64,000 bases of DNA, from contig NZ_RJJY01000001.1 of assembly GCF_003751085.1 (NCBI RefSeq), positions 2,914,001 through 2,978,000 of the forward strand, given 5' to 3'. Positions 1-64,000 of the stretch are shown piece after piece; within the stretch, counting starts at the first letter, position 1; each line of letters begins with the position of its first letter. This DNA comes from Micromonospora sp. Llam0 (lineage in GTDB: Bacteria > Actinomycetota > Actinomycetes > Mycobacteriales > Micromonosporaceae). The position numbers and the translations under genes are program-made. Below the pieces are notes generated by a model. That model was not told the DNA's origin. It ran no database searches and saw only the letters and a list, made by a program, of their open reading frames with translations.

Positions 1-392
1 ATCGGCCCGTAGTTGTCGAGCAGGACCTGGTTCGGCGGGCTCAGACACTGCGCGCCCAGCTCGACCAGTCGTACGTGCAGTTCGTCCATCTCCGCCAGCG
101 GCACCGCGAAGCTGAGCAGGAAGGTGCCCAGCTCCAGGTGTCCACCGGTCGCCGTCCGGGTCGCGGTGCCGTTCCACTCGATCAGTTCCAGCTGACCGAT
201 CTGGCTCGGCCCCTGCAGGTACTGGACCCGGCCGGTGGTGCCGGCGGGCAGGCCCAGCGACACCTCGATGCCGGGGCCGGCGACGTCGGCCCGCAGCGTC
301 CGGCGGTAGCCCAGCGCCTTCTCGTAGAAGTCCGCGGCGCGGTCGACGTCGGAGACGGTCACGGCCACGTGGTGTACCTCGCTCACCGGCAT
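1..392 (-). CDS. VOC (glyoxalase-fold) protein, partial
   Basis: The C-terminus runs off the left edge of the window. The visible N-terminal 130 residues begin with EVHHVAVTVSDVDRAADFYE, the classic first half of a vicinal-oxygen-chelate module, where the His is a usual metal ligand. The ATG at 392 follows an AAGGAAGGGAG ribosome-binding site in the 24-bp gap after the SDR gene, so it is the last visible gene of the leftward acyl-CoA catabolic operon. Methylmalonyl-CoA epimerases, dioxygenases and lyases all share this fold. The neighbours favour a CoA-ester or ring-fission step, but that is inference. Confidence 0.85.
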   Translation of the reverse strand, partial: MPVSEVHHVAVTVSDVDRAADFYEKALGYRRTLRADVAGPGIEVSLGLPAGTTGRVQYLQGPSQIGQLELIEWNGTATRTATGGHLELGTFLLSFAVPLAEMDELHVRLVELGAQCLSPPNQVLLDNYGP

Positions 393-416
393 GGTGGCTC
401 CCTTCCTTGACGCGGC

Positions 417-1337
417 TCAGGCGGTTGGACCGGCTGGTCCGGACAGGGCCCGCTGGATCAGCGTGACCTCGTCGGCGCCGCTGTCCGGGACGATGAAGTC
501 GTCGAGCCGGCAGATCTCGTCGATCGACGCGCTGATGTCGTCGGGCGAGACCGGCTCGGCCCCGCCGTACCAGCCGGGGGTGACGCCGAGGAAGATCCGC
601 CCGACCCGGCCGCCGCCGACGGTGAGGATGTGCCGGTTGAGCTGGCACTGCCCGGAGGCGAGGTAGGTCGCCACCGCGGCGACGTGCCGGGGGTCGAACC
701 GGTCGGTCAGCTCACCGAGAAGATTCTCGGTCATCCGGGTCGCGGCGGTCGGTGCGATCGCGTTCACCAGGATGCCCCGGCGGGCTCCTTCCAGCGCGAG
801 CACGTTCATCAGCCCGATCAGGCCGGCCTTGGCGGCCCCGTAGTTGGCCTGGCCGAAGTTGCCGAACAGCCCGGACGAGGAGCTGGTCAGCACGATCCGC
901 CCGTACCCCCGCTCGGCCATCTGCCGCCACGCGGGCCGCAGCACATGGAACGCACCGGCGAGGTGCACGTCGAGGACCGCGGTGACGTCCTCCTCGCGCA
1001 TCTTGGCCAGCGTGCCGTCCCGCAGGATGCCGGCGTTGTGGATCACCGCGTCGATCCGGCCGTACTCTCCAACGGCCCGGGCGACGAGGTCGGCGCCGCC
1101 GGCGGCGGTGGCGACCGAGTCGGTCGACGCGACCGCGACACCGCCGGCGGCGCGGATCTCCTCGACCACCCGCTGCGCCGCACCGGAGGAACCCGAGCCG
1201 TCCACCGCCCCGCCGAGGTCGTTGACGACGACGCGGGCACCGCGTTCGGCCAGCAGCAGGGCGTGCGCCCGGCCGATCCCGTTGCCGGCGCCGGTGACGA
1301 CGACGACCTGCCCGTCGAGGCGCACCTCGGCGCTCAC
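417..1337 (-). CDS. SDR family oxidoreductase, HSD17B4-like hydroxyacyl-CoA dehydrogenase
   Basis: 306 residues. The NAD(P)-binding motif TGAGNGIG is at about 15-22, NAG at 101-103, and the catalytic Tyr166-x3-Lys170 in NYGAAK follows a serine cluster at 152-155. The reading VVVNDLGG after the Rossmann strand, plus a C-terminal extension of about 60 residues, resembles the (3R)-hydroxyacyl-CoA dehydrogenase domain of peroxisomal multifunctional enzyme 2 (HSD17B4). The likely reaction is NAD-dependent oxidation of a 3-hydroxyacyl-CoA in beta-oxidation. The frame stays open about 40 codons further upstream, but the GTG at 1337 overlaps the thiolase stop by 4 bp (GTGA), which indicates translational coupling, so I chose it. 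Substrate unknown. Confidence 0.88.
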   Translation of the reverse strand: MSAEVRLDGQVVVVTGAGNGIGRAHALLLAERGARVVVNDLGGAVDGSGSSGAAQRVVEEIRAAGGVAVASTDSVATAAGGADLVARAVGEYGRIDAVIHNAGILRDGTLAKMREEDVTAVLDVHLAGAFHVLRPAWRQMAERGYGRIVLTSSSSGLFGNFGQANYGAAKAGLIGLMNVLALEGARRGILVNAIAPTAATRMTENLLGELTDRFDPRHVAAVATYLASGQCQLNRHILTVGGGRVGRIFLGVTPGWYGGAEPVSPDDISASIDEICRLDDFIVPDSGADEVTLIQRALSGPAGPTA

Positions 1338-2518
1338 CGCTGGCTCCCCAGCACCGCGACGAACGCCACGCAGGAACCGGGCTGCCCGCCGAGGTTCTGC
1401 GCGAGAGCCAACCGGGCGTCGGGCACCTGGCGGGCGCCGGCCGCACCCCGCAGCTGGGTGAAGCACTCGAACATCATCCGCAGCCCGGTGGCGCCGATCG
1501 GGTGGCCGAACGACTTGAGACCGCCGTCGGTGTTGACCGGCAACGCGCCGCCGAGGTCGTACCGGCCGTCGAGGATGTCCCGCCAGGCCTTGCCCCGCTC
1601 GGAGAAGCCTAGGTCCTCCATCAGCACCACCTCCGTCGGAGTGAAACAGTCGTGCACCTCGGCCAGCGAGATCTGTGTCGCCGGGTCGGTGACGCCCGCC
1701 TGGTCGTAGGCCTGTCGCGCCGCCCGCACCACCTCCGGGAAGGTGGTGAAGTCGTAGCCGTCGGTGGCCAGGCCCGCGCCCGAGCCGGCGACGAACCCCA
1801 TCCCGCGCAGGAACACCGGCTTGTCGGTGTAGCGGTAGGCGTCCTCGGCGCGGACCAGGATGGCCGCGGCGGCACCGTCGGACACGCCCGAGCAGTCCAG
1901 CACGCCGAGCTGACCGGCGATACGTGGCGCGTTCTCGACGGTCTCGGCGGAGACGGCCTTACGGAACTGGGCGCGTTCGTTCAACGCGCCGTTCGCGTGG
2001 TTCTTCGTCGCGACCCTGGTGAGCGCGTCGCGCATGTCCCGCGCCCCGACGCCGTACGCCTGCTGGTAGGCGGGGGCGAGCAGGGAGAACCCGGCGGGCG
2101 CGGTCCAGTCGACGTCGGTGCCGTCGGCCGGTGGGTAGACGGCGGCCAGACCGGAGTACGCCGAATCCTTCAGCTTCTCCACACCGGTCGCCATGACCAT
2201 GTCGTACGCCCCGGAGGCGACCGCGAACGCCGCGTTGCGCAGCGACTCCGAGCCGGTGGCGCAGTAGTTCTCCACCCGGGTCACCGGCTTGCCGACCAGG
2301 CGCAACGGCCGGGCCAGGGTCTGCCCGGACATCCCGGAGCCCTGGGTGCCCACCCAGAACGCGTCGATGCCGTCGAGGGTGACACCGGACAGCGACCCGA
2401 CGCACTCGTGCACCGCGTCGACCAGCAGATCATCGGCGGAACGGTGCCAGTGGTCACGGAACGGGGTGCAGCCCATCGCGACGATCGCGACGTCGTGGGC
2501 CATCCGCCTACTGGCCAT
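1334..2518 (-). CDS. Thiolase family protein (SCP2/acetyl-CoA acetyltransferase type)
   Basis: 394 residues. The nucleophile is probably Cys86 in NYCATGSE. The family His339 lies in GHPIGATG and the second cysteine is about 383 in GQPGSC. These features fit the SCP2-thiolase branch that performs thiolytic or retro-aldol cleavage of 3-oxoacyl or branched beta-hydroxyacyl-CoAs. Members of this branch often work with a DUF35 protein, and the gene just upstream carries one. The ATG at 2518 lies inside the upstream gene (11-bp overlap) but has an excellent AAGGAGG site 6 nt before it. A second Met at 2503 has no such site. Confidence 0.9.
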   Translation of the reverse strand: MASRRMAHDVAIVAMGCTPFRDHWHRSADDLLVDAVHECVGSLSGVTLDGIDAFWVGTQGSGMSGQTLARPLRLVGKPVTRVENYCATGSESLRNAAFAVASGAYDMVMATGVEKLKDSAYSGLAAVYPPADGTDVDWTAPAGFSLLAPAYQQAYGVGARDMRDALTRVATKNHANGALNERAQFRKAVSAETVENAPRIAGQLGVLDCSGVSDGAAAAILVRAEDAYRYTDKPVFLRGMGFVAGSGAGLATDGYDFTTFPEVVRAARQAYDQAGVTDPATQISLAEVHDCFTPTEVVLMEDLGFSERGKAWRDILDGRYDLGGALPVNTDGGLKSFGHPIGATGLRMMFECFTQLRGAAGARQVPDARLALAQNLGGQPGSCVAFVAVLGSQR

Positions 2519-3908
2519 CGGTGGCCTCCTTCCGTGGCCGGAGTTTCCAGAAGTAGTTTGGGATCGAATCGGTGGTCCACAGCCGCCGGAACGTCGGCGT
2601 CATCGCCATGCCCACCGCCACGTCGCCCGGCGCGACGTCGGTCGCGTACGTGCTGAGCCGGCCGCCGCCGTCGACATCGGCGACGACGACCGCGACCTCC
2701 GGCTCCGGCATGGTGGTCAGGTGGTCCCTGGTCACCGAGACCACCCGGGCGGTCTTGTCCCGCAGCGGGACCGTCGCTGGCGTCTGCCCCGTCGCGGCGG
2801 TGCCGCAGGAGGCGCAGACCTTGGCCGGCGGCGTGGTGACCTTCGCGCAGGCGTCGCACCGGCTGCCCTCCAGCCGGAACTTCCAGCCGGACCGGCGGAA
2901 CATCGGCGGCGACGCCGGTGCCGGCGAAGCGGGCCGGGCCGGGCCCTGCACGTCCAGCAGTCCGCGCCAGCGCAGGTAGCGGCCGTAACCGACGGCTTGC
3001 CGGGCGGCGAGCTGCTGCCGTACGGACGCCCCGCCGCGCGCCGCCCGCACCCCGTCGCCGACCCGCCAGACGAAGGCGTCGGCGCCCTCGGTCGCCGACA
3101 GCAACAGGATCGTCCGGCCGGGCTGCGCCTCGTCGAGCGCGGCGGCGAGCAGCAGTCCGGGGTGGGCGGCGCCGGTGAAGCCGGTGGCCCGTTCGACCTT
3201 CGCGTCGGCTCCCGACCCGCCCAGCGTACGGCGCAGCGCCGCGGCGGCGCGGGCGTTCGACGACGACACGACGACCTCGTCGACGGCGTCCAGGCCGGCG
3301 AGGGTGAAGGCGCGGCGGGCCGCGGCGAGGCCGGCGGTGACGAGGACGTCGGCGGTGAACCGTTCGTCCCAGACACGGTCGTGCCGGTCTCCGGGCAGCC
3401 GCCACCGTTCCAGGATCTCGGTGGTGTGTCCGGCGCGGGCGAGCAGCGTCGCGGCGCTGGTGCCGCCGCCGACGAACGCTGCGGCGCCGTCGCCCTGGGC
3501 GAGCTCGTCCGGTGCCCCCGGGCGGGTGGTCCGCAGGTCGGCCAGCACCGCCGCGGCGCCGGTACACGCGACGAGGTCGAGGGCGGTCGCGCCGCAGCGG
3601 TGTCCGCGCAGATCGACCGCGCCGACGGCCGGATCGAGCCCGAGCGCGGCGTGCACGACCCCGGCCGAGGTCTTCGCCTCGTACGGCGCGCTGGTGGTGG
3701 CGAGCAGCAGCTGCCGACCGGCGGGGTCGTCGGCGGTGAGGTGTCGCATCGCCTCGACGGCCATGGTGACGGTGTCCTCGTCGAAGGCGGCGACGCCGCG
3801 CACCGGTCCGCCCGGCCTGGGTGGTCCGGACCCGTCGAGTCGGTTGTCGTGCAGGGCGTACGCCGGCAGGTGTACCGCGTAGCCGTCGATGCCGGGCTGG
3901 TCAGGCAT
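2508..3908 (-). CDS. Ketoacyl-ACP synthase III/HMG-CoA synthase-like domain fused to DUF35 zinc-ribbon/OB-fold
   Basis: 466 residues in two parts. Residues 1-320 have the thiolase-fold character of KAS III/HMG-CoA synthases, with a candidate nucleophile Cys105 in RCGATAL (compare CYGGTAAL in HMG-CoA synthases). After an Ala/Pro linker (325-335) comes a rubredoxin-like zinc ribbon with Cys351, Cys354, Cys365 and Cys368, then an OB-fold (about 375-440), the DUF35 architecture that binds acyl-CoA for thiolase partners. The thiolase follows directly, so a shared complex is likely. I start at the ATG at 3908 (GAAGGAG 11 nt upstream); a GTG at 3935 overlaps the ATPase stop and would add 9 residues. 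Exact reaction unknown. Confidence 0.85.
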   Translation of the reverse strand: MPDQPGIDGYAVHLPAYALHDNRLDGSGPPRPGGPVRGVAAFDEDTVTMAVEAMRHLTADDPAGRQLLLATTSAPYEAKTSAGVVHAALGLDPAVGAVDLRGHRCGATALDLVACTGAAAVLADLRTTRPGAPDELAQGDGAAAFVGGGTSAATLLARAGHTTEILERWRLPGDRHDRVWDERFTADVLVTAGLAAARRAFTLAGLDAVDEVVVSSSNARAAAALRRTLGGSGADAKVERATGFTGAAHPGLLLAAALDEAQPGRTILLLSATEGADAFVWRVGDGVRAARGGASVRQQLAARQAVGYGRYLRWRGLLDVQGPARPASPAPASPPMFRRSGWKFRLEGSRCDACAKVTTPPAKVCASCGTAATGQTPATVPLRDKTARVVSVTRDHLTTMPEPEVAVVVADVDGGGRLSTYATDVAPGDVAVGMAMTPTFRRLWTTDSIPNYFWKLRPRKEATDGQ

Positions 3909-3925
3909 GGTGTCGCGGTTCTCCT

Positions 3926-4717
3926 TCAACTCCACGAGGGGATGGCGGCGAGCAGTCGTCGGGTGTACTCCTGTTGCGGCTCGTCCAGGACCTGATCGGC
4001 CGCACCCTGTTCGACGACCCGGCCGCCGCTCATCACCGCGATCCGGTCACAGAGGTCGCTGGCGAGCATCAGGTCGTGGGTGACGAAGAGCAGGCCGATG
4101 CCGAGTTCGTCGACCAGGGTGCGGAACAGCCCGACGACCTTGGTCTGGGTGGTGACGTCGAGGGCGGTGGTGCACTCGTCGGCGATCACCAGCGCCGGAC
4201 GGGTGACGACGGCCAGCCCGATGGCGACCCGCTGGCGCAGCCCGCCGGAGAGCTGGTGCGGGTAGCTGCCCAGCACCCGGGCCGGGTCGGTGATGCGCAT
4301 CTGTGCCAGGACCTCCACCGAGCGGCGCTCGACCTCGGCCCGGGTGATGCCCCGGACGTGGCGGCGCAGCACCTCGGCGAGCTGGGTGCCGACCTTCATC
4401 AGCGGGTTCAACGACCGGGAGGCGTCCTGGAAGACCATGCCCACGGCGCTGCCCCGGACCCGGTCGGTGCGGTCCACGCCGGGGGCCACCACCTCGTCGC
4501 CGGCGAGCGTGACCCGGCCCTGTTCGACATCGACGTTGCGTTCGAGCAGCCCGACGACGGTGCGGGCCAGGGTGGTCTTGCCGCTGCCGGACTCGCCGAC
4601 GACGCCGACGATGCGGCCCCGGTCGACGTCGATGTCGACGTCGTCGAGCAGGCGCAGGTCGCCGCCGGCGAGTCGGGCGACGACGGACAGGCCGCAGATG
4701 CTCAGCAGCGCGGTCAT
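3926..4717 (-). CDS. ABC transporter ATP-binding protein (DppD/OppD-like)
   Basis: 263 residues, one nucleotide-binding domain: Walker A GESGSGKTT, signature LSGGLRQR, Walker B ALVIADE and the H-loop FVTHD. The QEYTRRLLAAIP tail is typical of peptide/opine importer ATPases. It pairs with the second ATPase at 6530-7375 to power the importer. The ATG at 4717 overlaps the upstream permease stop by 4 bp (ATGA). The longer open frame reaching 5104 reads through the permease gene and has no coding character there. The transported solute is unknown; the operon context suggests a substrate degraded through CoA esters rather than a peptide. Confidence 0.92.
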   Translation of the reverse strand: MTALLSICGLSVVARLAGGDLRLLDDVDIDVDRGRIVGVVGESGSGKTTLARTVVGLLERNVDVEQGRVTLAGDEVVAPGVDRTDRVRGSAVGMVFQDASRSLNPLMKVGTQLAEVLRRHVRGITRAEVERRSVEVLAQMRITDPARVLGSYPHQLSGGLRQRVAIGLAVVTRPALVIADECTTALDVTTQTKVVGLFRTLVDELGIGLLFVTHDLMLASDLCDRIAVMSGGRVVEQGAADQVLDEPQQEYTRRLLAAIPSWS

Positions 4718-5613
4718 CGGCGCCTCTTCCGTGGGTCGTGGTGGGTGAGCAGCGCGTCGCCCAGCAGGTTGACCAGCAGCACCAGCAGGGTGATGGCGAG
4801 CCCGGGGAAGAGCGCGATCCACCAGGCCTGGCTCAGCTCGTCCTGGCCGGAGGCGAGCATCGACCCCCAGCTGACACTCGGTGGCGGTACGCCGAGGCCG
4901 AGGAAGCTCAACGCGCTCTCGATCAGGATCGCCGTGCCGACCTGGAGGGTGCCGAGCGCGACGACCGTGCCGGCGAGGTTGGGCAGGACGTGTCGGAAGA
5001 CGATCCGCGCCTCCGACGCGCCGGCCGCCCGCAGGCCGGTGACGAACTGCCGCTCGCGGATCGCCAGGGTCGCCGACCGGGTGACCCGGGCGCAGACCGC
5101 CCACCCGGTCAGCGCCAGCACCAGGAACAGCACCGGCAGCGAACTGCCCCGGTTCGAGATGATCGCGAGGGCGACCAGGATGAACGGCAGGGCCAGCTGG
5201 GCGTCGATGAGCACCGAGATGACCCGGTCGACCCAGCCGCGGAAGTAGCCGGCCAGCACGCCGAGCAGGGTGCCGGGGCCGATGGCGACCAGCGCGCCGA
5301 CCAGGCCGATCAGAATGGTCAGCCGGCCGGCGGAGACGAACTGGGTGAGGACGTCCTGGCCGAGCTTGTCGGTGCCGAGCGGGTGCGCCCAGGTTCCGCC
5401 GTCGAGGAAGGCGGGCGGTCGCCGGGTCGCCGCCAGGTCCTGCCCGGTGTCGGGCAGCAGTCCGGTCAGCGGCAGCACCAGCACCAGGCCGGCGACGACC
5501 ACCAGCGGCAGGGACAGCCAGAACACCGAGGTACGGGACCGCCGTACCGGGCGTCGTGGCGGTTGCGCCGCCGGCGGCGCCGGGTGCAGATCGGATCGGC
5601 TCACGGCCGTCAC
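4714..5613 (-). CDS. ABC transporter permease (DppC/OppC-like)
   Basis: 299 residues with one N-terminal hydrophobic helix (about 30-52), a periplasm-facing loop containing HPLGTDKLGQDV, then about five membrane helices. The cytoplasmic coupling motif GASEARIVFRHVLPNL contains the EAA-type loop. The HPLGTD motif is characteristic of the DppC half of peptide/nickel/opine importers. The GTG at 5613 overlaps the upstream permease stop by 4 bp. It forms the membrane channel with the gene at 5610-6533. Confidence 0.92.
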   Translation of the reverse strand: MTAVSRSDLHPAPPAAQPPRRPVRRSRTSVFWLSLPLVVVAGLVLVLPLTGLLPDTGQDLAATRRPPAFLDGGTWAHPLGTDKLGQDVLTQFVSAGRLTILIGLVGALVAIGPGTLLGVLAGYFRGWVDRVISVLIDAQLALPFILVALAIISNRGSSLPVLFLVLALTGWAVCARVTRSATLAIRERQFVTGLRAAGASEARIVFRHVLPNLAGTVVALGTLQVGTAILIESALSFLGLGVPPPSVSWGSMLASGQDELSQAWWIALFPGLAITLLVLLVNLLGDALLTHHDPRKRRR

Positions 5614-6533
5614 CTCACCCTCGGGTCGACGACCGAATGGATCACGTCGACGAGCAGGTTCAGCAGGACGAACGTCAACGCGCCGAAGACGACGATCGCC
5701 TGGACGAGCGGGAAGTCACGGAACTGGATGGCCTGCAGCGCCAGCTGACCGAGGCCGGGCCAGGAGTAGACGTACTCGATCGCGACGGCGCCGGAGAGCA
5801 GGATCCCGGTCTGCAGCACGACGATGGTCAGGATCGGCATCATCGAGTTCTTGAACGCGTGCCGCCACACGACCCGCCGGCCGCGCAGCCCGCGGGCCCG
5901 GGCGGAGTCGATGTACGGCTCGGCCAACGTCTCGCTCATCGACGCCCGGGTGAGCCGGGCGATCTGCGCCATCGGGTACACCGCCATGGTGACGGCGGGA
6001 AGGACCAGATGCTGCGGGGTACCGGACTGTCCGGCGGGCAGCCAGCCGAGGTTCACGGCGAACAGCGCCACCAGCATCATGCCGAACCAGAAAACGGGCA
6101 CCGACTGGCCGAGCAGGGCGACGGTGGAGGCGGCGCGGTCCCACCAGGTGCCCTCCCGGGTCGCGGCCAGCACCCCGAGCGGCACTCCGACGAGTACGGC
6201 GAGTGCCATGCCGGCGGCGACCAGTTGCAGGGTGAACGGCAGTCGGTCGGCGATCAGGGTGGTGTTGGCCTGGTAGAACTGCAGCGACTGACCGAGGTCA
6301 CCGGTGAGGATGCCCGTGAGGTAGTCGAGGTACTGGACGACCAGCGGCAGGTCGAGACCGAGTTCGTGGCGCAGGGCGTCCCGCTGCTCCGGGCTGGCCA
6401 TCGGTCCGAGGATGGCCACGGTCGGATCACCGGAGAGCCGGCCGAGGGCGAACGCCAGGCTCAGCGCGATGAGCAGGGACGCGAGTAGTGACGCCAGGCG
6501 GCTGCCGACCCGTCGGACGGTGCTGGCCTTCAT
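5610..6533 (-). CDS. ABC transporter permease (DppB/OppB-like)
   Basis: 307 residues. The first helix is near 12-30, then comes a soluble loop with the family segments GLDLPLVVQYLDYL and GDLGQS, then five membrane helices. The coupling loop near YIDSARARGLRGRRVVWRHA is the typical DppB EAA region. The frame is open 29 codons further upstream, but the ATG at 6533 forms a 4-bp ATGA overlap with the preceding ATPase stop and removes an uncharacteristic Arg-rich extension. Confidence 0.92.
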   Translation of the reverse strand: MKASTVRRVGSRLASLLASLLIALSLAFALGRLSGDPTVAILGPMASPEQRDALRHELGLDLPLVVQYLDYLTGILTGDLGQSLQFYQANTTLIADRLPFTLQLVAAGMALAVLVGVPLGVLAATREGTWWDRAASTVALLGQSVPVFWFGMMLVALFAVNLGWLPAGQSGTPQHLVLPAVTMAVYPMAQIARLTRASMSETLAEPYIDSARARGLRGRRVVWRHAFKNSMMPILTIVVLQTGILLSGAVAIEYVYSWPGLGQLALQAIQFRDFPLVQAIVVFGALTFVLLNLLVDVIHSVVDPRVR

Positions 6534-7375
6534 CGGCGGGACCTCCAGCGCGCGCCGGGCATCGCGGCGAGCAGTTCGCGGGTGTAGTCGTTGCGGGGGG
6601 TGGCGAAGACCGCCTCGCACGGCCCCGACTCGACCACTCGGCCCTGGTACATGACGTACACGGCGTCGCAGACGGAGCGGACGACGGCGAGGTCGTGGCT
6701 GATCATCAGCAGGGCCGCGCCGGTGCTCTGCCGGATCTGGGCCAGCAGGGTCAGCACGTCGGCCTGCACCGAGACGTCCAGACCGGAGGTCGGTTCGTCC
6801 GCCACGATCAGCCGCGGCCGCATCAGCAGAGCGCGGGCGATGCAGACCCGCTGGGCCTGGCCGCCGGAGAGCTGGTGCGGGTAGCGGTCCAGGATCTGCG
6901 GTGCCAGCCGGACCCGGTCGAGCAGTTCGGTGTCGCTGATCCAGGAGGTGCGCTCGGGTTGCAACCGACGCAGTTCGCGCAGCCCGGAGCGGACCGACTG
7001 CCGGGGGTCGAGCGACCCGTGCGGATCCTGGAAGACCACCTGCGCCTCGGGGCGCAGCCGCCGCAGCCGCGCCCGACTGATCGAGGAGAGCTGGTGCCCG
7101 AGCAGCCGGATGGCCCCGTCGCCACGGGTGCCCAGCCCGGTGGCCGCCATGGCGAGCGTCGTCTTGCCGGACCCCGACTCGCCGACGACGGCGACGCTCT
7201 CGCCGGCGCCGATACGCAGCGACACGTGGTCGACCGCGCGCAGCACCGTCCCGGTGCTCCGGTCGCGGTGCTCGACGACCAGATCGTCGACCACCAGCAC
7301 GGCGGTGTCGGTGTCCGGGGTGCGGGGGTGCCCGGCGAGGTCGCCGGGCACCCCCGTCTGCGCTGCTCCGGTCAT
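6530..7375 (-). CDS. ABC transporter ATP-binding protein (DppF/OppF-like)
   Basis: 281 residues. Walker A GESGSGKTT, Q-loop VFQDPHGSLDPR, signature LSGGQAQR, Walker B LIVADEPTSGLD and ISHDLAVV are all intact. FQDPxxSLxPR is diagnostic of the OppF/DppF branch. The ATG lies 2 bp after the stop of the solute-binding lipoprotein gene, so the two are almost certainly co-transcribed. The first 25 residues are Pro/Thr-rich and may be disordered. Confidence 0.92.
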   Translation of the reverse strand: MTGAAQTGVPGDLAGHPRTPDTDTAVLVVDDLVVEHRDRSTGTVLRAVDHVSLRIGAGESVAVVGESGSGKTTLAMAATGLGTRGDGAIRLLGHQLSSISRARLRRLRPEAQVVFQDPHGSLDPRQSVRSGLRELRRLQPERTSWISDTELLDRVRLAPQILDRYPHQLSGGQAQRVCIARALLMRPRLIVADEPTSGLDVSVQADVLTLLAQIRQSTGAALLMISHDLAVVRSVCDAVYVMYQGRVVESGPCEAVFATPRNDYTRELLAAMPGARWRSRR

Positions 7376-7377
7376 CG

Positions 7378-8901
7378 TCAGCGGGTCGTCTTCGTGAAGT
7401 CCACGGTGTTCAGCGGACCGAACTCGACACCGGTGACACCGGGACCGGTCGCGTAGTTGAAGATCTGCCGGTAGAGCGGCACGTAGCAGTGCTTCTCGAC
7501 CACTCCGATGGTGTTGAGCTGCTCGTAGATCGGTGCGGCCTGCTCGGCGCTGTCCTGTTCGAGCGCCTGCTGGGCGAGTTGGTCGATCTGCGGGTCAGGG
7601 CAGTTGCCGGTCAACGACGCGGTCTTCATGAAGCCGCTGACGAAGTAGTCCGGCACGGCGACGTTGGGCACTCCGGCGAAGATGGCGACACCGGGGACCT
7701 GGCGGCCGATGATCCGCTGAACCAGGGTGCCGTAGTCGAGCGGCTCGTAGCTGACCGTGAAGCCGGCCTGTTCGAGGCTGCCGCCCACCGCCTGGGCGAC
7801 CTCTTCGATGTTGGTGTACTGCGCCGCCGGATAGGTGATCTGTACGGCCGGGGTGGCGTCACCGACGAGTCGCGCGGCCTTCGCCGGGTCGGCGGTGACG
7901 CTGTTCTGCGGTTGCTGGCCGGGCCGGACGTTGAGCAGTCCGGCGTCGGCGGCGGCCTGGCCGTCGAAGATGCCGCTGACGATCGCGTCCCGGTCGATGG
8001 CCAGGGCCGCGGCCTCACGCAGCTGCGGGTCGTCGAACGGCGCCTTGGTCGAGTCGAGGAAGGCGATGATCTTTATGGCGGTCTCGGTGCGTACCACGTC
8101 GACCCCGGCCGCCTCGGCCGCCTGCGCCTGGGCCGGCGGTAGGTCGAAGGAGACGTCGACGGTCCCGCTCTGGATCAACGCGAGCCGCTGCGCGGCCTCG
8201 TTTGCCCAGGTGAAGGTCACACCGTCGTTCGTCGGTTCGTCGCCCCAGTAGTCGGGGTTCTTGGTGACCGAGATGTCGCGACCGGCGTTGGCGCCAGCCC
8301 ACACGTACGGGCCGGTGCCGACCGGGGCCGCGGCGAAGCCTTCGGACCCCTGCTCCTGGTAGTAGGCCGGTGGGACCAGGTAGACCGTGGTGAGCAGGTC
8401 GGGAATGTTGTACTGCGGCGTGCCGGTGGTGACCACGACGGTGGCGTCGTCGGTGGCCTCGATCGAGGTGACGTTGCCGAAGTAGGACTTCAGCGGTGAC
8501 CCCTCGGTGTCGCGGGTGAGCGTGATGGTGTTCGCGACGGCGGCGGCGTCGGCCGCTTCCCCGTTGCTGAAGGTGATGTCGGGGCGGACGGTGAACGTCC
8601 AGGTCGTGGCGTCGGTACGGGTCCAGTTGGTGATGAGACCGGTGTCGGTGGGCGCGAGGTCGTCGCCGGTGTCGATCAGCGGTTCGAGCATCGTCGCCCA
8701 GACGACCTGGGCGGAGCGCGCACCGACGATCGGATCGAGGGTGGCGGGCTGGGCCGCGAGCAGCGCACGGATGACAGTCGGGCCGGACGAACCGGTGTCG
8801 TCGGGTTCGGTGCCACCGCAGGCGGTCAGGCCGACGCTGGCGACAGTGATGGCGGCGGCGGCCACGAGGGGCCGCCGGGAACGCAGGATTTTCATGATCA
8901 T
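7378..8901 (-). CDS. ABC transporter substrate-binding lipoprotein (SBP_bac_5, peptide/opine type)
   Basis: 507 residues. A lipoprotein signal (Arg-rich start, hydrophobic core, lipobox LTAC with lipidated Cys28) precedes a family-5 binding-protein body that includes the N-terminal signature region with DLAPTDTGLI. It captures the solute outside the membrane for the importer encoded just downstream. The ATG at 8901 has AAGGA 8 nt upstream; a second ATG two codons later is less well spaced. The promoter at 8969-8997 contains one of the TetR-type operators, so uptake and degradation are probably induced together. Confidence 0.93.
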   Translation of the reverse strand: MIMKILRSRRPLVAAAAITVASVGLTACGGTEPDDTGSSGPTVIRALLAAQPATLDPIVGARSAQVVWATMLEPLIDTGDDLAPTDTGLITNWTRTDATTWTFTVRPDITFSNGEAADAAAVANTITLTRDTEGSPLKSYFGNVTSIEATDDATVVVTTGTPQYNIPDLLTTVYLVPPAYYQEQGSEGFAAAPVGTGPYVWAGANAGRDISVTKNPDYWGDEPTNDGVTFTWANEAAQRLALIQSGTVDVSFDLPPAQAQAAEAAGVDVVRTETAIKIIAFLDSTKAPFDDPQLREAAALAIDRDAIVSGIFDGQAAADAGLLNVRPGQQPQNSVTADPAKAARLVGDATPAVQITYPAAQYTNIEEVAQAVGGSLEQAGFTVSYEPLDYGTLVQRIIGRQVPGVAIFAGVPNVAVPDYFVSGFMKTASLTGNCPDPQIDQLAQQALEQDSAEQAAPIYEQLNTIGVVEKHCYVPLYRQIFNYATGPGVTGVEFGPLNTVDFTKTTR

Positions 8902-8968
8902 CAGGGGTGTCCTTCACAGCGATGGACCCGTTCACGTCGCCGCGTTGCGCGCCGGTGACGCTCGCCAC

Positions 8969-8997
8969 AAAGTACCGACCAGCCGGTATCAAGTCAA
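8969..8997 (-). promoter_or_regulatory. Promoter of the leftward importer/catabolic operon
   Basis: On the minus strand, -35 TTGACT (8992-8997) and -10 TACTTT (8969-8974) are separated by exactly 17 bp. The 20-bp TetR-type palindrome fills the spacer. Start of transcription is expected near 8962, giving a leader of about 60 nt. The -10 is weak, so the call leans on geometry shared with the promoter at 9059-9087. Confidence 0.6.
8971..8990. promoter_or_regulatory. TetR-type operator, site 1
   Basis: Imperfect 20-bp palindrome AGTACCGACCAGCCGGTATC. It matches 16 of 20 positions of the ideal palindrome inferred from the four sites in this region. It sits between the -35 and -10 of the operon starting at 8901, where a bound repressor would block RNA polymerase. 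The candidate binder is the TetR protein at 12968-13603. Confidence 0.6.
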
Positions 8998-9058
8998 CGG
9001 TTCAAGCAGGTATCTCGACTATGACATTCGCGTGACAAAGGCCAGCCAGCCAGCGGCG

Positions 9059-9087
9059 TTGTGAACATACCGACCGGTATGTATGAT
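9059..9087 (+). promoter_or_regulatory. Promoter of the crotonase operon, probably giving a leaderless mRNA
   Basis: -35 TTGTGA (9059-9064), a 17-bp spacer, and -10 TATGAT (9082-9087). The expected start point, 7 nt later, falls on the GTG at 9094. No ribosome-binding site is visible before that GTG, which fits leaderless translation, common in actinobacteria. Confidence 0.65.
9066..9085. promoter_or_regulatory. TetR-type operator, site 2
   Basis: CATACCGACCGGTATGTATG. Its first 16 bp form an inverted repeat of two perfect 7-bp arms (CATACCG and CGGTATG) around a 2-bp centre. It occupies the promoter spacer and overlaps the -10 by 4 bp, the same offset as site 1. Confidence 0.65.
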
Positions 9088-9093
9088 ACCCCG

Positions 9094-9831
9094 GTGGCCC
9101 CTACCCTCACCCCTCGGCACGACGGACGCCTCATCCGGGTGCGCTACGACAACGCGGCCCGCGGCAACTGCTTCGACGACACCGCGCTGCATGAACTCGT
9201 CCACGCGCTGGAGACCGCTGCGGCCATCGACAGCTGCGCGGTCGTCGAGCTCGAGATGGCCGGCCGGAACTTCTGCGGTGGCTGGGACACCACGGCGTTC
9301 ACCGAGCTGGCCGGCAGCACGCCGGAGACGGTGGCGGACAGCCTGCGCGCCAGCGACGCCGCACTGCGGCGGATCCGGCGACTCCCGGTGCCGGTGGTCG
9401 CCGCGGTACGGGGCCGGGTGATCGGCTTCGGCGCCGGCCTGCTCGACGCCGTGCACCTGCCGATCGCCGCGACCAGTGCCCGCCTGTCGTTACCCGAGGC
9501 CCGGTTCGGTTTCGCCCCCGCCGGAGTCGGCCACGCGATCGCCCGGGCGCTACCCCGCCCGCAGGCCTACCACCTGCTGACCGGGGCCACGACCGCGTCC
9601 GCCGATCAGATGCTCGCCTGGGGGTTGGTCGCCGAGGTAGTCGCCGACGACGACCTCGACCGCGCGGCCGAGGCTCTGGTCGAGACGCTGCTCGCCGTAC
9701 CCGGCCACACCCTGCGAGCGGTCGTCGAGGTCGTCGAGTCGAGCCGGGCCACCGGACGGCCCGATCACGCCTACGACGTCTCGGCGCGCACCATCGTCGC
9801 CGGTGTCGCCGCACGCGGAGCGAACCGATGA
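9094..9831 (+). CDS. Crotonase-fold enoyl-CoA hydratase/isomerase family protein
   Basis: 245 residues from the GTG at 9094. Crotonase features are present: the oxyanion-hole region RNFCGGWD (58-65), the segment RGRVIGFGAGLL (106-117), and LPEARFGFAPAGVGHAIAR. Aligned by eye with rat enoyl-CoA hydratase, Glu135 matches catalytic Glu164, but the Glu144 position is Gly115. A standard hydratase mechanism is therefore doubtful; an isomerase, lyase or C-C hydrolase role is possible. Upstream GTG (9061) and ATG (9079) codons lie inside the promoter and operator, so I prefer the later start. The next gene overlaps by ATGA. Confidence 0.82.
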   Translation: MAPTLTPRHDGRLIRVRYDNAARGNCFDDTALHELVHALETAAAIDSCAVVELEMAGRNFCGGWDTTAFTELAGSTPETVADSLRASDAALRRIRRLPVPVVAAVRGRVIGFGAGLLDAVHLPIAATSARLSLPEARFGFAPAGVGHAIARALPRPQAYHLLTGATTASADQMLAWGLVAEVVADDDLDRAAEALVETLLAVPGHTLRAVVEVVESSRATGRPDHAYDVSARTIVAGVAARGANR

Positions 9832-10637
9832 GCGGTCGGTTCCAGGCTGGCGAGGCCGTCTGGGTGGAGCTGGCCACCCCCGATCCGGACAAGGTCGAAC
9901 CGTTCTACCGCGCGTTACTCGGCTGGACGGTACGCGCCGAACGGCTCGGTGCCACCACCTACCGGATGTGTGGCATCGACGGACGCGACGTGGCCGGCAT
10001 CTCCGACGCCGCCGCGCTGCACGCCGGTCGGCCCCGGGGCTGGATCGTCTACTTCGCCGTCGACGACGTCAGCCGCAGCGCCTCCCGGGCGGTCGAGCTC
10101 GGCGGCGAGCTGGTCACCCGGCCGCGGTATCTGCCGGCCGCCGGCACCGGCGCCGTCGTCATCGACCCGTTCGGCGCCGCGTTCGGTCTCTACCAGGGCG
10201 AGTCACGCACCGGCGTGCAGCTGCTCAACTCGGCCGGCGCACTGTGCTGGAACGAATTGAACACCGGGGAGCCCGCCGCGTCGGTGAGCTACTACCGGTC
10301 CCTGTTCGGCTACACCACCCGGCGGACGACAGACACGCCTACCGCCCGCCCGTACACCCTGCTGATGCTCGGCGACGTCGCGGTCGCTGGCGTGCTGGCA
10401 CTCGACAACGAATGGCCGAACCTCATCCCGGCGAAGTGGATCACCTACTTCGCCGTGGACTCCCTGGACGACGCGCTGCGGCGGGTCTGCGCGCTCGGCG
10501 GGACGCCGACCGTCGGCCCGGTCCAGAGCCCGTACGGACGTCTTCACCTGGTGAAGGATCCCGGCGGCCATTCACTCTGCCTCATCCAGCTCGACGGCGG
10601 CCTGCGCCCCGGGCACGACTCCTCCCCCAGGCGGTGA
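9828..10637 (+). CDS. Two-domain VOC (glyoxalase/dioxygenase-fold) protein
   Basis: 269 residues with two tandem VOC modules. The first is about 8-125 (WVELATPDPDKVEPFYRALL to IDPFGAAFGLYQ). The second is about 135-260 (CWNELNTGEPAASVSYYRSL to KDPGGHSLCLIQ). The paired WxEL-x-T-xD/E-xxxxxxFY starts resemble the hydroxylase-like VOC proteins of actinomycetes. The typical first-position metal His is not obvious in either half, so metal dependence is uncertain. It is coupled to the crotonase by an ATGA overlap and followed 7 bp later by the flavin reductase. Confidence 0.85.
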   Translation: MSGRFQAGEAVWVELATPDPDKVEPFYRALLGWTVRAERLGATTYRMCGIDGRDVAGISDAAALHAGRPRGWIVYFAVDDVSRSASRAVELGGELVTRPRYLPAAGTGAVVIDPFGAAFGLYQGESRTGVQLLNSAGALCWNELNTGEPAASVSYYRSLFGYTTRRTTDTPTARPYTLLMLGDVAVAGVLALDNEWPNLIPAKWITYFAVDSLDDALRRVCALGGTPTVGPVQSPYGRLHLVKDPGGHSLCLIQLDGGLRPGHDSSPRR

Positions 10638-10644
10638 CCTCCCG

Positions 10645-11160
10645 ATGACGGCCGAGCCACTGTTCGACTCGACGGAGTTCCGTCAGGTGTGTGGCCACTT
10701 CCCCACCGGCGTCACCGCGGTCACCGCGATCACCGCCCAGGGGGGCGTCGCCGCGCTGACCGTGAACTCGTTCACCTCGGTCTCGCTGCAGCCGGCGAAG
10801 GTGCTGTTCTGTGTGACCAGCTCCTCGTCCAGCTTCCCGACACTGGTCGGATCCGAACGGATCGCCATCCACATCCTCAGCCGGGACCAGGAGGACGTGG
10901 CGCGCCGGTTCGCCACGTCCGGGCTGACCGGCGCGGAGAAACTCGCCGGGGTGTCCTGGCTGCCCGGTCCGGACGGGGTTCCACTGCTGCCCGGCACACC
11001 GGCGGTGCTCGCCGGACGGCGCGACGAGGTGATCACCAGCGGCGACCACGTCATCTTCCTGCTCGACATCGACCACGTGCATCTGAAGCCGACAAACGTG
11101 CCGGCGCTGTCGTTCTACCGAGGTCGGTTCGTCAGTCCGTCGGCCACCGCGACCGAGTGA
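10645..11160 (+). CDS. Flavin reductase family protein (HpaC/DIM6 type)
   Basis: 171 residues with the flavin-reductase split-barrel pattern: FPTGVTAVTA near the start, the flavin-contact stretch LTVNSFTSVSLQPAKVLFCV, and SFYRGRF at the end. Such proteins use NAD(P)H to make free FMNH2 or FADH2 for a partner monooxygenase. No flavin monooxygenase is evident in the neighbouring genes. The acyl-CoA dehydrogenase nearby keeps its catalytic Glu and looks like a true dehydrogenase, so the partner is probably elsewhere or unrecognised. Confidence 0.88.
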   Translation: MTAEPLFDSTEFRQVCGHFPTGVTAVTAITAQGGVAALTVNSFTSVSLQPAKVLFCVTSSSSSFPTLVGSERIAIHILSRDQEDVARRFATSGLTGAEKLAGVSWLPGPDGVPLLPGTPAVLAGRRDEVITSGDHVIFLLDIDHVHLKPTNVPALSFYRGRFVSPSATATE

Positions 11161-11221
11161 GAGTGGGCAGGCCCGCGATCGTCGACCGCCGACGCGTGCC
11201 GGTAGCGCCGGCCGACGTGGA

Positions 11222-11707
11222 TCAGCTGTAGTACCGGAACAGGATCTCGGCCACGCAGCAGGGGGTCGACCGGTCGGCGAACTCGACCGTCACCGAAGCC
11301 TTGGCCTGCACGCCGTCCCCGGTACCGGGGACGGCGGCGATCGGCTGGGCCGACACCAGCGTCGCGGTGCCCTGGATCGGCACACCGGGCGGCAACGGCC
11401 TGACGAACCGGACCCGGTCCAGTCCGTAGTTGACGCCCACGGAGAAGGTCTGCACCTCGAGGATGTCCGCGAGCAGGCGCGGGACGAGCGCCAGGGTCAG
11501 GAATCCGTGCACGACGGTGGTGCCGAACGGGCCGGACCGCGCCCGCTCGACGTCGACGTGGATCCACTGGTGGTCGCCGGTGACGTCGGCGAACTGGTCG
11601 ATCTGCCGCTGGGTCACCACCTGCGGTGCGCTGGCCCCCAGCTCCGTGCCGACCAGGTCGAGCAGGTCACCCGGGCTGTGCACGATCGTCCGTGATGCGG
11701 TTCGCAT
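11222..11707 (-). CDS. MaoC-family enoyl-CoA hydratase (hotdog fold)
   Basis: 161 residues. The hydratase-2 motif D-x4-H appears as DHQWIH, followed by GPFGTTVVHGFLTLAL, the standard MaoC core. The expected reaction is hydration of a trans-2-enoyl-CoA to the (3R)-hydroxyacyl-CoA, which would feed an HSD17B4-like SDR such as the one at 417-1337. The ATG at 11707 is preceded by GGAG at 5-nt spacing; the ATG-like start at 11734 lacks one. It diverges from the acyl-CoA dehydrogenase, with operator site 3 between them. It closely resembles the MaoC protein at 31810-32262. Confidence 0.9.
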   Translation of the reverse strand: MRTASRTIVHSPGDLLDLVGTELGASAPQVVTQRQIDQFADVTGDHQWIHVDVERARSGPFGTTVVHGFLTLALVPRLLADILEVQTFSVGVNYGLDRVRFVRPLPPGVPIQGTATLVSAQPIAAVPGTGDGVQAKASVTVEFADRSTPCCVAEILFRYYS

Positions 11708-11747
11708 AGTCACTCCAGTTGGCGAACGGGCCATCGGCGGCCTTCTT

Positions 11748-11767
11748 CATTCCGACCGGATGGTATC
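11748..11767. promoter_or_regulatory. TetR-type operator, site 3
   Basis: CATTCCGACCGGATGGTATC, 16 of 20 matches to the inferred ideal palindrome. The overlapping hexamer TATCAT (11764-11769) has the same offset as the -10 at sites 1 and 2 and would drive the acyl-CoA dehydrogenase gene. The expected -35 position (11741-11746) is poor. The site could also control the divergent MaoC gene. Confidence 0.55.
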
Positions 11768-11800
11768 ATCGGTTTCCGGGTCGCTGAGCAGGGAGGTTCC

Positions 11801-12952
11801 GTGGTGTTCGAGGCGTACCAGTTGCCCGAGGAGCACGCAGCAGTGCGGCAGGCCGTACGACAGGTGTGCGACGACAGGGTCGCGCCGCACGCGGCGGCCG
11901 CCGACGAGAACGCCGAGTTTCCGCAGGCCTCCTACGACGCGCTGCGCGCCGCCGACTTCCACGCCCCGCACATCCCCGTCGAGTACGGCGGCGCCGGCGC
12001 GGACGCGCTCGCCACCGCGATCGTCATCGAGGAAGTGGCGCGGGCCTGCGCCACCTCGTCACTGATCCCGGCCGGCAACAAGCTCGGCACCATGCCGCTG
12101 CTGCTCGCCGCCGGCGAGCACCTCAAGCAGCGATACCTACCGCCGGTCGCCCGGGGCGAGGCGATGTTCTCGTACTGCCTGTCCGAACCCGATGCCGGCA
12201 GCGACGCGGCCGGCATGCGGACCCGCGCCGAACGCGACGGCGACTCCTGGGTGCTCAACGGGGTCAAGCGCTGGATCACCAATGCCGGCCTGAGCGAGTA
12301 CTACACGGTCTTCGCCGTCACCGACCCGGCGGCACGCTCGCGCGGCATCTCCGCCTTCGTGGTGGAGAGGTCCGACCCCGGCGTCAGCTTCGGCGCGCCG
12401 GAGCGCAAGCTCGGCATCAAGGGATCCCCGACCCGCGAGGTGTACCTCGACAACGTGCGCGTCCCGGCGGACCGGGTCATCGGTACGCCGGGAACCGGCT
12501 TCGCGACGGCGATGCGGACGCTGGACCACACCCGCGTCACCATCGCCGCTCAGGCCCTGGGCATCGCCCAGGGCGCGCTGGACTACGCCCTGGGTTACGT
12601 ACGGCAACGACAGCAGTTCGGCCGGGCCATCGCCGACTTCCAGGGCATCCAGTTCCTCCTCGCGGACATGGGCATGACCCTGGAGGCGGCACGGCAGCTC
12701 ACCTACGCGGCCGCCGGCCGGTCCGAGCGGGGCGAGCCGGACCTGACCTACTTCGGCGCGGCAGCCAAGTGCTTCGCTTCCGACGCGGCGATGAAGATCA
12801 CCACCGACGCCGTCCAACTACTCGGCGGCTACGGGTACACCCGTGACTTTCCGGTGGAGCGGATGATGCGCGACGCCAAGATCACCCAGATCTACGAGGG
12901 CACCAACCAGGTGCAACGTGTCGTCATGGCCCGCCAACTGCTCGCCGGCTGA
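11801..12952 (+). CDS. Acyl-CoA dehydrogenase
   Basis: 383 residues, normal length. FAD and substrate motifs are intact: FSYCLSEPDAGSDAAG, KRWITNAG, and the C-terminal YGYTRDFPVERMMRDAKITQ followed by IYEGTNQVQR, whose Glu is the usual catalytic base of short/medium-chain enzymes. It introduces the 2,3 double bond into an acyl-CoA and passes electrons to ETF. The GTG at 11801 has GGGAGG 4 nt upstream; a second GTG directly follows it, so the start could be one codon later. Confidence 0.93.
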   Translation: MVFEAYQLPEEHAAVRQAVRQVCDDRVAPHAAAADENAEFPQASYDALRAADFHAPHIPVEYGGAGADALATAIVIEEVARACATSSLIPAGNKLGTMPLLLAAGEHLKQRYLPPVARGEAMFSYCLSEPDAGSDAAGMRTRAERDGDSWVLNGVKRWITNAGLSEYYTVFAVTDPAARSRGISAFVVERSDPGVSFGAPERKLGIKGSPTREVYLDNVRVPADRVIGTPGTGFATAMRTLDHTRVTIAAQALGIAQGALDYALGYVRQRQQFGRAIADFQGIQFLLADMGMTLEAARQLTYAAAGRSERGEPDLTYFGAAAKCFASDAAMKITTDAVQLLGGYGYTRDFPVERMMRDAKITQIYEGTNQVQRVVMARQLLAG

Positions 12953-12967
12953 CCGGCCCCGCCCGGT

Positions 12968-13603
12968 TCAGCGGAGACCGTCGAGCACCATCGCGCTGAA
13001 CTGGCGCGCCACCTCGTCGATGCTGAGCGGACCGTCGACGTTGAGCCACTGGTAGGCCCAGGCACACATGCCGACCAGCCCGAAGGTGACGATCCGCGGG
13101 TCCATGTCCGCGCGGAAGACGCCACGGGCGATACCGTCGGAGATCATGCCGGCGAAGGCCGCCTCCACCGCGTCACGCTTGCGCGTCACCTCGGCGAACA
13201 TGTCTCCCGCGAGGTACCGCCGCTCCTGGTAGAAGATCGTCACGTGTGCCCGGTACTCGGCCACGCTGGTCAGGCTGAACCGGATGAGCTCCGCCACCCG
13301 TACCGTCGGGTCGTCGCTGCCGGACTCGATCTGCTGGATCGCGGCCAGCTGCGCCTCCAGGTACTCCTCCTGGATGTGCCGCAGCAGGTCGTCCTTGCTC
13401 TCGAAGTGGTGGTAGAAGGCACCCTTGGTCAGCCCGGCCTGGTCGGCGATCTCCTGCACCGACGTCCGGTCGAAACCCCGACGCCCGAACAGTTCCAGCG
13501 CGCTGGCGATCAACGACTTGCGGGTGTTCTCCGGGTCGTATCCGTCGGCCCAGCGTTGCCTGCGCCGGGTCGCCGCCGGGCGGTTGGACGTCGCACGAGC
13601 CAT
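12968..13603 (-). CDS. TetR/AcrR-family transcriptional regulator, probable controller of the local acyl-CoA regulon
   Basis: 211 residues. The N-terminal helix-turn-helix is textbook: LIASALELFGRRGFDRTSVQ, then EIADQAGLTKGAFYHHFESK at about 50-70. The C-terminal ligand-binding part resembles regulators of fatty-acid and sterol catabolism such as KstR2/FadR types, which usually respond to acyl-CoAs. The ATG at 13603 has GGAGG 6 nt upstream; the frame stays open far upstream without coding character. An operator-like palindrome in its own upstream region (13644-13663) suggests autoregulation. The gene lies among the units that carry the same palindrome. Confidence 0.9.
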   Translation of the reverse strand: MARATSNRPAATRRRQRWADGYDPENTRKSLIASALELFGRRGFDRTSVQEIADQAGLTKGAFYHHFESKDDLLRHIQEEYLEAQLAAIQQIESGSDDPTVRVAELIRFSLTSVAEYRAHVTIFYQERRYLAGDMFAEVTRKRDAVEAAFAGMISDGIARGVFRADMDPRIVTFGLVGMCAWAYQWLNVDGPLSIDEVARQFSAMVLDGLR

Positions 13604-13641
13604 CGGTGGCCTCCGCTTCCCGCTCCACTCGGAGCCCGACA

Positions 13642-13663
13642 ATCCTACCGCCCGGTCGGAAGG
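13642..13663 (-). promoter_or_regulatory. TetR-type operator, site 4, with overlapping -10 of the regulator gene
   Basis: Read on the minus strand, CCTTCCGACCGGGCGGTAGG (13644-13663) shares the CCGACCGG core with sites 2 and 3 and matches 14 of 20 ideal positions. The -10-like TAGGAT (13642-13647) overlaps it at the same offset as the other three sites. No convincing -35 is present. TetR autoregulation is the simplest reading. Confidence 0.5.
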
Positions 13664-13670
13664 TTCGCTG

Positions 13671-16600
13671 TCACCGCCCCTGCCGCAGCCAGGATTCGAT
13701 CGTGGCGATGATCCGCGGGCGCAGCTCGGCGGCGCCGATGACGGCGTCCACCGAGCCGACCTCCACGGCGCGCTGGATGTCGTGGATCCGGTCGAACTCG
13801 GTGGCCACCTCGCCCAGCTTCTCCGCCCGCACCGACGACCGCAGCTCGTCGAGCTCAGCCGCCAACGCGGCACGATCGGTGCCGGCCGCGGCGGCCGCCC
13901 GGGCCTCCAGGTCCCGGATCCGCGGGTCGCGTGCGGTACGGGAATCCACGTCACCGGAGAACACCACGGCGGCGGCGGGAGCGCCACCGAGTACCGAGGC
14001 GAACGAACCTTCCAGCGCGAGCACGGTCATGGCGGGGTTCAACGCCTTCGAGAAGACCACGAACGCGCCACCGTGGTACCGCGAGATCACACAGAACACG
14101 ATCGGCCCACGGAAGTTCACGATCGCCCGGCCGATCTCGGCGCCGTACTCCAGCTGCAGCTTGCGCATCGACTCGGGCGAGCCGTCGAAGCCCGACAGAT
14201 TCGCCAGCACCACCAGCGGCCGGTTGCCGCTGGCCGCGTTGATCGCCCGCGCGGCCTTCTTCGACGACTGCGGGAACAGCGTGCCGGCGGTGTAGGTGTC
14301 CGGGCCGTCGGTGGGCGGGAAACCACGCCGCGGCACCGTCCGCGACTCGATGCCCAGCAGGCAGACGGGGATGCCGCCGAGATGCACGTCCTGCACCACG
14401 GCGGTGTCGGCGTCAGCCATGCCCGCCCAGCGTTCCAGCACCGGGTGGTCCTGATCGGCCAGCGCCCGCATCACGGTCCGGATGTCGAACGGCTTCTTGC
14501 GGTCCGGGTTCGCCTCGGCCGAGAAGATCTCCCCGACGGTGGTGAAGTCGCTGCCGGCCAGCGTGTGCGGGAAGGTGGAGACGTCGCGGTCGGTGGGGTC
14601 GGTGGTGACCGCCCGCCGCGGCCCGGTCTCACCCGGTACGACATACGTGTGGTCGTAGTGGGCCAGCAGCACGTCCCGTGCTGCGGTCAGGCTCGGCGCC
14701 CAGTACTGCGCCTGCCCGTTCGGCCCCATCACCCGGTCGTAGCCGCCGATGCCGAAGTTGTCCTCGGCGGACACCCCGCCGGAGAAGTCCAGCGACTGCT
14801 TGCCGGTGAGCACCATCGCCGAGTCCGGCGTCATCACCAGGATGCCCTTGGTGTGCATGAGCATCGTCGCCTCGGCGTTCCAGTACGGCTGCGCGCCGAC
14901 GTTGATGCCCGCGACCACGATGTTGATCTCACCACCGGCCTGGGTGAACTCGACGATCCGTTTGAGCGCGGCGGCCACCCAGTCCATGTTCTCGGTGCCC
15001 GACTCCATCGAGATCCGGGCCCCGGCGGACAACGCGTACCACTCCACCGGCACCCGCATCCGCTCGGCCAGATCCAGGGCCGCGATGATCCGACGGCACT
15101 CCGGCTCGGACAGGGCGCCGAGCGACTTCGTGGGATCGCCGAACAGCACGACCCGGGTGACCCCCTCGGGGTGACGGGCGGTGACCGTGCTGACCACACC
15201 GGCGACGATGGCCGCGCCGTTGCCCCCCTTCGGCCGGTCGACCGGCACCAACGCGTTGCCGTCGTCGAGGTCGTGCTCGACGAAGTCGCCGAGCCGGCCG
15301 GTGAGTTCGTACGGGTACACCGTGTTGCGACTGCTCGCCCGCAGTACCTTCAACCGGTAGTCGTCCAACGGCTCGACCGGCTCGACCGGCGGCTCGCCGA
15401 CGACCAGTTCGGCGCCGCCGGTGGCGTCGAAGGCGATCCGTACGGCCATCTTCGTCAGCTCGCCGGTCGCCCGGTCGCGTTGGCGCCCGATGAACAGGAT
15501 CTCCTCCAGTCCGGCGCCTGCGGTCGTCGGGCGCATCCGCCCGGCGATCATCTCCATCTCCGAGCGGGTGAGGTCGTTCGGCGGCCAGACGTAGATCACG
15601 ATCCGGTTGGTGGTGAAGCGGGTCTTCGACGGTCGGCGCGACTGGGCCCGGCGGATCGAGTCGAGGCAGGCCGCGACGGTGTCCTCGGTGGTCGGCAGCG
15701 ACACCAGGCGTCCATCGTGGTCACGCAGCCGGGTCAGGTCACGTACCTGCGCGAACGCGACGAGACGCTGGTCCGACGGGTTCTCCCGCGCGATGCACTG
15801 AAAGAGGTAGACCTCCTCGTCGAGCGAGGGCAGCCGGGTCAGGTCGAACTTGCCCAGCCGCTCCAACTGCATGCGCTGCGCGATGTACGGGTGCAGACCG
15901 CGCATCAGCCGTTCCTCGACCATCCCCTGGCTCGACGGGCGGAACGTGAAGTGATGGTGCATCACCGCGCCGGCGCGGCCCGCGATGGTGGTGGTCACCC
16001 GACGGACCTGGGGCGGCAGCGGGTGCGCGGCGACGACGTCGAGCAGCGCCGCCGCCATCGCGTCGAAGTCCTCCGGCTGGTTCTCCCAGGCGAGATAGAT
16101 ATCGGCGTCGATGGATTCCCGGCCGTCGGCCAGCTCGGCGAGCCCGTCCAGTGCGGTGCCCAGGGCGTCGATGGCCACGGCGGCGGTGACCACGCTCGAG
16201 TCCGCCCGCTCGGCGACCACGAAGGCGCAGCCGGCGACCTGGTGGGCGTGGACCGCGGTGAGCCCTTTGTTGCCGTAGTACCGGCGGGTCAGCACCTCCA
16301 GCATGACCGCGTTGTCGAGGTGGTCACGGACGATCCGCTGGCCGAGCAGTCGGACCAGCGGTTCGGTGCTGCGGACCATGTCGGCGATGCGCTCGGCGCG
16401 CTCCGGCGTGTCCGGACGGGCGTCCAGGTGACGCAGGTGCGCGCGGACCCGGGCGTAGACGGTGGCCCGGTTGCGGCGCAGCAACGGCTGAGCGAACCAG
16501 GCGAACACCACGCCCCGGGCGAGGTCGGCGATCACCGGGAAGCGGACCTGGGTGGCGGCGACCAGTCGCTCCAGGGCGAGACCGGCGGGCTCGTGCAACG

Positions 16601-19142
16601 ACTGGCCGGGCGGCGGCTCCCGCAGCCAGGCGCGCAGCAGTGTCGCCACGACGGTGGCGTCGGCGGCGGCACGCTGCAGAGCGAGGAAGATCCGGAAGAC
16701 GGCGGCTTCGAGATCGGCGGAGCGCTCCAGCTCGGTGACGCCGTAGTGGCTGAGCGCCTTGGCGAGCTTGGTCTGGAAGGCGTCCGGCAGGCCGGCCCGT
16801 TCGACGTCGAGGCTCTGCAGGTAGGTGTGGAAGTACTCGCGGTCGCTGTGCACGTGCCCGTCGCCGCCGTCGGCGTCGGTCGGCCGGTTGCGGCTCAGCT
16901 CGGCGAGGTCGGCGAAGACCTCGATGAGGTCGATCTCAGCGGCCAACGGCCGGTCGCCGTCCTCGGCGGCGGCCCGGCGCGCGACGAGATAGTCGTCGAG
17001 GACGCGCCGGTCGTCGTGCGGGTCGACGTCGAAGCCGAGGAGCAGGCCGCGCAGACCTTCCTGACCCCGCCGGCACCGTTCGGCCGGCGGGAGCGCCCCG
17101 GACGCGGCGGGCATGTCCAGCTCGACGGGTGCTGCCGGGCCGGCGTCGGTACCGGCTGCCGCGTCGTCCGCGACCGGCTCCAACCTCAGCAGCGGTGCGC
17201 CCGCCTCGACCTGGTTTCCGACCGACACGGCGGATTCCTTCAGCCGGGCCTTGAACGGTGCCCGCAGCACCGTCTCCATCTTCATGGCCTCGAGCACCAG
17301 CACCGGTGCGCCCGCCTCGACCTCGGCACCGACCGGCACCGGGGTGGCGACGACCAGGGCGGGCATCGGTGCGCGGAGCACGCCGCCCTCGTCGCGGCTG
17401 ACCCGGTGGGTCACCCCGTCGACCTCGACCAGGTGCACCGGCCCGTGCGTTCCGGTGACCAGGCGGTGCCGGCTGCCGTTGACGACGATCTGCCCGGTGT
17501 GCCGGTCGAAGCGGTCCAGCTCGACGTCGGCGCTGTGCACGACGTCGGCCACCTCGATGCCGACGCGGAACCGGTACGCGCCGGTACGCGCCACCCGTAC
17601 CCGGTAGCCGACGCCCCGCAGCTTGAGGTCCACCGGTCGGCCGCTGGCGTGCTGCACCTGTGGACGGCCGCCGGACGCGGTGGCCAGCAGGCGCTGCCGT
17701 TCGACCTGCTCGTCGGCCTCGTAGCCCTCGATCGCGGCTGCGGCGAGGGCTACGGCGACGTGCCGGTGCGCGACGAGCCGGCCCGCACCGCGGACCCGGT
17801 CGATCCACCCGGTGTCCGCGCTGGCGTCGATCACCTCGGGCTGATCGAGCAGGTCGATCACGAAGCTCTTGTTCGTCGCCCCGCCCTCGATGATCACGGT
17901 GGTGTTCGCCATCGCCCGGCGCAGCCGGCCGAGCGCCTCGTCACGGTCCCGTCCGTACGCGATGATCTTGGCGATCATCGAGTCGAAGGCGGCGGGAATG
18001 GTGTCGCCCTCGCTGACCCCGGTGTCCACCCGGATCCCGGGCCCGGACGGCAGGTCCAGCCGGGCGATCCGACCGGGCGACGGCGCGAAGTCGCGGTCCG
18101 GGTCCTCGGCGTTGAGCCGGGCCTCGACGGCGTGCCCGCGCTCGGGCGGCGGGTCGCCCTCCAGCCGCCCGCCCGACGCCACGTGCAGTTGGGCCTTGAC
18201 CAGGTCGAACCCGGTGGTGGACTCGGTGATCGGGTGCTCCACCTGCAGCCGGGTGTTGACCTCGAGGAACGCGAACATTCGGTCACCCGGGTGGTAGAGG
18301 AACTCGACGGTCGCCGCGCCCCGGTAGCCGACCGCGACGGCGAGCCGTTCGGCCGACGCCTTGAGGTCGGCGGCCTGCGCCGGACTGAGCACCGGCGACG
18401 CCGACTCCTCGATCACCTTCTGGTTGCGCCGCTGCACCGAACAGTCCCGTACGCCGAGCGCCCAGGCGGTGCCCTGACCGTCGGCGATCACCTGGACCTC
18501 CACGTGCCGGGCACCGGTGACCAGCCGTTCCAGGAACACGACGCCGCTGCCGAACGCGCGGGCGGCCTCCTGGCTGGTGCGCTCGTACGCGTCGACCAGC
18601 TCGGCCTCGTTGGTGATCACCCGGATGCCGCGCCCGCCGCCACCGGCGGTCGCCTTCAACATCAGTGGGTAGCCGATGCCGCTCGCCGCCGCCACGGCGG
18701 CCTCCAGGGTCTCGACCGCGCCCCGGCTCCACGGGGCGACCGGCACGCCGACCTCCTCGGCGATCAGCTTCGCGCCGATCTTGTCGCCGAGCTGGCGCAT
18801 CGCGTGCGCGCTCGGTCCGACGAAGGTGACGCCGGTCTTCTCGCACAACTCCGCGAACGCCGGGGACTCGGCGACGAAACCCCAGCCGACCCACGCCGCG
18901 TCGGCGCCGGTCGCCACCAGGGCGCGTTCCAGGACCGTCAGATCGAGGTACGGCCGGGCGGACGCCGGCCCGAGGTCGTAGGCGATGTCCGCCTCACGGA
19001 CGAACGTCGCGGTACGGTCGACGTCGGTGTACAGGGCGACGGTCTCGATCCGCGCCCCGGTCTCGGCAGCCAGCTCCCGGACGGCGTGGATGAGCCGCAT
19101 CGCGGCCTCACCACGGTTGACGATGGCAATGCGGCTGAACAC
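13671..19142 (-). CDS. Single-chain biotin-dependent acyl-CoA carboxylase (BC-BCCP-central-CT)
   Basis: 1823 residues carrying every carboxylase function in one chain. Biotin carboxylase spans about 1-450 (Gly-rich ATP-grasp loop GGGGRGIRV near 170-180; EVNTRLQVEHP near 295). The biotinyl domain has EAMKM with target Lys621. A central region covers about 700-1290, and the carboxyltransferase about 1290-1820 (SAGARISMESG, INVGAQPYWNAEATMLMHTKG). Most bacteria split these parts; this order is that of eukaryotic ACC and of actinobacterial long-chain acyl-CoA carboxylases. The GTG at 19142 has GGAGGG 8 nt upstream. Substrate (acetyl, propionyl or longer acyl-CoA) cannot be read from sequence. Confidence 0.92.
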   Translation of the reverse strand: MFSRIAIVNRGEAAMRLIHAVRELAAETGARIETVALYTDVDRTATFVREADIAYDLGPASARPYLDLTVLERALVATGADAAWVGWGFVAESPAFAELCEKTGVTFVGPSAHAMRQLGDKIGAKLIAEEVGVPVAPWSRGAVETLEAAVAAASGIGYPLMLKATAGGGGRGIRVITNEAELVDAYERTSQEAARAFGSGVVFLERLVTGARHVEVQVIADGQGTAWALGVRDCSVQRRNQKVIEESASPVLSPAQAADLKASAERLAVAVGYRGAATVEFLYHPGDRMFAFLEVNTRLQVEHPITESTTGFDLVKAQLHVASGGRLEGDPPPERGHAVEARLNAEDPDRDFAPSPGRIARLDLPSGPGIRVDTGVSEGDTIPAAFDSMIAKIIAYGRDRDEALGRLRRAMANTTVIIEGGATNKSFVIDLLDQPEVIDASADTGWIDRVRGAGRLVAHRHVAVALAAAAIEGYEADEQVERQRLLATASGGRPQVQHASGRPVDLKLRGVGYRVRVARTGAYRFRVGIEVADVVHSADVELDRFDRHTGQIVVNGSRHRLVTGTHGPVHLVEVDGVTHRVSRDEGGVLRAPMPALVVATPVPVGAEVEAGAPVLVLEAMKMETVLRAPFKARLKESAVSVGNQVEAGAPLLRLEPVADDAAAGTDAGPAAPVELDMPAASGALPPAERCRRGQEGLRGLLLGFDVDPHDDRRVLDDYLVARRAAAEDGDRPLAAEIDLIEVFADLAELSRNRPTDADGGDGHVHSDREYFHTYLQSLDVERAGLPDAFQTKLAKALSHYGVTELERSADLEAAVFRIFLALQRAAADATVVATLLRAWLREPPPGQSLHEPAGLALERLVAATQVRFPVIADLARGVVFAWFAQPLLRRNRATVYARVRAHLRHLDARPDTPERAERIADMVRSTEPLVRLLGQRIVRDHLDNAVMLEVLTRRYYGNKGLTAVHAHQVAGCAFVVAERADSSVVTAAVAIDALGTALDGLAELADGRESIDADIYLAWENQPEDFDAMAAALLDVVAAHPLPPQVRRVTTTIAGRAGAVMHHHFTFRPSSQGMVEERLMRGLHPYIAQRMQLERLGKFDLTRLPSLDEEVYLFQCIARENPSDQRLVAFAQVRDLTRLRDHDGRLVSLPTTEDTVAACLDSIRRAQSRRPSKTRFTTNRIVIYVWPPNDLTRSEMEMIAGRMRPTTAGAGLEEILFIGRQRDRATGELTKMAVRIAFDATGGAELVVGEPPVEPVEPLDDYRLKVLRASSRNTVYPYELTGRLGDFVEHDLDDGNALVPVDRPKGGNGAAIVAGVVSTVTARHPEGVTRVVLFGDPTKSLGALSEPECRRIIAALDLAERMRVPVEWYALSAGARISMESGTENMDWVAAALKRIVEFTQAGGEINIVVAGINVGAQPYWNAEATMLMHTKGILVMTPDSAMVLTGKQSLDFSGGVSAEDNFGIGGYDRVMGPNGQAQYWAPSLTAARDVLLAHYDHTYVVPGETGPRRAVTTDPTDRDVSTFPHTLAGSDFTTVGEIFSAEANPDRKKPFDIRTVMRALADQDHPVLERWAGMADADTAVVQDVHLGGIPVCLLGIESRTVPRRGFPPTDGPDTYTAGTLFPQSSKKAARAINAASGNRPLVVLANLSGFDGSPESMRKLQLEYGAEIGRAIVNFRGPIVFCVISRYHGGAFVVFSKALNPAMTVLALEGSFASVLGGAPAAAVVFSGDVDSRTARDPRIRDLEARAAAAAGTDRAALAAELDELRSSVRAEKLGEVATEFDRIHDIQRAVEVGSVDAVIGAAELRPRIIATIESWLRQGR

Positions 19143-19310
19143 CCGATCGGCCCTCCGGTACGCCTACGATCCACGCGTCGCTGATGCGACTCCGACAGGA
19201 TCACCCTTACGCCTGCCGGCTGGAAACACCATAGGGCGTACGACAAAGTAACGACCATGTCACTCGATGCTGTTCCCGCCACCGGTAGCGGCCGGCGGCC
19301 CGCCGGGACC

Positions 19311-20417
19311 TCAGGCCAGCGTGGTCCGCACGGCGGTAGGTGCCGACGCGGTGGGTCCGACCTGGGTGGATGCCGCCGCCGTGGCGGCGGCCGGGACGTC
19401 GGCGCCGTTCGGCGGACGGTAGGGGCGGCACGACGCGCGGACCACCAGCTCGGTCGGCAGTCGGATGTGGGTGTCCCGCTCGACGCCGGCGATCAGGTCG
19501 ACGAGCAGACCCAACGCCTCGGCCCCCATCCGCTGCAGGGGCTGCATGATCGTGGTCAGCGGCGGGTTGACCGACGCCGACTCCGGGATGTTGTCGAAGC
19601 CGATCACCGAAAGGTCGTCGGGCACCGTCAGACCCATCTCCTGAGCGACATTCAGCGTGGAGATCGCTGACAGGTCGTTCCCCGCGAAGATGGCGGTCGG
19701 CCGGTCCGGCAGGGCCAGCAGCTCGGCCGCGGCGCCGGCGGCGCTCTCGATGCGGAACCCACCGACCCGCACGAGCGTCTCGTCCACTGGGACGTCGGCG
19801 TCGGCCATCGCCTGGCGGAAGCCCGCCTCGCGCAGCCGCGCCGACTCAAGGTCCGTCCGGCCGATGATGTGCCCGATCCGGCGGTGGCCGAGGGAGAGCA
19901 GGTAGTTGGTCGCCAGAATGGCGCCGGCGAAGTTGTCGGAGTCGACGGTCGGCAGGCCGGACGGGCCGGTGTGCGGGTCGACCGCCACCACGTGGAAACC
20001 CTGTTTGGTCTCCACCACGGTCGGCGTGACGATCACGGCGCCGTCGATGAGCGTGCCGGAGAGCCGGGCCAGCGACCGGCGTTCCCAGCCGACGGCTGTG
20101 CCGGCCCCGTCCCCGCCGGAGTAGGCCAGCAGCTGGTAGCCGGTGCCGGCGACCTGCTTGGAGGCGCCCTTGAGCAGCTCGGTGGAGAAGGGTTCGAACT
20201 CGGCCACCAGGATCCCCAGCACGTTGGTGCGGTGACTGCGCAGGCTCTGCGCGCCCAGGCTCGCCTCGTACCCCAGCTGGTGGATGACCTGCTGCACCCG
20301 CTCGACCGTCGCCTGCGCAACGCCGTAACGACCGTTGACGACCTTCGATACCGTCGCCACGGAGACGCCGGCCGCCCGGGCCACGTCCGACATCTTCACA
20401 CGCTGCGAGAACTCCAC
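19311..20417 (-). CDS. LacI-family transcriptional repressor
   Basis: 368 residues from the GTG at 20417. The DNA-binding head MSDVARAAGVSVATVSKVVN starts at residue 9, with the hinge near 55-60. It is followed by a periplasmic-binding-protein-like sensor (GILVAEFEPFSTELL, TAIFAGNDLSAIS, GFDNIPESASVNPPLTT). The C-terminus ends in a low-complexity Ala/Thr tail of about 30 residues. It diverges from the sugar ABC operon and is the obvious local repressor. A -10 TATCAT placed 7 nt before the GTG and the absence of a ribosome-binding site suggest a leaderless transcript. An ATG start at 20393 would still keep the HTH. Confidence 0.92.
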   Translation of the reverse strand: MEFSQRVKMSDVARAAGVSVATVSKVVNGRYGVAQATVERVQQVIHQLGYEASLGAQSLRSHRTNVLGILVAEFEPFSTELLKGASKQVAGTGYQLLAYSGGDGAGTAVGWERRSLARLSGTLIDGAVIVTPTVVETKQGFHVVAVDPHTGPSGLPTVDSDNFAGAILATNYLLSLGHRRIGHIIGRTDLESARLREAGFRQAMADADVPVDETLVRVGGFRIESAAGAAAELLALPDRPTAIFAGNDLSAISTLNVAQEMGLTVPDDLSVIGFDNIPESASVNPPLTTIMQPLQRMGAEALGLLVDLIAGVERDTHIRLPTELVVRASCRPYRPPNGADVPAAATAAASTQVGPTASAPTAVRTTLA

Positions 20418-20424
20418 GTCGACG

Positions 20425-20453
20425 ATGATAGGGGTCCGGCGGCGGCGCGTCAC
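20425..20453 (-). promoter_or_regulatory. Promoter of the lacI-family gene
   Basis: On the minus strand, -35 GTGACG (20448-20453), 17-bp spacer, -10 TATCAT (20425-20430), then 7 nt to the GTG at 20417. The geometry implies translation starts at or next to the first transcribed base. Confidence 0.55.
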
Positions 20454-20460
20454 CGCCGAG

Positions 20461-20476
20461 TCGAAAACGTTATCGA
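20461..20476. promoter_or_regulatory. LacI-type operator
   Basis: TCGAAAACGTTATCGA is a 16-bp palindrome with a central AACGTT and one mismatched pair (positions 5 and 12). The CG-centred core is typical of LacI-family sites. It lies 8 bp from the repressor gene's -35 and 6 bp upstream of the ABC operon -35, so one bound dimer could act on both. Confidence 0.7.
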
Positions 20477-20482
20477 TACCGA

Positions 20483-20510
20483 TTGACACCGCGTTACGCG
20501 GCTGTAAAAC
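20483..20510 (+). promoter_or_regulatory. Promoter of the sugar ABC operon
   Basis: A perfect -35 TTGACA (20483-20488), a 16-bp spacer and a -10-like TAAAAC (20505-20510) sit just downstream of the LacI-type operator. The leader to the first gene would be about 40 nt. Confidence 0.6.
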
Positions 20511-20555
20511 TCCCCGACAGGCCAAGCACCCGACTGACCAGTCGAGGAGATCATG

Positions 20556-21863
20556 ATGGCAATACCGCGCCGCGCAGGCGCCGTCCTAGCGCTCTTTCTG
20601 ACCAGCACCCTGCTAGCCACCGGATGCAGCAACGGTGACGACAACACCGAGCCCGCTGGCGAGCTGTACGAGAACCCGGTGACCCTGACCTGGTGGCACA
20701 ACGCCTCCCAGGACGGGCCCGGCAAGGAGTACTGGGAGAAGGTCGCCAACGACTTCTCCGCGCTCCACCCGACCGTCACGATCGAGATCGAGGCGATCGA
20801 GACCAACCAGCTGCAGCGCACCCGGCTGCCCGCCGCCCTGCTGAGCAACGACCCGCCGGACATCTTCCAGGCCTGGGGCGGCGGCGAGCTGCGCGAGCAG
20901 GCCGAGGCCGACTACCTCAAGGACATCACCGACCAGGTACAGGCCGAGGTCGAGAGCATCGGCTCCTCGGTGGAGATCTGGCAGGCCGACGGCCGGCAGT
21001 ACGGCCTGCCGTACCGGATGGGCATCGAAGGCATCTGGTACAACAAGGACCTGTTCGCTCAGGCCGGCATCGACGCTCCCCCGACCACCTTCGACGAGCT
21101 CAACGACGCGGTCACCAAGCTCAAGGCGATCGACGTCATCCCGATCGCCCTCGGTGCCGGCGACAAGTGGCCGGCCGCGCACTGGTGGTACAACTTCGCC
21201 CTGCGCGCCTGCTCGGTGGAGACCCTCCGGTCGGCCACCACGGAGCTGAACTTCGACGACCCGTGCTGGGTGAAGGCCGGCGAGGACCTGCAGGCCTTCA
21301 TCGCTACCGAGCCGTTCCAGGACAACTTCATCGCCACCCCGGGTCAGAACGACCCGACCAGCGCCAACGGGCTGCTGGCCAACGGACAGGCCGCCATGGA
21401 GCTGATGGGCGACTGGAACCGCGGCACGTTGGACACCGTCGCGTCCGACCCGGAGGCGCTCGCCGAGTTCATCGGCTGGTTCCCCGTGCCGGCGATCGCC
21501 GGCTCCGCCGGTGACCCGGCCGCGGCCCTCGGCGGCGGTGACGGCTTCGCCTGCGCCAAGAACGCTCCGGCGGAGTGCGTCGAGTTCCTCAAGTACATCG
21601 TCAGCCCCGAGGTGCAGACGGGTTACGCCGAGACCGGCACCGGTCTGCCGGTGGCCCCGGAGGCGTCGGCGGCCGTGACCGACCCCGCGCTCCAGTCGAT
21701 CCTGCAGGCCACGACCGACGCCAGCTACGTCCAGCTCTGGTTGGACACGGCCTTCGGTAGCACCGTCGGCAACGCGATGAACGACGCGATCGTCGCGATC
21801 TTCGCCGGCAACGGCTCGCCCGAGGACGTCGTCACGGCGATGAAGTCGGCCGCAAGCAAGTGA
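20556..21863 (+). CDS. Extracellular sugar-binding lipoprotein (family 1 solute-binding protein)
   Basis: 435 residues. The lipoprotein signal ends in LATGC with Cys24 lipidated. The mature part begins VTLTWWHNASQDG, typical of carbohydrate-binding family-1 proteins, and contains YGLPYRMGIEGIWYNKDLF near the hinge. It delivers a sugar, probably an oligosaccharide, to the two downstream permeases. Two ATGs are adjacent: the first (20553) is only 3 nt from AGGAG, the second (20556) is 6 nt away, so I prefer the second. No ATPase gene is in the operon; CUT1 importers often borrow a shared MsiK-type ATPase. Confidence 0.92.
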   Translation: MAIPRRAGAVLALFLTSTLLATGCSNGDDNTEPAGELYENPVTLTWWHNASQDGPGKEYWEKVANDFSALHPTVTIEIEAIETNQLQRTRLPAALLSNDPPDIFQAWGGGELREQAEADYLKDITDQVQAEVESIGSSVEIWQADGRQYGLPYRMGIEGIWYNKDLFAQAGIDAPPTTFDELNDAVTKLKAIDVIPIALGAGDKWPAAHWWYNFALRACSVETLRSATTELNFDDPCWVKAGEDLQAFIATEPFQDNFIATPGQNDPTSANGLLANGQAAMELMGDWNRGTLDTVASDPEALAEFIGWFPVPAIAGSAGDPAAALGGGDGFACAKNAPAECVEFLKYIVSPEVQTGYAETGTGLPVAPEASAAVTDPALQSILQATTDASYVQLWLDTAFGSTVGNAMNDAIVAIFAGNGSPEDVVTAMKSAASK

Positions 21864-22858
21864 CCACGATCAGCCACAACCCGAGCCCCGCCGGCGGCGC
21901 CACCGCGCCCCCGGCGGGGGTCCGGCGTGCCGGGCGCCGTTCGTCCCGCGCGGCCGAGACCCGACGCAAGTGGTACGAGATCATCGGACTGACCACCCCG
22001 GCGGTCATCGTCTACGTGATTTTCGTGCTGGTCCCGATGGGCTTCGCGTTCTACTACAGCCTGTTCCGGTGGCGCGGGGTCGGTCCGCCCACCGACTTCG
22101 TGGGCCTGAACAACTACGTCCTCGCCTTCCAGGACCCGATCTTCCGCGACGCGCTGCGTAACAACGCGTTCATCGTGATCGGATCGCTGGTGATCCAGGG
22201 CCCCATCGCCCTCGGCATCGCGCTGCTGCTGAACCGGCCCTTCCGCGGCCGTACGGTGTTCCGCCTGCTGGTCTTCGTGCCCTACGTGCTCGCCGAGGTC
22301 ACCGCCGGCATCATGTGGAAGCTGCTGCTGACCGACGGCGGCACCGTCGACGCGCTGCTGCGATCGGTGGGGCTGGGTGCCCTGGTACGGCCCTGGCTCG
22401 CCGACCTCGACCTGGTGATCTGGACGCTGCTGTTCGTCCTCACCTGGAAGTACGTCGGCTTCGCCATCATCCTGCTGCTCGCCGGTCTGTCCAACGTACC
22501 GACCGAGCTGACGGAGGCGGCCGAGATCGACGGGGCCGGCTGGTGGCAGATCCAACGCCACATCACCCTGCCGTTGCTGGGGCCCACGATCCGGATCTGG
22601 ATGTTCCTGTCCATGATCGGCTCGCTGCAGGTCTTCGACGTCATCTGGGTTACCTCGGTGCCCGCGGTACGGTCGTTGGGCGCCTCGGCCACGATGGCGA
22701 CCTACATGGTGGACAACGGCTTCTTCGCCCGGCTGTGGGGCTACGGCAACGCGATCGCCGTGATCCTGTTCGCGATCTCGTTCGTCGCGGCGCTGTTGTT
22801 CCAGCGCTTCCTCCTCCGCCGGGACATCGAGGGCGCAGTGACCGGAAGGAGGAACTGA
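21860..22858 (+). CDS. Sugar ABC transporter permease (MalF/CUT1-like)
   Basis: 332 residues with about six membrane helices starting near residue 40 and the coupling motif EAAEIDGAGWWQIQRHITLPLL, the hallmark EAA loop of CUT1 permeases. A basic tail of about 35 residues precedes the first helix. The GTG at 21860 overlaps the binding-protein stop (GTGA). Confidence 0.93.
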   Translation: MTTISHNPSPAGGATAPPAGVRRAGRRSSRAAETRRKWYEIIGLTTPAVIVYVIFVLVPMGFAFYYSLFRWRGVGPPTDFVGLNNYVLAFQDPIFRDALRNNAFIVIGSLVIQGPIALGIALLLNRPFRGRTVFRLLVFVPYVLAEVTAGIMWKLLLTDGGTVDALLRSVGLGALVRPWLADLDLVIWTLLFVLTWKYVGFAIILLLAGLSNVPTELTEAAEIDGAGWWQIQRHITLPLLGPTIRIWMFLSMIGSLQVFDVIWVTSVPAVRSLGASATMATYMVDNGFFARLWGYGNAIAVILFAISFVAALLFQRFLLRRDIEGAVTGRRN

Positions 22859-22860
22859 CC

Positions 22861-23718
22861 GTGACCGCAGTCGCCGCTCCCCGCACCAAGCGCCGCCGGG
22901 ACTCGTCGTGGGGCAGTCCGCTCACCTACGCGTTGGCTCTCGCGGTGGCCGGGGTGTCGATCGTTCCGGTGATCTACGTGATCATCGGTGGCTTCCGTAC
23001 CACCCCGCAGATCATCGCCGACCCGGCCGCGCTGCCCGATCCATGGGTGGTCGACAACTACGTCCGGGTAATGACCGAGAGCGATTTCTGGCTACAGACC
23101 GTCAACAGTGCGATCGTCGCCTTCGGCACGACGCTCGGCGTCGTGACGCTGGGACTCTGCGCCGCGTTCGTGCTGGCGCGGTACACCTTCCGTGGGCGGG
23201 AGGTCCTCTACACCTTCTTCACCCTCGGTCTGCTCTTCCCGGCCGGGGCGGCGATCCTGCCGCTCTACCTGATGCTGCGCGACATGAACCTGATCAACTC
23301 CTACTTCGCGGTGATCCTGCCGCAGATCGCCTTCGCGCTGCCGCTCACGATCGTGATCCTGCGTCCGTTCCTGACCGCCGTGCCCCGCGAGTTGGAGGAC
23401 GCCGCGGCGATCGACGGTACGGGGCGGCTCGGCTTCCTCTGGCGCATCATGCTGCCGCTGTCGCGTCCCGCTCTCGTCACCGTCGGGATCCTCGCGTTCG
23501 TGACGAGCTGGAACGCGTTCCTCCTGCCGCTGCTCGTCCTCGGTGACGCCGACCAGCACACCCTACCGCTGGGCGTGCAGAACTTCTCCAGTCAGTACAC
23601 CTCGGACACCGCCGGGATTCTCGCCTTCACCTCGATGGCGATGCTGCCGGCGCTGCTCTTCTTCACGATCGCCGAGAAACAGATCGTCGGGGGTCTGCAG
23701 GGTGCCGTCAAGGGCTGA
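22861..23718 (+). CDS. Sugar ABC transporter permease (MalG/CUT1-like)
   Basis: 285 residues, six predicted membrane helices, EAA-type loop ELEDAAAIDGTGRLGFLWRI and the common tail KQIVGGLQGAVKG. The GTG at 22861 follows GAAGGAGG at 8-nt spacing and lies 2 bp after the previous stop. A longer open frame upstream is read through the other permease gene. It completes the membrane channel with the preceding gene. Confidence 0.93.
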   Translation: MTAVAAPRTKRRRDSSWGSPLTYALALAVAGVSIVPVIYVIIGGFRTTPQIIADPAALPDPWVVDNYVRVMTESDFWLQTVNSAIVAFGTTLGVVTLGLCAAFVLARYTFRGREVLYTFFTLGLLFPAGAAILPLYLMLRDMNLINSYFAVILPQIAFALPLTIVILRPFLTAVPRELEDAAAIDGTGRLGFLWRIMLPLSRPALVTVGILAFVTSWNAFLLPLLVLGDADQHTLPLGVQNFSSQYTSDTAGILAFTSMAMLPALLFFTIAEKQIVGGLQGAVKG

Positions 23719-23786
23719 CCGGCCCCGGTACGTACACGGCGGTGCCCGCGACGACGTGGCACGCGCACGACAAAGGAAGGCACAGG

Positions 23787-26129
23787 ATGACTGAGGTCCG
23801 CGCGACGGTGGACGGGGGCGAGCCGGTGCAGACCGGCCCGCACCACGACCGGCCGGAGCGGCCCGACCGGCGGAACGTGCCCGACGGCGAGGCCCGCGTC
23901 CGGGACCTGCTGGACCGGATGACGGTCCAGGAGAAGGTCGCGCAGCTGGTCGGCTTCTGGGAGAAGGAGGACGGCGAGTCGGTCGCCCCGATGCAGGGTG
24001 AGTTCGGCGCGGCCGCCCGGCTCGAGGACTTCTCCCGGCACGGGCTCGGCCACGTCACCCGGGCGTACGGCACCCGCCCCGTCGATCCGGCGGCACGTGC
24101 GGCCTGGCTGTGGAAGTTCCAGTCCGAGCTGGTGACGGGGACCCGGCTCGGCATCCCGGCGATCGTCCACGAGGAGTGCCTGACCGGCCTCTCCGCGTGG
24201 CAGGCGGCGACCTTCCCGACACCGCTGGCGTGGGGAGCCGCCTTCGACCCCGACCTGGTCGCCGAGATGGCGGCGGCGATCGGATCGTCGATGCGGACCC
24301 TCGGCGTGCACCAGGGCCTCGCACCGGTGCTCGACGTGATCCGCGACCCACGCTGGGGCCGGGTCGAGGAGTGCATCGCCGAGGATCCGTACCTGGTCGG
24401 CACGATCGGCACCGCGTACATCCGAGGTCTGCAGTCGCAGGGGGTGCACGCCACCCTCAAGCATTTCGTCGGCTACTCCGCCTCGCGGGCCGGGCGCAAC
24501 TTCGCTCCGGTGCACGCCGGCCCGCGGGAGGTCGCCGACGTGCTGCTGCCCCCGTTCGAGATGGCGCTGCTCGACGGTGGCGCCCGCTCGGTCATGCACT
24601 CGTACGCCGAGATCGACGGGGTGCCGGTCGCCGCCGACCCGGCCATGCTCACCGGTGTGCTGCGGGACCGGTGGGGGTTCGACGGTGTGGTGGTGGCCGA
24701 CTACTTCGGGGTGGCGTTCCTCAAGCTGCTGCACCATGTCGCGGGTGACCACACCGAGGCGGCGGTCCAGGCGCTGACCGCCGGCGTCGACCTCGAACTG
24801 CCGACCGGCGACGCCTATCTGACGCTGCCGGAGGCGGTCCGCTCCGGCCAGGTCGACGAGTCGCTGCTCGACCGGGCCGTGCTGCGGGTACTGCGCCAGA
24901 AGCAGGAGCTGGGACTGCTCGACGCCACCTTCAGCGAGGACCCGCCCCGGGAGATCGACCTCGACTCGCCCGAGCACCGGGCGATCGCCCGTCGACTCGC
25001 GGAGCGGTCCGTCGTCCTGGTCTCCAACCAGGACGTCCTGCCGCTGGCGGCGGGTCGCCGGCTGGCGGTGATCGGGCCGAACGCCGACCTGGCCAGTGCC
25101 CTGTTCGGGTGCTACTCGTTCGTCAACCACGTACTGCCGCAGCATCCCGGCGTGGCGGCCGGGATCGAGGTGCCGACGGTTCTCGAGGCGGTGCGGGCCG
25201 AGTTCGGCGCCGAACTGGTCAGCTGGGCGCACGGCTGTGACGTCGACGACGCCGACCGGTCCGGCTTCACGCCGGCCGTCGACGCCGCTGCCACCGCCGA
25301 CGTCGCCGTACTGGTCGTCGGGGACCGGGCCGGGCTGTTCGGCCGCGGTACGGTCGGCGAGGGCTGCGACACCGACGACCTGGAACTGCCCGGGGTGCAG
25401 CGCGACCTGGTCGAGGCCGTGCTGGCCACCGGCACCCCGGTGGTCCTGGTGCTGCTCACCGGACGGCCGTACGCGATCGGTTGGGCGCTGGACCGGTGCG
25501 CCGCGGTGGTGCAGGCGTTCTTCCCCGGCGAGGAGGGCGCGGCGGCGGTCGCCGGGGTGCTCTCCGGGCGGGTCAACCCGTCCGGCCGGCTGCCGGTCAG
25601 CCTGCCCCGGTCGGCGGGGGCACAGCCGTACTCGTACCTGCACCCGGCGCTCGGTGAGGGCAACGAGGTGACCAACCTGTCGGTGACCCCACCGGCGGTG
25701 TTCGGCCATGGTCTGTCCTACACCACGTTCGCCTACTCGGAGCTGGCTGTGCCGGCGACGGCGCCCACCGACGAGGCGCTGGTGGTGACGGTACAGGTGA
25801 CGAATACCGGGGCGGTCGCCGGCGACGAGGTGGTGCAGCTCTACGGCCACGATGTGGTGGCCTCGGTGACCCGACCGGTGGCGCAGTTGCTCGGTTACCG
25901 CAGGGTCCATCTCGAACCGGGTCGGACGGTCACCGTCGAGCTGACCGTGCCCACCGCCCGGCTGGCGTTCGCCGACCGCACCCTGACCCGGGTGGTCGAG
26001 CCCGGCGAGGTCGAGATCTGGGTGGGTACCAGCGCGCGGCGGCTCGCACAGGGGCGGACCACGCTGGTCGGGCAGACCGTGCCGGTCACCAACGCGTCGC
26101 CCCGATGGACCACCTCCGAGGTACGCTGA
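23787..26129 (+). CDS. Glycoside hydrolase family 3 (beta-glucosidase/beta-xylosidase type)
   Basis: 780 residues. The GH3 N-domain carries KHFVGYS and the nucleophile Asp305 in VVVADYFGV. A GH3 C-domain follows (about 410-640), then a fibronectin-III-like domain (about 680-770). The ADYF context is seen in beta-xylosidase/glucosidase members. No signal peptide is visible, so it should hydrolyse imported oligosaccharides in the cytoplasm, matching its place after the importer genes. I chose the ATG at 23787 (AAGGAAGG upstream) over one 15 codons earlier. Exact sugar specificity is not readable. Confidence 0.92.
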   Translation: MTEVRATVDGGEPVQTGPHHDRPERPDRRNVPDGEARVRDLLDRMTVQEKVAQLVGFWEKEDGESVAPMQGEFGAAARLEDFSRHGLGHVTRAYGTRPVDPAARAAWLWKFQSELVTGTRLGIPAIVHEECLTGLSAWQAATFPTPLAWGAAFDPDLVAEMAAAIGSSMRTLGVHQGLAPVLDVIRDPRWGRVEECIAEDPYLVGTIGTAYIRGLQSQGVHATLKHFVGYSASRAGRNFAPVHAGPREVADVLLPPFEMALLDGGARSVMHSYAEIDGVPVAADPAMLTGVLRDRWGFDGVVVADYFGVAFLKLLHHVAGDHTEAAVQALTAGVDLELPTGDAYLTLPEAVRSGQVDESLLDRAVLRVLRQKQELGLLDATFSEDPPREIDLDSPEHRAIARRLAERSVVLVSNQDVLPLAAGRRLAVIGPNADLASALFGCYSFVNHVLPQHPGVAAGIEVPTVLEAVRAEFGAELVSWAHGCDVDDADRSGFTPAVDAAATADVAVLVVGDRAGLFGRGTVGEGCDTDDLELPGVQRDLVEAVLATGTPVVLVLLTGRPYAIGWALDRCAAVVQAFFPGEEGAAAVAGVLSGRVNPSGRLPVSLPRSAGAQPYSYLHPALGEGNEVTNLSVTPPAVFGHGLSYTTFAYSELAVPATAPTDEALVVTVQVTNTGAVAGDEVVQLYGHDVVASVTRPVAQLLGYRRVHLEPGRTVTVELTVPTARLAFADRTLTRVVEPGEVEIWVGTSARRLAQGRTTLVGQTVPVTNASPRWTTSEVR

Positions 26130-26142
26130 CCATCTGTTGGTG

Positions 26143-26201
26143 GCTGGCCGTCTGTCGGCGAGCTGGCCGTCTGTCGGCCGGGCTGGCCGTCTGTCGGCCG
26201 G
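26143..26201. repeat. Three tandem 19-20-bp hairpin-forming repeats
   Basis: The unit GCTGGCCGTCTGTCGGCCGG occurs three times in a row (starts at 26143, 26162 and 26182). The first copy is 1 bp shorter and slightly diverged. Each full unit contains GGCCG and CGGCC arms around TCTGT, so each can fold into a small hairpin. They lie just after the GH3 stop codon. Confidence 0.8.
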
Positions 26202-26228
26202 GCTGGGCTTCCACTGGGTGAAAGCGGG

Positions 26229-26258
26229 GGTCCCGGGTGCGATGGGCCACCCGGGACC
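26229..26258 (+). terminator. 11-bp stem hairpin after the GH3 operon
   Basis: Perfect arms GGTCCCGGGTG (26229-26239) and CACCCGGGACC (26248-26258) with an 8-nt loop. No U-tract follows, as is usual in high-GC actinomycetes. It lies between the GH3 gene and the Rieske operon, so it probably ends the former or structures the leader of the latter. Confidence 0.55.
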
Positions 26259-26299
26259 ATACGACCGTCCCGCCGTCGCACGCCAGGGAGGTCAGTCAC

Positions 26300-27340
26300 A
26301 TGCCGTTCGCCCGTGATCAGTGGTACGTGGCCGCGTACAGCAACGAGGTCGGACGGGAGCTGCTCGCCCGCACCGTCCTGGGTGAGCCGTTGGTGCTGTA
26401 CCGCACCACCGCCGGCACGGCGGTGGCGCTCGCCGACCGGTGTGTGCACCGACGCTTCCCGCTCTCGCAGAGCCGCCTCGACGGCGACAGGATCGTCTGC
26501 GGCTACCACGGCTTCACCTACGACGAGACCGGCAGCTGCGTCTTCGTGCCGGGTCAGCAGCGCATCCCGCGCACCGCGCGGGTCGCCGGGTACCCGGTGG
26601 TGGAACAGGACACGCTGGTGTGGGTGTGGATCGGCGACGCCGAACCTGATCCGGCGACGGTCCCCCGCGCGCCGTGGCTGGACGACCCCGGCTACACGGT
26701 GGTGCGCGGCATGGCGCCGCTGAACGCGCGCTACAGCCTGCTGGTCGACAACCTGATGGATCTGTCCCACGAGACCTACCTGCACGGCGGCTACATCGGC
26801 ACGCCCGAGGTGGCGAACACGCCGATCACCACGACGGTGGACGAGGAGAAGGGCGTCGTCCACGTCAGTCGGCACATGGACGACGCGGAGTGCCCGCCCT
26901 TCTACGCCCGGTCGACCGGCATCCAGGGCCGGATCACCCGGTGGCAGGACATCGAGTACCACCCGCCGTGTCTCTACCTGCTGCACAGCCGGATCGCCCC
27001 GCAGGGGGTGTACCCACCGGCCGAGGGCCCGGACAGTGCCGCGTTCCACGCCGAGATCGTCTACGCGATCACCCCGTCGACCGAGCACACCACCTACGAC
27101 TTCTGGGCGGTGGCGCGGGACTTCGCCGTCGACGACGAGTCGGTCAGCGAGTACCTCTACCAGAGCAACCACACGGTGGTCATGCAGGACGTCACCGCGC
27201 TGAACACCCTGGAGCAGGTGATCGCCGCCGAACCGGAGCGGTACCAGGAGCTGAGCATCAACATCGACACCGGTGGCCTCGCCGCCCGCCGCCTGATCGA
27301 ACGGATGATCGGGGCACCGACGGTAGGGGCGTCCCGGTGA
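26300..27340 (+). CDS. Rieske aromatic oxygenase, VanA-like O-demethylase type
   Basis: 346 residues. The Rieske [2Fe-2S] ligands are Cys48, His50, Cys67 and His70 (CVH...CGYH). The mononuclear-iron site lies in NLMDLSHETYLH, with His157 and His162 and bridging Asp154. The length and the C-terminal part match VanA-type vanillate O-demethylase oxygenases, which hydroxylate a methoxy or similar group so that it leaves as formaldehyde. The ATG at 26300 has GGGAGG 8 nt upstream. A reductase follows two genes later, giving a two-component system. The substrate is not certain; aromatic ethers are the best guess. Confidence 0.9.
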   Translation: MPFARDQWYVAAYSNEVGRELLARTVLGEPLVLYRTTAGTAVALADRCVHRRFPLSQSRLDGDRIVCGYHGFTYDETGSCVFVPGQQRIPRTARVAGYPVVEQDTLVWVWIGDAEPDPATVPRAPWLDDPGYTVVRGMAPLNARYSLLVDNLMDLSHETYLHGGYIGTPEVANTPITTTVDEEKGVVHVSRHMDDAECPPFYARSTGIQGRITRWQDIEYHPPCLYLLHSRIAPQGVYPPAEGPDSAAFHAEIVYAITPSTEHTTYDFWAVARDFAVDDESVSEYLYQSNHTVVMQDVTALNTLEQVIAAEPERYQELSINIDTGGLAARRLIERMIGAPTVGASR

Positions 27341-27576
27341 CCGTCTCCGACGGCCTGCCCGCCGGCGACCGGCTGTACCGGATCCACTGGCTGCCCGGCA
27401 CCGACACCCTGCGGGGCACCTGCCACTGCGGTGCCGAACGGACCGCCGACGATCCGGTGGAGTTGTGGCAGTGGCTGCTCGACCACCCGCGTGACCACCT
27501 CGCGCCGCGGGCGGTCCCGGCGGCGGCGCGGCGGACCCCGGCGGGTGCCACCCGTCGCACCTCGGTGCCGGCATGA
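27337..27576 (+). CDS. Small 79-aa protein coupled between oxygenase and reductase
   Basis: 79 residues, no family I recognise. It starts with GTG at 27337 overlapping the oxygenase stop (GTGA) and ends in an ATGA overlap with the reductase gene, so it is almost certainly translated. The middle contains LRGTCHCGAERTADDPVELW and WLLDHPRDH. The tail is Ala/Arg/Pro-rich. The Cys-x-Cys pair with neighbouring His could bind metal or an Fe-S partner, or could be structural. A role tied to the two-component oxygenase is inferred from position only. Confidence 0.75.
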   Translation: MTVSDGLPAGDRLYRIHWLPGTDTLRGTCHCGAERTADDPVELWQWLLDHPRDHLAPRAVPAAARRTPAGATRRTSVPA

Positions 27577-28601
27577 GCGCTGACGGTCCGACCACGACGC
27601 AGCTGGTGGTCGCCGGCCGGGAGCAGGTGGCGGCCGGCGTCGTCGTGCTGACCCTGTGCCACCCGACCGGCGGTGAGCTGCCCGGCTGGTCCCCCGGCGC
27701 GCACGTAGACCTGCTGCTGGGCCCGGGTCTGGCCCGCCCGTACTCGCTCTGCGGTGAGCCGGACGACCGCGGCACGCTGCGGCTCGCGGTGCAGCTCGAA
27801 CCCGGCGGACGGGGCGGCTCCCGGCACGTCCACGAGCGGCTCCTCCCCGGCACGCAGGTGCTGGTCCGCGGGCCGCGGAACAACTTCCCGCTGGTCACGG
27901 CGGAGCGGTACCTGTTCATCGCCGGTGGTATCGGCATCACCCCGATCCGGCCGATGGTCGCCGCCGCCGACGCCGCCGGGGCCGACTGGCGGCTGGTGTA
28001 CGGCGGACGCAGCCGCGCCACGATGGCGTTCGCCGACGAGTTGCGGCAGCGCTACGGCGACCGGGTACGCCTGTACCCGCAGGACGAGGCGGGCCTGCTC
28101 GACCTGGCCGGACTGCTCGATGTTCCGGGTGACGAGCTGGTCTACTGCTGCGGGCCGGAGGCGCTGATCGGGGCGGTGGGGCAGCGGTGCCGGGCGTGGC
28201 CGGCCGGCAGCCTGCGGGTGGAGCGGTTCACGCCGTCGGACGGCACTGCGGTCGACCAGGGTGGCGGCGACCGGGGCGTCGTCGAGCAGGGTGGCGGCGA
28301 CCGGGCGGGCGACCACGGCGGGCCGGGCACCGACGGCGCGGTCGAGGTGGAGTTGGCGCTGTCCGGTCGGACGGTGTCCGTGCCGCCCGGGACGTCGATC
28401 CTGGCCGCGGTGGAACAGGCCGGCGTCGCGGTGCTCTCCTCGTGCCGCGAGGGCACCTGCGGCACCTGCGAGGCCACGGTACTGGCCGGGGTGCCCGAGC
28501 ACCGCGACAGTCTGCTCACCGAGGAGGAACGGGCCGCCGGTGACACGATGCTGATCTGTGTCTCCCGGTCGCGTACCCCCCGACTCGTGCTGGAGCTGTG
28601 A
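27573..28601 (+). CDS. Oxygenase reductase, VanB-like (FNR-type with C-terminal plant-type 2Fe-2S ferredoxin)
   Basis: 342 residues. The flavin domain (about 8-105) has ARPYSLCGEP, and the NAD domain (about 108-215) has AGGIGITPIRPM and VYCCGPEALI. A C-terminal ferredoxin (about 255-342) has CREGTCGTCE and a distal Cys in LICVS. It passes electrons from NAD(P)H to the Rieske oxygenase encoded upstream. Between the NAD and ferredoxin domains lies an unusual Gly/Asp-rich linker with a repeated QGGGDR motif (residues about 225-255), absent from the canonical layout. Confidence 0.92.
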   Translation: MSADGPTTTQLVVAGREQVAAGVVVLTLCHPTGGELPGWSPGAHVDLLLGPGLARPYSLCGEPDDRGTLRLAVQLEPGGRGGSRHVHERLLPGTQVLVRGPRNNFPLVTAERYLFIAGGIGITPIRPMVAAADAAGADWRLVYGGRSRATMAFADELRQRYGDRVRLYPQDEAGLLDLAGLLDVPGDELVYCCGPEALIGAVGQRCRAWPAGSLRVERFTPSDGTAVDQGGGDRGVVEQGGGDRAGDHGGPGTDGAVEVELALSGRTVSVPPGTSILAAVEQAGVAVLSSCREGTCGTCEATVLAGVPEHRDSLLTEEERAAGDTMLICVSRSRTPRLVLEL

Positions 28602-28625
28602 CCGGCCGACGGCGATGATGGTGGG

Positions 28626-29381
28626 ATGGGTACGCAGCCCGGCCGGTCGGTCACCAGCAAGGTGCTGGCGCTGCTCGCCGCGTTCAGCCCGGCCGACCCG
28701 GCGTTGACGCTGAGCGAGCTGGCCAGACGGGCCGGACTGCCGGTACCCACCGCGCACCGGCGGGTCGCGGAGCTGGTCGACTGGGGCGCGCTGGAGCGCG
28801 GCGCGGACGGCCGTTACCGGATCGGGCTGCGGCTGTGGGAAGTGGGCTCACTCGCGCCGCGCGGGCTGGGGCTGCGGGAGCTCGCCCTGCCGGTGATGGA
28901 GGACCTGTACGAGGTGACCCGGGAGAACGTCCAGCTCGCCGTACGACAGGACCTGGAGCTCGTCTTCGTCGAGCGGATCGCCGGCCGACACGCGGTGCCG
29001 GTGCTGACCCGCGTCGGCGGCCGCTTCGCCCTGCACGCCACCGGGGTCGGGCTGGTGCTGCTCGCGCACGCGCCGGTGCCGGTGCAGGAGCAGGTGCTCG
29101 GTGCTCCGCTGGAGCGGTACACCGAGCGGACCATCACCGACCCGGCGGCGTTGCGCCGGCAACTCGCCGGGGTACGCCGGTCCGGGTACGCGGTGAGCGA
29201 CCGGCAGGTGACGATGGACGCGTTGTCGGTCGCCGCGCCGATCACCGGGCCGGAGGGGGTGCTCGCGGCGATCTCCCTGGTGGTGGCCTACGACCGGGCC
29301 GACCCGGTGGCCCTGGCCCCACTGGTGCAGGCGGCGGGGCGGGCGATCTCCCGGGCGGTCGCCAGGCCCGGGGTCCGGTAG
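28626..29381 (+). CDS. IclR-family transcriptional regulator
   Basis: 251 residues. A winged-helix head (SKVLALLAAFSPADPALTLS, then ELARRAGLPVPTAHRRVAEL) precedes an IclR effector-binding domain (RENVQLAVRQDLELVFVERI, RRSGYAVSDRQVTMDALSVA). Family members respond to aromatic acids and sugar acids. It begins 24 bp after the reductase stop, so it is likely the last gene of the oxygenase operon and regulates it. Confidence 0.92.
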   Translation: MGTQPGRSVTSKVLALLAAFSPADPALTLSELARRAGLPVPTAHRRVAELVDWGALERGADGRYRIGLRLWEVGSLAPRGLGLRELALPVMEDLYEVTRENVQLAVRQDLELVFVERIAGRHAVPVLTRVGGRFALHATGVGLVLLAHAPVPVQEQVLGAPLERYTERTITDPAALRRQLAGVRRSGYAVSDRQVTMDALSVAAPITGPEGVLAAISLVVAYDRADPVALAPLVQAAGRAISRAVARPGVR

Positions 29382-29402
29382 CCGCGACCGACCCGGCCGT
29401 GG

Positions 29403-29879
29403 TCAGTCGGGGAACGCCAGCAGCCGCAGGATCCGCGCCAGCCGCTGCCGGTCCTCGGGCGTGACGCCGGCCAGCAGGTCGGCCTCGGCCGCCCGCGCGG
29501 ACTCCTGGGCCCGGGCGAAGAGCACCCGGCCGGCGTCGGTGGCGACGAGGACGTTGGCCCGCCGGTCGGCGGGGTCGGTGCGCCGCTCGACCAGGTGACG
29601 CTTCTCCAGGTCGTCGATGAGGGCGACCACCTGGCTCGGGTCGAGGCGGAGGAACTCGGCCAGTTCCCGCTGGGTCGGGCGGGTGTCGTAGACGGCCAGC
29701 GCGAGGACGGAGAAGGATCGGGCCTTCAGACCATGTTCGGCGAGGGCCGAGTTCGCCGCCGTCAGGCTGAGGGCGTTGGCTCGGGCGAGCAGGAAGCTGA
29801 GGTCCTCGCCGAGAAGACCGTGCCGTAGACGGGCGGTTCCCGCCGGCCGGGGCTTCTCGCTCGCGGTCATGGCGGCCAT
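29403..29879 (-). CDS. MarR-family transcriptional regulator
   Basis: 158 residues from the ATG at 29879. The winged helix is RPTQRELAEFLRLDPSQVVA followed by LIDDLEKRHLVERRTDPADR, the standard MarR wing with DPADRRANV. It diverges from the SDR/amidohydrolase/MaoC/CoA-ligase operon and probably represses it in response to an aromatic or acyl-CoA ligand. GAGG lies 9 nt before the chosen start; an ATG three codons later is also possible. Confidence 0.9.
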   Translation of the reverse strand: MAAMTASEKPRPAGTARLRHGLLGEDLSFLLARANALSLTAANSALAEHGLKARSFSVLALAVYDTRPTQRELAEFLRLDPSQVVALIDDLEKRHLVERRTDPADRRANVLVATDAGRVLFARAQESARAAEADLLAGVTPEDRQRLARILRLLAFPD

Positions 29880-29900
29880 GGTAGCAAGCCTCGGCAATAA

Positions 29901-29913
29901 TTGACTTCCTCAA
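29901..29913. promoter_or_regulatory. Candidate MarR operator
   Basis: TTGACTTCCTCAA has 4-bp inverted arms TTGA/TCAA around a 5-bp centre, in the AT-richer gap between the divergent MarR and SDR genes. MarR-family proteins commonly bind TTGA-type inverted repeats in such gaps. Short, so it could be chance. Confidence 0.4.
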
Positions 29914-29954
29914 CGGTTCATGATTCGATCGGCTGCGACGCGAAGGAGTTCCCG

Positions 29955-30881
29955 ATGTCCCTGGACGGCAAAGTCGCCATCGTCACCGGTTCCGGCAAGG
30001 GTCTCGGCCTGGCCTACGCTCAACAGTTGGCCAGGCAGGGTGCCGCCGTGGTGGTCAACGACGTCGACGCCGAGGCCGCGAACCAGGCCGTCTCGGCAAT
30101 CGAGGCGGCCGGCGGACGCGCCGTCGCGCTGGTCGCACCGGTCGGTCCCACCGAGACAGCCGAGGCCCTCGTCGGCACTGCGGTCGAGCGCTTCGGTCGA
30201 CTCGACATCCTGGTCACCAACGCGGGAATCCTGCGGGACACGGTGCTGTGGAAGATGAGCGACGAGGACTTCGACACCGTCGTCAACGTGCACCTGCGGG
30301 GCACCTTCACCACCGTCCGGGAGACCGTCCGGCACCTGCGGCAGGCCGGCGAGGGTGGGCGCATCATCTGCATCGGCTCCCCGACCGGCCAGCGCGGCAA
30401 CTTCGGGCAGACCAACTACGCCGCCGCCAAGGCCGGCATCGTCGGCATGGTGCGGACCTGGGCGCTGGAACTCAAGCGGGCCGGCATCACCGTCAACGCG
30501 GTCGTGCCGGTGGCCGCGACCGCGATGACCGCCACCGTCCCCTACTTCGCCGCCGCCGTGCGGGCCGCCGACCAGGGCGAGCCGATGCCCGACTTCTTCC
30601 GGCACGATCTCGGCTTCGGTACCGCCGACGACGTGGCCGGACTCATCGCCTTCCTCGGCTCCGACGCCGCTGGCGACGTGACCGGCCAGGTCATCGGGGT
30701 GGGCGGCGACCGCATCCAGATCTGGACCCACCCGGAGGCCGCGCTGACCGCGTACCACGAAGGTGGCTGGTCCTACGACGCGCTGACCGACGCGTGGCCG
30801 ACGCAGTTCGCCGACGCGCTGCAGAGCGTCGGCGAACGCTTCCCGGAGCTCCCCGAGGAGTTCCGGACCGACGCCTCCTGA
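29955..30881 (+). CDS. SDR family oxidoreductase (HSD17B4-like)
   Basis: 308 residues. Cofactor motif TGSGKGLG (11-18), NAG at 89-91, Ser142 and Tyr155-x3-Lys159 (NYAAAK) are all present. It shares NAGILRD and the GNFGQ-x-NY stretch with the SDR at 417-1337, so the two are paralogs. Probable role: NAD(P)-dependent oxidation of a hydroxyacyl-CoA or alcohol intermediate. The ATG at 29955 has AAGGAG 6 nt upstream; an earlier start at 29901 would overlap the putative operator. Confidence 0.9.
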   Translation: MSLDGKVAIVTGSGKGLGLAYAQQLARQGAAVVVNDVDAEAANQAVSAIEAAGGRAVALVAPVGPTETAEALVGTAVERFGRLDILVTNAGILRDTVLWKMSDEDFDTVVNVHLRGTFTTVRETVRHLRQAGEGGRIICIGSPTGQRGNFGQTNYAAAKAGIVGMVRTWALELKRAGITVNAVVPVAATAMTATVPYFAAAVRAADQGEPMPDFFRHDLGFGTADDVAGLIAFLGSDAAGDVTGQVIGVGGDRIQIWTHPEAALTAYHEGGWSYDALTDAWPTQFADALQSVGERFPELPEEFRTDAS

Positions 30882-30908
30882 CCCGCGGCCGGACGGAGGG
30901 TGCCGAGC

Positions 30909-31790
30909 ATGTACCAACCCGCGATCGACCTTGCCGCGATCACCGCGATCGACGTGCACGTGCACATCGAGGTGGACGACCACGGCCACGCCTCGCTGCC
31001 CGAGCCACTCGTCGCGGCCGCGTCGAAGTACTTCCGGACCGACGGCCCACGGCCGGCCGTCGAGGCCGTGGCGCAGTACTACCGGCAGCGCCAGATGGCC
31101 GCAGTCGTCTTCACCGTCGACGCCGGCACCCAACTGGGCCACCGACCGCTGTCCAGCATCGAGATCGCCCGGGCCGCCGCCGAGCACGCGGACGTGCTCA
31201 TCCCGTTCGGCTCGGTCGATCCACGCACCGGCGACGCCGCCCTCGAACTCGCCGCCCGACTCGTCGAGGACGAGGGGGTACGCGGTTTCAAGTTCCACCC
31301 GACAGTGCAGGGCTTCGATCCGAGCCACGACGAGTACGCGCCGCTGTGGAGCCTCATCGAGAAGGCGGGCGTACCGGCGTTGTTCCACACCGGGCAGACC
31401 GGCATCGGCGCCGGCCTGCCCGGCGGCTACGGCCTGCGGCTCGGGCTGTCCAACCCGATCCTGCTCGACGCGGTGGCCGCCGAGTTCCCTGATCTGCAGA
31501 TCATCATGGCGCACCCGTCGGTGCCCTGGCAGGACGAGGCGCTGTCGGTGGCGACACACAAACCCAACACCTGGATCGACCTGTCCGGGTGGAGCCCGAA
31601 GTACTTTCCGGCAGAGCTGGTGCGCCACGCCAACTCGATCCTGAAGCGCCGGGTGTTGTTCGGCACCGACTATCCGCTACTCACCCCCGACCGGTGGCTC
31701 CGGGACGTGGCGAACATCGACCTCAAGCCCGACGTGCTCCCCGGCATCCTGAAGGACAACGCCGCCCGGCTGCTGCGCCTGACCGGGTGA
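30909..31790 (+). CDS. Amidohydrolase family protein (amidohydrolase-2/ACMSD-like)
   Basis: 293 residues, TIM-barrel metal hydrolase. Metal-site hallmarks are IDVHVH near the start, FHTGQTG (about 160), IMAHPS (about 200) and FGTDYPLL (about 255). The family includes decarboxylases and hydratases acting on ring-cleavage or carboxylated aromatic products, for example ACMSD, gamma-resorcylate decarboxylase and LigJ-type enzymes. It is nested in an operon with SDR, MaoC and CoA ligase, so a step before or after CoA activation is plausible. ATG at 30909 chosen, 9 nt after GGAGG. Confidence 0.88.
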   Translation: MYQPAIDLAAITAIDVHVHIEVDDHGHASLPEPLVAAASKYFRTDGPRPAVEAVAQYYRQRQMAAVVFTVDAGTQLGHRPLSSIEIARAAAEHADVLIPFGSVDPRTGDAALELAARLVEDEGVRGFKFHPTVQGFDPSHDEYAPLWSLIEKAGVPALFHTGQTGIGAGLPGGYGLRLGLSNPILLDAVAAEFPDLQIIMAHPSVPWQDEALSVATHKPNTWIDLSGWSPKYFPAELVRHANSILKRRVLFGTDYPLLTPDRWLRDVANIDLKPDVLPGILKDNAARLLRLTG

Positions 31791-31809
31791 CCAGGACGAG
31801 AGGAATCCC

Positions 31810-32262
31810 GTGACGACGACTGTCGATTTCCAGCAGCTCGGTGGACTCACCGGCACCGACCTCGGATACACCGACTACCGAACGATCACCCAGGACCAGG
31901 TGAACCTGTTCGCCGACGCCACCGACGACCACCAGTGGATCCACGTCGAACCCGAGCGGGCGAAGGCGGGTCCGTTCGGCGCACCGATCGCCCACGGCTT
32001 CCTGACCCTCTCCCTCGCCGTTCCGTTCTGGACGGAACTGCTCGATGTGACGGGCGTGTCGACGAAGGTGAACTACGGTCTTGACAAGGTGCGTTTCCCC
32101 GCGCCGGTGGTGGTCGGGTCGCGGGTACGGATGCGGGCCGTCATCGCCGAGGTCACCGAGGTCACCGGCGGGTACCAGCTCACCGTCGACCAGACGATCG
32201 AGATCGAGGGCGGGGCCAAACCTGCGGTCGTCGCCCGGGGCCTGTACCGCTTCTACGCCTGA
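31810..32262 (+). CDS. MaoC-family enoyl-CoA hydratase
   Basis: 150 residues. The catalytic pattern D-x4-H is in DDHQWIHV, with GPFGAPIAHGFLTLSL following. It shares long blocks, including NYGLDKVRF, with the MaoC protein at 11222-11707, so the two are paralogs in separate clusters. Expected reaction: (R)-specific hydration of an enoyl-CoA. The GTG at 31810 follows AGAGGA at 6-nt spacing and sits 19 bp after the amidohydrolase stop. Confidence 0.9.
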   Translation: MTTTVDFQQLGGLTGTDLGYTDYRTITQDQVNLFADATDDHQWIHVEPERAKAGPFGAPIAHGFLTLSLAVPFWTELLDVTGVSTKVNYGLDKVRFPAPVVVGSRVRMRAVIAEVTEVTGGYQLTVDQTIEIEGGAKPAVVARGLYRFYA

Positions 32263-32314
32263 GCGCTGCCGTCCGCTCCCACCAGTAGTCCGCTCCCCCA
32301 CCAGGAGGTCGCCG

Positions 32315-33835
32315 ATGCATCAGCACGGAATCGGCACCTGGCTGTCCAGGCGCCGCCGGACCGCTCCGGACCGGATCGCCCTCGTACACGGCGAGCAGTC
32401 GGCCATCACCTACCGGCAGTTCGCCGACGGGGCGGACCGGATCGCCGCAGTGCTGCGAAACCTCGGTGTCGGCAAGGGAGACTCCGTCGCCTACCTCGGC
32501 GAGAACAGTCCCGAGTTCCTCCAGACGATGTTCGGCACCGCCCAACTGGGAGCCGTGTTCGTACCCGTCAACACCCGGCTCGCGCCGCCCGAGATCGCTC
32601 ACGTCCTCACCGACAGCGGCGCCGTGGTGCTGCTGCACGATCCCGAGTTCGCGCCCCGGCTGGCCCCAGTCGTCGGCACCGTACCGACCCGGCACGTCGT
32701 CGTCACCGGGGCCGGCACCGCGCAACATCCCGGCCTCGACGCGCTGCTGGGAGACGCCGCACCGGGAGACGCCGCAGACGTCACCGCGGACGACCCCGCA
32801 GCGATCATCTACACCTCGGGCACCACCGGCCGGGCCAAGGGCGCGGTGCTGACCCACGGCAACCTGACCTGGGTTGCGATCAATACCATCGTCGACTACG
32901 ACGTCGTCTCCACCGACGTCGCACTGATGATCTCGCCGCTGTTCCACGTCGCGTCGCTGGGCATGGGCGCGCTACCGGTCGTGCTCAAGGGTGCCACGCT
33001 GGTACTGGAGAAACGGTTCGAACCGGGGCGGGCGCTCGCCCAGATCGAGCGGCACCGGGTGACCATGCTCAGTGGGGTGCCGACCACCTACCAGATGATG
33101 GCCGACCACCCGGAATGGGCGTCGACCGACCTGTCGACGCTGACCAAGCTCACCTGTGGCGGGTCGGCCGTCCCGACCCGCATTCTCAACGCCTACGAGG
33201 AACGCGGCCTGTCCTTCTCGCAGGGGTACGGGATGACCGAGACGTCACCGGGTGCCACCGCGCTGTCAGCGGCGATGACCCGGGCGAAGCAGGGCAGCGT
33301 CGGCCTGCCCCACTTCTTCACCGACGTCCGGGTCACCGACGAACGCGGCGAGCCAGCTGCGGCAGGCACCGTCGGCGAAATCGAGATCACCGGCCCGAAC
33401 GTCTTCGCCGGCTATCACCGGCTGCCCGGGGAGACGGCCCGGTCGTTCACCGCGGACGGCTGGTTCCGCAGCGGCGACCTCGGCTATCTGGACGCCGACG
33501 GCTACCTCTACATCGTCGGCCGGCTCAAGGACATGATCATCTCCGGGGGCGAGAACATCTACCCGCCGGAGATCGAACTCCTGCTCGGTGAACTGGACGG
33601 GGTGACCGGGGTCGCGGTCATCGGGGTGCCCGACCCGCAGTGGGGCGAGGTGCCGTGGGCGATCATGACGGTCCGGGAAGGCACCATCGTCGACCTCGAC
33701 GTGGTACGCGACCACCTGGACGGCAAGGTCGCCCGCTACAAGCTGCCCAAGAACGTCGTCATCGTGACCGAGCTGCCCCGGACCGCGTCGGGGAAGGTGC
33801 GGAAGGCCGACCTGCGGGCCCGGTTCGGCGGCTAG
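32315..33835 (+). CDS. Acyl-CoA synthetase (AMP-forming, long-chain fatty-acid/aromatic-acid ligase type)
   Basis: 506 residues. ANL-family motifs are complete: IIYTSGTTGRAKGAVLTH (A3), YGMTETSPG (A5), GWFRSGDLGYLDADGYLYIV (A7), GRLKDMIISGGENIYP (A8) and the catalytic Lys in RTASGKVRKADLR. It activates a carboxylic acid with ATP and CoA, giving the operon its entry step. The ATG at 32315 has CCAGGAGG 6 nt upstream. Its last 77 bp overlap the 3' end of the convergent PaaX-type gene. Confidence 0.93.
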   Translation: MHQHGIGTWLSRRRRTAPDRIALVHGEQSAITYRQFADGADRIAAVLRNLGVGKGDSVAYLGENSPEFLQTMFGTAQLGAVFVPVNTRLAPPEIAHVLTDSGAVVLLHDPEFAPRLAPVVGTVPTRHVVVTGAGTAQHPGLDALLGDAAPGDAADVTADDPAAIIYTSGTTGRAKGAVLTHGNLTWVAINTIVDYDVVSTDVALMISPLFHVASLGMGALPVVLKGATLVLEKRFEPGRALAQIERHRVTMLSGVPTTYQMMADHPEWASTDLSTLTKLTCGGSAVPTRILNAYEERGLSFSQGYGMTETSPGATALSAAMTRAKQGSVGLPHFFTDVRVTDERGEPAAAGTVGEIEITGPNVFAGYHRLPGETARSFTADGWFRSGDLGYLDADGYLYIVGRLKDMIISGGENIYPPEIELLLGELDGVTGVAVIGVPDPQWGEVPWAIMTVREGTIVDLDVVRDHLDGKVARYKLPKNVVIVTELPRTASGKVRKADLRARFGG

Positions 33836-34649
33836 GCCCGGAGCGGGTGGCGAGCGCGGCGAACTCCGCGTCGGACTCGGTGGCCAGCCGCTCGTGCACC
33901 TGCCGGTACACCTGCGTCGATCTCGTCGCCGGCCAGTCGTCGTCCATGAACTCGCGGGGCAGTCTCGGGTCGACCCGCAGCAACGCGAGCCAGTCCGCGA
34001 CGAGCATCGTCCGCACCGTCAGGGCGCTCGGCGCCTGGGTCACCGCACCCGGGTCGTCCCAGACCTCGATGAACGCCAGGTGTTCGCGCCGGATCGCCTC
34101 GATGTCCCACGCCGAGCGGACGCTGTCGGCGATCGGAAAATCCGTGAACTCCCGCGCGTGGAAGGCGATCACCGTGTTCGGCGGCAGATCCTGGCGCAGC
34201 GGTTCCAGGGAGCCGGCGAGGTCGACCTCGCCGGGTGCCAGCCACAACCCGTCGCGCAGTGGCGCGAAGCCCTCCCAGGTGAGGGTCGACCGCAGCCGGT
34301 GACGGAACGTCCGCTGGCCCTCCGGAATGGTGAAGGTTACCAGCGTCCATCCGGTGCCCTGCGGATCGAACGGGTGCGGGCCGCGGACCCGGTCCGTCGC
34401 CTCGCGCAGGACCGCTGAGCCGTGTCCGGTCAGTGCGAAAGAGATCTCCCGGCCGCTTCTGCTCCGCGCGAGGATGCCGCTGTGGACGAGCCGGTCCAGG
34501 GTGGCCCGGGTCGCCGGGGCGGCGACGCCGGCCCCTTCGAGCACCCCGATCAACGCGCTGGCCCGGATCGGACCCGGATCGTCGTCGACGACGTACTCGC
34601 CGAAGAAGGCGAGCAGCAACTGCTTCGGCTGACGGCTACGCACGGTCAC
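33759..34649 (-). CDS. PaaX-family transcriptional repressor
   Basis: 296 residues. The N-terminal winged helix (about 8-75) is followed by a PaaX-like middle (GWTLVTFTIPEGQRTFRHRL) and C-terminal domain (LVADWLALLRVDPRLPREFM). PaaX proteins sense phenylacetyl-CoA or related acyl-CoAs, so this one may sense the product of the adjacent CoA ligase. The last 25 codons are a Ser/Arg/Pro-rich tail running antisense into the ligase gene, which is odd. It follows the ABC ATPase gene by 28 bp on the same strand and is probably co-transcribed with the importer. GTG start; a second GTG two codons on is possible. Confidence 0.87.
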   Translation of the reverse strand: MTVRSRQPKQLLLAFFGEYVVDDDPGPIRASALIGVLEGAGVAAPATRATLDRLVHSGILARSRSGREISFALTGHGSAVLREATDRVRGPHPFDPQGTGWTLVTFTIPEGQRTFRHRLRSTLTWEGFAPLRDGLWLAPGEVDLAGSLEPLRQDLPPNTVIAFHAREFTDFPIADSVRSAWDIEAIRREHLAFIEVWDDPGAVTQAPSALTVRTMLVADWLALLRVDPRLPREFMDDDWPATRSTQVYRQVHERLATESDAEFAALATRSGPSRRTGPAGRPSAPSPTRSGAARSR

Positions 34650-34677
34650 CCCCCGGACGGATCGATCGACGGTACGA

Positions 34678-35478
34678 TCATGACGCCACGGCCTGCCCCC
34701 GTTTGGCCCGTTGGATCTGGTCGTACACGTGCGTGCGCAGCTGGGTGAAGCGGGGCAGCGCCCGGGTGTTGATCTGGTCGCGGCCCGGTGGCAGGTCGAC
34801 GGTCAGATCCTCCTGCACCCAGGTGGGCGACCTGGACAGCACGAGCACCCGTTCGCCCAGGTAGATCGACTCGTCGATGTCGTGGGTGACGAAGACGATC
34901 GACATGTTGCGCGAGGTGTGCAGCTCACGTACGAGATCCTCCAGGTCAGCCCGGGTCTGGGCGTCCACTGCGGCGAACGGCTCGTCCATGATCAGCACTT
35001 CCGGTTGGTACGCGACGGCGCGCGCGATCGCCACCCGCTGCTGCATCCCACCGGACAGTTGCCACGGGTGGCTACGGGCGGCGTGAGCCAGGCCCACCGC
35101 TTCGAGGGCGTCGGCCACCAGCTTCCCCCGTGCCGCGCTGGACAACCGCTTGTGGCGCAACGGCAACTCGACGTTGCCGCGGACCGTCAGCCATGGATAG
35201 AGGCTGCGGCCGTACTCCTGAAAGACGACGGCCATCGCCGGGCTCGGGCCGGTCACCGGGGCCCCGTGCATCTCGACCCGCCCGCTCGTCGGCCGTAGCA
35301 GACCGGCGAGACACTTCAGCAGGGTCGTCTTGCCACAACCCGACGGCCCCACGACGCAGAGCAGCTCACCGGCGTCCATCGTGAAACTGACGTCACCGAT
35401 CGCCTCGACGTCGCCGTTGGCCGATTCGTAGACCTTGCGCAGGTGCTCCACCTGCAGCAGGACATCGCGGTCAGGCAC
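34678..35478 (-). CDS. ABC transporter ATP-binding protein (NitT/TauT type)
   Basis: 266 residues with Walker A GPSGCGKTT, Q-loop VFQEYGRSLYPWLTV, signature LSGGMQQR, Walker B VLIMDEPFAAVD and FVTHDIDES. The PW after the Q-loop is typical of nitrate/sulfonate/taurine-type importers. The GTG at 35478 overlaps the upstream permease stop by 8 bp and has GGGAGG 6 nt before it. Confidence 0.92.
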   Translation of the reverse strand: MPDRDVLLQVEHLRKVYESANGDVEAIGDVSFTMDAGELLCVVGPSGCGKTTLLKCLAGLLRPTSGRVEMHGAPVTGPSPAMAVVFQEYGRSLYPWLTVRGNVELPLRHKRLSSAARGKLVADALEAVGLAHAARSHPWQLSGGMQQRVAIARAVAYQPEVLIMDEPFAAVDAQTRADLEDLVRELHTSRNMSIVFVTHDIDESIYLGERVLVLSRSPTWVQEDLTVDLPPGRDQINTRALPRFTQLRTHVYDQIQRAKRGQAVAS

Positions 35479-36319
35479 GGTTGACCTCCCTGATTCCGTG
35501 GTACCAGCGCAGCACCCGCCGCTCCACGACACCGAACGTCACGGCGAGCAGGACACCGACGAGACCGAGCAGCAGGATGCCGCTCCACATCTCGGCGATG
35601 AGGTAGTTCCGTTGGAAGTAGGCGATCCGGTACCCGAGACCAGCGGACGAGGCGAACATCTCCGAGATGACCATCAGGATGAGCGCCACCGACAGGCTCT
35701 GCCGCACACCGGCCATGATGCGCGGGCTCGCCGAGGGCAGTACCAGGAACCAGAGCCGCTCCCACCAGGTGACCTGGAACGACTCCGCGGTCTCCGACAT
35801 GACGCTGTCGATCGCCCGGACCCCGTCGATCGTGTTCAGCAGAACGGGCCACAGCGCGCCGGAGACGATCACCACCACCTTCATGGTGTCGGTGATCCCG
35901 AGCAGCAGCATCACGACGGGGATCAGCACGGGCGGCGGGATGGCCCGGAAGAACTCCAGTAGTGGTTCGAGCAGCTCGCGCAGCCAGCCGAACAGACCGA
36001 TGAGGGTGCCGGCGGCGACACCGAGCACGATCGAGGCGAGGATCCCCAGGGCGAGCCGGTACAGGCTCGGCAGCACGTCCTCGACGAACGCCGCGCCGAC
36101 CCAGGTGTCGATGAAGGACTCGCCGATCGCGACCGGCCCGGGGAAGAACCTGTTCGTCGACGAGGTGGACAGCGCACCCCAGAGCACCAGCAACAGGAAC
36201 GGCAGACCGAGCGAGTAGAGGAACCCGCCGACGACACGGCGCCCGACGCCGCGTCGTCGGCGCGGTCGGCCGGTGCCCGGGACGGTCCGGGCGGTCACGG
36301 CGACGGTCCGGGTGCTCAC
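35471..36319 (-). CDS. ABC transporter permease (NitT/TauT, SsuC-like)
   Basis: 282 residues. A basic N-terminal tail of about 35 residues leads into six membrane helices. The coupling segment ESFQVTWWERLWFLVLPSAS is the family EAA loop. The GTG at 36319 overlaps the stop of the other permease by 4 bp. The importer therefore has two different permease subunits rather than a homodimer. Confidence 0.92.
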   Translation of the reverse strand: MSTRTVAVTARTVPGTGRPRRRRGVGRRVVGGFLYSLGLPFLLLVLWGALSTSSTNRFFPGPVAIGESFIDTWVGAAFVEDVLPSLYRLALGILASIVLGVAAGTLIGLFGWLRELLEPLLEFFRAIPPPVLIPVVMLLLGITDTMKVVVIVSGALWPVLLNTIDGVRAIDSVMSETAESFQVTWWERLWFLVLPSASPRIMAGVRQSLSVALILMVISEMFASSAGLGYRIAYFQRNYLIAEMWSGILLLGLVGVLLAVTFGVVERRVLRWYHGIREVNRA

Positions 36320-37116
36320 TGGACCTGCTCCCCTCGTACCGACTGGTGCCACGACAACGATCGGCGCTCGATGAACCGGAAGACCAGGTTGACTCCGAGG
36401 CCGAGCAGCCCGGTGACCACGACGAAGGCGTACAGCCCGGTGGCGTCACCGGCGGACCGGGACAGTTCGATCATCTGGCCCAGGCCCGGATTGCCGATCA
36501 CCATCTCGGCGGTGATGGCGAGGATGAGCGCGACTGCGGCGGCCAGTCGGACGCCGGTCATCAGGTACGGCAGCGCGGTCGGCAGGACGAGATACCACAG
36601 ACGTTCCCGACGGGTCAGGTCGAAGCTGCGAGCGGTGTCCCGGGCGACCGCGTCGACGTCGGCGACGCCGTAGATCATCTGAACGAACACCTGCCAGAAC
36701 GACGCGTAGATGATGATGACGAGGGCGGCCCGCATCTGGATGCCGAACATCAGCACGGCGAGCGGGATGAGGGCAACCGACGGGATCGGGCGCAGGAACT
36801 CGACCATCGTGTGGGTGGCACGGCGCAGGAAGGGCACCAGGCCGACGACCGCGCCCAACGCGACCGCCGCAGCCGTCGCCACCGACAGGCCGATCCCCCA
36901 TGACGTCATGGTGAGCCCGAGCCGACGCCAGAAGGCGAGGTCACGGAACTCCTCGACCAGCCGCACGAGCACATCGGTGACGTACGGCAGGTACTGCGAG
37001 TTGACCAGTCCCAGGGTCGGGACCAGCTGCCAGACGAGGAGGAAACCGAGCAGGCCGACGCCGCCCAGCAGAACCTTGCGCGGCGAACGGGGACGCCGGA
37101 TGGACAACACGTGCAT
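36316..37116 (-). CDS. ABC transporter permease (NitT/TauT, SsuC-like)
   Basis: 266 residues, about six membrane helices, with the coupling loop DTARSFDLTRRERLWYLVLP. It is a paralog of the next permease and probably forms a heterodimer with it. Its start lies 64 bp after the binding-protein gene, and that gap is filled by a very stable hairpin (37134-37175). Confidence 0.92.
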   Translation of the reverse strand: MHVLSIRRPRSPRKVLLGGVGLLGFLLVWQLVPTLGLVNSQYLPYVTDVLVRLVEEFRDLAFWRRLGLTMTSWGIGLSVATAAAVALGAVVGLVPFLRRATHTMVEFLRPIPSVALIPLAVLMFGIQMRAALVIIIYASFWQVFVQMIYGVADVDAVARDTARSFDLTRRERLWYLVLPTALPYLMTGVRLAAAVALILAITAEMVIGNPGLGQMIELSRSAGDATGLYAFVVVTGLLGLGVNLVFRFIERRSLSWHQSVRGEQVQ

Positions 37117-37133
37117 GTCGCTCCCGGGGTGGG

Positions 37134-37175
37134 CGGTCCCGCCCGCTGCGGCGGGCGCCGCAGCGGGCGGGACCG
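37134..37175 (-). terminator. 19-bp perfect hairpin between binding-protein and permease genes
   Basis: Perfect inverted arms at 37134-37152 and 37157-37175 with a GGGC loop (forward strand). It lies between the stop of the binding-protein gene and the first permease of the same operon. Such intercistronic hairpins usually stop most transcripts or protect the upstream mRNA end, so the binding protein is made in excess. Confidence 0.7.
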
Positions 37176-37180
37176 TACGG

Positions 37181-38152
37181 CTACTGCTGCTGGATGAGGC
37201 GGTCGAAGTCCGGCTGCTCGTCCAGCACGCCGTAATCGCCGGCGAGCGTCGCGAGCGTCTCCAGGCTCGCCCGGTCCAGCTCCCAACCGAACTCCGGCAG
37301 CCGGACCGAATCGGCGACCGCCTCGGGGAGCTCGAGGTTGTCCTTGATCGCCTGCCGGACGTCCGCCTCGTTGGCGGGGTCCTGCGCCCACTCGAGCGTC
37401 TCCTGCATCGCCGCCGAGAAGTCGGCGATCAGCTCGGCGTCGGACTCGAGGCTGTCCGCGAGGGTGATCGTGGTCAGGGTCGCCAGACCGGGGATGACCG
37501 CCTGGTAGGGCTCGACGACGACGGCATCGCCGCGGTCCCGCAGCTGGGTGACGAACGGCTCCGGCACCCACGCCGCCTCGATGTTGCCGGCTTCGAGCTG
37601 GGCCGGGACGTCGGGGAAGGCGACCTCGACGAACTCGATCGTCGTCGGATCGCCCCCGTCCTGCTCCACCGCCGCCATGATCGTCACGTCGCCGGCCGCG
37701 CCGAGGCTGTTCACCGCGACCCGACGCCCGGCGAGTTCGGCGGGACGGGTGATGCCGGACGCCGCGGACGCCACCACGGCGTTGATGTCGTCGCCCTCCG
37801 CGTACGAGGACGCGTAGTTGCCGATGAGCACGACGCCGAGGTCCTGCACGTCGGCGCGGAACGGGCCGAACGGCTGGCCGATGGCGAAGTCGATGTCCCC
37901 GTTGATCAGGGCGGGGATCGCCTGGGCGCCGCCCTGCGCGGGCAGCACCTCTACCCCGATGCCCCGCTCGGCGAAGATGCCGGCTTCGATGCCGCCCCAC
38001 AGGGCGGCGGTTTCCGTGATCGGCAGCGCCGCGACCCGGACCTGACGCAGCTCGCCGTCCGACTGGTCGGTCGGGGTCGAGTCCGAGTCGGTGCAGGCGG
38101 TAAGGGCGAACGCCATGGTGGCGATCAGCCCGAAGGTAAATGTCTTCTTCAC
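37181..38152 (-). CDS. ABC transporter substrate-binding lipoprotein (NMT1/SsuA-like)
   Basis: 323 residues. The lipoprotein signal ends FALTAC with Cys20. The mature part is NMT1/THI5-like: AALPITETAALWGGIEAGIF, GRRVAVNSLGAAGDVTI and PEPFVTQL. This class binds sulfonates, nitrate, pyrimidines, riboflavin precursors or aromatic acids; ligand not readable. The GTG at 38152 has GGAAGG 8 nt upstream. The frame extends 66 codons further, but that part lacks a signal-peptide character. Confidence 0.9.
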   Translation of the reverse strand: MKKTFTFGLIATMAFALTACTDSDSTPTDQSDGELRQVRVAALPITETAALWGGIEAGIFAERGIGVEVLPAQGGAQAIPALINGDIDFAIGQPFGPFRADVQDLGVVLIGNYASSYAEGDDINAVVASAASGITRPAELAGRRVAVNSLGAAGDVTIMAAVEQDGGDPTTIEFVEVAFPDVPAQLEAGNIEAAWVPEPFVTQLRDRGDAVVVEPYQAVIPGLATLTTITLADSLESDAELIADFSAAMQETLEWAQDPANEADVRQAIKDNLELPEAVADSVRLPEFGWELDRASLETLATLAGDYGVLDEQPDFDRLIQQQ

Positions 38153-38348
38153 TGACGAGGCCTTCCGGGACGGAGGTCGTGGGGTGCGTCGATCCCGGCA
38201 GTAGGCCCACCCCGCGCAGGTACATGTCGATGTGAGCGGAGTCACCCTGCCGTGGTGGCCATGCTCGACTACGAGGCCGCCAGATGTCAACAAAATCTGA
38301 CGACCGTCACGAAAAAGTTGAATATCGCTGCCTGACAGGTCGCGCCAC

Positions 38349-38388
38349 ACGGCCGCGCCGGACCGGGATCCCGGTCCGGCGCGGCCGT
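38349..38388 (-). terminator. 40-bp perfect palindrome after the DUF1080 gene
   Basis: A perfect self-complementary 40-mer (two 20-nt halves meeting at 38368/38369, centre GGGATCCC) begins 10 nt past the stop codon of the gene ending at 38399. It would form a very stable RNA hairpin and most likely terminates that transcript before the binding-protein gene. Confidence 0.75.
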
Positions 38389-38398
38389 CGCAGTCGGG

Positions 38399-41389
38399 TC
38401 AGCTCAGCGGCTCGACCCAGATGTTGCGGTACTGCACGGCGTTCTGGTGGTCCTGCAACCGGATCGACCCGGTCGCCGGCCCCTCGGGGATGTTGCCGCC
38501 GGTCGGGCCGGTGATGGCGACGTCGTCGTGCACGGTCACACCGTTCCAGACCACGGTAACCCGGGCGTCGGAGGTCTTCTCACCGGCGCTGTCGTAGCGG
38601 GCCGCACGGTAGGTTATGTCGTACGTCTGCCACGTCTCCGGCGGCCTTGCGGCGTTGACATCCGGCGCCTTCTGCAGGTAGATGGCACCCGACTCGTTGT
38701 TGTCGAGGGTCGGGTCCCCGTACGAGTCGAGGACCTGGATCTCGTACCGTTCCTGCAGGTAGACACCGCTGTTGCCACGGTCCTGACCGGTGACCTCCGG
38801 CGGCAGTTGCGGCACCTTGAACTCGACGTGCAGCCGGAAGTCGCCGAACGCCTGCCGGGTACGCAGGTCGCCGCAGCAGACCTCCATCGCCCCGTCACCC
38901 ACCAGTGGCCAGCTCGCCGAGCGCCCGTCGGTGTGCTGCCACTCGGACAGGCTGCCACCGTCGAACAACACGATCCGTTCACCAGGCTTACGGACGGTAA
39001 TCAGATCAAGGTTGACGTGACCGGTGTCGGTGGCGTCGACCCGGTACTGGATCGCGTTGGCGCCGCGGCGCAGGGTGAGCAGTTCCGTCTTGGTGGCCCA
39101 CTCCTTCCAGGTGACGGTGGTGGGCAGGACGGTCTGCCGGACCTTCTCGCCGTTCACGTAGATGCTGACCGTCTTGTCGCCCTGGAACGGGTTCGGACCG
39201 TTGCTGTAGCGCAGCCCCACCTCGTACTCGCCGTTGCGCTTCACCTCGACGTGCACCGTGTTGGCGGCGTTCAACTCGCCGAACCCGGCCACGAAGCCGA
39301 CGCCGGAATGGCCGGCGTGCTCGGTGTCGTACCGGGCACTACCCTGCTGGTAGCCCTCCTCGGCCTCGTAGAAGATCCGGTCCGGCTGCGCCCCCGGGAT
39401 GGCGTTGAGCGTGTACCAGGCCTCGGTGCTCCACAGCTCCTCGCCGTTGGAGGCGGTGAACGAGCGCGGCGAGCGCAGGTGCACCACCCGGCCCTGCTGC
39501 AGGCCGTCGACCATCAACCGGACGGTACGGCGGTCGTTGGAGACGATGACCTCGCGCACACTCAGCGTCTCCTCGTCGACCTTCGGTCCGCCGTACGTGG
39601 GGGTCGGCGCGTAACGCCACTGCTTGATCTGGTAACGCTCGGCGATGTCCTGGATCGTCTCGGTGGACAGCGGCCGGGTGTATTCGATCTTGAAGCCGTT
39701 CGGGGTGGCGCTCATCGACTTCATGTCGAACGTCCGGTTGCCGTTCGGGGTCAGCTTCTGCAGCCCGTACCGCAGCTTGCCGGCCTGGCCCCAGTTGCCG
39801 TCGGCACCGAGCCCACCGACGTAGATCGCCCCGTCCGGGCCGATGGAGACCTCGTTGACCCCGGCCTCCAGCCCCTGGGTGTGCCGGAACACCGCACCCT
39901 GGTACTCGCCGTGCACCTCCTCCAGGTACGCGCGCTGCAGCCCGCCGTACGTGACGTCACCGATCAGGAACTGGTCCCGGTACGGGCCCTTCTTGATCCG
40001 TACCGGGGTGCTCGGCGAGTTGGCGATCTCGTTCTGCGGCAGCCAGAGCGCCGGCTGGCTGACCGGGTTGGCGTCGAACGGCCCGTCCGGGTTGGTGTAG
40101 TGGTTGAAGAACCGGTCCTGCTCGATGTGCACCAGTTTGGAGGCGGGCAGCCAGCCACCCTGGTTGTCGGTGACGAAGAGTTCCTGGTCCCGCCCCCAGC
40201 CGATGCCGTTCGGGGTGCGCAGGCCACCGGCGATGTAGCTGACCTCGCCGGTGCGCCGGTTCACCTTGATGCTGGTGCCCCGGTTGCCGATCGGTTGCGG
40301 GTCGGTGGTGGCGCCGCCGTAGTCGATCGCCACCGAGAGGTTGAGGTAGAAGTGGCCGCCCCGGTAGAGCAGGCCGAAGGCGAACTCGTGGAAGTTGCCC
40401 CCGTACGGCCAACTGGCCACCGTCCGGTACTCGTCGGCGACCTCGTCGCCGTCGGTGTCGCGCAGCTCGGTGAGCTCGTGCTTCTGCGAGACGTAGATGG
40501 TGCCGTCGACCACCGCCAGGCCCATCGGCTCCCGCAGACCGCTGGCGACCTTCTTGTACGTGACCTGCTCGGCGCTGGTTGTCCCGGTGACGTTCTCGAC
40601 GATGTAGACCTCGCCGAGGACCTCCTCACTGCCGCCCCAGGTGGCGATGACCAGCCGACCGTCCTCGGTCCAGTCCATGCCCGAGACCTGCGGCTCGAAC
40701 CCGTCCGGCCGCAGGTCGGTCAGGGTGTAGTCGGGGTGCACCGCGTCCAGCGGAAGCCCGTCGCCGGGGGTGTCGGTGACACCCTGGCACGCCTTGCGGC
40801 CGGGCGCGGTCACCCGGACCACGCCGGCGTCGGTGCTCAGCACGGAGTTGGGCACGACGGCGAAGTCCTCGGTGCCCGGCGGCTGCCAGGACAGGGTGAG
40901 CTCCTGCCCACCGCCGGCCTCGAAGTACTCGACCCGCAACGCGTGGTAACCCTCGGTCAGGGTCACCGCACCGTCCATCGGGGTCGCCCCGTGCAGTCCG
41001 TCGTGGTCGACCACCATCGCGTCGTCGATGTAGAGGCGGGAGCCGTCGTCGCTGAACAGCCGGAACGTGTACGTCCCCGCTGCGCTGATGTGCAGGTTGG
41101 CGAGGGCGTGCGTGACGAAGTTGTCCTCCTGCCCGAAGTCGTCCGCAGTGGACCAGTCGACGACCGGCATCAACTTGTCGACGTTCGGGGTCTGTCCGGG
41201 CTTGAGGGTGCAGATCTCGGTCAGCGGTACGCCGATGTCGTAGGTACGCAGGGTGACGCCCGGTTCCTGCGGGGGCAGGTCGGCGACCTGGGCAGCGGCC
41301 GGCGACGAACCGACGGCGGCCAGTGAAGCGAGCATGACGGTGGCGACGAGTATGGCCGGGCCACGTGTTCTTGGCGGGCGTGGAGACAT
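38399..41389 (-). CDS. Secreted multidomain protein: PA14, beta-propeller, CBM-like, DUF1080
   Basis: 996 residues. After a signal peptide (about 1-35, ending SPAAAQ) come: a PA14-like domain (about 55-180, FRLFSDDGSRLYIDDAMVVD); a sorbosone-dehydrogenase/NHL-type propeller (about 230-545, SGMDWTEDGRLVIATWGG); a linker; a CBM6/35-like domain (about 670-800, RIFYEAEEGYQQGS); and a C-terminal DUF1080 domain (about 805-996, VLFDGGSLSEW...). DUF1080 proteins include 3-keto-disaccharide hydrolases with a concanavalin fold, so extracellular glycan or oxidised-sugar processing is likely. No membrane anchor is visible. The start at 41389 has GGGGGAGGA almost touching the ATG; a start up to 30 codons earlier is possible. 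Confidence 0.87.
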   Translation of the reverse strand: MSPRPPRTRGPAILVATVMLASLAAVGSSPAAAQVADLPPQEPGVTLRTYDIGVPLTEICTLKPGQTPNVDKLMPVVDWSTADDFGQEDNFVTHALANLHISAAGTYTFRLFSDDGSRLYIDDAMVVDHDGLHGATPMDGAVTLTEGYHALRVEYFEAGGGQELTLSWQPPGTEDFAVVPNSVLSTDAGVVRVTAPGRKACQGVTDTPGDGLPLDAVHPDYTLTDLRPDGFEPQVSGMDWTEDGRLVIATWGGSEEVLGEVYIVENVTGTTSAEQVTYKKVASGLREPMGLAVVDGTIYVSQKHELTELRDTDGDEVADEYRTVASWPYGGNFHEFAFGLLYRGGHFYLNLSVAIDYGGATTDPQPIGNRGTSIKVNRRTGEVSYIAGGLRTPNGIGWGRDQELFVTDNQGGWLPASKLVHIEQDRFFNHYTNPDGPFDANPVSQPALWLPQNEIANSPSTPVRIKKGPYRDQFLIGDVTYGGLQRAYLEEVHGEYQGAVFRHTQGLEAGVNEVSIGPDGAIYVGGLGADGNWGQAGKLRYGLQKLTPNGNRTFDMKSMSATPNGFKIEYTRPLSTETIQDIAERYQIKQWRYAPTPTYGGPKVDEETLSVREVIVSNDRRTVRLMVDGLQQGRVVHLRSPRSFTASNGEELWSTEAWYTLNAIPGAQPDRIFYEAEEGYQQGSARYDTEHAGHSGVGFVAGFGELNAANTVHVEVKRNGEYEVGLRYSNGPNPFQGDKTVSIYVNGEKVRQTVLPTTVTWKEWATKTELLTLRRGANAIQYRVDATDTGHVNLDLITVRKPGERIVLFDGGSLSEWQHTDGRSASWPLVGDGAMEVCCGDLRTRQAFGDFRLHVEFKVPQLPPEVTGQDRGNSGVYLQERYEIQVLDSYGDPTLDNNESGAIYLQKAPDVNAARPPETWQTYDITYRAARYDSAGEKTSDARVTVVWNGVTVHDDVAITGPTGGNIPEGPATGSIRLQDHQNAVQYRNIWVEPLS

Positions 41390-41543
41390 TCCTCCCCCTT
41401 CGAGGGTGCTGATGAACGCCGCGGTCGCAACCATCGCCGAGGGGGTGCCTGCCCGGTGGACGAGATGATCTCGAAGCACGGCTGCGGCACATCATGAGTC
41501 ACATTCGCTGAAGTAGCAAGATCTTCTGAGCGATCAGGTCAAA

Positions 41544-41566
41544 CTTTTGCTCGCCACAAGCAAAAG
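41544..41566. repeat. 8-bp inverted repeat in the divergent gap
   Basis: CTTTTGCT (41544-41551) and AGCAAAAG (41559-41566) with a 7-nt spacer, unusually AT-rich for this genome. It lies between the leftward DUF1080 gene and the rightward grpB-like gene, just before the latter's ribosome-binding site. It may be an operator; a TTGACC hexamer for a leftward promoter adjoins it. Confidence 0.45.
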
Positions 41567-41585
41567 ATCCGCGGAGGCCACTATC

Positions 41586-42184
41586 GTGCGGTGGGTGTCC
41601 AGCTTCGAGGAGATCACCCGCCATCGGGACTGCAACCCGTCCGAGGACCCTGGGTCAACGGGCCGCCTGCACCCGAGACAGTCACCATCACCGCGTACAA
41701 CCCCGGATGGCCTGTCCGCTACCAGGCTCTGTCGGGGCAGATCCGCAGCGCGCTCGGCGACCGGGCACTGGATGTCGAACACATGGGATCGACATCAATC
41801 GAAGGACTGGTTGCCAAGGACGTGATCGACATCGACCTGACTGTCGCCGACCCAATCGACGAGGACGCCTACCTACCCGCGCTCGGACGTCTCGGATACG
41901 TCCTCACCGTCCGGGAACCGTCCTTTCACGAACACCGGTGCCTGAAGCTGACCGACCCCTGGGTTGTCAACCTGCACGTCTTCGGCCCAAACTGCCCGGA
42001 GATCATCCGACACCGGATGTTCCGCGACTGGCTGCGTGCGCACCCCGACGACCGCGCGCGCTACGCGGACGCGAAACGGGCGGCGGTGCCCGGAGGCGGC
42101 AACGTGATGGGCTACAACGCGCGCAAGCAACAGGTGATCCGGGAAATCTATGACCGGCTGTTCCGGGCGGCCGGGATGCTCTAG
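41586..42184 (+). pseudogene. GrpB-family (nucleotidyltransferase-fold) gene with a frameshift
   Basis: The N-terminal 22 codons (from GTG 41586, with GGAGG 8 nt upstream) read SSFEEITRHRDCNPSEDP in one frame. The remaining protein, from PWVNGPPAPETVTITAYNPGW to the stop at 42184, is in the next frame. Both parts match the expected GrpB order, and the break falls at GAGGACCCTGGG near 41648-41655, where one extra C would restore the frame. The C-terminal part has the family core EHMGSTSIEG, KDVIDIDLTVADP and VNLHVFG. Alternatives are a sequencing error, recoding, or an internal start at GTG 41591. GrpB (UPF0157) function is poorly known. Confidence 0.75.
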
Positions 42185-42299
42185 CCGAGCCGCGCCCCGC
42201 CGGGCGGTGCCGACCGGCGGACAGCACCGTCCGCCCGGCACCCTCACGGGACGGTAGAGTCGGCCCGGGCCGACCTGCGCCCAGCATGAAGGAGTGCAG

Positions 42300-43082
42300 A
42301 TGGCCATGCGTTTCGAGGAACTTGACTGGCGGCAGACCCCGATGGGCGAGATCAGCCTGCGGCGGCGGCGGGACCCGGTCGTCGACCGAGACGTGTACGA
42401 GGTCAAACTGGGCGACGAGTACCTGATGTCGAGCCTGTTCACCGTCGCCGAGGTCGAGCTGGCCCGGCTCGCCCTGGCGGACCTGGCCGGCGAGGACCTC
42501 GACGTCGTCGTCGGTGGGCTCGGCCTCGGCTACACCGCCCACGCCGTACTGCGGGACCGACGGGTCCGGTCGTTGGTCGTCGTCGAAGCGCTGGCCGACG
42601 TCATCGGGTGGCACCAGCGCGGTCTGGTGCCGGGTGGAGAGGCGCTGGTCGCGGATCCCCGGTGCCGGTTGGTGACCGGGGACTTCTTCGCCCTGACCGC
42701 GGCTGCCGGCCCCGATCCGGCCGCACCTGGACGACGGTTCGACGCCGTCCTCGTCGACATCGACCACTCCCCCGGACATGTCCTGCACCCGTCACACGCC
42801 GCCTTCTACCGGCCGGACGGTCTGCGGCGGCTGGCCGGCCATCTGCGGCCCGGCGGCGTGTTCGCGCTGTGGTCCGACGACCCACCGGAAGCCGGGTTCA
42901 CCGAAGCGCTCGGACGGGTGTTCCCGCAGGTCCGCACCGAAGTGGTCACGTTCCGCAACCCACTGCTCGGCAGCGACTCGGCCAACACCGTGTACCTGGC
43001 GCAGACCTCGCCCCGCAGCGGCTTCGGTAGTGGCGCCCGGGCACGGCCGCCGGGCGAGCCGGGTCAGCCTCCGCCCGGCTGA
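42300..43082 (+). CDS. Spermidine-synthase-like class I SAM methyltransferase-fold protein
   Basis: 260 residues. The Rossmann SAM-binding region VVVGGLGLGYTAHAVLRD followed by VVEALADVIGW and DAVLVDIDHSP fits the polyamine-synthase/methyltransferase superfamily. The gatekeeper loop of true spermidine synthases is not evident, so the reaction is unknown. The ATG at 42300 has AAGGAG 5 nt upstream. The last 19 bp overlap the 3' end of the convergent HTH gene. Confidence 0.82.
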   Translation: MAMRFEELDWRQTPMGEISLRRRRDPVVDRDVYEVKLGDEYLMSSLFTVAEVELARLALADLAGEDLDVVVGGLGLGYTAHAVLRDRRVRSLVVVEALADVIGWHQRGLVPGGEALVADPRCRLVTGDFFALTAAAGPDPAAPGRRFDAVLVDIDHSPGHVLHPSHAAFYRPDGLRRLAGHLRPGGVFALWSDDPPEAGFTEALGRVFPQVRTEVVTFRNPLLGSDSANTVYLAQTSPRSGFGSGARARPPGEPGQPPPG

Positions 43083-44002
43083 GCGGCGATCGGCGGAGCC
43101 GCCACCGGAATGCGCAGGTCGCGGACCTGCAGTGCGGTCGGTGTGCCGGTCGGGTCGGGATGGGCGCACGGGGTCGCTGCGGTCGCCAACTCGGCGTGGT
43201 CGTCCGCGCTGCTGATCTCGACGGCGACCTCGACGCACCCCTCGGTGGTCCGCAGAACGTTGCCGTACACGCTGTACACCTGACTCGGCACCAGGTAGGG
43301 GTAGTCGAACCGGCTGACGGCCCCGTCGGACGGGCGGCTGATGGACAGCCGGATGGTGACCCCGGTCGGCACCCGCTCGGTGGAGACGAAGAGCGGCCAG
43401 GCCGCCTGACACCGCTGAGAGTAGCGCAGGGTGAGGCTGCCGTAGGGCGGCTGAGCCGGATCGCGGTCGGGAACCTGCACGGTGTGCGTGCTCACCGCAT
43501 CGAGGTGGCACTGTTCCTGCTGCGGGTCCGCGCCGTCCGCCGCCGGTGACACGGCGGCCGAGGTCGCCACGGGTTCCTGCGCCGCCCCGCCGAGCCGGTC
43601 GAGTACCGACGTCGGCACCAGGATCACCGCGGCGACGACCGCCGCGATCCCGCCGGTCGCCGCCAACGCCCGCCGCGAGACGTGCGGCTCCCGTACGGCG
43701 GGCCGGTCGGCCGGTGGCGCGGCACCGTTGACGAGTGCGTCGACCTGGCTCCACCGCTGCCGCCAGGTGTTCTCGTCTCCGTCACAGGCACGGACGAAGG
43801 CCAAGGTCAGCTCCAGCGAGGGCAGCCGGGTTCCGGACAGCACACTGGACAGCGCGGTGTGCGAGTAGTGGGCCCGCTCCGCCATCTTGCGCAACGAGGG
43901 CTGCCCGGCGTCGCGTCGAAGCTGTTCGAGATCGGCGACGAAGGCACCGAGCGGGCCGGCGGCGGAACCACGAGTGCCGGCGTGTCCATTTTGATCCGTC
44001 AT
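43064..44002 (-). CDS. Helix-turn-helix membrane protein with C-terminal DUF2690-like domain
   Basis: 312 residues. An XRE-type HTH (about 15-75: LRKMAERAHYSHTALSSVLS) is followed by a single transmembrane helix (about 120-140) and an extracellular part resembling DUF2690 (CHLDAVSTHTVQ ... CQAAWPLFVSTE) with conserved Cys. The layout suggests a sensor that links an outside signal to DNA binding. It diverges from two secreted cell-wall hydrolase genes. The ATG at 44002 has AGGAGAGG upstream. Confidence 0.85.
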   Translation of the reverse strand: MTDQNGHAGTRGSAAGPLGAFVADLEQLRRDAGQPSLRKMAERAHYSHTALSSVLSGTRLPSLELTLAFVRACDGDENTWRQRWSQVDALVNGAAPPADRPAVREPHVSRRALAATGGIAAVVAAVILVPTSVLDRLGGAAQEPVATSAAVSPAADGADPQQEQCHLDAVSTHTVQVPDRDPAQPPYGSLTLRYSQRCQAAWPLFVSTERVPTGVTIRLSISRPSDGAVSRFDYPYLVPSQVYSVYGNVLRTTEGCVEVAVEISSADDHAELATAATPCAHPDPTGTPTALQVRDLRIPVAAPPIAAQPGGG

Positions 44003-44264
44003 GGCCTCTCCTGAACGCGTAAACCTGGTGTCAACAGCGGTCAAGCCAGTGCTTTACGAGCAGGTCCACGCCAGTATCAGCCTCGACGCAGCTGCCCGTT
44101 GGATAGACGCCAGTGAACAGCGTCTCACAGTCCGTACTGGACCACGCACGCGTCCGTATCCTGACCGACCGGCGGATCCGGGCGGCGAGAGCCGCCTGTG
44201 GCGTCGTCCGGCATGGACGCGGTACCGGGTGGACGGGCAGTCCGCTCTACGACAGGAGGACCGC

Positions 44265-45083
44265 GTGCACCACCGCAAGGAAACCGAACCCGCCCACCGA
44301 CCGGTGTCCAGAACCCTCCCCCGGCTCTTGCGGGGCGTTCTGGCGTCCCTCGCCGCACTGGTGATGGTGCTGGTCGGAGCCGCCGCACCGGCGATCGCCG
44401 GGATCAACGGCTACCGGGTGACCGGCACCGGTGGTGCCGGGCTGATCGTGCGGACCAACCCGCACGATGCCTCGGCACCGGCGGTCACCGTCCTCGCCGA
44501 CGGCACGTACTTCACCGCCGAGTGCGCGGTACGTGGCCGCAACATCTACGGCAACAACGTCTGGCATCAGATCAGCGCGCCGGTGAACGGCTGGATCAGC
44601 GACTACTACACCACTACGCCCGGCTTCAACCAGTACCTGCCGGGCGAGCCGGAGTGCGGCTCAGGCACCCCGCCGCCGACCGGCACCCGGGAGCAGCGCG
44701 CCCTCGCCTGGGCCCGGTCGGTGCTCGGAAACACGCACACCAACGGCGACCTCGGCGACACCAACCATCCGTGGGACGGCTGGTGCGACAACTTCGTCGG
44801 GCACGCGTACGGACGGGCCGCCAGCGGCTACGCCACCGCGCTGGTCCACTACAACGCGCTGTCCCAGCGCGGCCTCATCCACACCACCGGCACACCGCCG
44901 CCCGGCGCCCTGGTCTTCTTCGCCGGAGCGCAGATCAACGGCTACGCCGGTCACGTGATGCTCTCCGAAGGCAACGGCAGCTACATCACCACCGCCCCCA
45001 CCATTCGCCAGGTCTCGCTCAGTTGGCCCGGCGCGCCGTACCTCGGCTGGTCGTACGCGGACCCGGAGTGGCCGGGACGTTGA
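44265..45083 (+). CDS. Secreted cell-wall amidase/endopeptidase-like protein (SH3 + CHAP-like)
   Basis: 272 residues. A signal peptide (about 1-45, ending APAIAG) precedes a bacterial SH3-like domain (about 46-120, GLIVRTNPHDASAP ... WHQISAPVNGWISDYYTT). A CHAP/NlpC-like peptidase region follows (about 140-272) with candidate Cys in WDGWCDNFVGHAYG and His in GYAGHVMLSEG. It likely cuts peptidoglycan outside the cell. The GTG at 44265 has AGGAGG 5 nt upstream. Confidence 0.85.
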   Translation: MHHRKETEPAHRPVSRTLPRLLRGVLASLAALVMVLVGAAAPAIAGINGYRVTGTGGAGLIVRTNPHDASAPAVTVLADGTYFTAECAVRGRNIYGNNVWHQISAPVNGWISDYYTTTPGFNQYLPGEPECGSGTPPPTGTREQRALAWARSVLGNTHTNGDLGDTNHPWDGWCDNFVGHAYGRAASGYATALVHYNALSQRGLIHTTGTPPPGALVFFAGAQINGYAGHVMLSEGNGSYITTAPTIRQVSLSWPGAPYLGWSYADPEWPGR

Positions 45084-45156
45084 CCACCGGTTCACCCGTC
45101 CGCCGGTTCACCCGTCGCAACTTAGTCACCGCTCGTCGTTTCCAGGAAGGAACGTG

Positions 45157-46014
45157 ATGGATCCCGATCGTCTCCCGCCCGCCTCCGCCGGCGGCCGCCG
45201 GCGCCTTCCTCGGCTGGCGCTCGGCCTCGTCCTGCTCTGCGTCGTCGGCACGGTCGCTCTCGCGGTGCCGGGCACGGCCAGCGCCGCACCGGACAGCGGC
45301 GCCGTCGATGGCGCCGTCCCGGCCAGCGTCGGCGAGCCGGCCGCCACGCCGGCATCGGACACTGTCAGCGTCAACGCCGTCGGTATCGACCTGTGCGCCC
45401 AGGTCGGGTACGCCGCCGGGTTCCGGGGCAGCCCGCTGGTCACCGCGGTCGCGGTGGCCATGGCGGAGTCCTCGTGCAACCCGTCGGCGGTCGGCAGCAA
45501 CGGCCCCACCTATGGATGTCCGAACGGATCACTGGACCGCGGGCTCTGGCAGATCAACAACTGCTACCACCCGACCGTGACCGACACCTGCGCCTACGAC
45601 GCCCAGTGCAACGCGAACGCCGCGTACAACATCTCCAGCGGCGGCAGCAACTGGCAGCCATGGTCGACCTACAACAGCGGCGTGTACGCCAACTACCTGT
45701 CCGCCGCGCAGGCCGCGGTGGACCGGCTCGGTGGCGGCGGCACGCCGGGCGGAGTGACCGGGACCATCCTGGCCAGCCCGTGGCTCAACGTCCGGGCCGG
45801 CCCCGGCACGTCGTACGCCGTCACCGGGTACACCTACTACGGCAGTACGGTGAACATCTCCTGCTACACCTTCGGCGAGTACGTCGGCGGCGGGTACTGG
45901 CCGTCGTCGACGTGGGACCGGATCACCGATCCGGCCACCGGTGCCACCGGATTCGCCGCCGACACCTGGATCAACACGACCTACGACGTCAAGAGCATGG
46001 TCCCGTCCTGCTGA
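45157..46014 (+). CDS. Secreted lysozyme-like transglycosylase with C-terminal SH3 domain
   Basis: 285 residues. Signal peptide about 1-50 (TASAAP). A lysozyme/SLT-like domain (about 70-185) has VAVAMAESSCNPSAVGSNGP, whose Glu fits the catalytic position, and GLWQINNCYHPTVTDTC. It is followed by an SH3b domain (about 205-285, LNVRAGPGTSYAVTGYTYYG). It shares the SH3 plus hydrolase theme, though in reversed order, with the preceding gene 73 bp away; the two may act together on the wall. I chose ATG 45157 over the adjoining GTG 45154 for better ribosome-binding-site spacing. Confidence 0.88.
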   Translation: MDPDRLPPASAGGRRRLPRLALGLVLLCVVGTVALAVPGTASAAPDSGAVDGAVPASVGEPAATPASDTVSVNAVGIDLCAQVGYAAGFRGSPLVTAVAVAMAESSCNPSAVGSNGPTYGCPNGSLDRGLWQINNCYHPTVTDTCAYDAQCNANAAYNISSGGSNWQPWSTYNSGVYANYLSAAQAAVDRLGGGGTPGGVTGTILASPWLNVRAGPGTSYAVTGYTYYGSTVNISCYTFGEYVGGGYWPSSTWDRITDPATGATGFAADTWINTTYDVKSMVPSC

Positions 46015-46041
46015 TCCGTCACGTCGGACGGCACCGGTGAC

Positions 46042-46089
46042 CCGGCCGTGTTGTCCCGTGCCGCCAGCGGCACGGGACAACACGGCCGG
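46042..46089. terminator. 22-bp perfect hairpin
   Basis: Perfect arms at 46042-46063 and 46068-46089 with a CCAG loop, starting 27 bp after the lysozyme-like stop codon. It should terminate the cell-wall-hydrolase transcript before the MerR gene. Confidence 0.8.
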
Positions 46090-46180
46090 CTGCCGTGGAG
46101 ACGCCGGAACGGGCGACGCCAGGCAGGATAGCCTTACCGGATCACGCACGGCGGTGGCAGAGGGAGGCGGGCCTGCGGAC

Positions 46181-46615
46181 ATGGGTTCCCGTGAGCTGAT
46201 GCAGATCGGTGAGGTGGCGGAACGCACCGGGTTGAGCCTGCGGACGATCCGCTACTACGAGGAGGTCGGCATCGTCGTGCCGTCCGCCCGCAGCCAGGGC
46301 GGATTTCGGCTCTACACCCAGGCCGACGTCAACCGGCTCCTGGTGGTCAAGCGGATGAAGCCGGTGGAACTCACCCTCGACCAGATCCGTGAGCTGCTCG
46401 AGATCCTCGACCGGCTGGCCGCTGCCGGAGAGTCTCTTGGACGGACCGAGCGGGTGACTCTGCAGACGAAGCTGCGGGAGTTCCAGGCGACTGCCCGCGC
46501 CCGCGAAGCCGTGCTGGAGACCCAGCTGTGCATGATCAGGGAATTCGCCGACGACCTGTCCATCCACCTGGACGACGTGCCGACCGGAGCAGGCCGTCGC
46601 GCGGTCGCGGGCTGA
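46181..46615 (+). CDS. MerR-family transcriptional regulator
   Basis: 144 residues. MQIGEVAERTGLSLRTIRYY and EEVGIVVPSARSQGGFRLY form the MerR head; a coiled-coil dimer helix follows (about 80-120). The C-terminal part is short, with a single Cys (QLCMI), so metal sensing of the MerR/ZntR type is not supported. Starts at 46153 (GTG), 46181 (ATG) and 46199 (ATG) are all possible; none has an ideal ribosome-binding site. Target unknown. Confidence 0.85.
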   Translation: MGSRELMQIGEVAERTGLSLRTIRYYEEVGIVVPSARSQGGFRLYTQADVNRLLVVKRMKPVELTLDQIRELLEILDRLAAAGESLGRTERVTLQTKLREFQATARAREAVLETQLCMIREFADDLSIHLDDVPTGAGRRAVAG

Positions 46616-46704
46616 CCGGCGGACCGACCGACAAATCGCCTCTTACGTTAGAGTTCGGTCGTCGACCTGCCGTTAGGCGCCGGGCGGCCGAGGGAGGACC
46701 TCAG

Positions 46705-48312
46705 GTGTCAGGAGCAGTGGAAACCGTACAGCAAGTCACAACGGAGGCGGCCCGGCGGCGTACCTTCGCGGTGATCTCCCACCCGGACGCCGGTAAGTCC
46801 ACCATCACCGAGGCCCTCGCGTTGCACGCCCGGGCGATCAACTCCGCCGGCGCCGTGCACGGCAAGGGCGACCGCCGTGGCGTGGTCTCCGACTGGATGG
46901 CGCTGGAGCAGCAGCGCGGCATCTCGATCACCTCGGCGGCGCTGCAGTTCACCTACCGGGACACGGTGGTCAACCTGCTCGACACGCCCGGGCACGCGGA
47001 CTTCTCCGAGGACACCTACCGGGTGCTGACCGCGGTCGACTGCGCGGTGATGCTGCTCGACGCCGCCAAGGGACTGGAGCCGCAGACACTGAAACTGTTC
47101 GAGGTGTGCCGCCACCGCCGGGTGCCGGTGATCACCTTCATCAACAAGTGGGACCGCCCCGGGCTGGATCCGCTCGAACTGCTCGACGAGATCGAGCAAC
47201 GGATCGGGCTGCGCTGTACCCCACTGACCTGGCCGGTCGGCGTCGCGGGGCAGTTCCACGGGGTGGCCGACCGGCGCACCGGCGGCATGATCGCGTTCAC
47301 CCGCACCCCGGGCGGAGCCACCGCCGTCATCGAGGAGACCCTCACCGCCGACGAGGCAACCCGACGGTACGGCGCTGACTGGACCCAGGCGGTCGAAGAG
47401 CTGGACCTGCTCGCCGCCACCGGCGCCGAACACGACCGGGCCGCGTTCGTCGCCGCGACCACCACGCCCGTGCTGTTCGGCGCAGCGGTCACCAACGCTG
47501 GCGTACGCCAGCTCCTCGACGTGCTGGTGGACACCGCCCCCGCGCCGGCGGCCCGACCGGACACCACCGGCACCCCTCGCGAACTGGACGCGCCGTTCGC
47601 CGGATTCGTCTTCAAGACCCAGGCGAACATGAACCCGGCCCACCGCGACCAGGTGGCGTTCGTCCGGGTCTGCTCCGGCCGGTTCGAACGCGGCATGGTC
47701 GTCACCCACGCCGGCACCGGCCGCCCGTTCGCCACCAAGTACGCCCAGCAGGTCTTCGGCCGCGACCGGGACACCATCGACGAGGCGTACCCGGGCGACG
47801 TGGTCGGCCTGGTCAACGCCACCGCGCTGAGCATCGGCGACAGCCTCTACGCGCCCGGGCCGGCGGTGACGTTCCCGCCGCTGCCCTCGTTCGCCCCGGA
47901 ACACTTCGTCGCGATCCGGGCCACCGACGCGTCGAAGTTCAAACGGTTCCGCCGCGGCATCGAACAACTCGACGGCGAAGGCGTGGTCCAGGTACTGCGA
48001 TCGGACCGCCGGGGCGAGCAGTCCCCGGTGCTCGCCGCCGTCGGGCCGATGCAGTTCGAGGTCGCCACCCACCGGCTGTCGACCGAGTTCGGGGTACCGA
48101 CCGCGGTCGACCATCTGCCGTACACCCTGGCCCGGCGCACCGACGCGGCGAGCGTGGCCGGGTTGAACGCCGCCCCCGGGGTCGAGGTGATGACCCGGGT
48201 GCGCGACGGCGAACTGCTCGCCCTGTTCCCCGACAAGTGGCGGCTGTCCACCGTGCGCAACCGCGACCCCGACCTGGTGCTGGAGCCGTTGCTCGCCGAC
48301 GCCGAGGGCTGA
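46705..48312 (+). CDS. prfC: Peptide chain release factor 3
   Basis: 535 residues, typical RF3 length. GTPase motifs are G1 SHPDAGKST, G2/switch I with RGISITSAALQF, G3 DTPGHADFSEDTYR and G4 NKWDRP. The C-terminal RF3 region includes VGPMQFEV. RF3 is a GTPase that recycles RF1/RF2 after peptide release. The GTG at 46705 follows GGGAGG by 7 nt. It is a housekeeping gene amid accessory DNA. Confidence 0.95.
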   Translation: MSGAVETVQQVTTEAARRRTFAVISHPDAGKSTITEALALHARAINSAGAVHGKGDRRGVVSDWMALEQQRGISITSAALQFTYRDTVVNLLDTPGHADFSEDTYRVLTAVDCAVMLLDAAKGLEPQTLKLFEVCRHRRVPVITFINKWDRPGLDPLELLDEIEQRIGLRCTPLTWPVGVAGQFHGVADRRTGGMIAFTRTPGGATAVIEETLTADEATRRYGADWTQAVEELDLLAATGAEHDRAAFVAATTTPVLFGAAVTNAGVRQLLDVLVDTAPAPAARPDTTGTPRELDAPFAGFVFKTQANMNPAHRDQVAFVRVCSGRFERGMVVTHAGTGRPFATKYAQQVFGRDRDTIDEAYPGDVVGLVNATALSIGDSLYAPGPAVTFPPLPSFAPEHFVAIRATDASKFKRFRRGIEQLDGEGVVQVLRSDRRGEQSPVLAAVGPMQFEVATHRLSTEFGVPTAVDHLPYTLARRTDAASVAGLNAAPGVEVMTRVRDGELLALFPDKWRLSTVRNRDPDLVLEPLLADAEG

Positions 48313-48326
48313 CCTCCCGCACCGCG

Positions 48327-48901
48327 TCAGGCGGCGGGCCGGGCCGGGGACCGCCGCGCGGTGACCGGGTACGTGCGGACCTCGGGGTAGACGAGTGGCG
48401 CGGGGTTGATCTCGCACCCGAAGCCGTGGGACGCGAGGACGGCGAGCGTGCGAGCCAGCCGGTCCGCCGAGTCCTGCACCTCCAGCACGATGTTGTCGAC
48501 GCGGGTCCACTGCCGATCGTCGACGCCGGCCAGCACATTCAGCTCGGTGCCCTCCACGTCGATCTTCATCAGGTGGACGTGCCCGACCAGGTCGAGATGC
48601 TCCGCTAGGCGACCCGTCGGAACGGTGAGGTTCACCGGCCGGTACTGCTCGACCACGTCCCAGTCAGGGCGTGTGCGGGCCACCACCGCCTTCTGGAGTT
48701 CCTTGTCCTCCGGATACCGGATGGAATTGCCCGGCATGTTCGGACAGTGCACGAAACTGGCGTCGCCAGCGGGCCGGCAGGTCCAACAGGTCGTAGCACT
48801 TGAAGCCGAAACTGGAAATCGGCCTCGGGCGGGACCGGCGCGTGCAGTTCCAGGCCGTCACCGGGTACGACGAGGTCCGAGGTCGTGGCGAATGGTTGCA
48901 T
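48327..48901 (-). pseudogene. FkbM-family methyltransferase remnant
   Basis: The C-terminal half (from about 48765 to the stop at 48327) is clear FkbM: NMPGNSIRYPEDKELQKAVV and HLMKIDVEGTELNVLAGVDD. An ATG at 48901 with AGAGGAGA upstream opens a different frame (DLVVPGDGLELHAPVPPEAD), and the SAM-binding half, including the expected DVGAN-type motif, is missing. The likely history is an internal deletion that also shifted the frame. A restart at GTG 48752 could still make a truncated, probably inactive 141-aa protein. Confidence 0.75.
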
Positions 48902-51275
48902 GGTCGGTCTCTCCTCTGATCGGATGAGGTGACGAGGGTTGTCGCCGGGGATGTTCCGGCGTGCCGTCCGGCTCCTCGGCGATGGCCAGCCGCGCAAGTC
49001 GAGCCACCGCCGCCGCCGGATCGTCCGCGGCGAGTTCGGCGAACCGCTCGGTCCGGCGCAGCAGCGTCGCCGTGTCCACACCGGCCAGACGTTCGTTGAC
49101 GTTGATCCTCACCCAGACCGCGCCGGGCACCCGCCACGACCAGAAGACGAGTTCGCCCTGCACGTCCATGTGGATGTCGGACCGCCGGGACGCGATCACC
49201 TCGGTTGGCCGTGCGCCGCTGGCCAGGTCGACCGGGCCACGTTCGTCGGCCGGTACGTCCCAGGCGTTGAACATCACGAAGCCGTCCGTCGCCGCACCGA
49301 GCTGCCCGGCGCGCTCGGCCTGCAGGTCCGGCAGAGCACAGACGTCGAAGTCGCCGTGTGCGTGCCCGGCCATGGCGGCGACCTCGGCACCGCCCAGATA
49401 CAGCTCGCCCACCACCCCCACCGGGACCGGCGCATACCGGCTGTCCAGCAGGTACGCGAGCCGGCCGTCGACCGGATGCATCACCGCGAACGTGGTGGTC
49501 TCGGTCGACCCGTAGCCGTTGAGGAACCGAGCCGGCCGCAACGTACGCAGCAGCTCGCCGACCGGGCGGCAGGACGTCCCGACCAGCCAGTTTCCGGCAC
49601 CGGCCGCCAACCCGGTCTGGTCCACCACCGACATCGGCGAGGTGGCCGCCGGCGCGCCGGCCCAGCCGAGCAGTCGCCGACGGTCGGCGGCACGGGTCAT
49701 CGGTAGCGCACCGACCGGGGTGTCCGGCGCGGTCCCGATCCCGTCCAGCAGCACCAGGTAGTGCTCCGCCAACCGGGCGATCGTCGCCGGGCTGAACCGG
49801 GCACGCGGGTAGTCGACCAGTCCGGCGAGGCCGTCGCCGTCGCGACCGACGACCAGGGACAGGTCGAACTTGGTGGTGCCGTCCACGGAACCGTCGACCC
49901 GGCCCTCGGTGACGACCGAGACCAGTCCTGGTACCTCGGACGGGTCAGCGACGGATGGATCGGGCAGGTTCTCGTACACGAAAGCAGCCTGGAACAGCGG
50001 ATTCAGGCCGGTGTCCCGGGCGGTGCCGGTCGCCGCGACGACGTCGGCGAACGGCACCTCGTGCGCGAACGCCTGTGCGGTCAGCGACCGTAGCCGGCGG
50101 ATCAACCCGGCTACGGTCGGACCGTCGGACAGGTCGCAGCGCAGCACCACGGTGTTGGACAGGAAGCCGACCGTGCCGGCCAGCTCGGGACGGTCCCGGC
50201 CGCTGGTGACGGTGCCGATCACGATGTCGTCCTGCCCGGTGTGCCGGTACAGCAGCACCGCCCAGGCCGCGAGCAAGACGACGTACGGCGTGGTGTCCAA
50301 CTGCCGGGCCAGCGCCCGTAGCCGGTGCAGCAGCCGCGCCGGCACCCGGAAGTGCCATGTCGAGCCGCGGTGGTCGCGTTCCCGGGCTGTGCCGGCGCCG
50401 TCGCAGGGCAGGTTCAGCGGGACCACACCGGCCAGGTGCCGACGCCACCAGTCGAGCCGGTTCCGGTACGGCGGCGCGGCCCGCCGGGCTTTCTCCCAGC
50501 GGACGAAGTCCGGATAGTCGACCGAGTCGACGTCGGACAGCGGCCCGGCGGCGGGCCGGCCGCTCGTCAGCGCGCCGTAGCTCCGTACCAGCTCGGCCAG
50601 GAGCAACCCGACGGACCAGCAGTCGGTGACCAGGTGATGCTGGGTGACGGCGATCAGATGCTCGTCGTCGGCGACGGTGACCACGGCAATCCGGGTGAGC
50701 GGTCCGGACGCCAGGTCGAACGGGGTGTGCTGCTGGCCGCGCAGCAGTTCGTCGGCCGCCGCGCCGGACCGGTCGGCGATGGCAATCTCGACCAAGGGCT
50801 CCTCGTCCGCCGAGCGGACCACCGCGACCGGTGCCGCCCCGGAGGTACGGAAGACGGTACGGAGCGCGGCGTGCCGGCGCGCCAGTGCGTGGGCGGCGGC
50901 CGACATGACCGCCGGGTCCAGGCCGCCGTGCCACCGCAACCGCGCGTGTACGTGGTGCAGGGTGCTCGGTCCCACCATCTGCTCGACCAGCCAGAGCCGT
51001 TGCTGTCCGCTGGACATGCCGGACTCGGCACCGGTGGACCCGGTCGGCACCATCGGTTCGACGGTGTCGGTACGGCGCAGTACGCCGATGATCTCGTCTC
51101 GGTGGTCGACGAGCTGCCCTCGCAGATCGTCGGGCAGCCCGCCGGTGGCCCGGTAGCTGAGCCGGTCACCGTCGAGGCTCAACGTCACCCCGGCCCGCAC
51201 CGCCCGCAGCAGCAGTTCGTCGACGTTCACAGCGACAATGGTCGTGTCATCCGGTGCCGGGGCGGGCCTGGTCAT
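48858..51275 (-). CDS. Degenerate NRPS: docking + condensation + adenylation scraps
   Basis: 805 residues, one open frame. Residues 15-65 resemble a TubC-type docking domain. A condensation domain spans about 85-500 with an intact HHLVTDCWS active-site motif (HHxxxD). After it, adenylation appears only as pieces: NGYGSTETTTF (A5) and PVPVGVVGELYLGG (near A6), without A1-A4, A7-A10 or a carrier-protein motif. The tail (NVNERLAGVDTATLLRRTER) looks like the end of a condensation-type domain. In-frame internal deletions of a larger synthetase explain this best. The C domain may still fold; assembly-line function is unlikely. Confidence 0.75.
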   Translation of the reverse strand: MTRPAPAPDDTTIVAVNVDELLLRAVRAGVTLSLDGDRLSYRATGGLPDDLRGQLVDHRDEIIGVLRRTDTVEPMVPTGSTGAESGMSSGQQRLWLVEQMVGPSTLHHVHARLRWHGGLDPAVMSAAAHALARRHAALRTVFRTSGAAPVAVVRSADEEPLVEIAIADRSGAAADELLRGQQHTPFDLASGPLTRIAVVTVADDEHLIAVTQHHLVTDCWSVGLLLAELVRSYGALTSGRPAAGPLSDVDSVDYPDFVRWEKARRAAPPYRNRLDWWRRHLAGVVPLNLPCDGAGTARERDHRGSTWHFRVPARLLHRLRALARQLDTTPYVVLLAAWAVLLYRHTGQDDIVIGTVTSGRDRPELAGTVGFLSNTVVLRCDLSDGPTVAGLIRRLRSLTAQAFAHEVPFADVVAATGTARDTGLNPLFQAAFVYENLPDPSVADPSEVPGLVSVVTEGRVDGSVDGTTKFDLSLVVGRDGDGLAGLVDYPRARFSPATIARLAEHYLVLLDGIGTAPDTPVGALPMTRAADRRRLLGWAGAPAATSPMSVVDQTGLAAGAGNWLVGTSCRPVGELLRTLRPARFLNGYGSTETTTFAVMHPVDGRLAYLLDSRYAPVPVGVVGELYLGGAEVAAMAGHAHGDFDVCALPDLQAERAGQLGAATDGFVMFNAWDVPADERGPVDLASGARPTEVIASRRSDIHMDVQGELVFWSWRVPGAVWVRINVNERLAGVDTATLLRRTERFAELAADDPAAAVARLARLAIAEEPDGTPEHPRRQPSSPHPIRGETDHATIRHDLGPRRTR

Positions 51276-51425
51276 CTCCGCTGCCTCCCACGGGTCTGCA
51301 CCCCGACCGGCCCGGGGCGCTGGCCGCGTCAGTCAAGCATCGGGCCGCCCGGGGCGGCCAGGAGGATCGACCGGAAGAAATGTTTCCGGTCGGCTGCCGC
51401 CGTGGTCGACCCTGACGCGACCGGC

Positions 51426-53756
51426 TCACCCGGACGTGTCGGGACGCTCCGACGTGCCGGGACGCCCGGACGGGCCGCCGCCGGGCGGATGGTCGATGCC
51501 CCGCAGCAGGACGCGGACCTCGACGGCGTCCCGGTGGCCGAGGTCGTCGAGGATGTCGAGCGCCGACCGCCAGGCGGTCCCGGCCGGCCCGACGTCACCG
51601 GCCGCCAGGTGAGCGTGCCCGAGATGGGTCAGTGTCGCCGCCTCGAAGAACCTGTTGCCCGAGGCCCGGTACAGCCGCAGGGCCCGCTGGTAGCAGTCGA
51701 CCGCCTCGCTTGGTCGGCCCAGGCGGTGGTCGGCGTATCCGATGCTGTCCCAGGTGTCGGCGGCACCGTCCGGATCGTCAAGTTCCTCGAACAGGATCAA
51801 TGCCTCGACGCAGTGCAGTCGGGTCTGCTCCGGTTCGCCGAGCAACGCGTGGTACCAGCCGACCGCGTTGTGGGCGCGGGCCTGCAACCAGGGCTCGGCT
51901 GCCTCGCGGGCCAATCGCAGCGCCACCAGGACCTGACCCAGCGCCTGATCGGGCAACTGCTGCCGCTCCAGGGCGTACGCGCTGGTCAACGCGACCCGGG
52001 CCTGGCCCGCGCGATCGCCGATCTCGGCGTAGCACCGGTCGGCCCGGCGCAGGTGGCGGTGGGCCTCGTCGAACCGGTCGAGGTTGGCCGCCGCCTCGCC
52101 GATGTGGTGATCGCTGCGCGCCTGCATGGGCAGGTCCCCCATCCGACGTGCCGCCCGCAACGCGGTGAGGTGGACCGCCGACATCTCCGGCCAGCGGCCC
52201 TGCCGGTGCAGGTAGGTGCGCAGAACCGCAGCCAGACGCCAGACGTACCCGTCGAGCCCGAGCTCGGCGGCGATCCGGATGGCGGCGAGGATCGTCGCGA
52301 ACTCGGCGTCGAACCAGCACATCGCGGCATCGCTGTCGGCCACCCCGGTGCACACGGTGCCGGGCACCGGCGGCGGCAGGGCCAGCCGGTCCCGGTGTGC
52401 GCCGAGCGCCCGGTCCGCCGTCGCACCCGTGTGCAGGCAGTGGTCCAGCAGTCGACGCAGCGCTGCCCGGCGGTCGACCGCGGAATCGACCTGACCGACC
52501 AACTCGGTGGCGTAGCTGCGCCAGAGATCATGCAGGCCGTAGCGGCCGGGAGCCGGTTCGGTCACCAGGTGCGCGTCGGCGAGCTCCGCCAGTAGCGGCT
52601 CGACGTCGCGGACCGTGGCCCCGACGAGGCTGGCAGCGGCTGGCGCGGCGAAGTCCAGGCCGGGATGCAGGCCGAGCAGCCGGAAAAGGCGGGCGGCAGT
52701 AGGACGCAGTTGCCGGTACGACCAGGAGAGCACTGTCCGCACGTCGATGGCCGCCTCGGTGCCGTGCAGCGCGTCGAGCCGGTTCTCCGCGCGGTCCATC
52801 TGGCCGACGAGCCCAGCCAGGGAGAACGTGGGATTGATCGCCGCCCGGGCGGCGACCACGGCCAGCGCCAGCGGCAACCGGCCGCTACGCGCGACAAGAG
52901 CGTCCACCGCCGCCGGCTCGGTCGAGATCCGCCGTGGACCGAGCCGGCGGAGCAGCAGCTGTCGGGACTCCTCGACGGTGAGCAGGTCCAGGCTCAGCGG
53001 TACGGCACCGTCGGCGGCGACCAGGCCGGCCAACTGCCGGCGGCTGGTCACCAGGGTCAGACAGCCCGCGGTCCCGGCGATCAGCGGCCGGATCTGTGCC
53101 GCGTCGACGGCGTTGTCGACAACCACCAGCACCCGCTGATCGGCCAGCAGGCGGCGGTACAGGGAGGTGCGTCCCGGCAGGTCCGGGGGCAGTTCGCCGG
53201 TCGGTACCCCGAGTGCGCCGAGCAGGTACCGCAGTGCCTCGGCGGGGCTGACCGCCGACCCGGCCGGGTCGAAGCCGCGAAGGTTGACGTACAGACGCCC
53301 GTCGGGAAAGTGGCCGGCGGCGGTCCGTCCCCAGTGCACCGCCAGGGTGGTCTTGCCGACACCGGCGGTCCCTGACACGACGACGGTGGCCCCCGCCTGC
53401 CGATCCAGCAGACCGTTCAGCCGCTGCAGCTCCGGGTGGCGGCCGACGAAGTCCGCCACGACCGGTAGCAGGTCGGGCACCGCGCCGGCCGATCGCCCGG
53501 CTGCGGGTGGCGCGGCGGTACGCCGTGCCGGTGCGGGCAGCCGCCACGACGCGGCGGACGCGTAGAAGCGCTCCCGGTCGGTTCCGGACAGGCCGAACAC
53601 GTCGGCGAGCAGACCGACGGTGATCCGGCGCGGCGATGGGCTCCGCCCGCTCTCGATCGCCCGGATCGTGCGCGCGCTGATCCCGGTACGATCCGCCAAC
53701 TCCTCCTGGGTCAGCCCCGCCTCCTGGCGGTAGGCACGCGTCAACTCGCCGATCAC
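51426..53756 (-). CDS. XRE-type NB-ARC/TPR regulator (AfsR-like)
   Basis: 776 residues. An N-terminal HTH (TRAYRQEAGLTQEELADRTG, then ISARTIRAIE), an NB-ARC ATPase with Walker A GTAGVGKTT and VLVVVDNA, a winged-helix stretch, then TPR-like helical repeats (about 590-760). This is the STAND layout common in regulators of actinomycete secondary metabolism; no SARP domain is present. I chose the GTG at 53756 (GGAGGAG 5 nt upstream) over an earlier start 33 codons up. It sits upstream of the NRPS relic and was probably its regulator. Confidence 0.88.
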   Translation of the reverse strand: MIGELTRAYRQEAGLTQEELADRTGISARTIRAIESGRSPSPRRITVGLLADVFGLSGTDRERFYASAASWRLPAPARRTAAPPAAGRSAGAVPDLLPVVADFVGRHPELQRLNGLLDRQAGATVVVSGTAGVGKTTLAVHWGRTAAGHFPDGRLYVNLRGFDPAGSAVSPAEALRYLLGALGVPTGELPPDLPGRTSLYRRLLADQRVLVVVDNAVDAAQIRPLIAGTAGCLTLVTSRRQLAGLVAADGAVPLSLDLLTVEESRQLLLRRLGPRRISTEPAAVDALVARSGRLPLALAVVAARAAINPTFSLAGLVGQMDRAENRLDALHGTEAAIDVRTVLSWSYRQLRPTAARLFRLLGLHPGLDFAAPAAASLVGATVRDVEPLLAELADAHLVTEPAPGRYGLHDLWRSYATELVGQVDSAVDRRAALRRLLDHCLHTGATADRALGAHRDRLALPPPVPGTVCTGVADSDAAMCWFDAEFATILAAIRIAAELGLDGYVWRLAAVLRTYLHRQGRWPEMSAVHLTALRAARRMGDLPMQARSDHHIGEAAANLDRFDEAHRHLRRADRCYAEIGDRAGQARVALTSAYALERQQLPDQALGQVLVALRLAREAAEPWLQARAHNAVGWYHALLGEPEQTRLHCVEALILFEELDDPDGAADTWDSIGYADHRLGRPSEAVDCYQRALRLYRASGNRFFEAATLTHLGHAHLAAGDVGPAGTAWRSALDILDDLGHRDAVEVRVLLRGIDHPPGGGPSGRPGTSERPDTSG

Positions 53757-54184
53757 CAGAACTCCTCCAGCCAGGCCCGTCGTCGCCTCGGCGGAGGCGA
53801 CGACGAAGGCCGGCCGGTGGCCGGGCGACGGCCGGAGGAGGATCGTGTGGACCACCGCTGGGGGTGGTGTTTCACCTGGTCCAGCCGCGGAGAGGATGGC
53901 ATCGACGACGTCGAACTCCTACCGACGACCGCCAGTATTGGACCGTAGAAATTGGCCTGTCAACATCTTCCGGAATTGCCCCGGAAACTCGCGGACGCCA
54001 TGGGCCCGGCCCCGGGCCGCTGGTATAGGCTGGTCACCGCCGGTCAGTGGGGTGCGAACAGCCAGCTCTGACGAACCGGAGTGGAGTGCCACCACGCCGC
54101 TCGCGGCCGGGTCGATCGGGCAGGTTTCCGGTAATCACTCGGACCGCTGCTCAGCCCGTGCTCGGTCCACGCAGCCCGGCGACG
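53757..54184. other. 428-bp intergenic stretch
   Basis: Between the glycosyltransferase stop and the AfsR-like start, both leftward. It holds a plausible leftward promoter (53934-53963), a short GC-rich inverted repeat near 54003-54018, and no open frame with coding character that I trust. Confidence 0.5.
53934..53963 (-). promoter_or_regulatory. Promoter of the AfsR-like gene
   Basis: Minus-strand -35 TTGACA (53958-53963) and -10 AATACT (53934-53939) with an 18-bp spacer, in a locally AT-richer patch. The leader to the GTG at 53756 would be about 170 nt. Confidence 0.5.
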
Positions 54185-55480
54185 CTACTCGGCCGCTGGT
54201 CGGTCCACTCCCGCTCGACCCAGGCCAGACGGTCGGCGCGGCCGCGGCCGACAGCCTTCCACCGTCGCTCGCAGCGCCTGCTCGACCCGTTCGGCACCGA
54301 CCGCGACCGAGAAGACCTTGTCGTAATAGGACCGACCAGCCTGCCCGAGCAGCTCGAGCTTCTCGCGGCCCAGGTCGCACACTTCGCGTAGGGCGGTTCC
54401 GATCGAGTCCGGATCCCCCGCCCGGGCGACGAAGCCGGCGCCGCTGTCCTGGGCGACCGCTGCGGCGTCGCCCTCGGCCGCGACGAGCAGCGCCCGACCT
54501 GCCGCAAGGATCGCCTGCACCTTGCTCGGCATCGTGTACGCCGACATCCCGCCGGGGCGCAGGCTCACGTAGTGCACGTCGCCAGCGGCCATCAGTGCGG
54601 GCATCCGGTCGCGGGGCAGCCGGCCGAGAAACCGGACGTTGGTGGCGCCTGCCCGCGCCGCCCGGGCACGCAGCCGGTCCTCGGTGGTGCCCGAACCGGC
54701 GATGAGACAGACCAGCCTCGGATCGTCGACCCGGGCGCACGCGTCGATCAGCGAGTCGAGGCCCTGCGCCTCACCGAGCGCCCCGGCGTACGACAGCACC
54801 ACCTGATCGGGACGGATCCCGAGCTCGGCGCGTAGATCGGGACGGCGGACCGGTGCCGCCTCGTCGGCCCACATCGGAATGTGGACCAGCTTTTCCGGCG
54901 GTACGCCCCGCGCGGCGAGCAGTCCGCCCGCGCCGGGCGAGACGTAGGCCACCCGATCCGCGCTGCGGTACATCGCCTCGCACCAACCGGCCATCCCCCG
55001 CGCGAGAGTCCGTGACAACGGACCACCACCGAGGAATCCGCTGGCCACCGCGCTGTCCGGCCAGATGTCCAGGACGTGCAGCAGGACCGGCACCCGGTGC
55101 ACGTACCGGGCGTACCACATCGGGACCGCCACCGAGATCGGCGAGTTGCCGACCCAGAGTGCGTCGAGCCCGCGCAGCGCGTCGGCGCCGGAGATCAGCG
55201 CCGAACCGGCGAACGAGCCATAGTTGACCAGTCGCCGTGCGGCGGACCGGTCATGGCTGGGGTAGAGCGCCACCCGACGGATCCGCACGTCGCCGTCGAT
55301 CTCGTCGAGCCGGCGCGCCATCCGGTACCCGGGTGTGAGCCGGCCGGTCGGATAGTTCGGGAAGCCGGTGACCACCCGTACCTCGTGTCCCCGTCGGGCG
55401 AGGGCGTGTGCGAGCCGGCCAGGCAACGCGGCCGGCCCCGGCTCGGGATCGAACCATTGGGTGAGCAGACCGATCAGCAT
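54185..55480 (-). CDS. GT4-family glycosyltransferase (WbuB-like)
   Basis: 431 residues. GT-B fold: the N-terminal domain has LARRGHEVRVVTGFPNYPTG and VLLHVLDIWPDSAVASGF. The C-terminal nucleotide-sugar domain has SYAGALGEAQGLDSLIDAC and PSKVQAILAAGRALLVAAEG. WbuB-type enzymes add an amino sugar such as L-FucNAc during polysaccharide assembly, which fits the FnlA/FnlB-like genes divergent from it. The ATG at 55480 lacks a clear ribosome-binding site; a TTG at 55489 is possible. Confidence 0.88.
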   Translation of the reverse strand: MLIGLLTQWFDPEPGPAALPGRLAHALARRGHEVRVVTGFPNYPTGRLTPGYRMARRLDEIDGDVRIRRVALYPSHDRSAARRLVNYGSFAGSALISGADALRGLDALWVGNSPISVAVPMWYARYVHRVPVLLHVLDIWPDSAVASGFLGGGPLSRTLARGMAGWCEAMYRSADRVAYVSPGAGGLLAARGVPPEKLVHIPMWADEAAPVRRPDLRAELGIRPDQVVLSYAGALGEAQGLDSLIDACARVDDPRLVCLIAGSGTTEDRLRARAARAGATNVRFLGRLPRDRMPALMAAGDVHYVSLRPGGMSAYTMPSKVQAILAAGRALLVAAEGDAAAVAQDSGAGFVARAGDPDSIGTALREVCDLGREKLELLGQAGRSYYDKVFSVAVGAERVEQALRATVEGCRPRPRRPSGLGRAGVDRPAAE

Positions 55481-55689
55481 GCAATACAACTACCAGCCAC
55501 TACGGACTGTTTTGCCCCTTTCGTAGTTATTGATGACCTGGTCGACGATCGCGGGCCGGCGGGGCATCCGAACCTTCCTCATCTTGCCGGAAATGACCTC
55601 TACGCCAGTTATGTGGATATATCGTCACGTGCGACGACATCCACCGTCCCCCGGGGTGGCCCGACGGGAGAAGCAAGACAGGGGCAGAT

Positions 55690-56733
55690 GTGGTTTCCTC
55701 GCTATCGGACCGACGCATCCTGATCACCGGTGGCACCGGGTCCTTCGGTCAGACGATGGTTTCCCGGTTGCTCGACGCCGGCGCCGAGGAGGTCCGGGTC
55801 TTCAGCCGCGACGAGTCCAAACAGGACGCAATGCGGCACCGGCTCGCCGACGAGCGTGTCCGCTACTACGTCGGCGACATCCGAGACTACGACAGTGTGC
55901 ACAAAGCCGTACGGGGCATGGAGTTCGTCTTCCACGCCGCCGCGCTCAAGCAGGTGCCGTCGTGCGAGTTCTTCCCACTTGAAGCGGTCCGGACCAACGT
56001 CCTCGGCAGCGCCCACCTGGTGGACGCGTGTGAACGGGTCGGGGTCGAGGCGCTGGTGCTGCTGAGCACCGACAAGGCCGTCTATCCGGTCAACGCGATG
56101 GGCATGACCAAGGCGCTGATGGAGAAGGTGGCACAGGCACACGCCCGGGACAACCTGACTGCCCGCACCCGGGTCTGCTGCGTGCGGTACGGCAACGTCA
56201 TGTACTCGCGCGGCTCGGTCATCCCGCTGTTCATCGACCAGATCCGCCAGGGCAGCCTGCCGACCGTCACCGAGCCGTCGATGACCCGGTTCCTGATGTC
56301 CCTGGCCCAGTCGGTCGACCTGGTGGAACACGCGTTCCACCACGGCCGGCAGGGCGACGTCTTCATCCGCAAGGCCGATGCCTGCACCATCGGCGACCTG
56401 GCCACCGCGTTGTGCAACCTGTTCGGCGTACCGGCCAAGTTCGACGTGCTCGGCATCCGGCACGGCGAGAAGATGTACGAGACGTTGGCCAGCCGCGAGG
56501 AACTGTCCCACGCCGAGGACCTGGGCGAGTTCCTCCGGGTCCCGGTGGACAGCCGCGATCTCAACTACGCCCTCTACGTCGACGAGGGCGATGTCGACAG
56601 CGGCGGGCTCACCGACTTCAATTCGCACAACGCCCGACGGCTGACCGTGCCGGAGGTCGAGTCGCTGCTGCTCACCCTGCCGGAGGTACGGGCGCACCTC
56701 GATGCCGCCGCGACCCCGGTCGGCGCGGCATGA
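55690..56733 (+). CDS. UDP-GlcNAc 4,6-dehydratase/epimerase-like sugar-nucleotide enzyme (FnlA/WbjB/CapE type)
   Basis: 347 residues. The Rossmann motif ITGGTGSFGQTM is followed by AALKQVPSCEFFPLEAVRTN and STDKAVYPVNAMGMTKALME, where the usual SDR Tyr is replaced by Met as in the FlaA1/CapD/WbjB family. These convert UDP-GlcNAc to a 4-keto-6-deoxy sugar, the first step to N-acetyl-L-fucosamine or quinovosamine. The GTG at 55690 follows AGGGG by 5 nt. It is coupled by an ATGA overlap to the reductase gene. Confidence 0.9.
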   Translation: MVSSLSDRRILITGGTGSFGQTMVSRLLDAGAEEVRVFSRDESKQDAMRHRLADERVRYYVGDIRDYDSVHKAVRGMEFVFHAAALKQVPSCEFFPLEAVRTNVLGSAHLVDACERVGVEALVLLSTDKAVYPVNAMGMTKALMEKVAQAHARDNLTARTRVCCVRYGNVMYSRGSVIPLFIDQIRQGSLPTVTEPSMTRFLMSLAQSVDLVEHAFHHGRQGDVFIRKADACTIGDLATALCNLFGVPAKFDVLGIRHGEKMYETLASREELSHAEDLGEFLRVPVDSRDLNYALYVDEGDVDSGGLTDFNSHNARRLTVPEVESLLLTLPEVRAHLDAAATPVGAA

Positions 56734-57716
56734 GCGCCCCGTCCGGCGATGGCGGGCGCCTGGAGCGGGTGCCGCGGCGGCGGACCGACGGGCCGGTTCC
56801 CGCTCGACAGCGGGTCCTCATCGCCGGAGCCACCGGGATGCTCGGCCACACCCTGTTGCGGGAACTCAGCGCCGACCCGGCGCTCGACGTTCACGGCACC
56901 GCCCGCGACCTGGCCGACCGCGCACACCACTTCCCGGCGCCACTGGTCGAGCGGATCGCCGATGGCATCGACGCCACCCGGTTCGACCAGGTCCGCCGGA
57001 TCGTCGACGAACTCCGGCCAGACGTGGTCGTCAACTGTGTCGGGGTGATCAAGCAACGCCCTGACGTGCGGGACGCCACGCACACCGTCACCCTGAACGC
57101 TCTCTTCCCGCATCTGTTGGCGCAGACGTGCGGCCAGTTCGGCAGCCGGCTGATCCACGTCAGCACCGACTGTGTCTTCTCCGGGCGCCGGGGCGGCTAC
57201 GTCGAGGACGACCTGCCCGACCCACCCGACCTCTACGGACGGTCCAAGCTGCTGGGTGAGGTCACCAGGGAGGGGGCACTCACGCTGCGTACCTCGATCA
57301 TCGGTCACGAGCTCACCAGCAGCCGGTCGTTGGTGGACTGGTTCCTGTCGCGCCCCGGAGTCGTCCAGGGCTGGACCGGGGCGATCTACACCGGCGTGAC
57401 GACCGTCGAGTTCGCCCGGCTGCTGCGGACCGTGGTGCTGCCCCGGACCGATCTCACCGGGCTGTACCACCTGGCCGCCGAGCCGATCTCGAAGTACGAC
57501 CTGCTCCGGTTGATCGCCGAGGTGTACCGATGGCCGGGTGACATCGCGCCGGACGACGGGTTCGTCTGTGACCGGTCGATGCGCGCCGACCGGCTGGCCG
57601 ACGTCACCGGCTACCGTCCGCCCTCCTGGCCGGACATGGTCCGCTCGATGCACGCCGCCCGGACCCGCTGGGCCAGTGCCCTGACCGAGGCGGACCGGCA
57701 GCGCCTCGTGGTCTGA
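56730..57716 (+). CDS. RmlD-like sugar-nucleotide reductase (FnlB/WbjC type)
   Basis: 328 residues. NAD(P)-binding IAGATGMLGHTLL near 31-43, STDCVFSGRRGGY and the catalytic YGRSK motif (LYGRSKLLGE) mark an RmlD-type SDR. In the L-FucNAc/L-QuiNAc pathway this enzyme reduces the 4-keto group after the FnlA step. The ATG at 56730 overlaps the upstream stop. The expected third enzyme, an FnlC/WbjD-type 2-epimerase, does not follow. Confidence 0.9.
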   Translation: MSAPSGDGGRLERVPRRRTDGPVPARQRVLIAGATGMLGHTLLRELSADPALDVHGTARDLADRAHHFPAPLVERIADGIDATRFDQVRRIVDELRPDVVVNCVGVIKQRPDVRDATHTVTLNALFPHLLAQTCGQFGSRLIHVSTDCVFSGRRGGYVEDDLPDPPDLYGRSKLLGEVTREGALTLRTSIIGHELTSSRSLVDWFLSRPGVVQGWTGAIYTGVTTVEFARLLRTVVLPRTDLTGLYHLAAEPISKYDLLRLIAEVYRWPGDIAPDDGFVCDRSMRADRLADVTGYRPPSWPDMVRSMHAARTRWASALTEADRQRLVV

Positions 57717-57781
57717 CGCGCCGGACCGACAGACAGACCGATCGGGGTGACCCCGGCCGACCGCAAGCCGAAGGACGACAC

Positions 57782-59251
57782 GTGGTAGACCGAATGAGCC
57801 GACTGACCGTACTGGTCGGCGCGGCAGCCCTGCTGGGGGTCACGACCATCCTTGCGGTACGGAATCCGCTGGTCGCCTCGGCCGCCGTCGCGCTGCTCGT
57901 CATGGTCATCTGCGCGTCACAGATGGACGGCTGGCGCTGGCTGCTGGCGCTGACGATGGCGCTGCTGGTCGGCGCGTCGTCCGACGTCGCGGCACTGGCC
58001 GACGCCAGCTTCTATCCGCGTTACGTGGCCGTCGGTGGCCTGGTCGTCTGGGCGCTGTGCATCCGCCGATCTGCCGCCGCCGCGCCGCCGAGGCCGTGGA
58101 CCGGTGTCCTTATCGGGTCACTCTGGGTACTCGCCGGTCTCGCCACACTCAGCGCGGTCTGGTCGATCGCGCCGTTCGAGTCCTTCCAGCGTGGCCTGGC
58201 CCTGCTGCTGCTGGCCGGGCTGGTCCACCTGTTGGCTCAGCGGCGCTGGCCGGACCGGGCGGTCATGATGGCCGACCTGCGGGTGGTCTACCTGGTGCTG
58301 GCCGTGTCCGTCGTGGTCAGCATCGGCTACGGAGCGACCGACGGCACGCTGGCCGCCGCGTTGTCCGGCAGCTCCCGGTTCCAAGGACTGTTCAGCAATC
58401 CCAACATGCTCGGCATGGTCTGCGCGTTGGCCCTGCCGCTCGGCTGGGCGGTCTACCGGGAGACCGGGCGACGTGCCGAACTGCTCGGCATCGTGCCGGC
58501 GGCCGGCGCTCTCGTGTTGTCCCAGTCCCGCACCGGACTGGTCGCCGTGCTCGTCGGCGCGCTCTGGGTGGTGCTACGGCACGGGATCGGTACCCTGGCC
58601 CGGGTCGCCGTCGGCGCGACAGCGGCCCTGCTGGCCGGGTACCTGTCCGGCCTGTTGCCGTCCGTCTTCGCCGCGTCCTGGATGCAGCAGTTCGTCGGCC
58701 GGTTCACCCAGAGCGACCTGTCCAACGGCCGGATCCGGCTATGGCACATGACGGTCGACCTGTGGTGGGAGAACCATCCGGCCCTCGGCTACGGATACGC
58801 GTCCCGCAACCACCTCTACGAGCTGGCCAGCTACGACGAACTGCGCGGCTTCAACGTCGGGCTGGTGCACAACAGCTACCTGCAGATGATGCTGGAGCTC
58901 GGGCTGGTGGCCGCGGTGCCGCTGCTGCTCACCGTGCTCGCCGCCGGGTGGGCCGCCGTCCGGGCTCCGGTGAACGGAGCGAACTCCGGTCTGGTCTGGC
59001 TCATCGTCACCGGCCTGCTGATCCAGGTCACCGAGTCGGCGATGTTCGGTACCGGGCAGACCTACCCGTACGTGTTCTGGCTGGCCGTGGTCGCCGTCCT
59101 GCTGCACCTGCCCGCCCGGCGACGGTCCGGACACCACCGGGCGGCGGACGTCCCGCCGCCGTCGCCCCGGCCGGGTCCGGCGCGGCCGCCAGCACCGTCG
59201 GCCGAGCCGGGCAGGTCGCCCAGCCGGGTGCGGACCCCGGTCCTACGGTAG
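57782..59251 (+). CDS. O-antigen ligase/polymerase-like membrane protein (Wzy/WaaL type)
   Basis: 489 residues with about 11-12 hydrophobic helices and the ligase-superfamily core: LFSNPNMLGM, SQSRTGLVAVLVG, and a long outside loop RIRLWHMTVDLWWENHPALG...VHNSYLQMMLELG. It polymerises or transfers polysaccharide repeat units outside the membrane. The tail of about 50 residues is Pro/Arg-rich. The GTG at 57782 has AAGGAC 5 nt upstream; an ATG four codons later is possible. It converges with the next gene, 3 bp apart. Confidence 0.88.
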   Translation: MVDRMSRLTVLVGAAALLGVTTILAVRNPLVASAAVALLVMVICASQMDGWRWLLALTMALLVGASSDVAALADASFYPRYVAVGGLVVWALCIRRSAAAAPPRPWTGVLIGSLWVLAGLATLSAVWSIAPFESFQRGLALLLLAGLVHLLAQRRWPDRAVMMADLRVVYLVLAVSVVVSIGYGATDGTLAAALSGSSRFQGLFSNPNMLGMVCALALPLGWAVYRETGRRAELLGIVPAAGALVLSQSRTGLVAVLVGALWVVLRHGIGTLARVAVGATAALLAGYLSGLLPSVFAASWMQQFVGRFTQSDLSNGRIRLWHMTVDLWWENHPALGYGYASRNHLYELASYDELRGFNVGLVHNSYLQMMLELGLVAAVPLLLTVLAAGWAAVRAPVNGANSGLVWLIVTGLLIQVTESAMFGTGQTYPYVFWLAVVAVLLHLPARRRSGHHRAADVPPPSPRPGPARPPAPSAEPGRSPSRVRTPVLR

Positions 59252-59254
59252 TCG

Positions 59255-60511
59255 TCAGTCCCGGCCCTCGACCGGGACAACGAACGTACTGACCCGCTCC
59301 GACCAGGCCCGGTGGTCGAACGAACGGCGGGCCCGCGACCGCGCCGCCTGGCTCATCGCCGTCCACTGCTCGTCGCGCAGCCGCAACGCGCGCTGCACCG
59401 CCAGCCGGACGTCGTCCGGACCGTTGCCGTCGAGCACCAGCCCTTCGGCACCGTCGCGCACATAGTCGGCCAGGTCACTGGTGTGGTTGAGCAGCACCGG
59501 GCACCCGGCGGCGAGACTCTCCGGCACCTTGGACGGGAAGCCGTTCGCCGCGTAGCCGCCGGTGGGCCGCACCAGCATGGCGAAATGCGACTCGGCCAGC
59601 AGGTCCAACACGGTCGCCCGGGGCACCCGGCCGAGGAACACCACCTCCGCGTGGACCGCGTCGAGCACCGCCGGGTCCAGGTCGGACAGGTTCGCCGCGT
59701 CGTCGCGGGTGATCCCGGCGATGGTCAGCCGGACCCGCCGCTGGTCCTGCGGTGTCAGTCGGCCGATCCCCGCGACGATCACGTGGAGCATGTCCTTGCG
59801 ACCCGGCGTACCCGCGTACAGCAGACGCAGTCCGGCGTCGAGCGACGGCGGCCGTGGTGGCGCGAACTCGTCGCAGTCCACCTGCGGTGGCACCACCAGC
59901 ACGGCCCCGCCGCGCCGCTCGAAGTGGCCGGCCAGAGTGGTGGACACCGCGGTGAACCGGTCGACGAGCCTGGTCGCCAGGAACGTCGACCACCGGTGGC
60001 GTACGAAGTAGGGATCGGACCAGCCGCGCCGGAACTGTCGCCGGTCGTGACGTTCGCTGGCGTCGACCACGATCGGGCAACGCAGCCCGAGACGCAGTAC
60101 CGCCCAGTTGCCGAGCGTCATCATGGCCATCGGCAGCAGGACCACGGAGACGTCGCCGCGGCCGACGCCACGGTGCCGCAACGCCCGCAGCACGCGGATC
60201 GGACGGGCCAGGCGGGCCGACATCCGGCTGAGGTGGTTGGCTCCCCGACGACGCAAGGTGATCAGTTCGACGCCGCTGGCCCGTGGCCCGTCCGGCGGGA
60301 ACGGCAGTTCGCAAGGCCAGTCGTTGACCACCAGCGTTGGCCCGCCCTCGCCGGCGGCGCAGCGGGCGAGCTGCAGCAGCCGGTTCGAGGTGGCGTCGCC
60401 GTACGGAAACGCGTACGCGCCGATCAGCAACGGTCGTGGCCGACCCCGCCGGTCCGCCGGCCGGTCACCGGGTTGTGGTCCATGCTCGACCGCCGTGGTC
60501 TGCTCGGTCAT
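59255..60511 (-). CDS. GT4-family glycosyltransferase
   Basis: 418 residues. GT-B fold with LIGAYAFPYGDATSNRLLQL at the start, LLYAGTPGRKDMLHVIVAGI at the start of the donor domain, and VRPTGGYAANGFPSKVPESL with the EAGCPV-like ESLAAGCPVLLNHTS. Donor and acceptor are unknown. AAGGAG lies 4 nt before the ATG at 60511, which is inside the 3' end of the upstream glycosyltransferase gene (47-bp overlap). Confidence 0.87.
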   Translation of the reverse strand: MTEQTTAVEHGPQPGDRPADRRGRPRPLLIGAYAFPYGDATSNRLLQLARCAAGEGGPTLVVNDWPCELPFPPDGPRASGVELITLRRRGANHLSRMSARLARPIRVLRALRHRGVGRGDVSVVLLPMAMMTLGNWAVLRLGLRCPIVVDASERHDRRQFRRGWSDPYFVRHRWSTFLATRLVDRFTAVSTTLAGHFERRGGAVLVVPPQVDCDEFAPPRPPSLDAGLRLLYAGTPGRKDMLHVIVAGIGRLTPQDQRRVRLTIAGITRDDAANLSDLDPAVLDAVHAEVVFLGRVPRATVLDLLAESHFAMLVRPTGGYAANGFPSKVPESLAAGCPVLLNHTSDLADYVRDGAEGLVLDGNGPDDVRLAVQRALRLRDEQWTAMSQAARSRARRSFDHRAWSERVSTFVVPVEGRD

Positions 60512-61760
60512 CGGACTCCTTCGGTTCGGGGCCGGACGCGGCCGGACGCCGTCGGTAGATCGCCAGGTGGGTTTCGGCCGCAGCGTCGATCGCGAACGCG
60601 CTGTGGGCGAAGCGCTCGCCGGCGGCCGAGGGGGTGGTCGCGGCGGTGTACGCGGCCGCGACGAGCGCCGCCTCCGCCCAGTCCGCCGCCGACGCCCCGG
60701 GATCGACGATCACGACGCCGGGCAGCCGCTCGTCGATGAACCGCACGCCGGGCAGATCGCAGGCCACCGTGCCGATGCCCAGCGCGACCGGCTCCAGCAC
60801 CCCGCCGGGCAGCCCTTCCAGGCTGGACGGATGGACGACCAGGTCGGCCTGGGCGAGCAGGCCGCCCACGTCGTCCCGGGGGCCGAGCAGATGCACCCGG
60901 TCGGTCACCCCGGCGGCGTCCGCCGCAGCCCGCACCCGGGCGTCGTCGGCAGGGTCACCCGGCCCGACGAGGACGGCATGCGCGGTGACCCCCCGGTCAT
61001 GCAGCGCGGCCAGGATCGGTGGCAGCAGCCAGCGGCGCTTCTCCGGCGAGGCCCGTCCCACGCTCACGCAGACGACGTCGGTGACGCCAGCTCCGATCAC
61101 CGCCCGCAGGTCGTCGCCGGACGGTTGTCGCAGTCGGTCCAGGTCGAGACCGTTGAGTACCACCTGGCAGCGTGGATCGTCCCGCCAGGCCCGGTGGAAG
61201 CCGTAGGTGAGCGAGCCCGGCGACACGCCCAGGACGTCGGTGGCGAAGGTCCGCAGCAGCCGCCCGCCGAGCCACCGGAGGATCCGGCGGCGCAGGCTCC
61301 TCGGCGCGTTGTCGTCCCCCCGGAAGTGCGCGACGCGGCCGGGCACCCCGGCGACCGCGGCGAGGGCGAGCAGCACGCCGGAAAAGTTGGCGCAGTCGAC
61401 GTGCACCACGTCGGGCCGCAACTGGCGCAGCAGACGGTGGAACCGGACCGGGAACCGCGCACCGAGCGGTACGGCGGTTACCGAGCCACCGTGCCGCTCG
61501 ACCGCCCCGGCCAGCGGCCCCGGCCCAACGTGGTCACTGAGCGTGACCAGGTGCATCTCGGTTCCGCCGCGGACGAGCCGTGGCAGCAGTTCCGCGGTAC
61601 GCGTCTCGGTGCCGCCGAAGTTCAGTTCGCCCACCACCCGCAGGACGCGGCGGCGGGCCGCGCCCGGTGGCGCGACGGCCGGCGGTGGAACGATCGCGCC
61701 ACCGCCGTGTGCGTCCGGACGGTCACGGACGTCGTCGTGGTCAACTACCGACTCGGACAC
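60465..61760 (-). CDS. GT4-family glycosyltransferase
   Basis: 431 residues. LNFGGTETRTAELLPRLVRG is the typical GT4 opening (GGxE), followed by VHVDCANFSGVLLALAAV, VSVGRASPEKRRWLLPPILA and HPSSLEGLPGGVLEPVALGI with the conserved EGLPxxxLE motif. Acts in the cytoplasm on lipid-linked intermediates. The GTG at 61760 has AAAGGGGG 4 nt upstream and lies 20 bp inside the flippase gene; a much longer open frame upstream is Pro-rich shadow. Confidence 0.88.
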   Translation of the reverse strand: MSESVVDHDDVRDRPDAHGGGAIVPPPAVAPPGAARRRVLRVVGELNFGGTETRTAELLPRLVRGGTEMHLVTLSDHVGPGPLAGAVERHGGSVTAVPLGARFPVRFHRLLRQLRPDVVHVDCANFSGVLLALAAVAGVPGRVAHFRGDDNAPRSLRRRILRWLGGRLLRTFATDVLGVSPGSLTYGFHRAWRDDPRCQVVLNGLDLDRLRQPSGDDLRAVIGAGVTDVVCVSVGRASPEKRRWLLPPILAALHDRGVTAHAVLVGPGDPADDARVRAAADAAGVTDRVHLLGPRDDVGGLLAQADLVVHPSSLEGLPGGVLEPVALGIGTVACDLPGVRFIDERLPGVVIVDPGASAADWAEAALVAAAYTAATTPSAAGERFAHSAFAIDAAAETHLAIYRRRPAASGPEPKESDDRADHGGRAWTTTR

Positions 61761-63213
61761 CGGTCCCCCTTTCGTCGACTGTCGGCCGGACCGCCGGACC
61801 GCCGTCGGCGGCAGGATCGGGACCGGCGGAATCGGGCCCGGCAGGATCGGGCCCGGCGGGGGACGCGCCGGCACCCTGGCCGGCCCGGTCCAGTGTGCGC
61901 CGGTAGCCGATCACCGCGGCGGGCCAGACGGTCAGCAGGTACGCCACGCAGGCCGCCAGCGGCACGGCCAGCAGACCGAGATGGTGTAGTCCCCAGATCT
62001 TCAGGCCGGTCGCCAGGACCAGGAACGCGGCCCAGCCGACGGCCTGCGGCCGGAGCAGGCCGGCGCTGTTCTGCACCAGGATCAGCGGCGAACTGACCGC
62101 GACCAGAAAGGACCAGCAGGCGAGTCCGGCGAGGACCGGGACCGGCACCGCGGCGCGGTCGATGCCGCCGACCCACAACTCGATCAACGGGTGTCCCCAG
62201 CCGACCAGCGCCGCACCCGCCACCCCGACCACCGCCCCGTAGAGCAACACCATCCGTCGGGTGTGCCGGCGTACCCAGGCCACCTCGCCACAGGCCAACG
62301 CCGCGCCGTTCACCGGCCAGACGGTCATGCCGACCAGGCCGACGAAGATGGACAACACGCCGAAGAGCTTCACCACGACGGCGTAGTGCGCCGCCACGGC
62401 GAGTCCGAGGATGTTCGCCACCAGCGGGCTGTCGACGTTGATGGCGATCGACGACATCGTGGTGAGCGCGAAGAACCGCAGGCCGAGCCGGAGCAGGCCG
62501 GCTGCGGTCGCCCGGTCGACCAGCCTGGGGCCGGGACGCTTGGCCGGCTGCTGGACGCCGAAGTAGACCACGGTGTTGACCAGGTTGACGGCGGGCACCG
62601 CCAGCACCGCGCAGGCGATCACCGCCAGCGGATCCCAGCCACCGCCGATGGCGCACAGCACCGCCACCATGGCAGTCAGCGAGCCCGCCGACTGCCAGAC
62701 GCTGCTCTGCACGACCTGACCGTCGGCGTACTGAATCCGTTGGATCAGCGACAGCGGGATGTTGACGGCGAACGCCCCGAACGACAGCAGGACCAACGTC
62801 GACGTCTCGGCGGCGATGCCCGGATCGGTCACCCCGAGAAGCCGGTCCCAGGGCACCAGCGGATTGACCACGAGCAGGCCGCCGAGCAGGGCGAGGGCGA
62901 CCGTGCCGACGGTGGCGAACGCGCTGGAGATCTCCCTGGCCTGCTGCCGGACGTCGGCACCGAGCCGGCTGAGCCGGGTGAGCAGTCCGTTGCCCAGCCC
63001 CAGGTCGGCGAACCAGGCCATCCCGGTGAGCGCGGTGACCGCCATCCACAGCCCGTACCGCTGGTCGCCGAGATACTGGAAGCAGGCCGGGGTGATGACC
63101 AGCGGGGCCGCCATGCCGGTCGCCTTCGCCGCCATGGCCGCGGCGATGCCGGACCGGACGGCACGGTCACGGTCATTGCCGTCCGGTCCGGTCCGGTCGG
63201 CGGCCCCGGTCAC
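61741..63213 (-). CDS. Polysaccharide flippase-like membrane protein (Wzx/oligosaccharide exporter)
   Basis: 490 residues with about 12 hydrophobic helices and a cytoplasmic Pro/Gly/Asp-rich tail containing the imperfect repeat AGPDPAGPDSAGPDPA. ATGMAAPLVITPACFQYLGD and WFADLGLGNGLLTRLSRLGA match the RfbX/MATE-like flippase start. It should move lipid-linked repeat units across the membrane. The GTG at 63213 overlaps the epimerase stop by 4 bp (GTGA); the Arg-rich frame further upstream belongs to the repeat of that gene. Confidence 0.87.
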   Translation of the reverse strand: MTGAADRTGPDGNDRDRAVRSGIAAAMAAKATGMAAPLVITPACFQYLGDQRYGLWMAVTALTGMAWFADLGLGNGLLTRLSRLGADVRQQAREISSAFATVGTVALALLGGLLVVNPLVPWDRLLGVTDPGIAAETSTLVLLSFGAFAVNIPLSLIQRIQYADGQVVQSSVWQSAGSLTAMVAVLCAIGGGWDPLAVIACAVLAVPAVNLVNTVVYFGVQQPAKRPGPRLVDRATAAGLLRLGLRFFALTTMSSIAINVDSPLVANILGLAVAAHYAVVVKLFGVLSIFVGLVGMTVWPVNGAALACGEVAWVRRHTRRMVLLYGAVVGVAGAALVGWGHPLIELWVGGIDRAAVPVPVLAGLACWSFLVAVSSPLILVQNSAGLLRPQAVGWAAFLVLATGLKIWGLHHLGLLAVPLAACVAYLLTVWPAAVIGYRRTLDRAGQGAGASPAGPDPAGPDSAGPDPAADGGPAVRPTVDERGTGVRVGS

Positions 63214-64000
63214 CGGTTCGCGACGGGCTCGACGGGCTCCACGGGCTCGACGGGCTCGACGGGCTCGACGGGCTCGACGGCCAGCCGACGGGCCATCCAC
63301 TCGACGGTCGCCCGCAGGCCGTCCCTACGATCGACCGGGCTGATGCCGGGGAAGAGCGCCCGCAACGTGGCGGTGTCGGCGAGGGAGTGCGCGACGTCGC
63401 CGGGACGCGGCGGCGCGTGCTCGCGGTCGATGCGCCGGCCGAGCAGTCCGGCGAGGTCGTCGAGGACCTGCAGCAGGCTGGCCCGGGCGCCGAAGGCAAG
63501 GTTGACCGGGTGTGGGTGGTGCACCCGGCGCCGCAGCGCGTCCAGAATGACCGCGCACACCGTACCGACGTAGGTGAAGTCCCGGGACTGGGTGCCGTCG
63601 CCGTGCACCAGGGCCGGCTCGCCCCGCAGCGCGGCGTGGACGAACCGGGGGATGACGGCCGCGTAGGCGTGGTCGTGCCGCTGCCCGGGGCCGTACACGT
63701 TGAAGAACCGCAACGCCAGCGTCGGCAGCCCGAACGACGCCTGGTGGGCCAGGGCGTACGCCTCGGTGGCGAGCTTGCTGGCCGCGTACGGGCTCATCGG
63801 TCGGGTCCAGGTCAGCTCGGTCTTCGGCAGTGTCGGATTCATGCCGTACACCGATGAGGAGGAGGCGACCAGCAAGTGGGCCACGTCGTGCCGGCGGGCC
63901 GCCTCCAGCACCAGCAGGGTCCCGGTCGCGTTCGCGTGGTGGGAGGCCACCGGGTCGCGTAGCGATCGGGGCACGCTGGGCAGGGCGGCCAGGTGGACCA
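63210..64000 (-). CDS. NAD-dependent epimerase/dehydratase, N-terminus beyond window
   Basis: The Rossmann start lies past 64000. The visible 263 residues carry SSSSVYG, the catalytic YAASK motif (SPYAASKLATEAYAL), RFFNVYGPGQR and a RDFTYV segment, as in UDP-glucuronate/UDP-glucose 4-epimerases and dTDP-glucose dehydratases. The C-terminus is odd: six copies of Val-Glu-Pro encoded by a 9-bp tandem repeat, ending VANR. Its sugar-nucleotide substrate cannot be told. It is translationally coupled to the flippase gene. Confidence 0.88.
   Translation of the reverse strand, partial: VHLAALPSVPRSLRDPVASHHANATGTLLVLEAARRHDVAHLLVASSSSVYGMNPTLPKTELTWTRPMSPYAASKLATEAYALAHQASFGLPTLALRFFNVYGPGQRHDHAYAAVIPRFVHAALRGEPALVHGDGTQSRDFTYVGTVCAVILDALRRRVHHPHPVNLAFGARASLLQVLDDLAGLLGRRIDREHAPPRPGDVAHSLADTATLRALFPGISPVDRRDGLRATVEWMARRLAVEPVEPVEPVEPVEPVEPVANR
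63222..63275. repeat. Six tandem copies of a 9-bp unit
   Basis: GACGGGCTC is repeated six times (the third copy starts with C), encoding Glu-Pro-Val on the minus strand at the C-terminus of the epimerase. The length is a multiple of 3, so gain or loss of copies keeps the frame. Confidence 0.9.

Follow-up and report, generated by a model that had tools for sequence, protein, structure and literature searches.

Conserved TetR-type operators at the promoters of a CoA-linked catabolic gene cluster in Micromonospora sp. Llam0 point to control by a local TetR-family protein

We analyzed a stretch of 64,000 nucleotides (hereafter the window) from the 8.9 Mb genome of Micromonospora sp. Llam0. The window contains a peptide-type ABC importer and a set of genes with CoA-linked functions, followed by a gene for a TetR-family regulator. 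The cluster extends to the left of the window, and a PaaX-like regulator lies at its left end. The genes of the cluster inside the window are the following:

417..1337, minus strand, short-chain dehydrogenase
1334..2518, minus strand, thiolase-like protein (PRK06157 equivalog, 574 bits, cut-off 403)
2508..3935, minus strand, HMG-CoA-synthase-like protein with a C-terminal ChsH2-type Zn-ribbon/OB part
3926-4711 and 6530-7375, minus strand, importer ATPases (Pfam ABC_tran)
4714-5613 and 5610-6542, minus strand, importer permeases (Pfam BPD_transp_1)
7378..8901, minus strand, SBP_bac_5 solute-binding protein of the peptide-type ABC importer, first gene of the importer operon
9094..9831, plus strand, crotonase-family protein (probable start GTG 9094; longest ORF from 9061)
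9828..10637, plus strand, two-domain VOC/glyoxalase-fold protein
10645..11160, plus strand, flavin reductase domain protein
11222..11734, minus strand, MaoC-like hydratase, divergent from the acyl-CoA dehydrogenase
11801..12952, plus strand, acyl-CoA dehydrogenase
12968..13603, minus strand, TetR-family regulator of 211 aa (TetR_N and TetR_C_24), a probable repressor

The product of 2508..3935 scored below the cut-offs of the HMGS models and of OB_ChsH2_C and just above that of zf-ChsH2. The gene order of the importer (3926..7375) is kept in orthologous clusters. A fused carboxylase (13671-19142) was considered as a co-regulated gene and dropped, as no matrix match (see below) was found ahead of it; no match to this carboxylase was found in the fetched flanks of tetR in genomes G004 and G009.

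A first-pass annotation of this DNA had described four palindromic 20-mers, and all four were found exactly where it had placed them (8971-8990, 9066-9085, 11748-11767, and 13644-13663), with 12, 16, 12, and 16 of their 20 positions self-complementary, respectively. The common core that it had given (CCGACCGG) is not strict, since the first site has CCGACCAG. The sites are better described as four variants of one 16-bp palindrome, TACCGACCGGTCGGTA. The operators and the promoter elements around them are as follows:

8973..8988, minus strand, operator 1, TACCGGCTGGTCGGTA in transcription sense, promoter of the importer operon, 2 mismatches to the palindrome
8969..8974, minus strand, -10 TACTTT of the importer operon
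8992..8997, minus strand, -35 TTGACT of the importer operon, 17 bp ahead of the -10, the spacer holding operator 1
9068..9083, plus strand, operator 2, TACCGACCGGTATGTA, promoter of the crotonase operon, 2 mismatches
9082..9087, plus strand, -10 TATGAT of the crotonase operon
9059..9064, plus strand, -35-like TTGTGA of the crotonase operon, 17 bp ahead of the -10
11750..11765, plus strand, operator 3, TTCCGACCGGATGGTA, between MaoC (minus) and the acyl-CoA dehydrogenase (plus), 3 mismatches
11764..11769, plus strand, -10 TATCAT of the acyl-CoA dehydrogenase
13646..13661, minus strand, operator 4, TTCCGACCGGGCGGTA in transcription sense, promoter of tetR, 2 mismatches
13642..13647, minus strand, -10 TAGGAT of tetR

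These positions agree with the earlier description, in which the sites precede the importer operon, the crotonase operon, the acyl-CoA dehydrogenase, and tetR. The site at 11750 is upstream of a second gene too, the divergent MaoC gene, which that description did not include and which may share operator 3 with the acyl-CoA dehydrogenase.

The first-pass annotation had also proposed a fixed distance between operator and -10. Read in the direction of transcription, the final TA of the 16-mer doubles as the first two bases of the -10 hexamer at all four promoters, and the fixed offset is therefore real: the overlap is 4 bp when counted with the 20-mer and 2 bp with the 16-mer. Operators 1 and 2 both lie between the -35 and the -10 and overlap the latter; no clear -35 was found for operators 3 and 4. 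In the crotonase operon, a GTG follows the -10 by 6-7 nt in 9/9 loci, and its mRNA is thus probably leaderless. Across copies of the four promoters (9 importer, 9 crotonase, 8 dehydrogenase, and 10 tetR), a 16-mer ending in TA together with a T as the sixth base of the -10 was found in 36/36, against a T frequency of about 0.15. One row, L135:11147, was left out of this count, as no dehydrogenase adjoins it; read toward the adjoining ORF, its hexamer is TATGAA and the sixth-base T is not kept.

The set of four sites is incomplete, because two further operators (5 and 6) were found left of the window, where they belong to a luciferase-like monooxygenase operon and a divergent hydrolase/ligase pair. 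This brings the number to six over about 22 kb, and operators 5 and 6 are present in 7/7 genomes, our own included. At operator 5, the hexamer at the offset is AATAAA in 7/7 genomes, in place of an overlapping -10. We considered whether operator 5 belongs to a leaderless promoter of the same -10 geometry and dropped this reading because G009 does not retain the upstream GTG.

Conservation upstream of orthologues, on which the earlier proposal had been made to depend, is borne out: all four operators stand at the same promoters in 6/6 orthologous clusters that were fetched whole. The 16-mers of operator 1 and operator 2 are each identical in 9/9 listed loci. Within the gap between the importer and crotonase genes, the operators are identical at 32/32 positions in each of 8 comparisons, and the DNA between operators 1 and 2 falls to 48/79 identity in Virgisporangium. 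In related clusters of two Nocardioides, an Actinomadura, and Conexibacter, operators were likewise found ahead of the corresponding binding-protein gene. The spacing of 95 bp (about 9 helical turns) between operators, seen in 9/12 loci, was considered as a looping rule and rejected because it is 1052, 987, and 88 bp in two Nocardioides and an Actinomadura.

The palindrome is not confined to this type of cluster. Among 80 loci of TetR homologues, which were picked by a peptide pattern that included recognition-helix residues and comprise many close relatives, 63 have the 16-mer within 2 mismatches and 17 do not. Within 3 mismatches and at -300 to +60 of tetR, it was found in 35 of the 80, as compared to a mean of 0.27 and a maximum of 2 for 100 permuted palindromes. 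In the more distant loci L150-L212, 102 matches with at most 3 mismatches were observed against a mean of 10 for 60 permuted palindromes, some of which were frequent too (maximum 62). At TetR-homologue loci, 42/94 sites lie more than 300 bp from every gene class searched. Genomes without the cluster also show a few promoter-like matches (G002 5, control 4).

We compared the matches in the window to chance using 40 first-order Markov windows. Three matches with at most 2 mismatches to the 16-mer were observed in the window (mean 0.025, maximum 1) and five with at most 3 (mean 0.475, maximum 2). One of these five, at 42807, is not part of the operator set. For a first matrix we took 34 sites from other genomes; many are orthologous to the sites studied here, and some are letter-identical. 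The four operators were the top four matches of the window (24.2, 23.3, 21.6, and 20.7 bits), above the best score in 400 kb of the same genome (16.6) and in the rest of the window (13.4). This matrix is not independent of orthology, and a second one was therefore built from distant loci, namely from 102 sites (45 distinct) near the TetRs of L150-L212 alone. With it, operators 1-4 scored 24.2, 16.8, 16.9, and 17.1 (ranks 1, 5, 4, and 2 in the window) and operator 6 scored 14.0. Operator 1 alone is clear of the background, whose best score of 17.0 in 400 kb of the same genome is also reached at 42807, and operators 2-4 are level with it. The concern that matches might be as common inside genes as at promoters is thus answered in part: by the first matrix nothing in the 400 kb sampled reaches any of the four operators, but single matches with at most 2 mismatches do lie inside ORFs and the distant-lineage matrix places three of the four near the best background.

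Over the whole genome, 11 places with at most 2 mismatches were listed, 3 of them in the window. A degenerate pattern, drawn after the sites had been seen, matched 7 places, 5 of which are in this cluster; of the two others, C1:623250 is inside an ORF and C1:602053 lies outside the filtered ORFs and scored 11.3 with the distant matrix. The 20-mer pattern combined with the T of the -10 gave 56 matches with at most 3 mismatches, against 36 for a reversed-pattern control. We checked 14 off-cluster matches (the 8 off-cluster places with at most 2 mismatches and 6 further ones from the 20-mer pattern): 11 are covered by an ORF whose composition is coding-like, and three (L046, L049, and L095) are not. 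A larger genome-wide regulon was rejected on these counts. L046 and L049 scored 18.6 and 17.9 with the second matrix, and a distant target outside the cluster may exist.

The regulator encoded at 12968-13603 is a member of the TetR family (TetR_N, 70.0 bits, cut-off 24; TetR_C_24, 103.4 bits, cut-off 26.4), and its predicted structure is all-helical (pLDDT 85). A fold search with this model ranked KstR2 first, PfmR third, the Thermobifida protein 3dcf seventh, and AibR 13 and 15. NCBIfam returned 24 matches at E <= 0.001, which include KstR at 20.2 bits (cut-off 280) and none named KstR2.

Taken together, we consider it likely that this TetR is the local repressor of the cluster, acting through six operators and probably released by a CoA thioester. 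That the local TetR acts as a repressor is a well-supported prediction. The protein would bind the 16-bp palindrome (consensus TACCGACCGGTCGGTA) as a dimer or pair of dimers. The last two bases of the palindrome would overlap the -10, and where a -35 is recognizable the site would lie in the 17-bp spacer, so that bound repressor would block RNA polymerase at the six operators. Predicted targets are the importer/thiolase operon, the crotonase operon, MaoC/acyl-CoA dehydrogenase, and tetR itself and, left of the window, the luciferase-like monooxygenase operon and the divergent hydrolase/ligase pair. The imported acid would be converted to a CoA thioester that would free the repressor, so that uptake and degradation would be induced together. 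An acyl-CoA is proposed as inducer in view of the protein's relatedness to KstR2 and AibR and of the CoA chemistry of the cluster. The regulon tying uptake to degradation, with autoregulation, that the first-pass annotation had proposed is thus partly supported, by operators before all four units.

Several other explanations were weighed. That the sites only look like operators, through chance similarity or GC-rich composition, appears extremely improbable: places elsewhere in the genome, most of them within ORFs, do come about as close to the palindrome, and with the distant-lineage matrix the best background scores about as high as operators 2-4, but the Markov windows, the orthologue-trained matrix, both sets of permuted palindromes, and above all the cross-genus footprint argue against it. 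The operators could instead be bound by one or more TetR paralogues of the same specificity, the adjacent TetR being one of several regulators. The operator class does occur near many TetR homologues, the genome has 71 first-look TetR candidates, and a PaaX-like regulator stands at the left end of the cluster. We nevertheless find this quite unlikely, because a single gene of this genome matches the TetR protein at E <= 1e-30 (50 of the 71 candidates scored) and at E <= 1e-60 (all 71 scored). Moreover, G002 has neither a match to the TetR protein at E <= 1e-30 nor one to the binding protein at E <= 1e-50 (a search without a positive control), and G004 and G009, whose fetched flanks gave no carboxylase match, retain the tetR operator.

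The inducer might also be the free imported compound or another metabolite, since the cluster imports a solute and DarR, with nucleotide ligands in the titles of its entries, is also a fold neighbor. This is somewhat unlikely given that the regulated genes are CoA-linked and that KstR2, whose effector is HIP-CoA, is among the fold neighbors. AibR, with isovaleryl-CoA in the titles of its entries, is another such neighbor. Finally, we regard it as very unlikely that the regulator is an activator in whole or in part, or a QacR-like roadblock that acts after polymerase has bound. FasR, which is named an activator, gave a weak NCBIfam match (56.9 bits, cut-off 330). The discussion of the PfmR paper remarks that the start point is frequently covered by the PfmR sites and proposes a QacR-like mode, and in the Burkholderia paper the overlapping repeat is compared to the operator of QacR. 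In contrast, operators 1 and 2, between -35 and -10 and overlapping the -10, have the position of the paaA operator.

The local repressor reading provides a testable regulon for an uncharacterized catabolic cluster. It consists of one regulator and six predicted operators, four of them in a fixed promoter geometry, and recurs in several genera. Searches with the operator could lead to the rest of the pathway and to the inducer. It is possible, if somewhat short of probable, that TACCGACC(A/G)GTCGGTA is an old operator code of one broad TetR lineage guarding CoA-linked catabolic clusters in Actinomycetota, Thermus, and Burkholderia, and that an importer-fed pathway not yet described, with a range from Micromonosporaceae to Conexibacter, is encoded by the cluster. 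The pathway genes in question encode luciferase-like monooxygenases, several CoA ligases, acyl-CoA dehydrogenases, and the HMG-CoA-synthase/ChsH2-type fusion with the thiolase. As the operators agree with sites of Thermus and Burkholderia, such TetRs may have kept much the same DNA specificity while their target genes changed.

KstR2 is a TetR repressor of steroid-ring catabolism that controls CoA-linked genes and responds to a CoA thioester (HIP-CoA); its operator differs from the operator of this cluster. Its recognition helix reads ILSGSLYHHF, as compared to LTKGAFYHHF here. The mycobacterial protein (PDB 4w1u/4w97) is the best fold match, with 28% identity, and its sequence match has E 2.8e-23. 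The best PDB sequence match is the TetR of Thermobifida fusca (3dcf, E 1.1e-28). AibR of Myxococcus xanthus (PDB 5k7h/5k7z) shares the TetR fold at 24% identity, with isovaleryl-CoA as effector according to the entry titles. Within a limited literature collection, nothing was found on Micromonospora TetR operators at acyl-CoA dehydrogenase genes, and searches with two motif variants gave nothing relevant as judged by title; of the papers found with the motif itself, those on PfmR and PaaR were relevant, as was a review.

The operator nearly equals the published sites of Thermus PfmR and Burkholderia PaaR (TACCGACCGNTNGGTN / ACCGACCGGTCGGT), and its class is already known: the window sites are 2-3 mismatches from TACCGACCGGTCGGTA, the published PfmR consensus and the mutated paaA repeat agree with them, and the overlap with the core promoter that marks this class is present in all copies of the four promoters (36/36). 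PfmR (TTHB023, Thermus thermophilus HB8, PDB 3vpr) recognizes TACCGACCGNTNGGTN, with genomic sites such as TTTACCGACCGGTTGG, and its recognition helix is LSKAALYHHF. It is seventh among the PDB sequence matches (E 1.6e-20) and has 29% identity; at this identity, and with KstR2 scoring as well or better, it is a relative that need not be the orthologue. According to a published table, PfmR stands at the head of an operon that includes genes for an acyl-CoA dehydrogenase, MaoC, and a ligase, kinds of gene that are also present in this cluster; it belongs to another phylum, and the genes listed there include neither an importer nor a luciferase-like monooxygenase. PaaR (BCAL0210) of Burkholderia cenocepacia controls phenylacetate genes, and no paaABCDE-type genes were seen among those annotated in this cluster. 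Its operator ACCGACCGGTCGGT is located between the predicted -35 and -10 of paaA, as are operators 1 and 2 here, and it is required for negative control, its mutation raising expression without inducer.

The four 20-bp sites that the first-pass annotation had placed in the window are all present where it located them. The candidate repressor gene is tetR (12968-13603, minus strand). When the sites are lined up about their centres of symmetry, each proves to be a variant of one 16-bp palindrome, TACCGACCGGTCGGTA:

8973-8988, operator 1, importer promoter, 2 mismatches to the palindrome
9068-9083, operator 2, crotonase promoter, 2 mismatches
11750-11765, operator 3, acyl-CoA dehydrogenase promoter, 3 mismatches
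13646-13661, operator 4, tetR promoter, 2 mismatches

A fixed offset from the -10 hexamers had also been proposed, and this holds: read in the direction of transcription, every 16-mer ends in a TA that also begins a hexamer (TACTTT, TATGAT, TATCAT, TAGGAT). Because -35-like hexamers precede the -10 by 17 bp at the importer promoter (TTGACT, exactly 17 bp upstream of TACTTT) and the crotonase promoter (TTGTGA, 17 bp upstream of TATGAT), operators 1 and 2 lie within the spacer; no clear -35 was found by eye at the promoters of operators 3 and 4. Operator 3, between the MaoC and acyl-CoA dehydrogenase genes, could serve both. At the crotonase promoter (window 9082-9096), the GTG falls 6-7 nt past the -10 in 9/9 loci, and the mRNA is probably leaderless. 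Directly downstream of the importer -10 (window 8954-8969) lies GGTGA-N6-CCACA, in which GTGA and CCACA are invariant and the first G varies (8 aligned sequences). This element is close to the CRP consensus, TGTGA-N6-TCACA, and may provide a second, catabolite-type control.

The proposed sites are conserved upstream of orthologues, operators 1-4 occurring at the same genes in 6/6 orthologous clusters that were retrieved in full; one of these clusters belongs to a different genus. Micromonospora radicis (L133) has all four and M. haikouensis (L134, a stretch ending inside the locus) has the tetR operator. Virgisporangium ochraceum (L135) keeps the importer, crotonase and tetR operators, and its fourth site precedes another gene; no acyl-CoA dehydrogenase match adjoins that site (L135:11147-11162), which was therefore rejected as a dehydrogenase promoter. 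Near tetR in this locus, the dehydrogenase's place is held by ORFs whose translations resemble SnoaL-like and nitroreductase-like proteins. Among copies of the four window promoters across loci, leaving out L135:11147-11162, the 16-mer ending in TA and a T at the sixth -10 base recur in 36/36, with variable bases between. Between the importer and crotonase genes, each of 8 comparisons shows identity at 32/32 operator positions, and identity of the 79 bp separating the two operators falls to 48/79 in Virgisporangium.

The TetR was matched at E <= 1e-30 in 8/61 genomes (own counted), including a G023 match of only 34% identity. G002, from the same genus as the own genome, has no TetR match at E <= 1e-30 and no binding-protein match at E <= 1e-50. 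Each of the seven cluster genomes has 3 to 8 promoter-like 20-mers at <=2 mismatches (both strands added), against 0 to 3 for the reversed-pattern controls; the corresponding ranges for the other eleven genomes are 0 to 5 and 0 to 4. In two Nocardioides (L136 and L137, the latter covered by a site scan alone) and Actinomadura (L138), with TetRs 53-56% identical, operators precede the binding-protein gene and also lie at the start of the crotonase gene. In Conexibacter (L139; TetR 47%), the binding-protein gene, the matching monooxygenase gene and the hydrolase/ligase pair are preceded by operators, and two further operators are present. At locus L063 (G023:C3:9000-28900), a distant TetR (34%) is accompanied by importer, MaoC, SDR and acyl-CoA dehydrogenase relatives of its own; a perfect TACCGACCGGTCGGTA occurs at 7970-7985 of this locus.

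The window contains three 16-mers at <=2 mismatches, against a mean of 0.025 (maximum 1) in 40 first-order Markov copies, and five at <=3 mismatches, against 0.475 (maximum 2); one of these five, at 42807, is outside the operator set. Across the 8.9 Mb genome, 11 places are listed at <=2 mismatches, 3 of them in the window. With a symmetrised matrix of 34 sites from other genomes (G000, the own genome, and G001, G003 and G005 left out), operators 1-4 scored 24.2, 23.3, 21.6 and 20.7, the next site in the window 13.4 and the best own-genome background site 16.6 (400 kb, twenty spread stretches), which speaks to rarity rather than independent discovery because many of the 34 sites are orthologous to the operators. 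A matrix of 102 sites near distant TetRs (L150-L212) gave 24.2, 16.8, 16.9 and 17.1, with 17.0 for both 42807 and the best background site; by this matrix, operator 1 alone stands clear of background.

We surveyed 80 TetR-homologue loci (29-90% identity). The peptide patterns used to choose them contain residues of the recognition helix, and conservation of that helix among these loci is therefore no proof. Since many loci are close relatives, the counts are not independent: the 16-mer at <=2 mismatches was present in the fetched flanks of 63/80 loci and absent from those of 17/80, an acyl-CoA dehydrogenase relative was encoded in 63/80, and both occurred together in 55/80. Within -300..+60 of tetR, 35/80 loci carried the 16-mer at <=3 mismatches (100 permuted palindromes: mean 0.27, maximum 2). 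For 42/94 sites in these loci, none of the searched gene classes lay within 300 bp. In L136-L212, T occupied the position corresponding to the last -10 base in 73/174 strand readings, against an expected fraction of ~0.15.

The predicted regulon is larger than the four window operators, with two more to the left of the window in L064 (G000:C1:2896001-2915000):

L064 9852-9867, operator 5, directly upstream of a luciferase-like monooxygenase gene, scores 22.1 (34-site matrix) and 19.1 (distant matrix)
L064 13751-13766, operator 6, between divergent hydrolase and CoA ligase genes, scores 17.5 and 14.0

Both were found again in 7/7 genomes (own counted). Operator 5 breaks the -10 offset rule, having AATAAA at the hexamer position. 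A degenerate operator pattern, composed with sites already known and not covering operator 2, has 7 matches genome-wide, 5/7 in the cluster.

The cluster looks like a route for CoA-dependent breakdown of an imported acid, judging by its gene content; none of the family calls names the substrate. It encodes a peptide-type importer, SDR, thiolase and HMG-CoA-synthase-like/ChsH2-type fusion, together with crotonases, VOC proteins, a flavin reductase, MaoC, acyl-CoA dehydrogenases (one weakly PimC-like), four AMP-forming ligases, three luciferase-like monooxygenases, a metallo-hydrolase and a PaaX-like regulator. Individual genes are:

1334-2518, minus strand, thiolase, adjoining the next protein
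2508-3935, minus strand, HMG-CoA-synthase-like protein with C-terminal ChsH2-type Zn-ribbon/OB part, adjoining the thiolase
13671-19142, minus strand, single-chain biotin carboxylase/biotin carrier/carboxyltransferase, 1823 aa, ACC_central domain match
L064:2015-2722 (G000:C1:2898015-2898722), minus strand, PaaX-like regulator gene, left end of cluster
L064:793-2178, minus strand, IS605 OrfB/TnpB-type transposase gene, left border of cluster

The pair at 1334-3935 resembles the archaeal thiolase/HMG-CoA synthase/DUF35 complex, here partly fused, and the PaaX-like protein is a possible second regulator. The 13671-19142 carboxylase shares its ACC_central match with large multidomain carboxylases; the fetched tetR flanks of G004 and G009 contain no match to it, so it is probably outside the regulon.

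We infer binding by this TetR, repression and a CoA-thioester inducer. In the best reading, the TetR would cover the -10 region of these promoters and repress them, and a CoA thioester of the pathway would release it; the operator position and the site before its own gene fit such a reading. A fold search with the AlphaFold model of the TetR (pLDDT 85) returned KstR2, PfmR and RHA5900 as closest, with AibR bound to isovaleryl-CoA 13th. KstR2 is at least as close to the TetR in fold and score as PfmR is, but its recognition helix differs; it has a different operator of its own, and its effector is HIP-CoA.

The consensus operator of Thermus PfmR, TACCGACCGNTNGGTN, and the sites listed for it (PMC7022988) fall in the same class as the cluster's predicted operators, and so does the operator of Burkholderia PaaR, ACCGACCGGTCGGT (PMC2770484). 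The PaaR study also shows that a mutated repeat in the same promoter position relieves paaA repression (PMC2770484). The local regulator is a TetR-family member that we do not equate with PfmR, PaaR or KstR2, and its operator set is real, well conserved and of a kind already known.
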